Assembly: GCA_001599915.1 (NCBI GenBank)
Contig: BCIG01000008.1
Location: 1-64,000, forward strand
Direction: 5' to 3'
DNA length: 64,000 nucleotides
From: Symbiotaphrina buchneri
Taxonomy: Eukaryota; Ascomycota; Symbiotaphrinales; Symbiotaphrinaceae
Made by a program: the position numbers and the translations under genes. Shown here piece after piece: positions 1 through 64,000 of this stretch (position 1 is the first letter of the stretch; each line of letters opens with the position of its first letter). The notes under the pieces were generated by a model. The model made no database searches. It was given only the letters and a program-made list of their open reading frames with translations, and was not told where the DNA came from.

Positions 1-1089
1 GCAGGGCGCATTTCACGACGCTTTGCTTTGGCTTTGACCCTCGACTTCCCAGGCCCTGACACGTTGACCTCTGCAGGGAAGCCCGGAAAGTGCGAGGGGA
101 GCGCACGCAGTAGTTCCAGCGGGGTGCATATGCACGAGGACCGATGCGCTCGCTCTCTCAGAAACCGGGCGTCGTCAACATTGATCTTGTAGACGGCCCG
201 TTCGAGGGGCTGAAGCGTAGCCTAGCAGACGAGAGGGCCCTGAAGATATGAGGGACAAACAATTGAATTGCCCGAATGTCCGACTATCAGAATAATCAGG
301 GAAACGATCACCGCAGTCAGCCAAGTCCCTCGTGCCAGAGCCTATCTTTAGCTGCATTTTCGAGCAATTTCAGGATGACATAGGGACTTCAGGAATGTAG
401 GCATAGCTTCAAAGCCTTATTTTGTATGCAGATCGCTTCGAGCGGATAAGGGTATTGTTTTCTTATCTTTCAGAGAGATAGCGCGCCAGGATTGCGAACT
501 ACTGTTTTGCGTACTGCGATTAAGCTGAGATGGTGTGTTAATCCGTTCAAACTCTGATAACACCCTGGTTAAAGTGCTTTAGCGTGGGCTGTCAGATCGT
601 ATTTTCTGGTTTTTCTTGTTTATCATTTCCCCTCTAAAGACGCCTCCCCGCCCCCAAAATCAAACCTCCATCCAAAGGGTGACCCTAACCCTAACCCTAA
701 GAAGATCTCTTCCAAACCCCATCGAAGGGGGCAGTTTCCCCACCGCCCCCAAAAGCAGTTACGGGCTAAACCGACGCACTCCAGCTGCGGAATGGCGTCC
801 AGGGTTGATGAAGAATGAAACGATTGACAGCGGAGGAAGCACCCCTGGAGGGCTTTTGTCAGGCACTTGGTGCAGAGCCCTAAGCAAAAGACAAACAACT
901 CGAAAAGCTTACAATAACTGATTCTAATCTACTGACTGCGACCATTCATGGCGACAAAAATCAGCATCGCTGGCCACACCTAAGATAGTGAAGTCTTTAT
1001 TCAACGGATCAGTGGAGCAATTCTATCATTATATCATCAATCGAAGAAATCAGGAGGGAATCAAATTTCGGCGTCCGCTATACCGCGCC
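1..1089. other. Intergenic, no gene recognised
   Basis: About 1.1 kb with only short open frames that match nothing I recognise. The one distinctive item is a short telomere-like repeat at 683-700, listed separately. It ends at the 3' end of the minus-strand oxygenase-like gene. Confidence 0.6.
683..700. repeat. Interstitial telomere-like repeat (CCCTAA)x3
   Basis: Three perfect copies of CCCTAA (TTAGGG on the other strand), the common filamentous-fungal telomere unit, sit inside unique sequence. It is too short to be a chromosome end. It may be a double-strand-break repair scar or chance. Confidence 0.7.
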
Positions 1090-2481
1090 TCAAACATCGC
1101 TCAAATACTTCTGCAGAACGCCCTCAGGAATTTCCTTGCCCAAATAATCCGGAATACGCTCAAACATCTCCCAAGCACTCAACTTCAGGAACGAGATCTG
1201 CTCCTTAACCCAACCCTCCACCTCCTCTCGACTGAGCACCTCTCCCTTGCCCTCACTCTCCGCCAGTCTCTCCAGCGCCACATCCGCACGCGCCCTGAGC
1301 CTTTCAAGCTTCTGCCTCAGAAACGCGTTCAGAATGCCCGTCATGTCATCATGAATGGGGTCCACGCTCTTGAGAGACGTGCGGCTGTCATCCGCGTCTG
1401 GGTCCGCAAAGCAGTACCTCGTCACCATGCTGACGCGCTCAGGGCAATTAGTCGCCCGCAGCGCCGCATGCTCTGTCGCGCCGCCCTGCATCAGCACCGC
1501 GGCACCCATGCGTCCACCCCGCGCTTTGATGACCTCACCGGAACCAGTGCGGATAGCCGTTTCACCGCCGGTCATGGTGGAAGTGTCGGACAGCATCACA
1601 ACGCAGACGACAGGCACCTGGTCTTTGTGCCAGGCGTCGATCGGCACATTGTCGTATTCACAGGCAGGGTTCTGCGAGGCAGGAAGTGGGGTCGAAGGCG
1701 TCTCGGTCAGCTTGTAGACGCCGGCGACGCCGTCCGCCCCGAGTTGGACGTTGACGTAGCCAAGGTCGGCTTCTTTCTTGAGGGGCTTTAGTGCATGCCC
1801 GAAGGCGGAGTCGATGTAGGATTGCGTGGTGGGATGGGCCCAGGCTTGCTTGATGAAGGTACCTTCCTGCAGTTCTAAAAGTCAGTCGTCTACTTCACTA
1901 TGCTGGAGAACGACAGTTCAAGAGCTCGAGATAGGGAGAAAAGGGAGAAAGTTAAACACGGACATTCTCATCCCTCATGTGCCCACTGATATAGCACGGT
2001 GCACGATGCCAGCTGCGCAGGTACCGATCCAAGAACCTCTTGCGGAACAGCTCTCGGCGGATCATCCGAACGCCTTCTTCGGAGAAGAGCTGGAACGGCT
2101 CGGTGTAGCACACGTTGGGTGCATTTTTGGGCGGCTCCAAGCCCAGCTCCGTGAAGGAGTGACTCGCAGCTGGCGGCTGGAAGTTGAGGTGTATGGCTGG
2201 ATCAAAGGGAGGAATCTCTAGCTCGGCTTCAACTTCGTTGAGCGTGGCGAAGGCCGTGTCAGACGGGAGCTGGGACTGTGCGACGTCGGCGGTGGCCATG
2301 GCTGCTCGATAGAAGTCGCTGTTCACGCAAGCGGTGAGAATGCCGTTGAAGTGCACCCGTGTGCGGAATATGATAACTGCAGGTTGAGGAGTTGTATCAA
2401 TCGCTCAGGTAGTGGATGGAAATAATCTCAATATCCAGCTCCCACTTTTTTATCACCACGATCATCAACCTGCTGTCCCAT
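1090..2481 (-). CDS. 2OG-Fe(II) oxygenase-like protein (hypothetical)
   Basis: Three-exon model of about 405 aa. A tiny first exon has its ATG at 2481-2479. The second exon runs from about 2380 to 1964, and an intron lies at about 1868-1963. A run of possible acceptors (ends at 1875 or 1868) makes that junction uncertain by a few codons. The C-terminal half has an AWHKD segment (His-X-Asp), then a TGGET turn, then TEHAALR and an Arg-rich strand. This order of facial-triad His/Asp, distal His and Arg is what Fe(II)/2-oxoglutarate dioxygenase folds show. The last 100 residues are helical and charged. Substrate is unknown. No signal peptide is seen, so it is probably cytosolic. The gene is certain; the oxygenase assignment rests on motif order only. 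Confidence 0.6.
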
Positions 2482-3401
2482 AATGACGCAGCGCCCCCTT
2501 CCACCTTTATCTCTCATCACCGACCCCCTTATCTCCCTCCCCCCTTCTCCTGGCCGTGCTCTCGCCCCGGTGTGTAGCCTCCAGCGTGGTGAATGGAGTC
2601 GCGCACCAAAAACAGTTTAGTAGTGGGCCGGGGACGCGATGCCGAATCAGTGCAACTTTTCCATACGCTTAACCCGTCTTTTCTAGCCCTCCACACCTGC
2701 CGAGCAGCCCGGCGGCCGGATCCACGAATCGGCGCTTTTATGGGCCTCCGAGCGCAGCGGAGCCATGAACTGATGGCTTGGGTCGCTCCAGTCACTTTTG
2801 CGTCAGTCAGGTTGTTTTTGTGGTAGGAATGAAAATCCCGCTAGGAAAGTCTTGACATGGAGGCTGCAGGCGTCGTGATACTCGATTTGGAATGGTGGCG
2901 ATCCCGCCCTCGACGCATGGGCGGTGTTGATGGATGGTTGGAGGAATGGGATTGCACCTGCAATTTGAATGAACGCGATGGGTGGATGCAAGGCAGGACG
3001 GCACGAGCCGCTACTTCCTAGTTTTTCTTGACTTATGCACAGTATGCCTTTGCTTGCTTCTCGAGGGTTTCTGGTTCATGGATTCGATTTCTTTCTCTGC
3101 AGTGATGATCGAGGGCCCATCATCTTCCCCCCACCACACATTGCGGTGCTGCTGGTGGGTTTCCGGGGGTCTCATGACAGGTCTGGATCACGGCCCGCGT
3201 CAAGGATGACAAATGGAAATGGCCCACGGATTATTATTATCCCCCCAGGTCTACGGACTACATCCCGGGCGGCCACGCCCTCTTGGGCCCCAGCATGGCC
3301 GTTACCTTACCAGGTATCACGATCCCTAATTGCTCCCACTCGCAAACACTGTCCCCCGCTTACCTCTCTCCGCAACTATTCACCTCTATCATCGCACGCT
3401 G
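2482..3401. other. Intergenic region, promoter of the oxygenase-like gene
   Basis: About 0.9 kb between the oxygenase-like start and the 3' end of the GNAT gene. It contains pyrimidine-rich tracts near 2490-2550, as is common upstream of fungal genes. No coding frame with a recognisable family was seen. Confidence 0.5.
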
Positions 3402-5040
3402 TCAAAGGTCCCTCAACATCCTCGAGACAATCACGCTCCCCTCTCCTCCAAATCTGCTCATATCAAATGGGTCTCTCTCCAGCACGCGAAACCCTCCTTT
3501 AGCATAAAGCCAGAACCCCGCCTCGGTGGCATTCGTGTAGCACGGGAGGCCCAGCGCCGTCGCCCGCTCAATACCCTGATTCAGTAACAAACTCCCGACT
3601 CCGCGTCCCTGCCACTCCGGCGCCGTCGCCATCAGGTGCAGTTCTAGACCGCTCGCGTGTCAGCTAGGGGCGTGTTCTGCTTTTAACCGCCGTCCAAGGG
3701 TTGCAGGATGGGACTTACTAGCGTATGCTTTCCCGCCCATCAGCCGCTGCTCTGCCGCTCTTCCGGCATCGAAATATGCGGCTAAAGCAGGGATGTTCGT
3801 CCCGGCCGGGAGTTTCGGGCCGTTGTTTCCTTGGTCTTTCTTTCCTTCCGCTTCCTTTGTTGCCTCTTCCTTGGTGGTTCCTTCCTCTGCCTCTGTCGCC
3901 TCACCCGCAGCGTCTTCCTGCTGCCGAACATCCGCACCAGCCTCTTCTCCTACTTTGATGCCCTTCGTCCAAGTACTCCCTTTCATCGGCTGCGGTGTCT
4001 TATAGAAGCTCCAAACCGCAACGCCCACAATCTCGCCAACCTGCGAAACGGCCTTGGTGAACAGCAAGGTCGGGTCCTCCAGGTACGCCGTCAACATGAC
4101 CGCACGCATGTTCAGAAACGCAGTGTGACGACGCATCTGCGGGCCGAAAACCAGCTTTGGGAACGGGCTGTCGAGGAAGGCCCGCGCGTCGACGATAGTG
4201 ATGGCGGGGATGTCGAAGAGCGTTGCAGGCTGAAGCGTGATCGGAGGGATGCTGAGCTGCTGCTCCGAGATACGGCGTAGTTCGGTTGCGGAGTGGGAAG
4301 GGCCATTCGGGTTGGGCTGGGGTCGATGGAGGATGTGGTAAGTGGTGGTCCCGCTGGCGCCGTACTGCTTGAGGTGGAGGGTGATGGTTTCAAGGAGACC
4401 GAAGCCGGCACTCGTGTATGAGCCCATAGGGATGCTGCTCGCGGCCGTGAAGACCTCGATGTTCAATTCATCAGCGAATTTGAGGCCGTCCAAGAGCAGC
4501 TCGGTCTCTACGCCGCAGTCCATCCAGTCCGGTGCGACGCATAGGGAGATCAGCTCTGTCGGTTATCATCAGTCGCCCGTTCAAGGATCGTAGGCTGACT
4601 ATGGTATACGTACTATAAAAGCTCTTCCCCTTCGTAGCCTTCTTCAGCGCCTCCTGTAGCGGCCACTGACTTTCCACCCATACGTCCCACCCAAACTCCG
4701 CGGGCCACTTCTGCCCGTCCGCGCCCTCATTCTCACTCACGTCTGACACGTCATCTGCATCGGCAAGGCACAGCCGCCAGCCGGCGTACCCCACAATCTC
4801 CCCGGCGTCGCTGAAGGCTTTCCGCAGTTGTACTTCTGGGGACGCAAGTTTGGCTTTGAATATCTCTTCGCGAACGCGGTGCGCTGAGGGGTTGTTGCGT
4901 GCATCGGACCCGAAGACCAGTGCATCGAGAGGGTCGCGTGGGAGGGTGCGCGTCTGTAGTAGAATGAGCGTATTTATGTCGGCAGAGGTGGCCGAGGCGG
5001 TGCTGATGTGATATAGGGGCTCGGGCGGGGTGGATGACAT
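3402..5040 (-). CDS. Tandem GNAT-domain acetyltransferase
   Basis: Three exons with introns at 4556-4613 and 3644-3718 (donor GTAAGT) give 501 aa. Two GNAT N-acetyltransferase domains lie in one chain. Domain 1 (about residues 10-220) carries the beta4/motif A strand LISLCVAPDW, but its usual Q/RxxGxG/A loop is degenerate. Domain 2 (about 265-500) ends with the classic acetyl-CoA loop EWQGRGVGSLLL and the C-terminal NATEAGFWLYAKGGF segment. An acidic/Lys-Glu-rich insert of about 45 residues interrupts domain 2 before its acetyl-CoA loop. Family knowledge: GNATs move acetyl from acetyl-CoA to amines. Inference: domain 2 is catalytic and domain 1 structural. No localisation signal is seen. The start ATG is followed by a clean domain-1 N terminus. 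Confidence 0.82.
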
Positions 5041-5847
5041 GGCGGCGGGATATGAGGACGAGGAGCCGTAAAGCTATGTGGTGGTTAAGGCTTGCAATCT
5101 GGCGGGAGGGGGAGACGCGGGCGAACCACGATGGGGACGGCGGATTGGCAACATGCAAGATTTCGCAGATAGGATCGATCACTTCGGAAGGGAGTGCTGT
5201 CTTTTAATTGCGATGCTTGAACAATTCAACTCCAACTGTATGCATTGCCCCCCTTCTCGGTGTTCGTTGATGGCGCGTGGCGTTCCTGACTCACTGTACG
5301 ACTAGGCAGCATCCGACACCAGAGCGTAAGAGGAAGGTCCTAAAGCCAATGTTATCGCGACAGACAGCGTCCAGGAGTTTCATGAAAGAGAGAGTAACAT
5401 CGCATGCAGGATGCCGAAATTGAACCGATGTGTTGCACGTATCCGGCCTCCTCCAATTCATTAAAAGCTGGGGCCTATTATTTCTCGCCCAGCACCAACA
5501 CCCTACTTACGTCTCCTGGGCTCCCCATGTCTTGCTTCTCACCTGCCGCCTGTAACCAAAGACACAAAACAAAACTGAAACAGAAGAACCTCAACACCCG
5601 GAATCCTCTCATCCTATTTTCTTTGATCTTGCTACAATTTCCATTCGCTCATATCGGCATGTCAAATCTCCATTCTCCCCGGTGGCTGGAGTGGCTGGGG
5701 CCAAGCCCCGCTTGCACCAAAAGCGAAGCGCGGAATGCGGGAGTCCTCACTCAACCCAGCCTGGTAGCGCAACAGCAAAATCATGAATCTCTTCCACCTT
5801 CGATGATTGCGCACAGTGTAGAAAGCAAATAAGGCCATCAAGCGACA
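5041..5847. promoter_or_regulatory. Divergent promoter region (GNAT / repeat protein)
   Basis: About 0.8 kb between two divergent start codons (GNAT gene leftward, 5848 gene rightward). The open frames in it look non-coding. CT-rich stretches occur at 5500-5660. No specific operator was recognised. Confidence 0.45.
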
Positions 5848-7334
5848 ATGGGACTCTCATCCCGTATTACGGATATTGATGTTCTCGACATCTGGGCGGT
5901 CATGCTGCGCAGAATCCAGCGTCAACCACCGCCGCCGCCGCCTCTGCCGTCACCGTTCTCTTCGCCGCTGCTGTTCCTCTCACAGCATGTGCTAAAGGAT
6001 CAATGGAAAGTTCCATTAATTGCGTTCTCCTCCTGCTGTATCGCCGCTCTGTTGTGTACCGTCAGCTTCGCTCGGAAAACCGGCCCATTAAGGAGTCTCC
6101 TCAAGCGTCTCGCGCACATGAGGAGGCTGTCCTTCTTGATACCGACCGCGGGGTTCGCATACATTGCCGGACTGGCATGCCGGGCCGTGGCAGCGCGGTA
6201 TCTTCGCAAACACATACCACGCCTAGCGGATTTGTCCTTGTACAGGCCAAGCAGAAGGAAAGAGCCGCAAGAAAATTTGCACCGGTATCCGTACGGAGGG
6301 CCGGCAAAGCCAGGCGTGATCTTTGCGTTTGGGCCCGGCGGGTCGTACTTCTTGAGGATTGGAGAGCGATTGGCGTGGTAAGTCCCATTCATCTAAATAA
6401 AACGCTTGTCAGTGAAGTAGAGACTTATACAGACAGGTATAATCTTCCGCCAAAGCTCGTGGCGTTACTGACAGGAAGAGACGAGATTGTGCGTGTGAGG
6501 GCGAAGACGGTCCACTGGCTCGCGCTCGGTGGGAAGACAGGATCCTTCTGCGTCGCCTGGACGGATGTAGAACATCGAGGGTGGTCGTGTGAGTCTCCCC
6601 TTTGCCAGAAAATCCATATGCCAAAGACATTGACTGACTGATCGCACCGGACAGATTGTTCAACTCCCCAAGCCTTCAGCGCCTTCCAAATCTGGCACCA
6701 CGACCCCACCGCGCACCGCCTCTACCACTCCACACGCCTCACTCACGGACCCCAAAGCACTTTCTGGGCGTCCAGCAAGAGCGGCGCTGTCTTCCCACGC
6801 CGCGAACAACACTGGCACGGCGTGAGCCGCGAGCTGGACGACATCCTCCGCAGCCGGACATCCTGCAAGGCCGCCAGAGACCAAGTCTCGCTGCTCGGCC
6901 TGGGCCTTGGCGGCGCCTATGTCGTAGCATTCAAAGACGGAAGCATTATCTGGAACCTACGCAAGAACTACCCAGGCCTGGAAGCCGTACTGGCCGCACG
7001 AGAAACTGCCATTGGTGACAAGGGCCCCGCGCGCCTCAAGCTCATCGCGCTGAGTCCGTATGACCGCACGCATTTTGTAGTGGGCTTTGCGGATGGCCGG
7101 ATGCACTGGTGTGTTCCCGAGGGGTGGAGTCGGACGGCCATGGCGGCTGGACAGAGAGAGTTGTTTCGGACGAAGCAGGGCTCGACGTGGGTGCGTGAAC
7201 TGCGGCCGGGGTGGGAGGCTGGCATAGAGACGGTTAAGGAGAAGCTCCCGCTGGTCAAGAATGTGGTGGGGATTGCGGCGGAGGTGGTGAGTCTGGGCAT
7301 GACGGTTGGAGGGGCAGGGTGTGTGGTTATGTAG
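5848..7334 (+). CDS. Membrane-anchored protein with propeller-like repeats (unknown function)
   Basis: Three exons with introns at 6378-6436 and 6589-6654 give 453 aa. The N terminus has a run of six prolines, then two hydrophobic segments at roughly residues 53-76 and 92-113 that look like membrane spans. The rest holds about four related units of the pattern aliphatic-x-ALG-x-GG-(S/A)Y-x-V-x-F-x-DG-x3-W. Examples are FAFGPGGSYFLRIG, GLGLGGAYVVAFKDGSIIW and FVVGFADGRMHW. Such units resemble beta-propeller blades, but I cannot name the family. The C terminus is Gly/Val-rich and weakly hydrophobic. No enzyme motif is seen. It is divergent from the GNAT gene, and the ATG at 5848 is the first in frame. 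Confidence 0.7.
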
Positions 7335-7979
7335 GAGGCAGGGAAGAGGTTATTCAGGGTATAATATGGACAGACGAGGCGTTGGATATTAATATTGGGT
7401 TGTGAGCGGCTTTGACGGCTTACGCTATGGTGAAATGATATACACACGGCATGATTATGATGCGTAATGGGAATTATATATGACCCATTGTTTGATAAAG
7501 TATGCCTTGCAGAAACCACTCGAGCTGCAGAATCTATGTGCCTTGCAGATCTGGTGCATGTATGGCTCGTTAGGGTATTTTTCATATTATGGAAATCAAC
7601 ATGCAAACGTGAACGAGATGATTCGTTCACGGACGATTTATTATCTGACGGTAGTTTTACCATTGTTGTTTTACGGAGTACGGAGTAATTGTCGTGACTT
7701 TCTCGGCTGAGATTCGTGACAAGACTCCGGCGGTGCGCGGGCGGCACCGGCAAACCGGCATTCCCTGGCGCCGGCGCCTGACAAATCCGCCGGCCAAGCT
7801 ACGCGCTAATCCTAACAATGACGCTTACCATAAGATCTGGCCGCCTGCCTCCCTGCCTCACGCGATCCCTTTCCAACTTTCCCATCCCAGCAGTGTCATG
7901 CGACAACGGCGACGACATCCATAGTAAAGGCTACCGGCCTCGTCTTCTCAAATTATCGTCGCCAAGGCTCCCGGGCATC
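7335..7979. other. Intergenic region with a TACGGAGTA repeat
   Basis: About 0.65 kb between two plus-strand genes, AT-rich up to about 7690 and then GC-rich near the MFS start. It contains the tandem TACGGAGTACGGAGTA at 7672-7687. It should hold the terminator of the upstream gene and the promoter of the MFS gene. Confidence 0.5.
7672..7687. repeat. TACGGAGTA tandem motif
   Basis: Two overlapping copies of TACGGAGTA. The same motif recurs as a palindromic cluster at 57115-57148, so it is a dispersed element in this genome. I recall the motif as frequent in intergenic DNA of Eurotiales; its function is unknown. Confidence 0.6.
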
Positions 7980-9898
7980 ATGGCTGCCAGCAATGGATCT
8001 CGAACCGAAGAGTCGCCTCTGCTAGGGCCGTCCGAGGGGAGTCGTCGGGCTTCAACGGCAACCGAAGGATTTGGAGGAGATAGAGCGAATCAGTCGGTGA
8101 CTTGGGTTCGAGGGTGCTTTATTGTGGTCTCCTTGGGCGTGCTACTGTTCCTGCAGGGTAAGGAATCAGCCCAGGACCAGGTGGCTGAATCGTGCAGCTG
8201 ACATCCTGCAGCGACCAATTTCTCGCTCCTCACTACAACACAATCCGCCATCGCGGATGAGCTTGACGCTTATGCCGAAGCCAGCTGGTTTACATCCGCT
8301 TACCTCGTACGCGCTCGCCCCGTGTCCTGTAATTTCTAGTATCATACTGATCTATCCTCTCACTCCAGATCACCATGTCCAGCACCACTCCACTCGCGGG
8401 CCGTCTCGCGCAGATCTTCTCTCCACGGGCCTGCATCTTTGCCTCAACGGTGATATTCTCAATGGGCACTCTAATTTCCGCGCTCGCTCCCGCTTTAGCA
8501 CCCTTCCTCCTCGGCCGGGCTATAACAGGTATTGGCGGCGCAGGACTGTTCTCTGTCTCGATGATACTGGTGCTGGAGTTGACGTCTGGCAAGAGAAGGG
8601 GCTTGTTCATTGGATTGGTTAATAGTGGATATACGGCTGGAGTGGCTTTGGGCGCGGTGATTGCTGGTGCGTTGGCACCACGGATTGGCTGGGTGAGTAC
8701 ATGCGCCATGCTGCTGGGATAGTTATCTAGGTGGACGGCTTCTGACGTGTGGAATAGAGGGCCGTCTTCTGGCTGCAGTCGCCGATAAGCCTTGCAGCTG
8801 GCGTGTGCGTATTCTTCAGTATCCATCCCAGGATGTCATCTGGAAAGAAGGGGCAGGAAGGTGTCGGGTTGAAGCAGCGGCTCGCCCGCATAGATTACCT
8901 GGGCATGCTTGCACTGGTACGTTCTACCGGGTTTTTTCTATCTTCAGCATACTTACGCTACCTCGCAGACATCGGCCTTGGTGTTGTTCCTCGTCTCACT
9001 GGCATCGCCCCGCATTCCTATCCTTCCGATCGTCCTCTCCGTTATCCTCCTCATCGTTTTCATCTTCATCGAACTACGCGTGGCCGTCGAGCCCGTCATC
9101 CCAGTTTCAGTGCTCAAATCCCGCGGAGCCCTTCTCACCTGCCTGGGCACACTGGGCTACATGATCGCGCGCTGGACCGTGCTGTTCTACACGCCCGTTT
9201 ACGCAATCGCAGTGCGGAACTGGTCTCCCGCCTCCGCAGGCAGCATCTTAATACCGACCAACGGAGGCTTCGCCGTCGGCGGTCTTCTCGCAGGGTGGAT
9301 CCACATCCGCCGCGCCGGAAGCTACTACATGGCGTGCCTGACCATGTTCATCCTGTTCCCGCTCACGCTGTTTGTTCTAAGCCGCATCTCGACCGCAACT
9401 TCCTCGGCGCCGGTCTACCTCCTGATTCTTTTCTTCAATGGCATGACCACGGGGGCGGCCCTGAATTACACGCTTGCGCATTTGCTGCATCTCACGCCGC
9501 CGGATACGCATTTTATCGCTACGGCGCTGCTGGCTACCTTCCGTGGCTTCGCGGGCTTCTTTGGGAGTGCGATCGGCGGCGGGCTGTTTACCAGGACACT
9601 CAAATCGACGCTGGTCAAGGGCTTTGCGGAAAGAGGAATGGATAATGAAGGTCCGCTGATTAGACGGCTTCTGGGGAGTCCGGCGACGGTGAGAAGTTTG
9701 GTTGGGGCGGAGAGAGCTGTGGCTATTGAAGGCTATGTTGGGGCTATTAGCACCACTTTCTTGGCTGGGACGATCCTCAGTGTCGTTATGATTCTGGTGC
9801 AGGCGGGGACTGGCTGGACGGCCCCGGAGCAGGAAGAGAATGTAGCGGAACGGAATGAAAGGGAGGAAGAGGCGGCGATAGATGTGGAGGCGGCGTAA
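7980..9898 (+). CDS. MFS transporter, DHA2-like (VBA/FNX1 type)
   Basis: Five exons with introns at 8158-8211, 8307-8368, 8693-8757 and 8917-8968 give 561 aa with every junction in frame. The order matches 14-TM major facilitator exporters. A short acidic N-terminal tail precedes TM1. TM2 contains WFTSAYL, and the TM2-3 loop reads PLAGRLAQIFSPR (variant of the MFS motif A). TM4 has LGRAITGIGGAG. The drug-exporter motif C region in TM5 reads GLVNSGYTAGVALG. Family knowledge: these H+ antiporters export drugs or load vacuoles with basic amino acids. Substrate here is unknown. The C terminus ends in an acidic cytosolic tail. No biosynthetic partner is adjacent. Confidence 0.88.
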
Positions 9899-10207
9899 AG
9901 CTACTATCTGCTTTGTACATCCACCGTATAGACCTAGACGAGACCTAGACCTAGAGATTCGTATAATCCAATTTGTCGTTCCAAGCATTGATTTTGGCCA
10001 TGCAGTTCATGTCACTATTCGTAAGGTAAGTGCTCGTCGGCCTGTCCTGCCGTGGGTGACACTTAGGCGCGCAAAGTGGATCCGCCCCACGGCCACCAAA
10101 CGATAAGGGTCCCATAGCGCCGACAGAAATCAACCATTGTTCTTCAACCTCCGACATCCACCTCGCGCAACCCCAGTCCCAATTGCTTCGCCTAGTAACC
10201 TCCAATC
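9899..10207. promoter_or_regulatory. Short intergenic region, promoter of aldo/keto reductase
   Basis: About 0.3 kb between two plus-strand genes. CTAGAC repeats occur at 9931-9956. No operator was identified. Confidence 0.4.
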
Positions 10208-11185
10208 ATGGCCTCCACAGCGATCAAAAAAGACGGCAAGATCACGCACTTCAAGCTGAACTCAGGCGCGCTTCTCCCCGCCTTCGGTCTTGGCACATGG
10301 CTGTCACCGCCGGGCCTGGTCGCCGCGGCCGTGTGCGCCGCCCTACAAGAGGGCTACCGACACATCGACTGCGCAGCACTCTACGTCAACGAGCGCGAAG
10401 TGGGCGAGGGCATCCGGCGTAGCGGCGTGCCGCGATCCGAGATCTGGGTCACGTCGAAGCTGTGGAACACGGACCACGCGCCGGCGGACGTGCCGAAGGC
10501 GCTGGACCGCACCCTGGCCGATCTGGGGCTCGAGTATCTGGATATGTACTTGATGCATTACCCATGTGCATCGCGTGCAACGCGCGAGGATGGGGATGTC
10601 TACTCGGACCAGCAGTATGTGGACCTGACGAAGGAGATCCCGACGACGGCGACGTGGGCGGCCATGGAGGCGCTGCTAGAGGGGGGGAAAGTGCGCAATA
10701 TCGGCGTCTCGAACTTCTGCCGTGCCGAGATCGAGACGTTGCTTGCGAGCGCGAAAGTCCCGCCTGCTGTGCACCAGTTCGAGTGCCACCCGTACCTGCC
10801 GCAGACGGAGTTTGTGCGCTGGAACCAGGCCCGCGGCATCCACGTCACGGCGTTCACACCGCTGGGCACGCAGAAGCCGTATCCTGAGGCGCCGGTCATC
10901 ACGCGCGAGAGTGAGGCCGTCAAAGAGGTGGCGAAAAGGACGGGCAAGACCCCGGCCCAGGTGTGTATTGCTTGGGGCTTGACGCGGGGTGTGAGCGTCA
11001 TTCCGAAGACGGTCACGTTGGAGAGGGTCAAGGAGAATTTGGTGGGTGGGGGGGAGACGCTGGAAGAGGAGGAGATGGAGATTATGGACGGAATTAAGGA
11101 GAGGGTGAGGACGGATAATATGAGTGAGAGTGCTGGCTATTGGCTGTATAGAGATTTGGATGAGTGCGTTGGCCCGGCGGTATAG
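10208..11185 (+). CDS. Aldo/keto reductase
   Basis: Intronless, 325 aa, the usual size for the AKR superfamily. The catalytic tetrad can be placed: Asp in HIDCAALY with the Tyr five residues on, Lys in TSKLW, and His in LMHYP. The NADPH-binding C-terminal strand reads VSVIPKT followed by the Lys/Arg-containing loop VTLERVKENL. Start motif GLGTW is conserved. It reduces an aldehyde or ketone with NAD(P)H in the cytosol. The sequence is closest in feel to fungal aldehyde/xylose/glycerol reductases, but the substrate is not inferable. It lies upstream of, and convergent with, the homogentisate dioxygenase-like gene. Confidence 0.9.
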   Translation: MASTAIKKDGKITHFKLNSGALLPAFGLGTWLSPPGLVAAAVCAALQEGYRHIDCAALYVNEREVGEGIRRSGVPRSEIWVTSKLWNTDHAPADVPKALDRTLADLGLEYLDMYLMHYPCASRATREDGDVYSDQQYVDLTKEIPTTATWAAMEALLEGGKVRNIGVSNFCRAEIETLLASAKVPPAVHQFECHPYLPQTEFVRWNQARGIHVTAFTPLGTQKPYPEAPVITRESEAVKEVAKRTGKTPAQVCIAWGLTRGVSVIPKTVTLERVKENLVGGGETLEEEEMEIMDGIKERVRTDNMSESAGYWLYRDLDECVGPAV

Positions 11186-11363
11186 AGGCATTTTCGGTGT
11201 GATAACTGTTAAAATGTAGATAACATAGAAACATAGACCTTCTCATGGGCAATAGAAACTGGCTGGCATCAAAGACTGGCTGTGGTCAGGAACACGTGTC
11301 AACTCTCATTGCCCTAACAATCTGCAACTCTCTGCTGCTATTGGTGCCGGTGGTGAGCACCCT

Positions 11364-12763
11364 TCACTTGTGTCCATTTATCATAGAAAAAGCAGGCTTG
11401 AAGCCATCGATGCTCTTCTGGCTCACATCTTTCGGATCATCACAAGTGTTCAGCGCCCAATCAGACAATCCAATCATGTAGCAGCTTTCAAACATGAACC
11501 TGATCTGGCCCTCCGAGACCTTTACCGGCTTTGCTTCCGCGTTGGTTGAGTAATCATGAAAAGATCTATCGGGCCCATGCGGCACCATGCAATTGATCAA
11601 TTCTCCGCCAAACGGGGAGAACTTGCGCTTGTCATCATTGCCGCTTCCCTGAACTTTGCCATCGCCGGGACAGATAATGCCTACGAATTCGGACATCGTG
11701 TTGCAGTGATAGTACGGGGCTCTATAGGTGTCCTCCGAGACCTCCCAGCGAGGAGGAAAGGCGACGAAGTCGGCAACAGACGTGCCTGCGTGATCTGATG
11801 GTGCAGTGAGAACGAGGTAGAGGCTCGGGTCTGGATGGTCATAGCTGACGCTCCCTAGTGTATTGAAGCGGCCCAGGTCGTACTTGTACGGGTAGCAAGT
11901 GCCGTGCCATGAGACGACGTCAAACGGGGTGTGATCCTGAGTGGCCGCAAACAGATTTCCGTTGTATTTGGTCACCACCTGCCATTCGGACGTGGTGTCA
12001 TGCTGGAAACTGGCCACGGGGATTTGGAAGTCCCGTACGTTTGCCAAAGCGCAGGACCCAATCGGACCTAATTCCGGGACCTGGAAATGCCCCTGGTAGA
12101 GTTCGAGGACGTACCCCCTGGCATAGCCACTTACAACATCAACTCGATAACGCATCCCTCGCGGGATGACGGCAATCTCGTTCGCACGGACTAGAATCTT
12201 GCCTTGCTCGGTCTGGATATCGAGGACGCCTTTCTGAAGGACAATGAGGAACTCTCCATCGCTGGAGCTGAAAGCTTGGTTCGGTGGCATGCTCCTATCG
12301 ACGAAGAAGATATAATATGCCAGCCCTGTCTTCGTTGCCGGGTCGCCTGCTTGGCCGAACAGATGGAGCGCATTCACCCAGTCTCTAGAGCTTGCTGTCT
12401 CGAATGTGGCCCAACTGAAATCATTGGGCACATGATGCAGCTTGTCACACTGCAGTTGCGCCTGGGCCGCATATGGTTCGAAGCGCGAATGTGATAGAGA
12501 GGGGAGTATGCGGTAGACCCATGTTTGTCGACTCTCCACTCTGGGTGCTGTGAAGGAAGTGCCCGATATCCTTTCAATGTACAGCCCGTATGGAGGTTTC
12601 TGCGGGCAATTGGAAGCCACAGGCAACGCGCCTTCTAATGCCTCAGACCTACTTCACGATGAGTTCCGTTATACCACAGCCCACTGAAGACTTACTGGTG
12701 ATATGAACCCAATCCTTCTAGGTATTTATAAGTGTCCTCGACTTCGAATCTGGATGTAGGCAT
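11364..12763 (-). CDS. Homogentisate 1,2-dioxygenase, divergent paralogue
   Basis: Two exons with an intron at 12649-12695 give 450 aa, the normal length for fungal homogentisate dioxygenase. The start was set at the ATG at 12763: its short exon encodes YKYLEGLGSYHQSEALEGA, which lines up with the conserved GFGNHF...EALPGALP start. Iron ligands are present with family spacing: His and Glu in YYHCNTMSE (six apart) and His in MVPHGPD. The enzyme opens the homogentisate ring in tyrosine/phenylalanine catabolism. It departs from the canonical form: CNTMSEFVGII replaces RNCMSEFMGLI, and GGELIN replaces GGASLHN. It has no fumarylacetoacetase or maleylacetoacetate isomerase beside it. It is probably a second copy with another or wider role. 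Divergent from a Zn2Cys6 regulator. Confidence 0.87.
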
Positions 12764-13417
12764 CGCGGTATTTTGGAGGATCCCTGAACTTCACACATCG
12801 ACCGCCATGGGGCTGTACGCTATTTCTGTTGCCAGCTACGAAGACTCGAATTGGAGATCTACAATGTGGACCACCGGGAGCTGACGTGGTGTGATTTCCG
12901 GGCCATAGCTCTGGAAGGACGGCATCAATGCTACCGGGCACACCGATCTAGGCCCAAACATGGAGGAGTCGGTGGCTGAGCTAGGGCAAGCTCGGAGCAA
13001 CGCGTAGATAAGAAATCGCCCTCGCAATTGCGGTATCGGACGCCACCATGCAATGCTAAGAGAATGTTCGGAGCGTTATCGCTTGCAGTGCGTGGTTCCT
13101 TATCAATCCCACACGGGAACGAAAGTTTAATATGATAGCACGGACTTGGCGATGCCTCGACCCCTGCGGTCTGATTAGTCGGGATGATGCACAGTCGGGA
13201 TGATGCACAAGGGTGGATATCGTCTCATCAGTCATTCGAAAGGACCTTGCAGCTAGTGAGCATACAGAACTGATGAGAATATCGTGGAATGGATGTTTCT
13301 AGTCGGCTTAGGCCGTGCGACCTATCTACTGAGAACCCAATATCCCGCAGAAGCACATTAAAGAGGGCTCGACCATCGTCCCAAACAGATCCTACGCGTC
13401 TAAGTACAAGAGACAAC
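12764..13417. promoter_or_regulatory. Divergent promoter region (dioxygenase / Zn2Cys6 regulator)
   Basis: About 0.65 kb between the dioxygenase-like and regulator start codons. It carries a perfect 16-bp tandem duplication at 13177-13208, listed separately. The shared promoter fits the regulator controlling the dioxygenase, but this is inferred from layout only. Confidence 0.5.
13177..13208. repeat. 16-bp perfect tandem duplication
   Basis: The unit AGTCGGGATGATGCAC occurs twice head to tail, 13177-13192 and 13193-13208, about 210 bp upstream of the regulator ATG. Each copy holds a CGG triplet, the half-site usually read by Zn2Cys6 proteins, so the repeat may create paired CGG sites 16 bp apart. 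Confidence 0.75.
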
Positions 13418-15754
13418 ATGCAAGGGTCTCCCCGCCTCGACGATAATGACGATCATCAACAGCAGACTCATTTGGTAAGAAGAGCTTGCAATGAGTGTAG
13501 GCAGCAGAAAGTGAGTAGCCAGGCCTGATGACTTACATCCTTTGTCCCGCTAGGAGCGAAACTTATGATGGGCAGTACTGACTATGCCACTTTTTTCTTT
13601 CAGCTTCGTTGTGATGTCGTGCACGAACCCTTCACAGCCTGCTCAAGGTGCCAAAAGATGAATCTGAAGTGCAAAGTTGATTCGCAGTTCAAGAGAGTTG
13701 GGAAAAGAAGGCACGTTGAAAGACCATTCAGTCATACAGGCCTGCTGACAACGTGTTATTTACAGCAAATATTCAGCTATGGAGCATGAGATTGCCGATT
13801 TGAGGCGACGTTTGGCTACAAGTCAAGCACAGCAGTCAATTGTGCGATCTGGCGTCGACAACAGCAGAATCCCTGCTAGGCAACCTCTAAATCCAAATCT
13901 TTTTGTACTTGATGATAGCGCTGCCTCTCCTCAGAGTCCGGCGAACGCGGTGATGTCATCTTTTGAGATCCGGGAAGAAATGGCTGCTGGTCCGACTTAT
14001 GTCAGTACCGAAAGTCAGTCATCCCATCGAGAGTTGGAAACTGTTCGACTGTCTGAAGATCGGATCGAACATCTCTTTAGCTTGTAGGTCTAAGGCGCAC
14101 CTGTTCCAACTGAGCACTGTTGACAACAAAACAGGTACTTCAGACACTATCACCCGTTCTTGCCATTACTCGAGCGCCATGAGAGCCCGGACCATTTCTT
14201 TGACGTATCTCCACTTCTTGCTTGGACCATTGTCGCCGTAGCAAGCCGTCGCTATGCGGCCCAGCCGAATCTGCTCGAGAATATCTCCGTCCCTCTGTTA
14301 CGGCTGCTGTGGTCCACGCTTGCTCAAGTCCCTCACAATTATCATACAGTGAAAGCCCTCTGCATTCTATGTACCTGGCCGCTCCCGACAAGTAGTGTAT
14401 GGACGGATCCTTCGTACATGCTCTGTGGCGTCATGATGCAAACATCCACCCAGATCGGCTTACATATGCCAACGAATGCGCAGGACTTCACAAAGAATAA
14501 GGTGGAGCTCAAAGAAGGAGATATTGGAGATCGGCTGAGGACTTGGGCGGCTAGCAACGTCGTGGCTCAGAAGTAAGCGTTTCATTGTTGTCGAAGGTGT
14601 CGAATTATACGCAAGTGGTTGACGTTTGGAACAGCATTGCAACATCCTTTGGGCAGCGTCCACTTGCATTCTACAATTGGGCACTGCAGGAGCCATTGCA
14701 GCAGGATGGACAGGACGGAATTCCAGCCGGACTAAAAACGATACTTGAAATTTCAAAGTTCTGCCATCGGGTGACGCAGGCCATCTACAGTAACGATCAC
14801 GATCAATTCAGCTTGCTAAATAATGATGAGCTGGGTACGATGGCTCGGGTGCTCACTGCCGATCTGGATCATCTCGAACTGCGACTCCAGCCCAATGCAT
14901 CTTGTGAGTAACTTCATCAACCTCAACAGCTTACCTTGTTAACCCTTGGAAAGCACACGAGCGCCTGTATTTGAAAGCGGCCAAGCTTCATCTACTATGC
15001 TTTGTGTTCTTCAACTCGAAGGCCTCCAAGGACTACCACAGTAACTTGAGTAAGCTTTTTAGCTCGATCACGACCTTTCTACAAACGTTCGTAGACCTCG
15101 AAAAAGTCATGCCGAAAGGGATTCTTAACTACGTCACCGACTACATCCTTCAAATGATCATATCCGCAGGCTTCGCGCTTTATAGACTACTCAATAGCTT
15201 CTTTGCAAAGTATATTGACCTTGATCGAGGGATACACTACTTCAGCTGGGTTGTCGCTGCCTTGAAGCAGATCAGCGTCCGTGAGCATGATCGCGCTGCC
15301 CGGCTTGCCATTGTACTGGCCGAATTGTGGAGAGCGAGGGATGTCAATGCCCCAAGCAGGGACAAGGAGAGCGATAGCAACCTGCAGTTGCAGGTGCGGA
15401 GTAGATTGAGTATGAGCCACGTCTTTGATTCGGTCTGGCGTTGGCGACAAGACTTTGAGACAAAGGGGCAAACTGCTCTACATGGTTTGAAGAGACTCCT
15501 CGCTCATAGAGTCTCGCTGATATTGTATAGCCTCTGAATCAGATCCTGTCGTTGCGGCTAGTGCGAGTATTTCCTCTGCAGCCACTTCTGCCGCAGACAC
15601 CTTTCCTACTGTCAATATGCAGACCGGTGCTGTGCCCATGGAAGGAATGAATCAGAGCTCTATTGGAGGTATATACAATGAGATAGTCTCATTTGATGGC
15701 ATGCTGGATGGCTTCGTGGACTTTCCGTACGACTTTTCTGGCCTGCGTGTCTGA
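13418..15754 (+). CDS. Zn2Cys6 transcription factor, Leu3/War1-like
   Basis: Seven exons give 628 aa, with introns at 13511-13603, 13711-13765, 14084-14134, 14573-14634, 14904-14953 and 15485-15530. The zinc cluster CNECRQQKLRCD...CSRCQKMNLKC (about residues 26-56) is split by intron 1. Next come a basic linker (VGKRSKY) and a short coiled coil (IADLRRRLATSQ). The middle region FRHYHPFLPLL and the TWAASNVVAQN segment follow the Leu3/War1-type regulatory domain. The C-terminal last exon is acidic and aromatic (FDGMLDGFVDFPYDF), a plausible activation domain. Intron 2 appears to use a GC donor (AG|GCACGT); intron 6 has a weak GTTTGA donor. Nuclear. It lies between the dioxygenase paralogue and an NCS1 permease, both possible targets. 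Confidence 0.85.
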
Positions 15755-16356
15755 ATAAAAAGCAAAAAACCTTAAGGAGCGAGGAATTTGAATGTATATC
15801 AGACTGAAGCAAAACAGAATTCGACTTCAGCATCAATGTCAATGACCAGCCATGCCTATATCATGTATTTCCCTATAGAGCTGCGGCAACACAATCGCTC
15901 CCACACAACGCTAGTGACCATCCTGTATTGTCGCCGTCGACTCGCCGAACTCCTGAGGTCTTTGTCGGGACATGACGCTACTAAGTGCGATATCGCTGCG
16001 ATACCGCAACGTTATCGTATCGGCCTTGGCTGAGCCACACCACCTCCTGGAGTCATCTCCGTGCGCTCTACCTCCTCGCAGAGACCGGAGGCATGTCCTT
16101 CACATGCCAGTCATCGGAGCGGCAAGACCAAGGCATGGTCAGCCGTCTGAAGGGAGGGGTAGGTCAAGATAAGAGTGACCTAGGTCTATCCAAGTATTAA
16201 AGCTTCTGCTTTTCGTCTGGGAACCTGACTGAAGTGAAAGTCCAGCCCATCCTACTTTACCCATACCGTCCCGGCACGGCAGCACGGAGAGCAGTCGGAC
16301 TCCTGTCTGCATAATAGCAGCGTCCATCAAACCACAGACCAGGAACAAAATTCGAT
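15755..16356. promoter_or_regulatory. Intergenic region upstream of NCS1 permease
   Basis: About 0.6 kb between two plus-strand genes. AT-rich 3' flank of the regulator is followed by GC-rich sequence from 15900. A GCGATATCGC palindrome lies near 15987-15996. No coding frame was recognised. Confidence 0.45.
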
Positions 16357-18379
16357 ATGCCTTCAATGTCAAGTCTCCTCAAAAGACTGGAAGTCAAGAC
16401 CCGCACAGATGGCATCTACGAGGAATATGGCACGACGCGCTGGGGCAATCGCGACCTCTATCCCATTGTCCCCAGTGAACGCACCTATACTGCCCGAGCA
16501 TACTTTGCTTATTGGGTGACGACGTGTGTGTGCATCAACGCGTGGACGCTTGGAAGTAGTCTCATCGGCTATGGGCTTACTGCTGCGCAAACGATGGGCG
16601 CAATCGTCATTGGGAGCGTTCTGGCGGCTTTAATGGCCGTCCTCTGCAGTCAGGTTGGACGTAACTTGCACCTTGCGTAAGTAGCACCTGATAGAGATAA
16701 ATGATGCTATTTCCTGAATCGAAGGGCTGACAATCTACGCTACCATTTAGATATCCTATGATGGGCCGCGCTTCTTTTGGGCTTTATGGGAGCTATTTCG
16801 TAATTCTGATCAAGTGTCTTGTCTCGTTGATTTTCGTGGGTCTCCAATCTCCTTCTAGCTCATAGTCTTGAGTAACTAATATACCTTCATCCAGTTTGGA
16901 TTCAACGCCTACTATGGAGGCCAGGCCATCGTGTTGATCCTGTCTGCTCTGTCCAAGTCGTTCATGAATATGAAGAACACACTCCCTGAGAGGTTGGTCA
17001 AAACCAAAACCATCAGCAACGGTATCATTGTGTCTTAAGTACTGATGATTGTTCTATCAAAGCGCTGCAATAACCACGAGGGATTTCGTAGGGTTCTTCC
17101 TTTACTTCGTCATCTTCATACCCATCGTCTTTATCCCTCCCCACAAACTCCATCGGTTCCTTTACCCTTCGTTTGTCTTGATCACAGCGACGATGTTCGG
17201 CATCCTGGGATGGGCCATTCATTCCAATGGAGGTCCAGGAAATTTGGTTGCACCCGCTTTTGCCATCAGGTATGTGTTTCTTCCGGATAGTCTGTCAGCG
17301 CCGTGATCTTAACGAGAACCACAGCAAGACAGAAACCGGCTTCCGTATGCTGCAAGGAATCACGAACGTTGCATCCTCATGGACAGGTTCGGCCGTCAGA
17401 GGCTCAGACTGGACTCGCTACGCCAAGACCAGGAGCGCTCCCGTCCTCTCTCAGCTTCTGACGCCCCCTATCACCATCACTCTATGCGCACTGATAGGCG
17501 TTCTCGTCACCAGCGCGGCGAATGAATTGTACGGCGAAGTCATGTGGAATCCGCTCAGTCTTTTGCAGTATGTCCAGCAAACTCAGTATACAGCCGCCTG
17601 TCGAGCAGGAACATTCTTTGCTGGCATCAGTGTCCTATCCAGCCAGCTTTTCGTAAGTCACAAGTTTACCCCTGCACCGTAGACTGAAGCAATTACTGAT
17701 GTGGCGCTCAACAGGTCAACACCACGCAGAACATCATATCTTCCGGAATGGACCTCGCCGGACTGGCGCCAAAGTACATCGACATGTACCGAGGAGGCTT
17801 GTTCTTCACACTTCTAGGCCTGGTCATTCAGCCCTGGCGGTTTTTCACTGAGGCGGCGACCTTCGTCACTGTTATCTCCTCCTTTGGAGTCTTCATCGCC
17901 CCAATCGCTGGCATACTCGTCGCGGATTTCTGGATCATCCGTCAGCAAAAGTGGAAGATACCAGATCTCTACCAGCCAGGAGGCATTTACTGGTACAACT
18001 TCGGGATGAACTGGAGGGCATTTCTCTGCTTCATCCTCTCCGCGGCGCCATCTATGCGTAAGTGCTGGCTTTGTCTCGCATATTGCTTTACTGATGAAGT
18101 ATGACAATTTCAGCCGGTTTCGGGGCGGCAGTGTCTTCAAAGAACATTGCGGTCGGATGGCAACGGATTTTCATGATGAACTACATCGTCGGACTGGTTC
18201 TGGGCGTGATCACTTTTGTTGTTATCAACAAGGTGTTCCCTCCTCCGGGCCTTGGAATCGAGCAGTCGCTGGACGACGCGCTGGAGGGGATTCCGCGGCC
18301 GGGCGACGAAGGGAGCGAGGTCAGCGAACATGATCGTGGCAAGATGGCCGAAGCCGGAGTTTCAGTTGCCAACGAGTGA
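16357..18379 (+). CDS. NCS1 nucleobase/allantoin permease, Fur type
   Basis: Seven exons give 548 aa in frame, with introns at 16677-16750, 16836-16894, 16993-17062, 17270-17324, 17653-17714 and 18058-18113. The layout is that of the Fur branch of nucleobase:cation symporter-1 proteins: a cytosolic N terminus with TTRWGNRDL(Y/W)P, TM1 start, then YPMMGRASFGLYGSYF, FNAYYGGQA, the NTLPESAAITTRDFVGFF loop, a middle SDWTRYAK segment and ADFWIIRQQKW late in the chain. Family members import uracil, allantoin, uric acid or purines with H+ at the plasma membrane. Substrate cannot be chosen from sequence. The acidic C-terminal tail may regulate endocytosis. It is next to a Zn2Cys6 regulator on the same strand. 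Confidence 0.9.
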
Positions 18380-18955
18380 TCTTCTGTCGTATCTATATTG
18401 GATCAGGTTAAAGGCAGGGCGAGATGTTGTTCAATTGGTAAGAAATGAATTTAGTTCGCTATTGATCTATGGAACTATGCTGGGACTTTTAAAATATTGT
18501 TGATATGCAACAAGGGAATTCAATGCGGTATCTGATTATTACTGAGGGAACATTACGTGGGTGGTCTTGAATCGCTTGTCTCTTTACAATCCAAGTTTTG
18601 CCCTTCTATCTGCTCTTATCCACGTATGGGTGCCAAGAACTAAAGCATGACCAATTTGGCAGTGAAAAGAACATCAAATCTTGTAGACATTATTCCATCC
18701 TTCTGGTCAAATTAGACAAGTCGAACGTCTTGCCGTAAATGACTGCGAAACAGCGATGAGCACGTGATCAGCTAAAGGTATTTAAGGAAAATCTATGTTA
18801 CGGCCCGCTAGTAGTAAGGCGGCCGTCGCTAGCCAACCTCACCCGCTTTAGAACTGAAATACTCATCGAACTACTTTTGACCATCATCGCAGCATGCTCC
18901 GATGAACATTTACAAGAGGTTGCATGTATCTAGCTAACGATACTTCACCTCAGCA
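18380..18955. other. Intergenic region, promoter of DUF6604 gene
   Basis: About 0.58 kb, AT-rich in the first 350 bp. GCACGTGATC at 18759-18768 is an E-box-like CACGTG, and AGGTATTTAAGG follows it as a weak TATA-like element. No gene seen. Confidence 0.45.
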
Positions 18956-21373
18956 ATGGCTGCCGTTGCGCTGCCGGAGTTTCTCCTCAATACCAGCCGG
19001 CAATACAAGGCCAAGACAGCAACTTTCACGACGTGGCTAGTCAAGACAGCCAAAAGATGCGGATACGAGGCCGACTTCAGCATCAATGAAGGAGATGAAG
19101 GCTCGGGGATCCCGGAGAAGTGGGCATCAGAAGCTGGGATGGCGCACACCGTTGCTTTGGAGCATTTCCTTCCCATGGCAACGACCATCGCGGCCTTCGA
19201 TAACCCGCCCATCACAATCCCAGATTTAATCATTCGGGCAGCTGAAACGGCCATCGCGGGAAGGAAAAAGTGTTTCGCCTGGTCTCAAAAGGCCTCGAAT
19301 GATAGGAGTCCTGGTCCAGGTCAAGCCGAGAGAGAAGGCCATCTGAATCTCAAAGATGTTCTGGAGAACGTTCTGAAGATTCTTCGTCGGCGTAATGAGC
19401 CTTCAGATCAGTCCGGCAGTGTCGAGCGGGATCTCTCGGCAGAAGGCGATGAAAGCAAACTTGCAAATAAATTAAAACCGCTTAATGTGGAAGAGCCCAG
19501 CCTTGCCACGCAGACAGGGACTGCGCGGACCGAGCCTGTAGCGTCGGCAACACCGTCCGAGTCAACTGATCTGTACCAGGTCGAGACTACGGCAGATGAG
19601 GAGAGCTTCGACCTTTACTGTCTACATATCGACATGGACGATGTTCGTAGATCCCTAGAAGCGACGTGGCAGGAATACCAGAATGGTGAGGTCGATCTGA
19701 TGACTGCAGCCCTTACGACCAACACCGCCTTTGAACTTATTCGACGGGCAGAAGAAGACTTCATCGAAGCGTATCCGAATCACCGGCCCTTTGAAGAGTC
19801 TGCATTGAAGATGGCCAAGGAAATGGCAGTGCTCGAAAGAGAGTTTCTGGATGATCTTTCAGACATGGACAGCGATGAAGACTGGGAGAGTGACGAAGAA
19901 GGCTATTCGATTAATGTCATGTCTGATGTAATGGATGCCCATTATGCTCATGATCTCCAACTGCTCAGTTACTACCGAGATATGCTCGTTCCGGGGAAGA
20001 TGCTACTACAACAACCGGGTGAATGGGGCACGCATGACCCTGAAGTCAACGAGCGGGAATCCGGCCGACAAGAGAGCATAAAGAACGACAAGGCGTTGAT
20101 GAGCGATCTGTTCCCTCACCTGGTGTATTGTGGTCAGGTGTCCGGACAGATGCTTGCAGAGGACGGGCTTACAAAGGGGATTCGAGAGATGACCGAGACT
20201 AAGAAGGTCAGGTTGTCAACTGCATTAGCCTTGCGCGTCATCTTGGACATAAACAGCATCCTTCAAAAAGACACGAAGAAGTGCTACTTTGAGCTGCTCC
20301 GGCTGGCTAGGAGAGCGCAGAAGATTTTGGATAACCTTCAGAGATTTACTGAAGGGGCGAACTTTCGAAGCAAGCAGTTCAAGTTGGTCTGCGACCTTGT
20401 GCCCATGCAATGGTTAAACGCGAGGCTGGATGCTTGGGTCTTCAATGACGGCATCAAGCATGCCATCAACACACGAAAAGCCGAATCCCCGAAGTGGAAG
20501 AATGTCACCTGGACCGAAGAGTCGTTCTTTTTATTGAAGCATAACCCCGTTCTCTGCGGGTTAATAATGGCTACCATCTCCCTGAGGATGAACGAAATAG
20601 GGCTGCATCTAGCGAACGCAAGCGGGGTCTTAATGCATACTGCGCACTTGTACAACGCTGCTCTACAGTCAAAGACGTTGGACAGCCGGTGGACTGATAT
20701 GGACGCCTTTATTGCCATTCAAACTCCCGAGGTAGTCTTCCTCGGTGACATACCACAGACAGCAGAGGACAGTCTGGAATGCAGTGGCCTGGCTCGAACT
20801 CTCAAACCGAACACTCTGGTGTCGACTCTGTTCTATGACCAGGTGGGCAGAGCAGGATTTCTCGAGCCCACTCTAGCCAATGTGGAGATACTGTTCGCCG
20901 CTATCGCTATGCACCGCGGGGACCGTTTTGGCACCTCCGTCCAGCACCGGTGGAGCCAAACCCGCCACCTGAGCCTCCTGGACCTCCTCCACGCCCCGAC
21001 AGACGCGCTCATACTGGAACAACCAAGTTTGCTCTTTGACTACATCGGTCTGGACGAGCGGTGCTTCACCATTCTTCGGCAGATGAAGAAGACGATTGTT
21101 TCTGACGGAACTGGGGAAGGCGGCGATGAGCAGCTTATTGCGCTTGTATCTGATTGTCTGGCAGATTGGGCGAGGGCAGAGGAGCTAGGAAAGGAGACAA
21201 GCTTGCTACCGAGAGTTAGCGAGATCATGCTGGAAGCCGTAAAGAGCGCGGGCGATAAAGAGGTGAAGGAACTACGGCGGCTTTGTGCACCGTTCTGTGA
21301 GATTGAGCCCGGTGGTCCGGTGCATAGCGTGCTGTGCCCGAAAGATGACTCAGATGAGGAGGGCATATGTTGA
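18956..21373 (+). CDS. DUF6604 domain protein
   Basis: Intronless, 805 aa. The N-terminal 110 residues match the DUF6604 pattern: PEFLLNTSRQYKAKTATF, then TWLVKTAKRCGY, a charged stretch, and IRAAETAIAGRKKCFAWSQ. A low-complexity Glu/Ser linker follows, then a second DUF-like block around residues 200-330 (acidic, DDLSDMDSDEDWESDEE), and a helical C-terminal half. DUF6604 proteins are numerous in filamentous ascomycetes and uncharacterised; some occur in proteins with ankyrin or other scaffold domains. No catalytic motif, signal peptide or TM segment is seen. The last residues are Asp/Glu-rich. Function unknown. Confidence 0.8.
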   Translation: MAAVALPEFLLNTSRQYKAKTATFTTWLVKTAKRCGYEADFSINEGDEGSGIPEKWASEAGMAHTVALEHFLPMATTIAAFDNPPITIPDLIIRAAETAIAGRKKCFAWSQKASNDRSPGPGQAEREGHLNLKDVLENVLKILRRRNEPSDQSGSVERDLSAEGDESKLANKLKPLNVEEPSLATQTGTARTEPVASATPSESTDLYQVETTADEESFDLYCLHIDMDDVRRSLEATWQEYQNGEVDLMTAALTTNTAFELIRRAEEDFIEAYPNHRPFEESALKMAKEMAVLEREFLDDLSDMDSDEDWESDEEGYSINVMSDVMDAHYAHDLQLLSYYRDMLVPGKMLLQQPGEWGTHDPEVNERESGRQESIKNDKALMSDLFPHLVYCGQVSGQMLAEDGLTKGIREMTETKKVRLSTALALRVILDINSILQKDTKKCYFELLRLARRAQKILDNLQRFTEGANFRSKQFKLVCDLVPMQWLNARLDAWVFNDGIKHAINTRKAESPKWKNVTWTEESFFLLKHNPVLCGLIMATISLRMNEIGLHLANASGVLMHTAHLYNAALQSKTLDSRWTDMDAFIAIQTPEVVFLGDIPQTAEDSLECSGLARTLKPNTLVSTLFYDQVGRAGFLEPTLANVEILFAAIAMHRGDRFGTSVQHRWSQTRHLSLLDLLHAPTDALILEQPSLLFDYIGLDERCFTILRQMKKTIVSDGTGEGGDEQLIALVSDCLADWARAEELGKETSLLPRVSEIMLEAVKSAGDKEVKELRRLCAPFCEIEPGGPVHSVLCPKDDSDEEGIC

Positions 21374-21603
21374 AGACATATACATCCTCCAACGCCGGAG
21401 AATACTATGGCTAACCACCTGGAAATGGTATCGTAACCGGGATGCCGTCTCGGAACAGGGGCGTAGAAATGAAGGAGTAAATCTCTCATTGAGATAAATT
21501 CAATCTCGCTGCAGTAGGTATACAAGACATCCATGAAAACCCATCGCCCATCCAGCGCCAATCATACGCCGTCTCCAAAAACTCCCGCCTTGATCAACCA
21601 CGC

Positions 21604-22895
21604 TTATTCCTCCAGCAGCTTCGACCGCGTATCCCTGATATTAATAAGAGTATACTGCCACACCGCACCGCATTAGCCAAACCTCCTCTCCCCTCTCACC
21701 CGCACCCTTAGGAGGATCAGACTTACCTCCGCCAGCCTGGGATTCTTATCCTCCAGTCCTCCCGTGACAGCGAGGAGATTCGGCTCTGTCCACACCGGTC
21801 TCATTCCCCTAGCCTCAAGGGCCTCCCACCACTCGAGGAAATCATTCGTGGTCTTGGGCGGGTTTGAGAAGAGGTGGATCTCGACCATCAGCTGGCCTAG
21901 CGGGATTGGGTCAGTTGGGAAGGCGTGGATGAAGGCTTCGAGCGAGGCGAATTCGGCGTATTCGATGTCCATCTTGATGATATCGCTGCATGCGAAAGAA
22001 AAGGGGAGACGGGTTAGCAAGCACCGCTGGAGGTATGTTTGGAGCAGGAGAGGGGAAAGAGGGAAGGAGGTAAAGAGCGGCGTACATGTAGTCGTGGCCG
22101 TTCATGGCCATGAGGTCCTGGATGGTGTAGAAGGGCGGGTCATTCGCGGGATTCGTCTTGCCGTCGATGCCAGCCTTCATGAAGTGCGCGCGGACCTTGG
22201 ATTCGGGCGCGAGCTGCTTCCGAAATCCGTCACGGAGAAGTCGTACCCGTAGACCTCGCAGTTGGTGCGCTCGATGATCTGGTCCTCTGTTTCATCCTCG
22301 TGTCAGCATGGCCGGCGCGTCGTTTTTTGAGGGAGCGAGATCCGGGCGCGGGTCGGGGATAGTGCTCACCGAAGGTTGATTCAAACTGCACGCCGAACGA
22401 ATACACCACGCAGGGCTTCTTCTTTTCTTCGTATTTATGCATCCCGCACACCCACTTCCCGCCGTCGCCCATGCGGCCGACACGCTGCATCTCGTGCGGG
22501 CAGTTGAAGGACGCCGGGACCAGGTCCCACACCGTCCAGGGGTTCACCCAGTACTCTTCGATGTTCGTCGCCGGGAAACTAATAGGAAGAACGCTATTGT
22601 CAGCGGTGCAGCCGGCGCTGTTCCGCAGCACAAAGAGTAATACTTACAAAGGAATCTTCTCCGGGTGCGGGTACTCCTTCTTAGTCTTCTCGCGGTCTGC
22701 CAATGTGGCTTCATAGATCTTCTCGGCGCGCGCCAGGCGCTGTTTCACCGTGAGCGGGGCGTTGCCTTTGGTCAGTGACAGCGAGGAGAGGTCTGGGAGG
22801 GAGCCGGCATGGCGTGAACTCGAGCTGAAGATGACGATCACGAGGAGCACGGCGACCGCGACGGCGAGGAATTGGAAGTTCTTTGGGATGGCCAT
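21604..22895 (-). CDS. METTL24-like (Methyltransf_22) membrane protein, apparent frameshift
   Basis: Five exons with introns at 22579-22647, 22287-22369, 21986-22085 and 21655-21726, about 322 aa. A single N-terminal TM segment (residues about 7-23, FLAVAVAVLLVIVIF) follows MAIPKN, giving a type II membrane protein, probably Golgi. The catalytic domain has a Cys-rich start (SFNCPHEM), GDGGKWVCG, YSFGV, and the acidic DIIKMDIEYAEF strand shared with FkbM/METTL24-type methyltransferases. Near 22220-22228 the frame jumps: upstream exon 3 reads ...VTDFG and the continuation LAPESKVRAHFMKAG lies in another frame. One base seems missing (GGAAG where GGAAAG would hold the frame). All downstream splice phases agree with one lost base. 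It is either a sequencing error or a recent knock-out. Confidence 0.72.
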
Positions 22896-24508
22896 TGTTG
22901 AATTGACCGACTGGTGTCCGAATGCGTGGAGACCTGTCACGGCGGCGAAGGGAGCCGGAATACGAGCTCTCTTAGTCTTGTAGAGGTGAAGAGGAAGAGC
23001 AAGATTTGTCAAGACAACATAACCAGCACGGAGCGTGATGAGAAGGTAGATGGTTGGCCCGGGGAACCCAGCGACCTACTACTCCAGACCCACGGATGGG
23101 GAAACATGCTATTGCCCCTAGGAAGTACATGCCTCTGCTTCAAAGACGCGCTTTTTCTAGCCATACTACTTAAATGAGCATTCTTCTTAAGAAACCCAGC
23201 AAACTATTGGACAACCAGGTAGATGTGTGCACAATCCAGTGCGAGAAGGCAAGGAGGTTGTGTACGGGCGACGCGAACCCCCGTTTTGCCCTATCCCCAC
23301 GGTCCAGCGTGTCAGTGCTGGCAATTAGGCGTCCTTCTGCAGCTGGTAAGGCCGAGTTTGGGTCCTCCGTGTAAACGCCACATTTCTGCAAACAGCCATG
23401 GGCCACCGGCCATGGCCGAGCTTCAGGAACGGGTCCAGGCCAAAGGGAAGCAAGGACCACTCACTACTGGATGCCTTGGTTGTCACTTGTCGGCAAGTGG
23501 GGAGTGCCAAGTTGACTTGGCTGGCCAAGGATGGCAAGGATGGCATGATTTCAGGACAGAATACCCGACGAGGTGATACGAAGATAAGGAGGGTTGATAC
23601 CGTAGCTTCCTCCGTTAAGCAAGGGGTGGGTGTCAACGTAACGGTTGCAGTCTACCCACCAATAATAATAGGTGGCGTTGGCCAACGACGGCGTCGTGGA
23701 TAACGGCGTATACCATTTTATTCTCTTAGCTGTAAAGTTTAACTGAAAGAGTACAGTAGATAATATGAGCATGGCCTCTCAAAACCAGTGCATTTATCGC
23801 TATTATGGAGGAAAAAAGGTCAAACATAGATAAATAAGGCTGATAGCATTATGGAGTTCAAACCATAAAATACAGATGACAACGGCGAGCTCTAGCGTTG
23901 ACTTGCAACCATGGGGAGGTTCATTTCTGTTAAGTAGCTACACATTTCATTCAGGGGATATAAAAGCGGCTTTCGGTAATTGGTCAATTTGACTGCCAAG
24001 ATGCGGTTGGCCATAAAAGCGGCTTTCGGTAATTGGTCAATTTGACTGCCAAGATGCGGTTGGCCAATTGACAGAGAAGCTTCCCCTTTACAGAGTGCAA
24101 AGAGGCCAAACTTCACGGACAGGTTAATTTTGATTCGCAGAGAGGTCGACACACATAGAAAGTTGACCTTACACTTTGACCTCACAGGTCATCCACCTTC
24201 TGGCATTCCCACCACACTCAATCTCCGTATAAGTTCTTGGCAAGAGGAGAAACATCACTTTGTGTCACATATATCTCCTGAACTTGGTGAAGTAAAATCT
24301 GATGTAGGCGGTATACAATAACGACTTGCTGACTTACTTCTAACGTTTGGGGTTTCGTCAAACTTCAAAGACGGCGACAGAGGCTACCCTCATCATATTG
24401 TTGCTACGCTACACTTCGACCTCTCATCCTTCAATCCAATATAACACAACCCTTCCACCTCCCACTACCAGCACTACCTCTCCTCCCCGTCCATCGCCCT
24501 TCCTTCAC
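22896..24508. other. Intergenic region with 53-bp duplication
   Basis: About 1.6 kb between the methyltransferase start and the P450 3' end. No coding frame that I recognise. It holds a perfect 53-bp tandem duplication at 23960-24065 and a short AT-rich stretch at 23700-23900. Confidence 0.55.
23960..24065. repeat. Perfect 53-bp tandem duplication
   Basis: Two identical 53-bp copies, 23960-24012 and 24013-24065. Each begins ATAAAAGCGGCTTTCGG and ends with GCGGTTGGCC. No mismatch between copies means the duplication is recent or was gene-converted. It lies in non-coding DNA. Confidence 0.9.
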
Positions 24509-26352
24509 TTACGGCGGGTGCGTCATGTTATAGGTGCTCATGCGAAACTTCGTCTCGGTGTTATACGGCTCCAGATCCTCCAGGGCCTGCCTGCCCTCCC
24601 TCAGAATCGTCTGTTTAATCTCCTCGCTGCGCGGCGTGATGCTGCACTTGAACGGGTTCGGCCGCATATTGAATCCATCTCTGCTCGTAGCATCAGCGCC
24701 CACTCTCGTCGATGTTCAAGATGACAAGCCCAGGTAAAACGAGGCAACAAAACTCACGTATAATCAAAAATATCCACGGGGATCTCCTTCCCCATCTCAT
24801 CCCTCTTCTTATCAAACTTAAACGCCCACAGCAGCCGTGCAATACTGATGAACGTGCCTTGCTCCGCAAGCGCCTGGCCCACACAAACCCGCCTTCCCCA
24901 TCCAAAGGACATATACCCGCGCTCATTCGGGAACGGGCGATAATACGGGTTGCCCTTAAAATGTCTCTCGGGGTAAAACCGATCCGGCTCCGGGAAATCC
25001 CTCTCATTATGATGGATCGCCCAGATATTGCCCTGGATCCACGTCTCCGCGGGGATATGGTATCCGCGGTACGTATCGTCTTTAATCGGCGCGTGCGGCT
25101 GACCACCCAGAATCGCAACCGAGCGCCAGCGCAGCGTCTCCTTGACAAACGCCTTCACGTACGGGAGCTCCTTCTCGTCCTCGAAAGAGGGCATGCGATG
25201 CGGTCCCACGACGCGGTCGAGTTCCTCCCAAGCCTTCAACTGCGTCTCGGGGAAGGCCGTGCAGGCCAGCACGAAGGTGACTAGTGTGCTGGACGAGGTA
25301 TCGCTGCCGGCGCCGAAGAGCGAGCCCGCGAGCGTGCTGTATTCGATGTCGTTGAGATTGTATTGCGCGCCTTTGGCCCAGAGGTCTTTGCTGTAGCATG
25401 GCGCGTCGTTGTGTGCGGCTTCGTCCGCCAAAGCCCAGAAGAAGTCCCGTGTGCGCCCGCTGTTGCGCATGTTCTTGAGCCAGGGAGCGATGGAGCGTGG
25501 GAACTTGGCGAGGACTGGGTGATGTGTGAGCAGGAGGTTACGCGGCAGCGGGTTAGGGCATAGGGGACGTACCGGGAAAGCTCTCCATCAGCATAGGGAA
25601 CGTCTTGCCGGGGACATTCATTTCCGCAGCCTTCTGCATAAGCGCAATAACCTCCGTAATAATCGGATCTTCCTTGCGCTGAATCCTCCTCGCAAAGCCA
25701 ATAATGCTAACCACGCTCGCCGCATACCTCTCGAGATGCATAACAAACTCCTGCGGCTCATTCAAAAAATCCAATAGGACGACTTTATTCTCATCGCTCT
25801 GCCACTTCTGGTACCCGCGGACTTGCTGCACGCCGATGCCCATGTGCGTGAGCTTGCGGTGCACGCGGAACCGGTCCCCGTACTTCATGCTCACCAGCGC
25901 GTTCTGGTTGAATGCGAGTTCGCCGAAGACGATCATGCGCGGCCGCGAGGAGTAGATTGCGGCCCGCTTGTCGAGGAGTTCGGAGGCCGTGGTGGCGTCG
26001 TTGATCCAGATGTTGGGCCGTCGCCCCATCCAGAATGTGATGAGGCCCGAGTTGTACTCTTTGGAGAGCTGCTCGAAGTATAGCCAGGGCTTTTTGTCCG
26101 GGAGGATGTGCGTGTTGCCGATGATGGGAAGGGGGAAGGGGCCCGGTGGCTGGGTAGCTTTTTTTAGAATATCACAGCTGGGAGGTGAGAGGAGCATACC
26201 ATTTTACTCCGCATGTACAGCATCCGGCCATAGTCAAGTATCAGAGCGACCAGGCCGATGAGGAGGACTGTGCTTAGGATCTGCCCCACACCGACTTGAC
26301 GAAGGGCTTGCTGGAGCTTAGACGCGAGATGCACATCTAGAAGGGACTCCAT
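24509..26352 (-). CDS. Cytochrome P450 monooxygenase
   Basis: Four exons with introns at about 26158-26207, 25515-25572 and 24681-24757 give 552 aa, all phases consistent. An N-terminal membrane anchor (LSTVLLIGLVALIL) is followed by the Pro-rich hinge QPPGPFPLPIIGN. The I-helix oxygen-binding motif reads AGSDTSS, the K-helix ExxR is in KETLRWR, and the heme loop is FGWGRRVCVG with the Cys thiolate ligand. The opening of the catalytic domain (PWLYFEQLSKEY...GLITFWMGRRP) resembles the O-methylsterigmatocystin-oxidoreductase-like (OrdA-like) group of fungal P450s, a weak subfamily guess. It is ER-bound and needs a P450 reductase. Same strand as the SAM methyltransferase upstream, 391 bp apart; no backbone synthase nearby. 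Confidence 0.92.
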
Positions 26353-26743
26353 GATGCCGAGGTCCACGGCGTGTTACACGCCCTTGATCCAGCTGATTGC
26401 TTTCAGCTTCAAGGATCGACGTTGGGGAGTGAGGATCGAAGGGTGATCTGAAGCTGGTGAAATTAAGGATAATAACCGGGAGTAGGAAAATCCCCATGGG
26501 ATGCACAGATGGGGATGTTTACCCCACCCCCACATTTCTAGATGCGACTTCGGCAGTTGCAAGAGTCACGGCAGTGACAAGAAATCGGTCAAGGTCCGAA
26601 GTGGGCCCTATTTGTGCTCAAATGATATATAAACTTGTGCCGGGATTCAACTCAAATCTGGCTCACTGACCGCCGACACCGTAACTTTGCATCAAGCGGG
26701 TATCAGCCGGAGGGCCCCGCTTTCGCCATCCCATGCACCTCTA
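26353..26743. promoter_or_regulatory. Promoter region of the P450 gene
   Basis: About 0.39 kb between the methyltransferase stop and the P450 start, both on the minus strand. GATATATAAAC on the plus strand at about 26624-26634 also reads as an AT-rich box on the minus strand. No specific operator. Confidence 0.4.
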
Positions 26744-27927
26744 TCATTGCTTCTCAAAAACCTCAACCGCATATCTAAACGAGCCATTCGCATAGCCTCT
26801 CCGCATCGCTCTAAACGCCTGTAAAAACGCCAGCCCATCTCTACCCTGCGAGATGGCAAACGCCCACAACGATGGATTCTGGATGAGTGACCATGAGATA
26901 TCCCTATATACACAATCCACGTTAGCAAAGAGCATACAGGTCGATAGAAGCGCGGTAGGATAAGCCTAGGGCAAAACGCACCATGTCTTCGCAACGTCCT
27001 TGCTGATATCAAATGGTTCGGCAAACACCTCAAATCCTGCGTCCCTGGCATACTGCACGTAGTCTGCCTGCGTGCACAGAGGCGGGAGCAGCATTCCGTC
27101 TAGTACACCAATTAGCTGCCTGTCCACTCGGACAATCCTGTTCCATCCGTACTTACCTTCAATGGGCCTGATATCCGCCTCCATCTGCTGCTGCGTCAAG
27201 CCCTCGGCCTTGAACCAATCCGCCACGACCAATTTCCCTCCTTTCCTCAGCAGCTTATACGCATTCCTAAAGAACAGCTGCTTATCCGGCAGATGGCTCA
27301 TCGCCTCGGAAATCCAGACGACATCAAAAACCTTCTTCACCTTGCCCTGCGCACCAAAAACCTCGCCCATCTTCTCCGCATCCATCTCCATGAAACTTAC
27401 ACTTCCCTCGCCCAGTCTAATCTCCCCAGCCAAATCCCCCTGTCCTTGCGAACTCCCCGCAACGGACTCTTTAACGCTCAAGCCGCGCGCAAGCTCCACC
27501 TGGCGCCCGCTGATCGTTATGCCGGTAACATTACACGCATGATTCTTCGCCAGGAACCTTGACGTGCCGCCCAGGCCGCAGCCAACATCCAGCACAGCGC
27601 TTCCGGGCGCGATGCCGGATCGCTCGATCATGAGCTTGATGAGGCGCGTCTGTGCGACTTCTTTGGTGTCGCTGGGGTCGGTGAAGTAGCCGTGGTGGAT
27701 ATGCTCGCCCCTGGATGGCTGGTGTCAGTGGGGCAGGTGCACAAGTTGTGGGAGAGGGGGCGAGGGGGGGAGAAGTACCAGAGCGAATAGTAGTAGTCCG
27801 AGGCGAGCTCGTAGTGCTTCTTTATGCGGTCCTTGAGAGCGCTGAAGGACGTGACGGGTTCTGGAGCGGGCGTCTCGTATTGGGCGCTGATCTCGTCGGT
27901 GGACGTGGCGGTTGAAGCTTCGGCCAT
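26744..27927 (-). CDS. SAM-dependent methyltransferase (UbiE/tocopherol-MT-like)
   Basis: Four exons with introns at 27711-27778, 27100-27156 and 26904-26981 give 326 aa. Start is MAEAST at 27927. The N-terminal motif HYELASDYYYSLWGEHIHHGYF is the entry of small-molecule C/O-methyltransferases such as gamma-tocopherol and sterol C24 types. Motif I LDVGCGLGGTS binds SAM, and DVVWISEAMSHLPD and GGKLVVADWF are motifs II/III. The middle intron is 57 nt with no stop, so retention would insert 19 residues; splicing restores PIEDGMLLPPLCT, the form seen in the family, so I treat it as an intron. Cytosolic, no TM. It shares a divergent 302-bp promoter with a caleosin and precedes the P450 on the same strand. 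Confidence 0.85.
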
Positions 27928-28229
27928 GGTGCAGTCTGGGGGAGTACTGGGCACCTGGGAGTGAAAAGAGGGTGTGGTCGGAAGGCTGAATGCACCAATT
28001 GCTGGCAACGAACGACGCCTATGATGCGTGCAAGAGAATGAAGCTGGAACGCTGTCGGCTTAACTGAGTTTCACCGCCTCGGTTAAGAAACAATGATGTC
28101 ACGCGAGTCTCTGCCTGTGAATGACAAGCCAAGACACCGCGACCGACGAAACGTCTCACCACCAACGAATTTCTCACCACAACACACTCCTTCCCCAATC
28201 TACGACGGCCTCCACATGCAAGCTTCACG
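27928..28229. promoter_or_regulatory. Divergent promoter (methyltransferase / caleosin)
   Basis: 302 bp between two divergent ATGs, compact enough that co-regulation of the two genes is plausible. No operator identified. Confidence 0.45.
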
Positions 28230-28985
28230 ATGGCCTCCATCAACCACAATAGCGCCAAACCAGGCACCAAACCAGACGTCTCCCTAAAACACGCCTCCAC
28301 CCTCCACGACGCCGCACACCTCTACCCAATCCCCATTCCCACACCGGCCTCCTCCGCAGAACCCACCACTTTACAACGGCACGTCTCCTTCTGGGACCGA
28401 GACAACGACTCGATCATCCATCCCAGCGACGTCTACCACGGCTTCCGCGACCTCGGCTTCTCCATCCCCTTCTCGCTGCTCTCCCTGCTCATCCCTATTT
28501 TCTTCTCGTACCCCACGCGGCTCGGGCACTCCTGGCTCCCCGACCCTTTTCTACGAATCTACGTGCGGGACATCAACAAAGCCAAACACGGGTCCGACAC
28601 GGGGATTTTCGATCTGGACGGTCAGGTCAGCGACGCGCGCTTCGAGGAGGTCTGGGCGCGCTTCGACGGCGCCAGGACGGGGAGTCTGGGGCCGTGGGAG
28701 CTGATGGCGTTGTTGCGGAAGGATCGCGTCGCGGCGGATGTGGCCGGGTGGTGTTTTGCGTGGATGGAGTGGACGACGACGTGGTTGCTGTTGGCGAGGG
28801 AGGGGAGGGTGCATAAGGAGGATCTGAGGGCGTGTTATGATGGGACGCTGTTCTTTCGGCTGAGGAAGGAGAGGGCGATGGGCAGGGAGCCCGAGATGGG
28901 GTTTAAGTGGAGGGATTTGGGGAGGTTGCTGAAAAGCGATGAGGTTTGGGGGAGAGGGAAGTACTTTAATGATAAAATCGCATGA
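28230..28985 (+). CDS. Caleosin / peroxygenase
   Basis: Intronless, 251 aa. All caleosin parts are present. LQRHVSFWDRDNDSIIHPSD combines the first heme-ligand His with an EF-hand calcium loop. A hydrophobic hairpin with prolines (IPFSLLSLLIPIFFSYP, about residues 90-107) is the lipid-droplet anchor. The second His lies in KHGSDTGIFDLDG. C-terminal MGFKWRDLGRLL follows. Caleosins sit on lipid droplets or ER and use heme to oxidise unsaturated fatty acids with hydroperoxides; fungal members affect oxylipins, sporulation and mycotoxins. It is divergently paired with a SAM methyltransferase beside a P450. Confidence 0.92.
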   Translation: MASINHNSAKPGTKPDVSLKHASTLHDAAHLYPIPIPTPASSAEPTTLQRHVSFWDRDNDSIIHPSDVYHGFRDLGFSIPFSLLSLLIPIFFSYPTRLGHSWLPDPFLRIYVRDINKAKHGSDTGIFDLDGQVSDARFEEVWARFDGARTGSLGPWELMALLRKDRVAADVAGWCFAWMEWTTTWLLLAREGRVHKEDLRACYDGTLFFRLRKERAMGREPEMGFKWRDLGRLLKSDEVWGRGKYFNDKIA

Positions 28986-29324
28986 TGATTGATCCAGGTT
29001 TGGCCCTACATCCAGAGATGCTTCGTTCTAGGAGATGTTATATCGGATACCCAGAGCTCATGGTTCTCTGAAAATCACGCACGCATTCCAATGACTTACC
29101 CGCCACAGAACGGCGGCAATATCATTCAGGCTGTTTAGAGACTGCATCCCAAGACTCCTTCCACTTCGTCAATCGTCAAAGCTCGAACCCGCAAATCAGA
29201 AAGCAAACGACTGCTGCTAAAGACCGAATCATCCATGCTCATCGTTTCATCATCATCATAGCCTTCGTCGACCGGTCCATGCATACGCTGCCATACGCAC
29301 TGGCTGATGCTCACCGATCGAAGC
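28986..29324. other. Convergent intergenic region
   Basis: About 0.34 kb between the 3' ends of the caleosin and WW-protein genes; presumably two terminators. Nothing else seen. Confidence 0.45.
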
Positions 29325-30355
29325 TCACCAGTCATCAACGGTCTCGCGGCGCTCATAGACAGTTTCATCTCCAAAGCCATCATTACGCTCCTCCACGACG
29401 TCGTCCTCGTAGACGCGATCTCCGCCATAAGAGTCATCATAGACCCTATCCTCGACGACCGTCGTATCGTTATAGACGGGCGCTTCCTCGTATACGGTCG
29501 TCTCCTGGATCACCGGGGGCGGGTTGTCGTATTCGACGACCTGATGGCATCCAGTGACATGGTCAGCAAACTTTGAATCTCGCATCCACCCTGGAGTCAA
29601 TTCGGGAATAGGGTCAACCATACGCGTTCTTCGTACCCACCGCCGCCATACCCGCCGCCATATCCCTGGTTCCCGTACGCGACGCTGTCATAGTCGCCTT
29701 CCAAGCGGGCCTTCTCACGATCCCACGCGCCCTCCACTTTATGCACCTCATGGTCCGCGAACGCGCCCGCGACCAGCCCGCCCACGGCTCCTATAGCGCC
29801 TACACCACAAACGCCAACCCGTTAGCCACCGCCACCCTTCAACAACCACAAGAGAAAACCAAACCAAAGCATCACAAAGCACAGTACATACCATACTCCC
29901 ACTCCTTCTTCTTATCCTTCTTGGCCTGCTCGGCCATGCCCTCCGCCACACCACTCTGGTACCCAGACTGCTGGCCGGCGCCGTACCCCTGCTGCTCGCC
30001 CTGCTGCCAGCCCTGCGCCTCGCCGGCACCGTAGCCCTGCGCCTCGCCGTACCCGTAGCCTTGCCGCTCGCCGGCGTTGTAGGCCCCGTAGCCGGAGCCC
30101 GGGCGCTGCCAGGTGCGCGAGCCGGTGCGCTCGTCGATGTAGAACCATGCCCGGTGCGTGTCGTCGAAGCGCGCGATCCAGCCGGCTGGAAGGGGAGGAG
30201 GGGGAAGTTAGCACGAGCTCCTTGGCTGATGGATGCGGAAGAGTCACAAGGCTGGATAAAGTGGATAAGTGCGACTTACGCGGAAGCCCGACGTTGGGGT
30301 CGTTGACAGGTGAGTGTGGAGCCGGAGGAGGGCCTGGAGGCGCGTGATGGAACAT
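29325..30355 (-). CDS. WW-domain protein with glycine-zipper segment
   Basis: Four exons with introns at 30186-30279, 29800-29891 and 29541-29623 give 253 aa. A Pro-rich N terminus (MFHHAPPGPPPAP) precedes one WW domain, LPPGWIARFDD...WFYID...TWQRP (about residues 25-55), which binds proline-rich peptides. Low-complexity Tyr-Gly-x-Gly-Glu-Ala-Gln repeats follow. Then comes a Gly-zipper hydrophobic segment (GAIGAVGGLVAGAFA) that may insert in membranes or oligomerise, then a Gly/Tyr-rich and acidic Tyr/Val-rich tail with repeated VYDD/VYEE units. The WW exon junction (C|CC) restores the LPPGW motif, which supports the model. Function unknown; a possible adaptor between PPxY proteins and membrane or condensate structures. 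Confidence 0.8.
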
Positions 30356-31427
30356 CTCGATCTTTGCTATGTAGCTGTAGGTAGAGAGAGACAAGTGATG
30401 CTGATGATGAGGGAAAAGAGCTGATGCTGAAGGTAGAGCTGAGAAGGACAAAGGAAGTTGAGGTTGAAGTTGACAGGTGTCAGTCCGTCAGACGCGGCAG
30501 GAGCGGGGCGGCTAAATACGGAAGGCTGTGCATAAGGCGGTGAGGCCAATCACATCCGTTGAACGGTGAATGCCCTCATTGAAAGGAATCTTGTGGTCTA
30601 ATCCTATGATCAAATGTATCACGGTGCCTGATGAGGCGTCAGTTACTTTGATATAAAAATAGATTGCAGAATGATGAAGACATTATTTACTTGGTATGGT
30701 TTGCACCGGCCAGTCATTCACTGAAGCAGGATCGCTATGCTTAACACTACATTCTCGGATTACCAGTCTGCGGGCGCTTATATCGTACAATCATCAAGGC
30801 ATGCCAGATGATGAAATAATATATGTGAGAGGACCGCGAGTCGGCAAAGTCGTCAGCCAAGACACGGCGGCGGGACGACCCGTATTGACAGCGATGAAAA
30901 TGTTCCAGGAAATGCTTGGCCAACGAAACGCCAACGATCGGATGATTAGGTATCACTGCAGCCCCGCCATGGAAGATGCCCACACCATACGACTGGCGCC
31001 TCCTCCACCAGTGAATTCATGGTCATCGCGGACGTCGAAGGACTGTGTGGAACAACATATCTCCATCCTCTGTGATGTGCTGGCACGAGAATTGGTCAAG
31101 ACATACCAAACTCACTTATCTTAAATAAAAATTTTGGCTTAATTTTACTAAGCCAGGATTTTCGGACTTCACTAGGGCATACGATCTGGGAGAGCCTGTA
31201 AGTAGGTTTGAGGTGTGGGCGCGAACATGCCCAGATATGGAGAGATGTCATCCGAGTGTTGACCTTGCAAATTTGACAGCTAGAAGATACCTCCTAACCT
31301 AAGAATGACAGGCTCGAAAGGAGTAAGTAAACAATTGCGAGACGATCCAAAAACACCCAAATCCACACAATGCCAGATCCATCCAATCACGAACTTCACC
31401 ATCGAGATGCAGTATACCTCGCTGATC
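30356..31427. other. Intergenic region, no gene recognised
   Basis: About 1.07 kb. An open frame at 30696-31124 has no recognised domain and odd composition, so I leave it out. AT-rich around 30600-30700 and 31120-31160. Confidence 0.5.
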
Positions 31428-33188
31428 CTAATAGATATACCTGAACTTCTCGACGCCCTCCGGCAGCACAACCGTTTCCTCCGCGTCCCTCGCATCCATC
31501 TTCGCATTTTCCCGCCTCAAGATCGTTCTAAAGACCAAAGTCGTGGTAATGGCGAGCACGATTGCAATGGCCTCGACAGTGCAAGCCATCCAGTAGCGGG
31601 GCGACTGGTTATCCGGATAGATGTAGCCGGCGATGATATTGCCCAGCTGCGAGAGCATATTGACGAGCGCAATAGCCGCGGCCCGCTTGGCGGCGGGCCG
31701 GGGGATGCAGTTTGAGATCCAGGCTAGGTTGCAGTCGAAGGACTGATACGACAGTATCGCGTTAGCCACTATATGAGAGGGAGCAGGCAGATGGTGGGGC
31801 GACTTACGATGTAGACGAAGCAGGTGATCAAGAAGAGCGAGAAGTATCTGGCGCCGGTGTTGAGGCTGCTGGCGAGGATGATTAGGCCGACGAGCGTAAC
31901 GCAAAGCGTGCCGATCATGTGCCATGTCCGCTCCTTCTTGACATCCGCATGGTGACAGCCATACACCGACGTCCCGAACGCAAGGATATAAGGGGGCACG
32001 ATGAGCGCATACGTGATCTCACGGTTGAAGCCCAGCGTCCCAACAACAGTCGGATAGAAAACCACCAGGCCCGCGCCGACCGTAAGGCAGATATGGTTCC
32101 ATACCAAGAACCAAGTCTTATAGTCCTTAACCGCCAGCACGAAGCCTTCCCACATCGAGACATTGTTGTCGTCGGCCTCGCCCGCGTCCTCGATCAGCCG
32201 CCAGATGGCGACGGTGCGCTCCTCGCCCTTCAGCCAGCGCGTGTTGTGCGGGTAGTTGGGCAGCAAGAAGGCGGCGATGATGCTGAAGCCGCCCGACATG
32301 CACGCCTCGACGATGAAGAGCCAGCGCCAGGATTCGAGCCCGTGGTCGCCGTTGAGGTCTTGCGTGATGCCGAGCGCGATCAGAGAGCCGAAGGCGTTGG
32401 AGAGCATGTTACCGCCAAAGAGGATTGCGCACCGCATCGCCATCTCCTTCCGCGTGTACCAACTTGACAGCATGAAGATGGCACCCGGGAAGAAAGGGGC
32501 TTCGACGATGCCTAGGAAGAAGCGCACCGCCACTAGACCGCGGTAGCTCTGCACGGCGGCTGCACAGCCAGATACGACGGACCAGATGAACATCCACCCG
32601 GACTGCACCAATTTCCATTCAGCATTGTGATGGAAACAATGTACATGAGAGAAGACTTACAAGATACAGCGACGGCCTTGTCTTGGACAACATCAGATTG
32701 GACGGGACCTGGAACAAACAATACCCGACATAGAGAATACTGAGGCACGTCGCAAACTGCGTCGAGCTGAGGTTCAGATCCTTCTGGATGCCCACGATCT
32801 TTGCGAAACTGAGCGCGTTGCGGTCTAAATAGTTCAGTATATAATTACAAGGACGGGGATGCATGCATGCGGGACAGGTGTCGAATAACGAAAAATACAT
32901 GTCTCTTGTTCTGGACGATGACAACATAACATCAACGGAGGACATACCTATATAATTCAATATGTAAAATGCCAGAAGCATGGGAAAAAGGAAGCAGTCG
33001 ATCTTGCGTTTGACGCGCTTCTCGATCTCGACGCGCCGCTCGGGAGGGATGGCGGTTACGGCCGCGAGGAGTTCGGGATCGACGCCCCGGGGCAGGATGG
33101 ATGCGGTTGTGGTGGTGCCGGCGGCGGCCTGCTTCTCGCTGCTGCTGGCGCCCGAGGCGGAAGTGGTCTTCTCGATCTCGGCGGACAT
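31428..33188 (-). CDS. MFS transporter, anion:cation symporter (Dal5/Tna1-like)
   Basis: Four exons with introns at 32825-32947, 32603-32660 and about 31769-31803 give about 514 aa. The last donor is weak (GTCGCC); the nearby GTAAGT would break the frame, so this junction is uncertain. TM1 leads to the hallmark LNYIDRNALSFAKI. Next are GYCLFQVPSNLML, VRFFLGIVEAPFFPGAIFMLSSWYTRKEMA (split here for length: FFLGIVEAPFFPGA and SSWYTRKEMA) and FIVEACMSG, all typical of the ACS family. Members import allantoate, nicotinate, pantothenate, biotin or other organic anions at the plasma membrane. It is divergent from RidA and part of the RidA/amine-oxidase/amidase block; likely the uptake step of that block. 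Confidence 0.88.
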
Positions 33189-33936
33189 CTTGACGGGGGG
33201 TATCTGTCCGTCTGTGAATGGGATGAGGTCTAGTGATTGCTAGAGCAAAGACCCGCAAGAGTGGTTCAGTGACGGAAGATCGGGTGTCTGATGTAGAGCC
33301 GTCGTCTGGAGACTAGGAGTAGCAGGGGTCTCTTATATTCACCTTCTCCGAGACAATCTCCAACAAAAACACCGAGGAAGAAGGGGTAGGCGATTAGAAA
33401 TAACAAATCTGGCCCCATGAGTAGGAGCCCCGCAACCTCCCTTGTCTAGCTCACTGAACCATCTCTTATCATGCTTATCAGGACGTGCATATCAGCTTTT
33501 GGCCGGTGTTTCGTGCTAGACTGGTGTCAGTTTGGATGTGGAGAAAGATCTTCGGCGGTGCGCCGTTTCGGTATTTCGGAGTTTGGACGGTTTGAGATCT
33601 TGGAGATATGAGATGGGCCGTGATTGGCCGATATTCCGAAATACTGATGAGAAAACGCCGAGGCTGGGGCTCCGGCCGGTGATGCCCCAACACCACCAAG
33701 GCAGTAAACATTGGAGATGGATCGAGGCTGTTGTTACTCTCCGATGCGGCCCTAGCAAGGCCGAGACCTTGGTCCGATTCGGGGTTTTCTCTTGAGAAAG
33801 CTCAATCGATTTTCAGTGATCCTCTCTGCCCCGATCAAAGAATACAGGAAACCTGATTGATCCCTTTCTCTTCCCTCTCTCTCCACGTCTATTCAATCTA
33901 ATCCAACAACCACCTAAAACAAAAAGGAAAATTAAA
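33189..33936. promoter_or_regulatory. Divergent promoter of MFS transporter and RidA
   Basis: 748 bp between two divergent ATGs. It contains the element CGGTATTTCGG at 33569-33579 and a facing half site TCCGAAATAC at 33635-33644. Together these make a 10-bp inverted repeat around a 54-nt spacer. The same element recurs in the amine-oxidase/amidase promoter. Confidence 0.6.
33569..33579 (+). promoter_or_regulatory. Candidate Zn2Cys6 site CGG-N5-CGG
   Basis: CGGTATTTCGG, a direct repeat of CGG with 5-bp spacing. It matches CGGCATTTCGG at 38838 and 38893 except for C/T at one base. It lies about 360 bp from the RidA start and 380 bp from the transporter start. Binding by the regulator at 34523-36655 is inferred from the zinc-cluster preference for CGG triplets. 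Confidence 0.5.
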
Positions 33937-34424
33937 ATGTCTTCCCTCCAACTCCTCAACCCCTCCGCCGTCGCCCCCTCAGGCCCCTTCTCCCACGGAC
34001 TGGTCATCCCACCAGGACACAAAATAATCTACACAGCCGGGCAAATCGGCACCAGTGACGCCCAAGGGACCATCCCCGACTCCTACGAAGAGCAAGTCTC
34101 GTGCGCCGTGCGGAACCTCGGTCTGGTTCTCAAGGAGGCCGGAGCGGGCCCGAAGGATATCATCAAGTTGACTTATTATATCGTTGATTATGGTGAGTGC
34201 TGCTACTCTTGCTGATGCTGGGTAGCTTGAGTGAAAGGGGAATTGGGGCTGACGGAGGGTCTGGGGCAGATGTGTCAATTCGGATGGTACATATTAATGC
34301 GTTGACGGCGTTTTTGGACGGGCATAGACCGGGCACGGCGTTGATTCCGGTGCCGAAGTTGGGGAATCCGAAGTTGAAGTTTGAGATTGAGGCGGTGGCT
34401 GCTGTGCCGGCTTCTAAGCTATAA
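33937..34424 (+). CDS. RidA/YjgF/YER057c family imine deaminase
   Basis: Two exons with an intron at 34193-34269 give 136 aa, the usual length. The N-terminal PSGPFSHGLVI is followed by IIYTAGQIGTS, the family's core strand and loop. The middle part is EEQVSCAVRNLGLVLKEAGAG, cut here: AVRNLGLVLKEAG. The third part is IIKLTYYIVD, and the end GTALIPVPKLGNPKLKFEIEA has the conserved Glu near the C terminus. RidA proteins form trimers and hydrolyse reactive imine/enamine intermediates to carbonyls and ammonia; some subfamilies differ in function. The usual Arg105-type residue is not obvious here (PVPKLG where xVxxLP occurs), so the activity subclass is unsure. It is divergent from the transporter and three genes from a flavin amine oxidase. 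Confidence 0.88.
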
Positions 34425-34522
34425 GCCCAGATGGAGGTAGAACAGGGATGTAGCTAAAATGCAGCCCTGAAGCATCGACATAATGCAAAACGCAAAAAGC
34501 TTCAAGCCGATATCAAGAGCCA

Positions 34523-36655
34523 TTACTGTGTCCAAATAAATCCCAGTTCCCCACCGAGATTATCCAACCTCACATTAGCCAAAGGATCGTTCCAGTACAT
34601 GGCCGCCCACTCATCGTCTCCAGCTACCCAGCCGTTACCAGCACCATAGCTGAATCCGCCTGGCGCAATATTGCTAAACAAAGCCGTCCAATCCATCTCC
34701 TGACTCCCCACCACATCTCCCTGCTCCCTCGCGCCCAGATCCTGCCCCAGAGTCCCAAACGCCGACTCCACGCTCTCCGGACTCGTCTGCAGGACACTCG
34801 GCGACGTCTGCGGGGCATTCGCGCTCTGCTCAGTCTGTCCCACTTTCAGCGCACACTGCTGCAACAGGCCACTCGCATCCTCAAACAGCCGCAGGATACT
34901 CGTCGCCACCAACCAGTGCCGCGCCAGCTCTCGCAGGCTATACAAGCTGCTATCGAACTTCTCAAGCGCGCCTAGAGCTAGGATGGGGGACTGCGACCGC
35001 ATCTCGACGGAGATTTGAAGCATCGCTGCGAACAGGCTGGCGGGTGCCCAGCACGGCAGGTGGCGGAGTAGGTCTTGCTGCCGCAGGTCTTCGAAGATGT
35101 GGATGATGGCTGCGGCGGCGTTGAGGCAGATGTCGGAGTCGGAGGGGCCGTAGGTGTCGAAGTGTGGGTGTGGGTGTATAGAGGAATCAGGGTTTGGTGG
35201 GAAGCTGCTGTCTCGACGCCGAGGACGGTGGAATAGTAGCAGCGCGGTGTGATATGTGAGGTGCAGTATTGCGGCCCATGGGCTGACTTGAGTACTTCCC
35301 GGCTTGAACCGAGTGCGCAACTGTTCAGGCAGGTGGATCAGCCATTGCGCCAGCTGTTTATCCGCTGCGTCAAGACAGGCCCGCCGCGTTGCATTGCTCG
35401 ACTTGCTGGCACGGACACTGAAGTTCGTCCGAATAATGTCAGCAAGGAGGACGCAGAGCTTGGAATGTTCCGCCAGGAAGGACGACTCCGCAGGATGCAG
35501 GCAACCCTCAAAATCGGCGGGCTCCAGCACCGGCACGTCGGTATCATCCATGTTGATCATCAGTGGTCGCCCGTAGCTGAGAGAAACCAGAATGTCGAAC
35601 TGCACGAGTGTCCACCAGATGCGCTTCCACAGGCGTTTGTCACCTTCTGGCATTTTGGATGGCAGCACGTCCCTGTGCATTCCGAGCCCAATGGCCGCCC
35701 TGGTAGCTGCACCGATCCAATACCATGCATTTGCACAGACGTCGTCTGCGCCGTCTGATACCCACGTTAGTAGAATCGCCGCCTGTACCATGGTCATGCG
35801 GTCCTCTTCGTAGCGGCCGTCGAACAGAGCCTTTGCACGGCGAAAGAGCGCTGCTTTCAGCGCATGCGTGTTGGGAAAAGTGTTGTTAACATGGGTACCT
35901 ACCAGGCACACAGATTGCAGGAGTAGAATTGGCGGGCACAAGCCTGGAGTATTATACTCCTGCATAAAAGCCGCCTCATCAATGATGGGCAGCCCGGGAG
36001 CAATCTCCTCAAAGAAATTCGCGATCAGGACATCGCTGATGTGGCGCGGCGGCAGGACGAAAGCATCCTTCGGGATAAGATTCGGCGTCGCAGGGGGTTG
36101 AGAGTTGACGAAGAGGCGGGGAGCGGAGATGCGGCTGCACGGGTAGTGCACGACGTCTTCGTCGGCGGTGGACGGCGACTCCTTCTGCCGCACCAGATAG
36201 TGCAGGTTTGAGAGCTCCGTGCCCACATACGTAGACCGCGCGCGGATGGGGTTCCGTCGTAGGTCCTGCCGGAAGAACTCGATGAGATGCTGCTTTGCTA
36301 GCTCGTGGTCCCCGTCGACGTTGGTCGATGCTGCGGGGGTAGGGATGTCGTTCACGGCGGTGGGATTCGGCACGTTGTCTGAGATGGCCATGCCATGGCT
36401 ATGCCTGGCTTCGGCCGTGGGTCCAGATGAGGCATCCAGGGGCTTCGGTGCTATTGATTGCGCCCTCGTTGCTCTTTTCTTCCTTGCAGTGACGCTGCAG
36501 TCGACGTTGGCTGCGCGGCAATTGCTACATGGAAAGCCCGACGCCGCGCCGTCGCAGCGGACTTTGCGGATGTGGCATGCGCGGCAGGCCCTCCCTGTGC
36601 TCTTGCGGCGAGGTGTAGGTATTGCCAGAGGTCGTTGGCTTTGTTCTTGGTCCAT
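34523..36655 (-). CDS. Zn2Cys6 transcription factor, CTF1/Far-like
   Basis: Intronless, 710 aa. The zinc cluster CRACHIRKVRCD...CSNCRAANVDC lies at about residues 24-53, followed by a basic stretch ARKKRATRAQ. The fungal-specific transcription-factor domain covers about residues 150-480. It includes NFFEEIAPGLPIIDEAAF, the GLHRD-like MHRDVLPSKMPEGDKRLWKR (cut: GLGMHRDVLPSKM and RLWKRIWWTLVQFD) and LSYGRPLMINMDD. The C-terminal region is Ser/Gln-rich with acidic patches. The cluster sequence resembles cutinase-factor/Far-type regulators. Nuclear. It sits between RidA and the amine oxidase, so it is the prime candidate for control of this block through CGG-N5-CGG sites. Confidence 0.9.
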   Translation of the reverse strand: MDQEQSQRPLAIPTPRRKSTGRACRACHIRKVRCDGAASGFPCSNCRAANVDCSVTARKKRATRAQSIAPKPLDASSGPTAEARHSHGMAISDNVPNPTAVNDIPTPAASTNVDGDHELAKQHLIEFFRQDLRRNPIRARSTYVGTELSNLHYLVRQKESPSTADEDVVHYPCSRISAPRLFVNSQPPATPNLIPKDAFVLPPRHISDVLIANFFEEIAPGLPIIDEAAFMQEYNTPGLCPPILLLQSVCLVGTHVNNTFPNTHALKAALFRRAKALFDGRYEEDRMTMVQAAILLTWVSDGADDVCANAWYWIGAATRAAIGLGMHRDVLPSKMPEGDKRLWKRIWWTLVQFDILVSLSYGRPLMINMDDTDVPVLEPADFEGCLHPAESSFLAEHSKLCVLLADIIRTNFSVRASKSSNATRRACLDAADKQLAQWLIHLPEQLRTRFKPGSTQVSPWAAILHLTYHTALLLFHRPRRRDSSFPPNPDSSIHPHPHFDTYGPSDSDICLNAAAAIIHIFEDLRQQDLLRHLPCWAPASLFAAMLQISVEMRSQSPILALGALEKFDSSLYSLRELARHWLVATSILRLFEDASGLLQQCALKVGQTEQSANAPQTSPSVLQTSPESVESAFGTLGQDLGAREQGDVVGSQEMDWTALFSNIAPGGFSYGAGNGWVAGDDEWAAMYWNDPLANVRLDNLGGELGFIWTQ

Positions 36656-37008
36656 TTACTTGGTTATTGCGGTCACTTCTCGGTGATGGTGCTTATGGCG
36701 GTTATGGAGGTGGGTCAGGATGGTGGAAGGTGGGGGTTACATAGAGCTTGAAGAGAGTTTACGCTAACGACCTCCAAGGCTCCAACTTGCAGCGCGGAAC
36801 AGCTACGTTCATTGTCTCTATGGCAAAGCCTAGAGCAGGATTGCTTCATTATCTGACCTTTCAAGCATGTCTCGAATGATACAAGCATATGACAGCCCTT
36901 TTGAATATAATGACAACGGTCTAATGACTTTAGAATATAGGAAATGCTAGAATGCTAGATGCTATTTTGCCCTACGACCCACGCTGCCATGAAGCTTCTG
37001 CGCCCCAG
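36656..37008. promoter_or_regulatory. Promoter region of the CTF1-like regulator
   Basis: 353 bp between the amine-oxidase stop and the regulator start. CGG triplets occur at 36670 and 36681 (11-bp spacing), not the 8-bp spacing seen in the target promoters, so autoregulation by the same site is not supported. AT-rich from 36890. Confidence 0.4.
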
Positions 37009-38556
37009 TCACAACCTTGAGCTGATCTGTTCCTGCCCCCTAGCTCCTTGTTTGCCCACCCCATCCCCAATATCCAGCACAGACACATCACCCTTCCTCC
37101 CCTCAGCAGCAAGCTTAGCCTCAACCTCCCTGGCAGCTCTCTGCCCGCTCGTGACCGCACCATCCATATATCCCTTCCACTCAAACGCCGTCTCCGTGCC
37201 CGCAAAATGGCATAAACCCGCCGGTTCCCTCAAAAACCTCCCTAACCTCGTCATAACACCCACACCCATAACTGGGCTAGGCGCGCCCTGGCTGAACGGC
37301 TCATGGATCCACTCCTGCTCGAAGACGTGGGCAGGGGTCTTTGCGCGCTCGTCGTTGAACATGGTCGCGACCTGCTCGATAACCCGGCGCCGGCGCTCGT
37401 CGGCCGGAAGAGCGGACCATTGGCGCCCGGGCCCGCCGACGATGAAGCATGTTATTGCGTGCACGGTCAGGTGCGGCTGGCCGGGGGGACCGGAGGACGT
37501 GTCCCGGCAGACGACGAAGGGGCCTTTGAAGGATTGCGTGAGCCCGCATAGGCCGGCGTCTTTCCAAAAGGGATGGTCGTAGACAAGAGTCATCTTCAGC
37601 TGCGTTAGTTGACTGTCTCGCCCCTGTTTGTAGAAACAAGGACTTACCTTTGAATAGTACCCGAGCTCGGTCTTGTTGCTGAGCTCGAGCTTCCCCTTCG
37701 GGAGCTCGGGTTGCCATTGAATCGTCTTGTAAAGCGGCGTGGGAATCGTGCATATTAATCTCTTTCCATTGAACTCCGCGCCATCCCACAATACCACCTT
37801 GCACACGCCCTTCTTCTCGTTCTGCGCAATCTTCTTGACCGGGCTGTTTAATCGCACACTGCCCGGGGGCAACCTCGCCGCCAGGCCATTTGCAATAGGC
37901 TGGGTGCCCTGTTTGATCCGCAGCGCCTGCGAACCATCCGCACGATCGGAGCGCAACGCGGCCAGCGAGCCGCCGGAACGCATGTAGTCGAAGAAATACA
38001 GCATGCTCATAGCTTCGGGCTCGACGCCGAACATGATACGTGACCAGAGCGTCAATGTATCTTTGGTCATCTGCGTCTTCGCATACTTCTCCGCAAACGT
38101 CCTGACATTCAGGCTATCCCAGTACTTGGCATCCTTGAGGGACGCCGGGTCTCGGAGGTCAATCTGCGCGGCTTTCTCTTCGATCAATGCTCGGATGGCA
38201 GTGATGTCCTCGAGCTCTGCGGCGGTGATGGGCCATGGCTCGCCGTAGGGGAAGGGCTTTGTGCTCCCGTCGGCGCGCTGCAGCAGACAGTTCCCGTCCG
38301 TGTTCTGAGGGAAGAGTTCCAGCCCAAACTGCTTGGCGAGGTTGGAGATGTTCGGCTGCGTCGTCTCGTTGACCCAGGCGCCGCCCAGGTCGAGTGTGCC
38401 GTCCTTGTGGTCGATTGTCCAGGTCTTGCCGCCGACGCGATCTCGTGCCTCGAGGACAAGCACGCGGCGACCGGCTTTGTTGAGCTCTGTCGCGGCGCTG
38501 AGGCCAGAGAGGCCGGCGCCTATTATGAGCACATCATAAAGGTCTTTTGTAACCAT
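37009..38556 (-). CDS. Flavin-containing monoamine oxidase (MAO-N-like)
   Basis: Probably two exons. A 48-nt stop-free intron (37600-37647, GTAAGT...GCAG) would, if removed, give 499 aa and restore YYSKLKMTLVYDHPFW; retained, the frame stays open at 515 aa. The N-terminal dinucleotide motif IIGAGLSGLSAATEL and VLEARDRVGGKTW bind FAD. LGGAWVNETTQPN resembles the MAO substrate-domain start. C-terminal FAGTETAFEWKGYMDGAVTSG is the second FAD-contact motif. No Cys at the covalent-flavin site, as in fungal MAO-N. It oxidises amines to imines with release of H2O2. The C terminus RL lacks a clear peroxisomal SKL; QISSRL ends in SRL, which does fit a PTS1, so peroxisomal location is likely. Neighbours are the regulator and amidase. 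Confidence 0.9.
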   Translation of the reverse strand: MVTKDLYDVLIIGAGLSGLSAATELNKAGRRVLVLEARDRVGGKTWTIDHKDGTLDLGGAWVNETTQPNISNLAKQFGLELFPQNTDGNCLLQRADGSTKPFPYGEPWPITAAELEDITAIRALIEEKAAQIDLRDPASLKDAKYWDSLNVRTFAEKYAKTQMTKDTLTLWSRIMFGVEPEAMSMLYFFDYMRSGGSLAALRSDRADGSQALRIKQGTQPIANGLAARLPPGSVRLNSPVKKIAQNEKKGVCKVVLWDGAEFNGKRLICTIPTPLYKTIQWQPELPKGKLELSNKTELGYYSKVSPCFYKQGRDSQLTQLKMTLVYDHPFWKDAGLCGLTQSFKGPFVVCRDTSSGPPGQPHLTVHAITCFIVGGPGRQWSALPADERRRRVIEQVATMFNDERAKTPAHVFEQEWIHEPFSQGAPSPVMGVGVMTRLGRFLREPAGLCHFAGTETAFEWKGYMDGAVTSGQRAAREVEAKLAAEGRKGDVSVLDIGDGVGKQGARGQEQISSRL

Positions 38557-38837
38557 GATGAAAAGGTCTGGTAGTGATTAATCCGAGATATCCAGTTGAT
38601 CAATGGTATAACAGGTGGACGATGAGAAATTTATAGATATGGCAATCGCCCCTTGTGTGAGAACGGTGGATCTGGGTAAGGCCACTATTGACCAACAGTG
38701 AGAATCATTCAGGACTGGGACAGATACCAGAGCTCTATTCAAGAGCCATGGCGTGGATCCACAATGGGCATATTGCCATTGGATGGTGTCCCTGGAATAG
38801 TTGTGTATAGCGCTCCAGTGCGTGCATCTCCCTGCTC

Positions 38838-38856
38838 CGGCATTTCGGCGCTTCGG
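38838..38856 (+). promoter_or_regulatory. Triple CGG with 8-bp period
   Basis: CGGCATTTCGGCGCTTCGG: CGG at 38838, 38846 and 38854, each 8 bp from the last. It may bind two overlapping regulator dimers. It lies about 280 bp from the amine-oxidase start and 330 bp from the amidase start. Binding is inferred. Confidence 0.5.
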
Positions 38857-38892
38857 CATTTTAACATTTCGACCTCAGGAGAAAGCAGCACT

Positions 38893-38904
38893 CGGCATTT
38901 CGGC
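38893..38904 (+). promoter_or_regulatory. Second CGGCATTTCGGC copy
   Basis: Exact 12-bp repeat of the site at 38838, 55 bp downstream on the same strand. This spacing is close to five helical turns, which would put both sites on the same DNA face. Confidence 0.5.
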
Positions 38905-39188
38905 AAGAAGACCACCACCAGAATCCAAGGAAGACTCCGAAGGATGGGTGCCAAGGCGCGGTTGTACCGTCGGCTGATAACAAGTAACAAGCGCGATAAC
39001 CCTTGTATTGCCGATGAAGCGGAGATACCGTGGAGGACGTGCTTTATCTGCCAGCCAGGGTCCTTTGTATTGACTCAAGGCACGAGACCACGGGGAGAGA
39101 TCATACAGCCCCTTTGAGACGCTAAAGACGGATCTGGCTGTTTGCACATACGTCTCCATCTTCCCGATATCCACTGCTATCTGCCGGC

Positions 39189-41033
39189 ATGGAGACCTCT
39201 GAGAAAGAATGGGAGCAAATAGCTGCTGTGAGTCTCTTGTGGTGTCCTCAAAACCAAGAAGGAACCTGACCTGTGCATACTCCAGAAAGTCAAAACAGAG
39301 CAATCATCCAAGATCCCCTCATCCTGGCTCCTCCCAGCCTCCATCCTCAGCCGTTCCGACAAAGACGTGACCTCCATCCCCGCCGAAAGCGGGATCCTCA
39401 CTGCGCATGAACTCGCCATCACCGAGACGCCCGACGCCACCGCTCTCCTCTCCAAAATCCACTCCGGCTCACTCAGCGCCGAAGAAGTGACCGTCGCATT
39501 CTGCAAGCGCGCCGCCATCGCACAGCAGCTCGTCAACTGCCTGACGGACACGGCCTTCGACGCCGCCATCGTCGAAGCCAGAGCCCTCGATGCCACCTTC
39601 AAATCCAGCAATGGCCAGCTCAAAGGCCCGTTGCATGGGTTGCCCGTCAGCATCAAAGACCACGTCAACGTCGCCGGCCTGCGCAGCACCCTCGGCTACT
39701 GCGCGCTGGCCGACAACAAGCCCAGCGAGGACGCGGTGCTGGTGCAGGCTCTGCGGGCCGCGGGCGCCATCGTGTTCTGCAAGACGACGATGCCGGCGAC
39801 GGGCATGGCGATCGAGACAGTGTCAAACCTCTGGGGCCGGACGCTGAACCCGCATAACCGCTTGCTCGTGTCTGGAGGGTCATCAGGCGGGGAGGGCGCG
39901 CTGGTGGCGATGCGCGGCAGCCTGATGGGCATCGGGACGGACATCGCAGGCTCGATCCGCGTGCCGTGCGCGTTCAACGGCATCTACGGCATCCGGCCTA
40001 GCACGCGCCGGCTCAGCTACGCGGGTATCACGAGTAATGTGCGCGGCCAGCTGGCGATCCAGGGCGCGATTGGCCCGATGTGCCATAGTGTCCGCGATGT
40101 GGAGTTGGTGTGCAAGGTCGTGACGGATGCGGTGCCTTGGGAGTATGATGTTAATGTGGTGATGAAGGAGTGGTCCCCCCGGCCGGCATTGCCGAAGAAG
40201 TTGACGGTGGGCGTGATGCGCTGGGATGGTGTGGTGATGCCGCATCCGCCTGTGTTGCGAGCGCTAGATGAGACGGTGAAGAAGCTCAAGGCAGCTGGGC
40301 ATGAGGTTGTCGAGTTTGAGCCGTACCAGCATCAGCGGTGCTGGGATATCGCCTACCCGCTATACTATGGTACGGGCGGCAAAGAAATGGGGGAGCTACT
40401 GGACAAGACCGGAGAGCCGTGGCCGAAAGCTGCGTACAAGCTGAGTCGAAACCCGAGCGTGCGAGAAAAGACTGTAAAGGAGCTGTTTGATGTATATTTT
40501 CCCTTTCATCTAACACCCTTCTCCATGGAACGGTATGGCTGAATTAACGATGGACAGTTACATGCGGCGCGAGACGATTACAAAATGGAGTATCTCAAGC
40601 ACTGGAATGCGACAGCCAAGAAAACACAGAGCGGCCGGCAGATCGACGCTTTGCTATGTCCTATCAACCCGTGTGCCAGCTACCCTCATGACCATCTAAC
40701 ATGGTGGGGATACGCGGCGCAATGGAATCTGCTGGACTACCCCGGGGTGATCCTCCCGTTTGGATTCGTGGATCAGGAGGTGGACCGCAAGGATTCAAGT
40801 TATAAGCCAGTCAACGAAACAGATCAGGAGAATTATGATCTATGTAAGTTCCTAGACCTTTCTCGGGTTGATGGAGTGGTCGGACTTGGCGCAGCAAGAG
40901 CTGACAAGCTACAGATGATCCGGAGCTATGGCATGGAGCACCTATATCTCTGCAGCTCGTTGCGAAGACATTTGACGATGAACGTTTACTAGCGGTCACT
41001 GCGACTATTAGTGAGGTCATGCAAGCTCATTAG
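39189..41033 (+). CDS. AmdS-like amidase
   Basis: Four exons with introns at 39228-39285, 40492-40557 and 40844-40914 give 549 aa. The start METSEKEWEQIAAK is encoded by a 39-nt first exon. The amidase-signature triad is visible: Lys in VSIKDH, Ser in SGGSSGGEGA, and nucleophile Ser in DIAGSIRVPC. EVTVAFCKRAAIAQQLVNCL matches the acetamidase/general-amidase subgroup. The last exon encodes DPELWHGAPISLQLV, the family's closing motif, which confirms the 3' end. It hydrolyses a carboxamide to acid and ammonia in the cytosol. Divergent from the amine oxidase with shared CGG-N5-CGG sites, so a nitrogen-source role in the block is likely. Confidence 0.92.
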
Positions 41034-44890
<3,857 letters not shown>

Positions 44891-45691
44891 GACGGTGGAT
44901 CTCCTCTGTCATACATGAAGGCATTATCGGGTAATATGTATGATCTATTCATGACGGCCGGGTATGTGATCCTCCACCACGATGAGGCTGTCAACGATCG
45001 GGCTGAGTAGTTGAATTAGCTGCAAAGAAATCTTTTTAACGTGAACTCCGAGAAAATCAAAGAGTGATTCGGTTTTGGCAGTCCGACTAGCCAGGAACTT
45101 GCTGCAGTGATCGAGCCATTGTGGTGTGACTCCTCTTTCATCTTTGAATCTTTCTTCTTACATGACGCAAAGTCAAAGTCTACTTCGGACGCCTGCCTAT
45201 GGCTGTGAAAGCTAGTAAGGGCACGATCAATACCCATTGAGCCGAATCTTTACGATCAAGGCACAGTGACGTGTGTTTGAACACCCTCATGCACGCTCGC
45301 CGGATGTTCGAGATAATTAGGCCGACTAACTTCCCACACCGTCTTCTCCAGATATGTTCCGGTAGAATGACGATGGCTGTACCCCCACGCCATACTTTTA
45401 CCCGCGGGAAATCGGCCAGAAGATCACCTTTAGTTCCTCAAAGGCACTCCTGTCAAATTATCTGGCGGTCAATGTATGGCGAACATTGTGGACTAAATGT
45501 TTTTAACCGGCGTAGAAACGGCTTCTCTCTGGCTTTATCCGGGTTTAGCCTCATACCCCACCTCTCTTGTTGAGCTTAAATTTAAGTCTGGGGTAGCTAC
45601 CACAGTCCCGCAAGTAATAAATACACCCCCAGAGTCTTCACTTCGGAGGTCGAGAAGCCATACTCCAGTACAGTCTGGAAAGCCAGCCAAG
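44891..45691. promoter_or_regulatory. Promoter region of GH35 gene
   Basis: About 0.8 kb. An in-frame extension upstream of the GH35 ATG runs back to 45497 but lacks sense for a secreted enzyme. AATAAATACAC at 45617-45627 is TATA-like, about 70 bp before the ATG. CTGGGG at 45587-45592 fits the carbon-repressor CreA consensus SYGGRG, a common and weak match. Confidence 0.45.
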
Positions 45692-48600
45692 ATGAAATTC
45701 TCTCAACTTCTGGTTGGGGTTTGGAGCGCCATTTGCGTTTTAGGGGTGACCGCTGCAGTCCCACCAATTAAATCCCGACAAAGTCTTCTCCAAGACATCG
45801 TGACATTCGATGAGCACTCATTGATGATCCGAGGAGAAAGACTATTCATTTATTCCGGCGAATTTCATCCTTTTCGTCTGCCTGTACCAGATTTGTGGCT
45901 TGAAGTCTTCCAAAAGATCAAAGCACTCGGATTCAATGGCGTTTCATTCTATGTTGACTGGGCTTTGGTGGAAGGACAACCAGGTGTGGTGAACTTCGAC
46001 GACATTTGGGACCTGAAGCCCTTCTTTGACGCCGCTTCCCAAGCCGGTATATATTTGATCGCCAGACCCGGGCCCTACATCAACGCTGAGGTTTCGGCCG
46101 GTGGGATCCCCGGTTGGGCTCTACGGATCGGATGTACGCTACGATCGACCTGCCCTGAGTGGGAGCAGGCGACAGTGAACTACCTTCAAAGCGTGGGAAA
46201 AATCATTGCAGACGCGCAGATCACCAATGGCGGACCTGTTATCTTGGTGCAGCCGGAGAACGAATATAGCACTTGGCCCAACCTCAATGCGACCCAGTTT
46301 CCAAATCAGATGAACCGGGAGTACATGGCTTTCGTTGAGCAGCAACTGCGAAGCTCTGGAATTATAGTCCCTTTCATCGACAATGACAATGAAGTACGTG
46401 GCAGCTTTGCGCCCCATACGGGCCTCGGAGCGGTCGATCTCTACGGCATCGACGCCTATCCCATACGGTACGATTGCGCGCATCCGTCAGTCTGGCCGAC
46501 TTACGAGTGGCCCACCAATTGGCAGTTGACGCACGAGCAGCAGAGCCCTTCCACGCCATTCGCCATTCCTGAATTCCAAGGCGGGACGTCGACATCCTGG
46601 GGCGGCGTGCCTCAGGACATGTGTGCTGCGCTGGTTGGACCAGAAGCGTTGCGCATTTTCTACAAGAACAACTATTCTTTCGGGGTCAAGCTGCTCAACA
46701 TCTACATGGCCTATGGCGGCACAAACTGGGGGAATCTCGGATACATGGGAGGTGATACGTCCTATGACTATGGTGCCGCGATCAATGAATACCATGAGGT
46801 ATCTCGCGAGAAGTATAGCGAGCAAAAGCTGCAAGCAAATTTCTTCAAAGTGTCTCCGGCATACTTGACAGCTACAGCTGGGAACCTCACGAACGGGACA
46901 TACGCGGATACCATGCAAGTGGGCACTACTCCGCTGTACGGAGACCAGGGAACCAACTTCTACGTTGTCCGTCAAGCCAATTTCTCGTCAACGTCTACCG
47001 CAAATTACAAGATAACTCTTGAAACGTCAACAGGGGATGTTACGATCCCGCAGCTTGGGGGTCAGCTGTCTCTCATAGGACGGGATTCTAAGGTGATGGT
47101 CACGGATTACGACATTGGAAGTGCGGTGCTCGTTTATTCGTCTGCCGATATCTTCACTTGGGCGCAGGCTGCCAATGGAAAGACCGTTCTCATATTGTAT
47201 GGGGGCCTTGGAGAGACCAACGAGTTTGCTGTACGTTCGAATACCACGACGTGTACTACCTCTGGTGGCACTCTTCAGACGTCACAAAGCACGTCGACGG
47301 AGTGGATTGTGCAGTGGACGGTGGTCCCTGATACACAGATTGTGTACTTCGAGGACATCAATCTGGAGGTTCGTCTTCTATGGCGCAACGATGCATACAA
47401 CTACTGGGTCCTGGAACTACCTTCGCCAGACCCGGTTGGGAATTTCTCCTCGCCGTCAAAGTCATCCGTTATCGTCAACGGGGGCTACCTACTTCGAACA
47501 GCAAGCATAGAAGGGACAAACCTCCAGCTTACCGGAGATTTCAACGCCACCATCGAGCTGGAGCTGGTTTTTGAACCAACAGGTCTTGTACAGACGATGA
47601 GCGTGAATGGCCAGACGTTGAGTTGCTCATCTCCTCCAAGCATTACCGGGACATTCGCCTACGAACCACCTTCTCTCGACCTTCCCGATTTCTCGCAGAG
47701 TACTTGGAAGAGCATTGATTCTCTACCCGAAATCCAGCCTGGCTATGATGATTCTCTGTGGACGCAGTGCAATCACCTGAACTCCACCAATGATCAACGT
47801 AGCCTACAGACGCCAACCTCTCTCTATGCCTCCGACTACGGGTACCATACTGGCTCACTGCTCTATCGTGGCCATTTCACTGGCAATGGACAGGAGTCCT
47901 CATTGTTTCTACACACGTCAGGTGGTTCAGCATTCAGCCACAGTGTCTATCTCAATTCCACCTTCCTCGGCTCCTGGATAGGATCGAATAGCAACCAGTC
48001 CTATCCCCAGACACTGGCTATCCCCCAGAGTCTAACTGTCGCAGGAGAACCGTACGTTCTCACCATCCTCATCGACGACATGGGCCAGACGGAAGAGGCA
48101 CCCGGTACCGATACTATTAAATTCCCCACAGGCATTCTTGGCTACTCCCTAGCAGGACACGCGGCGGGAGATATCTCCTGGAGGATGACGGGCAACCTCG
48201 GCGGAGAATCGTACGTCGACAAAACGCGCGGCCCTCGTAACGAGGGCGCCATGTTCGCTGAGCGTCAAGGCTTCCATCAACCCAGCCCACCGAGCAGCAA
48301 CTGGTCGGCGTCCAGTCCCATATCGGACGGGCTTGCGGGGCCTGGGGTCGCGTTTTATACAACAACATTTGATCTGGATCTACCAAGCCAATATGATATT
48401 CCCATGGCATTCACGTTCACGAATAATACGGGCAGCTCAGGTCCGTACCGTGTCCAGTTATTTGTCAACGGGTACCAGTTTGGCAAATTTATTCCTTACT
48501 TTGGCCCGGAATTCTCGTTTCCGGTCCCGGAGGGTGTACTCAATTATGCTGGATCTAATACTCTTGCCTTGACACTGTGGGCCTTGGAGAGCAGTGGCGC

Positions 48601-48709
48601 AAGACTTGGAGGCCTGAAATTGACTGCTAGTACCGCGGTGACGAGAGGTTTCAAGGCACCAAGTCTAAGCCCTCAACCGGCATGGCAACCTAGGGTTGGA
48701 GCTTATTAG
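45692..48709 (+). CDS. Secreted beta-galactosidase, GH35
   Basis: Intronless, 1,005 aa when started at MKFSQLL, the size of Aspergillus LacA-type enzymes. A longer frame begins at 45497, but only this ATG is followed directly by a signal peptide (residues 1-21, LLVGVWSAICVLGVTAA). The TIM barrel starts IYSGEFHPFRLPVPDLW and contains ARPGPYINAE. Acid/base Glu is in VQPENEYS and nucleophile Glu in IPEFQGGTSTSWGG. GTNWGNLGYMGGDTSYDYG follows, then beta-rich domains with many N-x-S/T glycosylation sites. The sequence departs from LacA, so it is one of the family's paralogues. It acts outside the cell on galactans, galacto-oligosaccharides or lactose. Tandem with GH2. Confidence 0.94.
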   Translation: MKFSQLLVGVWSAICVLGVTAAVPPIKSRQSLLQDIVTFDEHSLMIRGERLFIYSGEFHPFRLPVPDLWLEVFQKIKALGFNGVSFYVDWALVEGQPGVVNFDDIWDLKPFFDAASQAGIYLIARPGPYINAEVSAGGIPGWALRIGCTLRSTCPEWEQATVNYLQSVGKIIADAQITNGGPVILVQPENEYSTWPNLNATQFPNQMNREYMAFVEQQLRSSGIIVPFIDNDNEVRGSFAPHTGLGAVDLYGIDAYPIRYDCAHPSVWPTYEWPTNWQLTHEQQSPSTPFAIPEFQGGTSTSWGGVPQDMCAALVGPEALRIFYKNNYSFGVKLLNIYMAYGGTNWGNLGYMGGDTSYDYGAAINEYHEVSREKYSEQKLQANFFKVSPAYLTATAGNLTNGTYADTMQVGTTPLYGDQGTNFYVVRQANFSSTSTANYKITLETSTGDVTIPQLGGQLSLIGRDSKVMVTDYDIGSAVLVYSSADIFTWAQAANGKTVLILYGGLGETNEFAVRSNTTTCTTSGGTLQTSQSTSTEWIVQWTVVPDTQIVYFEDINLEVRLLWRNDAYNYWVLELPSPDPVGNFSSPSKSSVIVNGGYLLRTASIEGTNLQLTGDFNATIELELVFEPTGLVQTMSVNGQTLSCSSPPSITGTFAYEPPSLDLPDFSQSTWKSIDSLPEIQPGYDDSLWTQCNHLNSTNDQRSLQTPTSLYASDYGYHTGSLLYRGHFTGNGQESSLFLHTSGGSAFSHSVYLNSTFLGSWIGSNSNQSYPQTLAIPQSLTVAGEPYVLTILIDDMGQTEEAPGTDTIKFPTGILGYSLAGHAAGDISWRMTGNLGGESYVDKTRGPRNEGAMFAERQGFHQPSPPSSNWSASSPISDGLAGPGVAFYTTTFDLDLPSQYDIPMAFTFTNNTGSSGPYRVQLFVNGYQFGKFIPYFGPEFSFPVPEGVLNYAGSNTLALTLWALESSGARLGGLKLTASTAVTRGFKAPSLSPQPAWQPRVGAY

Positions 48710-49284
48710 ATATATTACAATATAATTCCCTTGTCTACAGTTGTTATCATCAAGAAGGGAGTGATCAAGTGGTCACCTGCCCCGGTCGTAGCCCTTATCA
48801 GTCTTGTGTCAAAACAGGCCACACGCTCCAGTCTCGGTCTCGGATTATTACCCCGGTCTTATGCTCGGCTTGAGGTCCGGGACATTGAAGGGTCTGCAAC
48901 AAATGTATATCGGCCGCTGATGGTGTACGCACGTTAACTCTGTTAGACATGGTCTTACCGGTATCCCCACTTACTTTCCGCAAGACCTTATCTCTGCCCA
49001 ATGTAATCCTTGTCATCATTCGTACGATAGGCGCTACCTGATGGACCGATCCAACCGAACTGCGTATTCTGGAACGATAACCCCCCTCATGATCATTACC
49101 AGGTAAAGCCAGCGGCACATGCTGGCTGCTGTCGATTAAGACCCTCTCAGATGATGTGCATTTAAAGATATGCGGAAGCCGCATTGTTTTGATTTCTTGT
49201 AAAATGTGCCACCGAGGTTACACTTTCTTGGAATCCAGAAGTTTTGACGGGATTTCACTGGCCTGAAACTTACAGAAGAACAAG
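48710..49284. promoter_or_regulatory. Promoter region of siderophore-type MFS gene
   Basis: 575 bp. GATA cores occur at several places (for example CGATAACC at 49076 and AAGATATG at 49167). GATA factors of the SreA type control siderophore genes, but single cores are common by chance. Confidence 0.35.
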
Positions 49285-51232
49285 ATGGTCGCTCCTGAGA
49301 GCATCCAGACGGAGACTCCCTCTAAGGGTATCACTGACCAGCCAGTTCGTGAGGTCGGCAATGTAGACGGTGTCGCTTCCCAGGATCTCGAGGCCAATGA
49401 GAAATCTCTTGTTGCCCCCGACACACCAGAACCCGGTGTTGCCAACGTCGAAGCGCTGCAAGCCGTTTGGAGCAAGAATGGAAAGCGACTGTTGATCGTA
49501 GGGTAGGCTTCTGATCACTCCATACAGACAGGAACAGACTAGATAACACATGCGCAGAATCGCGTTGATGATGATCATCTACGAACTAGATAACTCCACC
49601 GTCTACGTCTACAACAACTACGGCACGTCCGCCTTCTCCGCCGTGTCCCTACTCAGCACACTCAGCACCGCCGGCACGATCCTCTTCGCCGTCATCAAGC
49701 CGCCCATCGCCAAGATCTCCAACGTGATCGGGCGCGGCGAAACATACTGCATCACCATATCCTGCTACGTCCTCTCATACATCCTGTTCGCCTCGTCGAA
49801 GACCATCGACGCCTACGCCGCGGGTTACATCATCTACACGATCGGGCAGTCTGGCACGAACATCATGAACGACATCATCATCAGCGACATCTCGAGCGCC
49901 CGGTACAGAGCCCTGGCCATCGGCATCTCCTTCTATCCGTACCTCGTCATTCCGTGGATCTCGGCGTATATCACCGCCAGCGCCGTGTCTGGCATCGGCT
50001 GGCGGTGGGGCATTGGCATGTTGGCCATCCTGATGCCGTTCTGCGCGAGCATGATCATCACCACCTTACTCTACTACCAGCACCGGGCGAAGAAAGCCGG
50101 CATAGCCGTCCGGAACCGCGTTTCCGTCTACGAGTTCTGCTCGCTCATCGACCTCGGCGGCACGATTCTGCTCAGCGGCGGCTTCGCGATGGTGCTGATC
50201 CCGCTGACGCTCGCTGCGACGACGCCAGCGAGATGGTCGACTGGCTGGCTGGACGCGCTGATCGCCATTGGCGCCGCGTTTCTGCTCGCGCTGCCTTTCT
50301 ATGAAAAATACCTCGCCAAGCACCCCGTTGCCCCCTTCCGCTATTTCAAGCAGCTCTCAATCGTCATGTCGTGCCTGCTGATTGCGACGGACTCGATCGG
50401 CTTCTCCGTCACGCATACATATCTGTATACGTGGATCACGATTGCGCATAATTACGGCACCACGGATGCCACGTTCTACACGTACACGAACGGCGTGACG
50501 CAATGCCTTTTCGGGATCATCTCCGGCCTCATAATGTTGAAGACGCGCCGCTACAAATGGCTGCTCATGGGCGCCGTCGTGATCCGACTGATCGGCTACG
50601 GCGTCATGATGCGGCTGCGCGGGGCGCATAATTCGATGGCGGAGCTGTTCATCGTGCAGCTGATCCAGGGCATCGGCTCGGGGATCATCCAGACGGCCGT
50701 CATCGTCAGCGCGCAGATCGTCGTGCCGCATTCCGAGCTGGCGCAGATCACGGCGCTGGTCTTGTGCTGTTCCTTCCTCGGAAGCAGTATCGGCGCTAGT
50801 ATTGCTGGTGGAATATATACTAATACTTTGAAGAGCGAGCTGTATAAGGCGCTGGGCAGTGGGGCTAGCCAAACCCTCGTTGACACGGTGTATGATAGTA
50901 TAACGGGCGTGCTTCCGGCCTGGGGCAATGTGGAGAGGAATGCGATTGATACGGCTGTGAGTCCAATTGCTCCTTTTGTCCCGTGGGTTTCTGTAACGCC
51001 AGCTAATTTCTGTGTTGCAGTATACTAATGTCATGAGATACATGACCTATACTGCCTTTGGCTCGTGTATCCCTTCATTCGTCTTCGTCTGGCTTTTGCC
51101 GGACCTGATTCTTCCGTAAGTCTGCATGGCCATCCTTTGCCAGTCTCCGCGCCTGGGAAGGTTTTCACGGACCCGACGTACGTTACGCTAATGCCTCATC
51201 TTATGTCCAGGGACTCCCAGAACGCGCTATGA
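49285..51232 (+). CDS. Siderophore-iron transporter family MFS (Sit1/MirB-like)
   Basis: Four exons with introns at 49503-49557, 50957-51020 and 51116-51210 give 577 aa. The last exon is only 22 nt; it replaces a stop (CCG TAA) with PDSQNAL, matching the family's closing LGDTQN-like segment. After a 60-residue acidic tail, VWSKNGKRLLIVGIALMMIIYELDNSTVY starts TM1 (cut: GKRLLIVGIALMMIIYELDN). Fourteen TM segments follow, with ISDISSARYRALAIG, WRWGIGMLAI and PVAPFRYFK at the expected places. Members import ferric siderophores by H+ symport at the plasma membrane; a few exchange glutathione. No siderophore synthase is near. It follows two beta-galactosidases but is unlikely to carry sugar. Confidence 0.87.
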
Positions 51233-51752
51233 CATTCTAGGTTATCATGCGTGAAAGGAAACTGCAAGGGAAGAGACGATATTAATATATCGACTCTCCA
51301 TGTATCAGGCGCATTCCAGCACTTGGAAGAGGAATCGCCCAACGACAAGTATACGTTGAGGGCCATTTCCGAACACCCTTTGTATATCCTGAATCATCCA
51401 TAGCTATCATGACATCGATCTAGTCAATAGTAATCATCTTGAGTTGCATGTGTGTTTGTTCGTGGAGACATATCCTCACACCAAGCGAGGGAGAAAGAAA
51501 ATGGTGGCGGATCAAGCGTCGGCATAGCAAAAGACAAAAAAAAAAGGCCAAAGCCAAGCGCTTCATGCATGTTCCAATTTTTGAGCAACGTAGCAAGACC
51601 CGCAATCTCCCGTTACCTCGCAAAAATCCAGCATCATGAACGGACTGCCCATAGCTTGTTATTCGCAGCCCCCAAGCCTCACCTCTCCACCGCATCCCCA
51701 ATGTCCAGCACCACTCCCTCTCATCCTCCTGCACATCCCCCTCCTCCCCCCC
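51233..51752. other. Convergent intergenic region
   Basis: 520 bp between two convergent 3' ends. A purine run AAAAAAAAAGG near 51538-51548 and CT-rich sequence at 51690-51770 are the only marked features. Confidence 0.45.
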
Positions 51753-53008
51753 TCAAACCCCCTTCCCATCAACCTTGACCCTCCCCAAGCGTCCATCCCT
51801 GAGGACATCCGCCTTCGTCCTTCCCCCATCCGTATTCCTCAACTCCACCGAGCGATCGACGCCGCCATGCCAGTACTCATCTTTAGTACGACCCAGGCCC
51901 TCAGCCCACTCAGCGCGCTTAGCGTCCGCCTGCGCCAGCAGCTGGTCCTTCTCGTCGCCGGCGGCGTCGATCGTGCGCTGTGCTGTGTCGACGGCGTAGT
52001 CGCGCGATGCGATGGCGCGCGATTTCAAAGCGGGGTACGTGCTGCGGAAGATGGCGTAGGTTACGCCTGGTGGGGGAAGAGGGTTAGTATTGGTGGGATT
52101 CTGGGAGGAGAGAGTGGGCAGAGGAGGGAGGGGAGGTGGGAGGAGGGAAGGGAGGGGAGACGTACCGCATGCAAAGGCAGTGCTGACCGCCCAGAGCCAG
52201 ACGGCGATGCTGAAGAGAAACGACGTGCCGAGCGCTGGGAGGAGCAGTGCGGTGCCGATGCCGATGAAGACGGAGCAAAACAGCGCTGCGCCTAGGACTG
52301 CGAGCAATACCGTGCCGGAGCAGAACGCCGCGTAGACGAAGAGCGGCGGCGCGGCAAAGAGCGTGAAGATGATGAGGAAGGTCTGTTGTCGAGTCAAGTC
52401 AGCCATCTAACCGCCAATAAAGTCCATCTCCTCCGCTGAGATATCATATCACAGATAAGGGAGGGAGAAAGAGACAGCGGGATGGGGAAAAGCAGAAACG
52501 ACCGTAAGAAGCGTGCACATACCGCCAAATACGGCCTCTCCCTCGCAAACTCATTAACATTATTATACACCTCGCCCTTCTGCTCCTCGGGCACCACACG
52601 ATCGAGCTGCTGTTGACCCTGCACGATCAAATCGCCCATAGCCTCCTGCCCAGCTTGGACATACTGCTTGCCTCCATCGACCACGTCTCTCGCATACGCA
52701 TTAGCCTGCTCCTTCGCAGAATTGTACCCCTGCACGGCTTGGTTCTTGCCGCTATAATAAGTATCCTTGGCTTGGCCCTTGGTGCTGTTGTAGGTATCGG
52801 CTGCTTGGGATTTGGTGTTCTGGTAAGTGTCTGCCGCTTGGTCTTTGGTGCTGTTGTAGGAATCTTGGGCGCGCGAGGCGGCGTCCTGGGCGGTGGAGGA
52901 CGAACGGCCGACGAGATCGGAGGCGGTGTCTTGGGTTTTTTGAACGCCGTCTTGTGTGGCGTTGCCGGTGGAGTGGATGCTGCCTTGGATGTTGGATGTG
53001 GTCGACAT
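51753..53008 (-). CDS. LEA-like repeat protein with hydrophobic hairpins (Promethin-like)
   Basis: Three exons with introns at 52383-52522 and 52067-52165 give 338 aa. Residues 1-160 are hydrophilic and carry degenerate 11-residue units such as YNSTKDQAADTY, YQNTKSQAADTY and YNSTKGQAKDTY, typical of group-3 LEA proteins that fold as amphipathic helices on drying. Residues about 163-235 form two to four hydrophobic helices (FLIIFTLFAAPPLFVYAAF, then LLAVLGAALFCSVFIGIG, then FLFSIAVWLWAVSTAF), like the Promethin/LDO lipid-droplet domain. The tail is again charged. Inference: a stress-linked lipid-droplet or ER-surface protein; the domain name is from pattern memory. The ATG at 53008 is the first of the repeat region. 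Confidence 0.75.
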
Positions 53009-54138
53009 GGTTGCTGTCGTTTGGGGCTGGCTGGCGGGGGTTGTGAGGTACTGGTGGGATGTGAATTATAGGCGTCTGTGGGAGACGACTCTGGTTGATG
53101 GTGTGGCTGCTGACCGGCGAGGATATGGATGGATGATGGATGGGTTTCTGAAGATGGCGATGAGAAGAATTCCCGATAAAGGAAAAAAAGAGAACAAGAA
53201 AAGGGTGGGTAGGCAGCAGCAAATATTAAGCCTCTACAAAATACGGACAAGCAGGGCGTTCATTTCCCTGTATATACTCCCTTGTCCACTGAGCCACTTT
53301 CACATGCCAGCCACCGAAAACCCACTCTTCCAGCTGCTTTCCCCTCTTTTTCTCATGCTTCCGTGCCCAAACGTCCGTCTCTGATCGAATTATTGGCCGG
53401 ACCATGTGTGCGGAAAGTGATGATGGCGCCCTGACGTTGCACATTTCGCTCGTAGAACCGCAAATCCCATCCCGCTTCCCTGTTTCTCACCCGTTTTCCC
53501 TTTCACTGCCCAGCCGTGCGCCCCGAGCGGCGTTTGACATGTGAATTTTCGCGTGTACGCCGCCCTGTCGGACAAATGAAAACCATTCAAGGTTTCTCAA
53601 AAATCCGGTTTCCCGGGGCTAGGGCGATTGCATTACGCGCGCCATTCATTACCTACGCTGCACTGGCCCTCTCACTCCCCGTGGATTCAAGATCTGCAAT
53701 TGAGTTTCCGATGGTACGATGACGTTTGCTCCGGACAGTCCGATAAGGTGCAAAAAGCGGCTAGAGAAGTGTCCGTCCCGATAAGCTTTTACGCTGAGCA
53801 GCGATTCCACACACTGTTATGACACGGGCTAGTCTACTTTGAGTGCCAGTTTCAAACCGGGAAATAGGAAGCTTTTCTTTTCAGCAAACAAGCCACCTGT
53901 CGTTGGGCCGGGCCAGCCCACGGTATTGGTCTAGACCGGCGAATCATAGGATAGGGCAGCACGGCATGGCATATCATGGATTTGGTGTATCAATGATTCT
54001 TAATGCATGCTAGTCATCCTTCGAAGCCACCATGTGTTCCTAGTGCAATGGTTCCAGAGCCTCCCGCTGCAAAAGCACGCTTGTAGTAATATCATTCCCG
54101 ATTCTCACATTAAGCAAGGTCATAGTGTCTCTCTCCCA
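53009..54138. other. Intergenic region, promoter of the LEA-like gene
   Basis: About 1.1 kb. GAGTATATACAGG on the minus strand (53268-53280) is a TATA-like box about 265 bp upstream of the LEA-like ATG. No coding frame recognised in the rest. Confidence 0.45.
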
Positions 54139-56358
54139 TCAAGGCAACAACTTCGTCCCCCCCTCCGCCCTCTCACGGTACGGTTTCAGCTGGAGGGGTA
54201 CATCGCCCTTATACCCCGCGCTCCCCATCGCCTTCTCCAAATTCTTCGCCAGTTTCCCAACCAACTTCGCAATAAACCGATCATTCGCCACGCCCACGAC
54301 GGCCGCTTTGCGGATCTTGCCGCCGAGGTGCAGGTCCTTTGCCGCGGCTGCCACGTCGCGGATGCTCTTGATCTCTCGCTCCGTCGGTTCCGGGTCTTTC
54401 TCGAAGTCGATCACTTTGAGCGCTTTGACGAGTGCGCTCGTGAAGTCGATGAGCTCTTGGTCGAGGGTTGCGGGGAGCTGGATGTTGGCGGCGATGTTCA
54501 TGGCGGCTGTGTCAGCGCGGAGTTGTTCGAGGTCCCATTCTCGTTGCTTGGTGGCGGGGACTCCGTCGGCGGTTTGTACGGACTTTTCGGCTTCGGCTTC
54601 GTCGTGACGGGTTGGAACGGTGGGAGGAGATGCTCATGATGTGGTAGCCTTGGGGAAAAGGTCAGTGGGATGACCATGACGAATACCAGGAGAACATACA
54701 GGAATGAAGGGATTGTGATCCGCGCATCAGCTCCACCTAGTCTGATGACCTGTTTCAGATCGATCTCTTTGGGAAGTGTCCTGAACGCAATCACATCATC
54801 AATGGCCAATTGACTAATGATAGGATAATCCGTCAGCAACGGCACTTGTGCGGTGCCTTGTATGTTTGCAAGCTCAAGCGCGAAATTCGCATCAGACAGC
54901 CAAGCCAAGACCCTCTTCTCCAGCCGGCGAATCTCCGAGTCTTGTTCGGCATAGTCCTTGAAGACCAAATCCTGTAGCATATGCTGGATCCATCGTCCGG
55001 ATGCCGCTGCTGTGATGGATGAAATGTGCACGGGATGGAGATAGCTGATCGGGTTGAGTAGCAAGCGGAGTAGAAGGGGAAGCCTATGTAAGAAGCGTCG
55101 CATACGTGGTGAGGAGAGATTCTGTAAGGTAGTGACTTTGACGGACTTCTGAGGAGGATGCGGGACAGATGGCGTGTCATGCATCTGTGAACAAATGGCC
55201 GCTCGAAGGTCCTTGTGGTTGCCAGGGTCGAAATTTTTGCTCTCAGGATCGCTTAGTTTGAGAGCCTTCTCGACCTTCTCTCGACATTGTGTAATCGCAC
55301 TTGTCTTCTTGATGTTATCTAAGGTCTGCCGATACATCTGTCGGGCTTCTTCATCATCCGCCGCCAGCTGTGTCACAGTCTCCGCAGCCTCCTCTGGCGA
55401 CGAAGCTGCCTCGGGTGCGTCCCCACCGGTCAACTTGTCTGTCATCTTGACCTTATCCGGCAGAGATGTCTCGCTTCCAGCTGCGGCCGCCTTCAGGAAG
55501 GGTGTGTTGGTTGACATGAGGGCATCCCCGTCTGTGTCCGTGGTGCTTTCCGCGAGGTTGCCAAATGTCATCTCATACTCGCCGCCTTTCAAGTTGGCGT
55601 ATACGTCACCGACCTCGATGCGCCGAAATAGTTTAATTTTGACATCTTCTGTTTGAAGAGCCAGTTCCATGTCATCCGAGAGCTTGATTCCAACTTCGAC
55701 TATAACTTGTGTCAGCAGTACGAACATAGGCAGTGATAGGGAACACTATATCACTATACCTCCATGGCAAATGAGCGTCAAAGATGACACTACCACCGTG
55801 ATACCTCGAATGACCATAAGACCACCTTTGATGGACTTATCATTGTCAATTTCCACTGTAACGGTTAGCATCCTGCATTCAAGAGACTCTGCATGTGCGA
55901 TAACCTACAGGCTGGGAGGTCAAAAAAAGCAACCTTGTCACTCGTAAACTGGAACATCCGGAGCAACTTTCGCACTCTATCCGATCGATTAGTGCTTTGC
56001 CCAATACCAAGCCGGCGGACCCCTACCTTCTCCTTGCCATATCAGCGACGACATCAAATTGATATAGCCATGAGAGCAGAACGACTGGGTAGCAAACCCC
56101 CACGAATCCCCAGTACAGCAGCCATGACGTCGCGGCAACCGCATACACCAGATGCAACACAGTAACAAGAAGCCAGAGTGGCAGAAAGGGCAGAATATGA
56201 TAGCCATTGAAGGATCCGCAGATCAACGAAAGGGTAAGGACTGGTGCGCCGGAGATGAGGTAGTGGCGGGGCAGCACCGTTGCGGCCAAGGCGATGCTGG
56301 CGGCTAGGAAGAGCAAGGGAGGCGACGCCCAGCCCGAGTGACGCTTATGCTGCTGCAT
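54139..56358 (-). CDS. Multi-TM protein of unknown function, apparent frameshift
   Basis: Five or more exons, with introns at 55977-56026, 55856-55908, 55700-55759 and 54649-54699, about 650 aa. The N terminus has four to five membrane spans (LFLAASIALAATVLP, GYHILPFLPLWLLVTVLH, YAVAATSWLLYWGFVGV). A soluble part follows: KLLRMFQFTSDKVAFFDLPA, LMVIRGITVVVSSLTLICHG, VGIKLSDDMELALQ, GDVYANLKGGEYEMTF, a Glu/Ala-rich helix, and LGGADARITIPSFL. Such chains are conserved in filamentous fungi as far as I recall, but I cannot name a function. After HHEHLLPP (about 54625) the frame jumps by one base; the continuation RHDEAEAEKSVQTADG to the stop at 54139 is clearly coding. Either a lost base in the assembly or a mutation. 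Confidence 0.62.
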
Positions 56359-57114
56359 CGCGCCAAACACCGCTCGCACCCAACTCTAGTTGATGTCGAT
56401 GATGGCGATGCAGAGAGGGTGCCGCGTGGCTGGAGTTGAGTTGGTGGCGCACAGACAAAGGAAGCCGGAAAAGATGTTTGTCATGACGTAGTTTGTCGCG
56501 TAGCAAACATTCACCAAACGGAGCAGGTGCACCACAGCGTTCCTTCCTAGTCGTACTGCACCTTGTCAAACCATGAAAAAGTGAAGCTCCGCATAGATTC
56601 CAGGTCCTCGATACTCTCGAATCTCGTTATGCCCCTGCGAATCCGAGGCGGTGCAGGACTCTACAGCCACGGGTCTCCGATCATCAACAGCATACCTACA
56701 CTGCAGAGCATTCCACAGTGAAGGCATTAGATTCCATTGAGCACGTCCGGCATGGCTGAATAGGTCTCGAAACCGGCGTCAAATCTCCAATGGTGTCTCT
56801 CAAACAAAACAAGGAACTGCTCCTTACGGAAAAGGTCCGGCATCTGTTGGAGCGGCTTGACCGCGTCGCAGAGGCAAATGAGGCGATCGAAACCGGACAA
56901 GCGTATACGAAATACCTACCTACTTCACATTTCCGACGTGACATCTAGCCTCAGCTCTTAAGGACTTGCTCTATGGATGAGCTGTGCGATATATTAAGCC
57001 CATAAAACGGAGTAAAAACGTTCGACTGAGACGGAATAAGCTCGTGAAGGTCCGGAGTAAGATCCTGTAGATGGTCTCCGTACTCCCTGGAGCGAGCCAG
57101 ACTCTCATCCGGTG

Positions 57115-57216
57115 TACGGAGTACGGAGTACGGGGTTGAGTACTCCGTGTTCGGTGCTCGGTGTTTCGTTACGGAATTCCCCTAGCGCTCCACGGGGCAA
57201 GCACTGAACACCGAGC
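57115..57216. repeat. Nested inverted repeats built on TACGGAGTAC
   Basis: TACGGAGTACGGAGTACGG at 57115-57133 overlaps a hairpin: ACGGAGTAC (57123-57131), 8-nt loop, GTACTCCGT (57140-57148). A second pair follows, GCTCGGTGTT (57156-57165) and AACACCGAGC (57207-57216), perfect over 10 bp. Could be a MITE-like remnant; no target-site duplication identified. Confidence 0.65.
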
Positions 57217-58847
57217 TGAGAGCACGGATAACCGTAGACTCGGTGCTGCAATAAGGTTACGCCAGCCATCGTTCGCCCATGACTCTTACCCTACCTTACT
57301 CACCGAGCGATGAGTCCGGTGTAACTCAATTGCAAATCAATTGCAAACGTTTTCGGTTTACTCCGCTTTGCATCGGTGAATTCAAGCGCCCAGGCAGGCA
57401 GCAAGCACTGCTGATCCGGTCTTTCAGGGACCTTAGATGGATTTATAATCCGCCCAGAGAGGAGGTTCCAAGATTTGGGTTCATGAGTAAGGTATGGTTT
57501 GGGAAGTTTGAAGAGCTTCGATGATTCATATTGCTTATACCTTAATATAAGGCTGATATTGCCATATTAGGCCAGCTGAGGGTAAGATTATTACCACCGC
57601 GGTGTAAGCAAACTAGCAAAACGACGGGTTGACGGGGTCAGGCTTATGCCTGCTTGTAAAGAGTGCCTGCTTTGGGGGGATTGTTCCTGCATTATGGTGA
57701 AACCGAAATCTGGAGACAAGCCTTTTCTCACAGCACCCAAACTCGGTCTTTGTACAAAGTAGTCGTCGGATTGAATCACGTCTAGACCCTCCAGTACCCC
57801 ACATGGAAATAGATGCACACTATGTGGCTCTACAAACACAAATTCCCTGCCATGCCAAAACTTGATATCGTTGTTCACTTTCGCACTCCATGAAAGCACT
57901 CAGAGCATATCTGATGTCACTCCAAGCTCCAATGCGGTTTCATCCTGCTGCCTGAAAACGGCTATGGAATTTCGAAATTGAGGCTCGGTTGACGATCCCG
58001 CAAGGCAGTGCGCGGTTATTCTGTCGATCAGCAACACTGCCACGAGATATAACCACAAGGCAATATCAATATCCCTCACCGAATTTGCACTTATTCCAGG
58101 GTGAGCATTGGTTTTTGCCAGTAGAGTGATGACCCCGGTTCCTGATTGATGACCTTAAATCTGGATAGGTACACAGTAAGCTTACCTTACCAGGTGGTAC
58201 CGTGGTGGTCGGCTACACGTCTCAGTCAGCAGGCGACATTCGAATTGGTCGGACAATTCCGTTGCAATGCATTCACTTCGGCCAGTAAGCTAGGTCAGTT
58301 AAGCCCACGCGAGAGCCGGAGAGAGAGTTAGCGAGAGGGAGAATTGGAGAGAGGACAAGGAGTCATACCTTACCGCAACATCAGGATGAGCCATAATCCA
58401 TCATTATCGCCAAAGTGCCCCAAAACCCTGCATGTTCTGAATCAATAATAATTAGCACCGTGGAACTATGCATTATGGTAGAGTCATCCTTCCTCATCTC
58501 CCAATCCCCCCAATCCCATAATCCAATAACGCAAAACCTTGCCCAATTAGGCCGTTGGGGGCAGAGCAGCGCAGCCGCAAAAGGCCCCAATGCCAAGCCA
58601 CGCGCACCGCAAACGCGCAGCTACAAGGGGGGTGAGTCAAGCTCTTGGACCGGGCGGGGCGCTTACCCGCTTTCAGGACCGTCGGAGTTCGCACGGACGC
58701 GCTGGAGTTCGAGTGGCCAGGCAGTGTCCGACAGTAAGCGACGCGAGGCCCGGCTGGAGCGGTGATTTTGAGTTCACTGCCTACTGCGTAAGGCTCGGTG
58801 TTAGATGGATGGGACTGGGATTAGGCAGCATGGATGGGAGGAATGTC

Positions 58848-58855
58848 TATATAAG
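58848..58855 (+). promoter_or_regulatory. TATA box of the small PPxY gene
   Basis: TATATAAG, 191 bp upstream of the ATG. It is followed by a long A/C-rich leader (58920-59045), the pattern of strongly expressed fungal genes. Confidence 0.55.
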
Positions 58856-59045
58856 AAGGGATGGGATGCCCCAGGCATCGAGATTTATTTTTCAGAATAC
58901 ATCCCTCAAAGCCATCGGTTTCGCAAAGCAAAACTCAATTAAAGCAAACTTAGTCCTACCAACCAGCTTACAAGCACAACAACAATACCTTCAACAAAAA
59001 TTACCTCCACAACCACCACCCCCCTCGACCAACACACACATCACC

Positions 59046-59424
59046 ATGCCATTCGGTCTGCCAAACATCCGGGTCGACCCGACCAAGCAAGGCCCACGGC
59101 CCGCTCCCGCACAGCAATACTACGACAACCCGCCCTCCTATGACTCCTCCTCTTCCAGCCACCGGGACTCCTTCTCCTCCGATGCCAAAACCCTCTCGGA
59201 GCGGGACTACGTTGAGGAGAGGCCGCTGAAGCCGGACCAGCAAGCAAAACAACAGGAGCCGAAGAAACGTGAGTTACCACCGTACATCATAAATATATAT
59301 GCTCGTCGTGGATGCTAATTCTTATTGTTCCGTAGAGAGTTGGAAGGACAAAAACAACCTCCTCAAAGTCGCGATCCTCGGCTTTAATAAGCCTGGGTAT
59401 TATCGACAGGTCTCGATGAAGTAG
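59046..59424 (+). CDS. Small hydrophilic protein with PPxY motif (unknown)
   Basis: Two exons with an intron at 59269-59335 give 103 aa. MPFGLPNIRVDP starts the chain; YYDNPPSYDSSSSSHRDSF contains a PPSY motif, a ligand for WW domains of Nedd4/Rsp5-type ligases. A Ser-rich stretch, a KPDQQAKQQEPKK basic/Gln stretch and a C-terminal NLLKVAILGFNKPGYYRQVS follow. The upstream reading frame is open to 58590, but this ATG is preceded by a CA-rich leader and a TATA box, so the longer frame is not used. No known family. A WW-domain protein lies in the same window at 29325-30355, though a link is pure speculation. Confidence 0.68.
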
Positions 59425-59884
59425 ATCTTGAGATGTGAGATAATGGATAAAATGGCTTTCCTTCTGCGGTATATACCTTGGGCTCTGTTGTTTCTTGGGT
59501 CGGCGTCTGGCTGGCTGTCGGGCAGGAATAATGCCTCGACGGCTCGGATTATTAAATCAGGGTCCGGGCCATGGTTGCTTCTTCCTGTGGGGTGATTACC
59601 CCTCGGGTTAGTACCTACCACGGCATAGGAAACTCTTTCAGGTGATGAGTAAATATAAAGCAATCGTCTAGGCTCTAGCTGAACAATCACTATGATCTAA
59701 TACTCTTATCAACCCTGGTCAGTTTCCTGTAGTCTGGTGTTGTACAGAGTAGTGTTCGCCCAGATCCTCCACTCCCCTCACCCCCCCTCGCCTGAGTCAT
59801 ACTCGAATTTCGAAAGGGGGAGGGACGCCGGCCCCCGCGGACCCTCCGACCCCCTATTTCCACCACACATTGCTGCCTAGAGGC
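59425..59884. other. Convergent intergenic region
   Basis: 460 bp between the small PPxY gene and the aminotransferase 3' end. A homopyrimidine-rich stretch lies at 59766-59795. Nothing else seen. Confidence 0.45.
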
Positions 59885-61640
59885 CTAGACCGGACCATCC
59901 CATACCTCTCCCGGCACATCATCATAGTCCATTACCTCATCCATCGCTTCCTTCAAAATCGCCATGCCGCGATCAAACTCCTCGTCTGTGATGACCATGG
60001 GGATACTCATGCGGACTTTATTCTTCGCCGACCAGACTAGGAGCTGCCACGCACCGAACAACACCTGTCAGCGAAACATCCTCGATCGTTAAGGCGGCTG
60101 AGTTTCCACGCAAACACGCAGACACGCGGACACGCAGACACGAGACACGCACAGTAAAAGGACGGGGGAAGACTCACCCCCTTATGGATGCACAACGCAC
60201 ACACCTTCCTGCCCGTAACACGGCCACTCGGATGGTTCTCATCAATAAAGATGCCCACATCCGCACCTCTACACGTCGGATACAGAATAAACTCATGCGT
60301 CCACCCCCGCACCTCCTTCAAAAACCTCTCTCCAATAATCCTCGCTCTTTCACATAAGCCTTCGTCATCAATAACGTCCAAGCTGGCATTCGTCGCCGCC
60401 ACCGCCAGCGGGGTGAACGCAAACGTCGCGCCCGTCTCGACAGGTCCCACAAGCGACATGACGGCCTCCGTGCCCATCACGTACGATGCTGGGTAGAACC
60501 CGCCCGTCATGGATTTCGCCATGCAGACGAGATCTGGACGCACGGAGGGCCCGAGGTGCTGGTGGCAGAAGAATTTCCCGGTTTTGCCGGCGCCCATGCG
60601 CACTTCGTCGGCGATGAAGAGGATATTGTATTTGCGGCAGAGGTCGTACACGCCGCGCGAGTAGTTGATTTCCATCTCGAACGTGCTTGGGGACAATGAT
60701 CAGCGGATACTTCACTTGGGACGTGAGAAAGCACGTGGGAGGAAAGCATACGGAAGATCTCCATGCGTGCACTCCATAATGACCGCCGCCGTGCGGTGAT
60801 GATATTCCTTCAAACACTCCTCCATATCCTCAATCACACCATAGCGCATAACACACCCCGTCGAGGGGTTAACATTCGTCTGCAGCGCGCTATCGAGGCC
60901 ATACTCGGCGCGCTTCTTGCTGGGGTTCTGCAAGCTCCACACGCCCGCGCAGAGCCCGTTCCAGCTGTCGCCGACGCCAAAGACAAGGCATTCGGACGGC
61001 GCGATGCCTTTCTTGAGGATCCCCCATTTGCGCGCGAGCTTGATGGCGGTGTCGGCTGCTTCGCCGCCGGAACACATTGCGGTGATCTTGTCGTATCCGA
61101 AGCGATTGCAGAGCCGCTCGGCGAGGGGCGGCCAGGTTGCGTTGTGTGTGGCCAGGTTGACGAGGGTTACTAAGTTGGTTAGGGAGGATTGTGAGGGAGA
61201 GGGGGACGGGGCGCAGACTTTTCTTCATTTGTTCCATGACCGCGGCCAAGATCCTGGGGTGCACATGGCCGGTATTGACGGCGCTGAACATGGCGATCTG
61301 GAGGAACCCACGGCGTCAGGCATCTCTGCTTCGCCTTCTTACACCCCAGATGGTCTGAGAAAGAGTGCTTACAAAGTCAATATACTCCTTGCCATCAACA
61401 TCCTATCCCTACAATCAGCCTCCGTCATGATCACCCAAAGCGCGACGCACGCTGCCCGCAAAGGCCACCCAATCGCTGAACGAACATAGAACATACCCAA
61501 AGCTTCGCGCCCTTGCCCTCAACAAAGAACGCCGGCAGCGGCATCAGCCCGCCGACGGCATACTGCGCTTCCTGCTTGAGCAGCTGCTGCGTCTTCTGCG
61601 AGAGCTCCAACTTCTTGAGCTGTTGCTGGAGCTGCGGCAT
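59885..61640 (-). CDS. Class III aminotransferase (ornithine-aminotransferase-like)
   Basis: Six exons with introns at 61403-61496, 61298-61372, 61170-61218, 60686-60751 and 60065-60177 give 452 aa. Exon 2 is a 30-nt micro-exon encoding DVDGKEYIDF, which restores the family's substrate-loop start. Further motifs: FSAVNTGHVHPRI, MCSGGEAADTAIKLARKWG, the PLP-phosphate loop IADEVRMGAGKTG (EVR instead of the usual EVQ), and the Schiff-base Lys in CMAKSMTGGFYPAS. The GHVHP and GKxG patterns are those of ornithine aminotransferases, though several positions differ, so another omega-amino acid may be the substrate. PLP enzyme, cytosolic. It is divergent from an amino-acid permease, so uptake and deamination may be coupled. 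Confidence 0.88.
60114..60151. repeat. ACACGCAG-type microsatellite inside an intron
   Basis: Imperfect 8-bp units (ACACGCAG, ACACGCGG, ACACGCAG, ACACGAG) occupy part of the last intron (60065-60177) of the aminotransferase gene. It may vary between strains. Confidence 0.65.
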
Positions 61641-62834
61641 GATGATTGCTCAAAGAATCGGCCGAGTTCGAAGGGAATGTTCACCTCTCTGAGAGAATCT
61701 AGGGGATGGTGAAATGTGTGTGATTGAGAGTGCTCATTTCTTGAGTGCAGTCGGAGCTCGCGCTGAAAGGTGCTTATCGCTATCGTTCGGCGTTGGGAAA
61801 GCTATGGCGCGCGTCTGGCTGATGTGCGCCGTGATAGGAAGGAGAGGTGCGAAACGCGGGGTGGAGACCCGTTTAGGCAGGCGCTTGCTGAGATGTCTTT
61901 GGTATAGAGCTCAAGCGCAGGCACTGTGCTTCGTTTCACTTTTTCGGCCTTCCGTCTCATCTTCATCTTCATTTTTCTTCCTGCAAAGCTTTGGGATGGC
62001 TATCTGAATCTGCCGACTTGGCCAGTCCAGCTTTATTGCTCTTTCTTATGCAACTGATTTTCAGTCGCGATGTCCCCAGGTTGTCGGTTTCCATTTCATA
62101 ATTTCGTTCGAGAAGATTTCGGGCTCTTGCAGTATCGCTGGATCATGTCTTTATAGACAAATTATTGTGTGGGGTGCATCTGTCTTTTGCCTTACAGTGG
62201 AGTCATACCTGCAATTGACTCGTCAAGATTGAATGCTGTCCTTAAAACCAGGTTCAGCTGGAAGCTCGGACCATTCCAGCAACCTTTGTTCGGGCTGAAA
62301 ATGAGTTCTCTACGGGTCTAGACTTTGCTCACCATTTATGTGGCTACATGATATGACCTTTCTAGCCGGCGCCAGCCGAGGCAACGTCTTATCTCAGCTT
62401 TCTCTTCTCTTTTCTGCCTCGGTAGGCTTCTTCTCACTCGATTGTGTCATGCCAATGCTTCCCAATACTTGGCGTTGACTCCCAAGAACATCTTTGATTG
62501 GCGCACACGCCAGCCGCCAACCGTTCCGGGCAGGTCAAGAGGGTTACGGCCCGCCGCCAAGGTGCAGGGCTACGCCCTTGCGCTGCGTAGGCTGGATGCC
62601 CAGAATGGCCCAAGAAGATTCCAAGAAGATTCCAAGACCGTTATCAAGAGGCTGTGCATGCCCTTGACACCCTCATCTGTTCTCTATAAGACTCTGAGAT
62701 AACGCTGTTCCGGCATCAAGTTTTCACCCTTCCCAAATCTCGTTGCCAGCGTTGTTATCCATCCTGACGGGCCCATTCTTTAATCCGGGTAAATCTCTTA
62801 GCTTGACGTGCTTCCGAAGCGAAAGCACGCAATC
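61641..62834. promoter_or_regulatory. Divergent promoter (aminotransferase / amino-acid permease)
   Basis: About 1.2 kb between divergent ATGs. GAAGATTCCAA occurs twice in tandem at 62614-62635 (spacing 11 bp). Other stretches look like plain 5' flanks. Co-regulation is suggested by layout only. Confidence 0.5.
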
Positions 62835-64000
62835 ATGGAACCAACTGCACATCACCACAACGGCGCGACCGATACGGAGAAGACAGTCTTCAACGAAGGC
62901 GCCGACTCCTCCGAAATGGGAGCGGAAGCCGTGGCGCCCTCCCACCGGGAGCTGCACCGTGGCTTGAAAGCGAGGCATATTACCATGATAGCCATTGGTG
63001 GTGCAATCGGTATGCACCCCATTTCACTCGTGGCCCGTTCGCGGTACATTTGATCAAGTATTGACTGTATCGGACAGGTACTGGACTCATCATAGGGACG
63101 GGATCAGCCCTGGCTCAAGCTGGACCGGCATCGATCCTCATTTCCTACACCGTCGTCGGCTTCCTTGTTTATCTGGTTATGTGTGCCCTAGGCGAGATGG
63201 CCGCTTGGCTGCCACTCCCGTCGGGGTTCACAGGTTACGCCAAGAGGTTCTGCGACCCTGCGTTAGGGTTTGCGATGGGTTATACGTATTGGTTCAAATA
63301 TATCATTACGACGCCCAATCAACTGGTAAGTTGTCGAACAGCCATAAAGGAATGCCTAACATAGCCAGACTGCTGCCGCCTTGGTCCTGCAATACTGGGT
63401 CAGTCGGGAGAAAGTCAATCCTGGCGTTTGGATCACCGTGAGTCTCCCATGCGCATGGACCACTCATGAAAGGTTCATCTTATGCTAACGCTTCTGGTAG
63501 GTTTTCTTGGTGACGATCATCTTGATTAATTACTTTGGCATTCGTTTCTTTGGCGAATTCGAATTCTGGCTGTCGAGTATCAAGGTCATTGTTATCGTAG
63601 CTTTGATCCTGCTTTCCCTTATTCTCGCATTGGGAGGAGGCCCAGACCATGATCGCAAGGTCCGTAGAAATCTCAATCGGACCGTCAAGGCTGGATTTTG
63701 CTCACATCATACAGGGATTCAGATACTGGAAAGATCCGGGAGCCTTCAAGCCTTACATAATGAGTACGCATCCCACCTTGACGTCACAGCTTTCGTGAGA
63801 GGAACTCAGCTAACTCATACGTAAACAGCTGGCGCTTCAGGCAAGTTCCTGGGATTTTGGTCGACCATGACCACTGCCGTCTTTGCCTATCTCGGCACCG
63901 AACTGGTAGGTGTCACAGTAGGAGAAGCCCAGAACCCACGCAAAACAATCCCTCGCGCAATCCGCCTGACCTTCTACCGCATTCTATTCTTCTACGTGCT
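62835..64000 (+). CDS. Amino-acid permease (YAT/APC family), partial at right edge
   Basis: At least six exons with introns at 63010-63077, 63326-63368, 63438-63500, 63660-63714 and 63764-63828; the gene runs off the window. A 50-residue cytosolic N terminus ends RELHRGLKARHI, then TM1 with IAIGGAIGTGLIIGTG, the yeast-type amino-acid-permease hallmark. LGEMAAWLPLPSGFTGYA and YTYWFKYIITTP follow, and later FLGFWSTMTTAVFAYLGTELVGVTVGEAQNP (cut: AVFAYLGTELVGVTVGEAQN) and PRKTIPRAI. Plasma-membrane H+ symporter for amino acids; specificity unknown. Divergent from a class III aminotransferase. Confidence 0.92.

Follow-up and report, generated by a model that had tools for sequence, protein, structure and literature searches.

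The window, a stretch of 64,000 nucleotides from Symbiotaphrina buchneri (positions 1 to 64,000 of contig BCIG01000008.1, here C8), carries five contiguous genes at 31428-41033, encoding a transporter, a Rid-family protein, a regulator, an amine oxidase and an amidase. The five genes are present where an earlier note on this DNA placed them: open reading frames and Pfam profiles showed all five genes to be intact, with Pfam scores above the cut-off for each protein. Splice sites were picked by hand from GT..AG candidates and the reading frame. The genes and their divergent promoters are as follows:

31428..33188, (-) strand: MFS permease, ACS/Dal5-like; 504 aa; introns 32825-32947, 32603-32660 and 31743-31807; PF07690
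33189..33936: divergent promoter MFS/Rid; CGG-N5-CGG at 33273(+), 33569(+) and 33628(-)
33937..34424, (+) strand: Rid-family protein without Arg105 (Thr108); 136 aa; intron 34193-34269; PF01042
34523..36655, (-) strand: Zn2Cys6 regulator; 710 aa; intronless; PF00172 and PF04082
37009..38556, (-) strand: MAO-type flavin amine oxidase, stand-alone; 499 aa; intron 37600-37647 (48 bp, in frame); PF01593
38557..39188: divergent promoter oxidase/amidase; CGG-N5-CGG at 38838, 38846 and 38893 (all +)
39189..41033, (+) strand: amidase-signature enzyme; 549 aa; introns 39228-39285, 40492-40557 and 40844-40914; PF01425

The divergent pairing of Rid with the transporter (748 bp ATG to ATG) had been singled out before; it is present, but the oxidase and amidase form a second divergent pair (632 bp). 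The neighbours outside the set, a caleosin, a WW protein and two beta-galactosidases, are unrelated, and the set itself contains no carboxylesterase. An aldehyde dehydrogenase is likely missing near the cluster, as had been noted: none of 16 genome matches to PF00171 lies on C8, a likely rather than proven absence because 11 of 28 candidates were scored.

Five NCBIfam transporter models matched the permease, all below their cut-offs. Its ACS type is putative; a relative, P0172 (72% identity over 288 aa), is labelled ACS family, DAL5 by its source. ACS/Dal5-like permeases usually serve uptake. The amidase scored 363 bits against PF01425 and carries Lys137, Ser212/Ser213 in GGSSGG and Ser236, which we take to be the catalytic Lys-cisSer-Ser motif of the amidase signature; its second-best solved match was a fatty acid amide hydrolase. 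The oxidase scored 231 bits against PF01593, and by sequence the best solved structure was a bacterial monoamine oxidase, followed by MAO-A/B. The MAO-type residues Lys305 and Tyr447 are kept (also in 118/118 and 108/118 relatives, respectively). The covalent-FAD Cys position is Ala409, with Cys in 99/118 aligned relatives, and the first aromatic-cage Tyr is Pro in the window oxidase and in 107/118.

With 67.8 bits against PF01042 (cut-off 27.3), the Rid protein belongs to the Rid superfamily. The position of Arg105 (S. enterica numbering) is Thr108, which rules out a canonical RidA. Thr also occupies this position in the Rid domain of a Rid-oxidase fusion encoded on contig C19 of the same genome, and Arg was found there in 0/14 database stand-alone rows and 0/105 fused rows (entries with both PF01042 and PF01593; P0142 and P0153, without PF01042, were left out). 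All 121 rows (window, C19, 14 stand-alone and 105 fused) are thus non-Arg, while in the control the same column held Arg in YabJ and in 67/78 bacterial rows. The Glu120 position was kept, as Glu124 in the window protein, in C19, in 14/14 stand-alone rows and in 103/105 fused rows. With NCBIfam model TIGR00004 (cut-off 106.25 bits) the window protein scored 46.2 bits, and two canonical bacterial RidAs scored 173 and 178. This score does not track the Arg, because two distant bacterial Rids that carry it also fell below the cut-off, with 42.4 (a fragment) and 56.8 bits. The Thr and the TIGR00004 score leave the claim of a RidA with imine hydrolase activity unsupported.

In about 10% of RidA proteins Ser is said to replace the Arg, and Arg-less Rid subfamilies have been called mysterious (PMC4433059). 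According to the available text of PMC4433059 and PMC8113886, the Arg-less Rids tested so far had no deaminase activity, Rid7 of S. enterica and the RutC variant R104A being inactive; for this reason imine hydrolysis by the window Rid is something we only infer. The five genes could form a real unit in which the Rid is not an imine hydrolase and instead serves as a scaffold, a channel lid or a flavin- or product-binding subunit, or acts on another intermediate. This reading, which we regard as unlikely though it carries real weight, draws on the 121 rows without Arg, the inactive bacterial proteins and the score far below the TIGR00004 cut-off. However, the Glu120 position is nearly always kept, the recurrent partner enzyme makes imines, and the Arg-less proteins assayed, as far as these sources describe them, were bacterial, and their substrates were aminoacrylates or imines derived from amino acids rather than from amines.

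The Rid and oxidase families also occur together in two-domain proteins. With a joined Rid and oxidase query, 105/120 matches listed were fusions of PF01042 and PF01593, with the Rid domain first and the oxidase following. As in the window, the fungal fusions examined (such as P0045 and P0049) combine the same two families and likewise lack the Arg; they differ in that the window oxidase is stand-alone and of another branch. The model of P0045 (pLDDT 89.2, pTM 0.81) gave structure matches of which the 50 shown were all flavin amine oxidases; it matches the same solved monoamine oxidases as the window oxidase does. In the surroundings of the C19 fusion (569000-602000), no amidase or ACS-permease relative was found. 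In the tree the window oxidase grouped with P0117, at a point where long branches meet, which calls for caution in reading this grouping. Reading it as a cluster-resident fusion that has been broken found no support, given this grouping and a frame that begins at the FAD domain.

At least two of the close relatives of the permease, Rid and amidase were linked in seven other ascomycetes, judged by nearby locus tags or contigs of equal size, and an eighth showed loose linkage only. By locus tags, linked sets were found in Capronia epimyces (amidase A1O3_04907, MFS 04910, fusion 04911), a genome with LTR10 locus tags (fusion LTR10_022199, MFS 022200, amidase 022202), Phialemonium (Rid 10306, MFS 10307), Exophiala xenobiotica (MFS LTR99_002546 and amidase 002550; Rid LTR41_004426 and fusion 004429) and E. 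oligosperma (amidase LTS17_011622, MFS 011625). By contigs of equal size, they were found in Niveomyces (Rid, fusion, MFS and amidase) and Sarocladium (Rid and amidase). Four of the seven sets also contain the Rid-amine oxidase fusion. The MFS shared 67-81% identity with relatives in six other cluster-holding fungi, the Rid 81-82% with the stand-alone Rids of Phialemonium, Exophiala xenobiotica and Niveomyces, and the amidase 68-72% with relatives in five cluster holders and 61% in Sarocladium. In the five nearest cluster sets, permease, Rid and amidase reached 67-82%, whereas the window oxidase and the cluster-resident fusions shared 42-44%. The window oxidase is not orthologous to these fusions, so the substrate may differ between clusters.

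Because these relatives are linked in seven other ascomycetes, we consider the five genes to be a real unit, judging from sequence. Chance neighbours without joint function, a reading to which the unrelated caleosin, WW protein and beta-galactosidases lend something, are hardly credible in view of the recurring linkage and the fusions. Linked in clusters and fused elsewhere, Rid and oxidase are coupled, and the tie between Rid and amine oxidase function drawn by the earlier note stands. Its suggested comparison of gene neighbours turned out as predicted for linkage in relatives, but the nearest named holders were Phialemonium, Exophiala and Niveomyces, and neither Aspergillus nor Penicillium was among the named matches of 39 Rid matches. 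The holders are scattered patchily across classes. Arg-less Rids are fused to or co-clustered with an imine-producing enzyme in many ascomycetes, whereas Rid subfamilies besides RidA are said to be prokaryote-only in the available text of PMC5619798 and PMC8113886.

A regulator belonging to the cluster, as had been proposed, is plausible on two grounds. Both divergent promoters contain CGG-N5-CGG, three sites each; the total was reached in 6/2000 shuffles over 63 forms, the motif having been noticed by eye before the shuffle test. These shared sites are candidate regulator sites with moderate confidence. The looser CGGNNNTTCGG has 8 sites in the window, 4 of them outside the cluster, and exact 8- to 12-mers common to both promoters showed no enrichment. 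The second ground is that the C19 fusion has a paralogue of the Zn2Cys6 regulator about 5 kb away. The paralogues at C2, C13 and C4 have mixed Pfam neighbours, with no oxidase, amidase, ACS-permease or Rid match in 19.8-kb stretches. GATA (AreA-type) sites numbered 2, 1 and 4 in three upstream regions (2.67, 2.83 and 6.33 per kb, respectively); the density across the window is 2.27 per kb, and the comparison is not decisive.

Taken as one pathway, the genes fairly probably form a catabolic cluster with its own regulator, directed at an anionic compound that bears an amide or amine. This compound would enter through the ACS/Dal5-like permease, the amidase would cleave the amide to the free amine, and the MAO-type flavoenzyme would convert the amine to an imine and H2O2. 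The Arg-less Rid would receive the imine and speed its release as a carbonyl compound and ammonia, and the Zn2Cys6 protein may switch both divergent pairs through the CGG-N5-CGG sites. The idea of one pathway is kept from the earlier note for the linked, coupled set; its RidA step is unsupported, and the amidase is likely better placed before the oxidase, which makes more chemical sense. Imines of plain amines have no alpha-carboxylate, and a Rid that has lost the carboxylate-binding Arg would suit them. We tentatively propose, at somewhat short of an even chance, that a clade of Arg-less Rids in filamentous fungi are dedicated monoamine oxidase partners, fused or co-clustered, which hydrolyse amine-derived imines carboxylate-independently, by a mechanism of which we have met no description among Rid proteins. 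Through the association with the oxidase, Arg-less Rids gain a specific candidate function that can be assayed simply, and the cluster would be a regulated pathway whose substrate growth tests could find.

The same enzymes could instead detoxify a long-chain amino alcohol or other toxic amine from competing fungi or plants, the oxidase yielding a ketone and the amidase removing an N-acyl group. Fungal fumonisin amine oxidases, likened here by description, are a precedent: those of Exophiala spinifera and Aspergillus niger are described as deaminating fumonisins, whether hydrolysed or intact, and yielding keto products (PMC9415688, PMC9726736). Exophiala species are among the cluster holders, fatty acid amide hydrolase is among the solved amidase relatives, and a primary amine on a secondary carbon would give a ketone, which would explain the missing aldehyde dehydrogenase. 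In addition, the E. spinifera enzyme is about 600 aa long and extended at its N terminus. The absent carboxylesterase and AnFAO, which at 54.1 kDa looks from its description like a stand-alone oxidase, speak against this reading, which is distinctly unlikely. That the genes tailor a secondary metabolite is more improbable still. The Zn2Cys6-type regulator, the patchy spread across classes and the upstream cytochrome P450 (24757-25587) and methyltransferase (26969-27724) frames would suit this; however, no backbone synthase was seen in the window frames scanned (19/31 and one more, not every gene), and the permease is ACS/Dal5-like, a kind that usually serves uptake. A nicotine route was rejected: the A. 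oryzae nicotine paper (PMC6346535), in its available text, names an FAD amine oxidase and amidases as induced, and no such gene set.

Compared with known systems, we found no published description of the five-gene set or of the Rid-amine oxidase fusion, judged by titles and abstract openings, in line with the earlier remark that it was not known as a unit. Catabolic clusters that include a Rid gene are already on record (PMC4433059, PMC7842363). A fungal 3-hydroxyanthranilate cluster likewise holds a Rid-family putative 2-aminomuconate deaminase, with neither amine oxidase nor amidase named in the available text (PMC7842363). RutC of the E. coli rut operon, also a Rid protein, is described as speeding one deamination that would also proceed spontaneously, in a pathway that scavenges nitrogen; unlike the Arg-less window Rid, it depends on its Arg104 (PMC8113886). 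In the bacterial Rid/FAD amine oxidase clusters of Niehaus 2015 (PMC4433059), Rid adjoins the oxidase as here and was proposed to clear the imine; those proteins are RidA or Rid3, said to bear Arg, whereas the protein here is a eukaryotic one with Thr, and some of its relatives are fused. A MAO-like neighbour was present in 9/78 bacterial Rid loci, all nine sphingomonad-type and all nine Rids with Arg. Among bacterial loci with an Arg-less Rid, the nine nearest (L035-L043) showed no MAO-like frame at E 1e-8 in flanks of up to 6 kb on each side. As a substrate clue these loci were set aside, with no common neighbour in a weak test (20 long frames from 7/9 loci, Pfam families for only 10, several wrong-frame). 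In one of them, L037, an amidase lies 3.3 kb from the Rid.

The five genes that the earlier note had claimed at 31428-41033 are real and intact, and their ends match the claimed limits exactly. They are arranged as MFS permease (-), Rid (+), Zn2Cys6 regulator (-), amine oxidase (-) and amidase (+), an order that creates two divergent promoters:

33189-33936, between MFS (-) and Rid (+)
38557-39188, between oxidase (-) and amidase (+)

The oxidase intron at 37600-37647 is 48 bp long, a multiple of three and free of stop codons; a mechanical ORF call therefore runs on across it and gives 522 aa. One flank of the cluster carried a caleosin and a WW-domain protein, and on the other lay two beta-galactosidases, of families GH2 and GH35, and an MFS protein; both flanks look unrelated to the five-gene set. 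The latter three genes are consecutive at 41611-51025, directly adjoin the amine set and look like a galactoside-use cluster. A homogentisate 1,2-dioxygenase frame was observed at 11367-12653 on the minus strand.

Linkage outside the S. buchneri genome (23.4 Mb, 82 contigs) was read from locus tags and longest-contig sizes in protein-search records. The Rid search gave 39 matches from 82 candidates, the joined Rid and oxidase query 303 from 7999 scored, and the joined amidase and MFS query 1838 from 7998 scored, with the best 120 listed for each joined query. By these three queries, which covered Rid, oxidase, amidase and MFS, linked sets were found in seven genomes, none of them displaying the full set of five.

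Linked relatives of the cluster genes (fusion, two-domain Rid-amine oxidase protein)
Capronia epimyces: amidase A1O3_04907, MFS 04910, fusion 04911 (locus tags); stand-alone Rid not found among matches
LTR10 (Elasticomyces elasticus or an Exophiala, as sources write): fusion 022199, MFS 022200, amidase 022202 (locus tags); stand-alone Rid not found among matches
Exophiala oligosperma: amidase LTS17_011622, MFS 011625 (locus tags)
Exophiala xenobiotica: MFS LTR99_002546, amidase 002550 (locus tags)
Exophiala xenobiotica, another strain: Rid LTR41_004426, fusion 004429 (locus tags)
Exophiala xenobiotica: Rid P0002, amidase P0170 (common contig size 3,833,114)
Phialemonium thermophilum: Rid VTK73DRAFT_10306, MFS 10307 (contig of 6,231); fusion P0072 listed on a different contig
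Niveomyces insectorum: Rid, fusion, MFS, amidase (all list contig of 1,341,862)
Sarocladium implicatum: Rid, amidase (both list contig of 3,475,877)

Talaromyces verruculosus was an eighth, looser case, with Rid ZTR_03424 and MFS ZTR_03405 both on 604,709 and amidase ZTR_09124 on a separate contig. Identity to the window Rid was 81-82% in Phialemonium, E. xenobiotica and Niveomyces and 66% in Sarocladium and Talaromyces; the MFS showed 67-81% across six genomes (Talaromyces 59%), and the amidase 68-72% across five (Sarocladium 61%). The proposal that the five genes form one unit was borne out by the linkage of two or more of MFS, Rid and amidase in seven genomes. The coupling of Rid with amine oxidase was borne out as well: by a count over the list, 105 of the 120 listed Rid and oxidase matches are fusions in which PF01042 occurs with PF01593. 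The Rid domain was profile-confirmed in 105/105 of them.

The best solved matches of the window oxidase were bacterial MAO and MAO-A/B, and the AlphaFold model of fusion P0045 (pLDDT 89.2, pTM 0.81) also matched flavin amine oxidases. At positions whose roles we presume from MAO-B, the window oxidase keeps Lys305 and Tyr447, has Ala409 for the covalent-FAD Cys (kept in 99/118 relatives) and, like 107/118 relatives, has Pro for the first cage Tyr. A quick tree was built from 72 proteins out of the 120 listed, the window oxidase and the C19 fusion of S. buchneri (74 rows in all; about half of the fusions omitted; tool warning of long branches). In it, the cluster-linked fusions P0045, P0047, P0049 and P0052 formed one branch and the window oxidase paired with P0117 in another. 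Among the listed matches, the window oxidase was 42-44% identical to these four and at most 47% to any fusion; identity to the stand-alone oxidase P0117 was 61% over 326 residues. For both P0117 and the Rid P0025 the longest contig is listed at 16,738 bases, and unfused oxidase and Rid genes may therefore be neighbours outside the window as well. Five metagenome proteins with PF01042 only (P0018, P0019, P0021, P0028, P0031) have the source name monoamine oxidase, probably because reference fusions bear that label.

An ordinary RidA, as the earlier note had assumed, was not what we found. Thr108 of the window Rid occupies the column of Arg105 (S. enterica RidA numbering), the C19 domain also has Thr, and Arg was found in 0/14 stand-alone database Rids and 0/105 fusions; Glu120 was kept in 14/14 and 103/105, respectively. 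The 14 were taken from the 39 matches, the remainder being mostly fragments or mis-spliced copies. As an alignment control, YabJ and 67/78 bacterial rows had Arg in the same column; the nine closest bacterial kin of the window Rid did not. In the S. buchneri genome, an 800-aa open frame at C33:184787 (L006), with a Rid-like stretch and, by eye, a seeming ATP-binding N-terminus, is presumably a diphthamide synthase.

Passages of PMC4433059, PMC5619798 and PMC8113886 state that Rid deaminase activity requires Arg, so the window Rid would be either deaminase-inactive or different in its mode of action. Because Rid is recurrently fused to an imine-making enzyme, we infer, and favour, a different mode of action rather than inactivity. 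A passage of PMC4433059 puts the share of RidA proteins with Ser in place of Arg at about 10%, so the Arg-less clade may lie inside RidA itself. Separately, nine sphingomonad-type bacterial loci (L060, L089, L093, L097, L100, L101, L106, L110, L111) have a MAO-like frame no more than 6 kb from a distant Rid that carries Arg, with 10 bases between the two open frames in L106. On a Rhodospirillales contig (L037, 4101-4484 and 7766-9241), an Arg-less Rid has an amidase-family frame 3.3 kb off on the opposite strand.

In the proposed pathway, the amidase would convert an amide to an amine and the oxidase the amine to an imine, which would finally yield a carbonyl; the amidase acting before the oxidase makes chemical sense. 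According to PMC9415688 and PMC9726736, Exophiala spinifera and Aspergillus niger have amine oxidases that convert fumonisins to keto forms by deamination. Fumonisin-type deamination to a keto product is one specific substrate lead, and such a product, if true, would also explain why an aldehyde dehydrogenase may be missing.

The motif CGGNATTTCGG had 3 sites in the window, all within the two divergent promoters (0.13 expected; 0/100 shuffles reached 3), and 49 genome-wide (reversed control 26). Of the 8 window sites of the looser CGGNNNTTCGG (2.63 expected), 4 lay beyond the cluster limits. CGG-N5-CGG occurred three times in each divergent promoter and was not found upstream of the regulator; with 63 spaced CGG-pair forms considered, its total was reached by 6/2000 shuffles and three in both promoters by 1/2000. 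It is moderate evidence on cluster regulation, because it was spotted by eye before the statistics and exact k-mers of 8 to 12 common to both promoters were not enriched.

A true fusion gene was found in the S. buchneri genome at C19 582946-585067 (L021). One of the four nearest regulator paralogues, a Zn2Cys6-type frame at 590035-592392, lies about 5 kb from it; the other three had no such neighbour, and no amidase or ACS-permease relative was found in the C19 stretch. By eye, a D-amino-acid-oxidase-like frame adjoins this fusion at 580994-582354.
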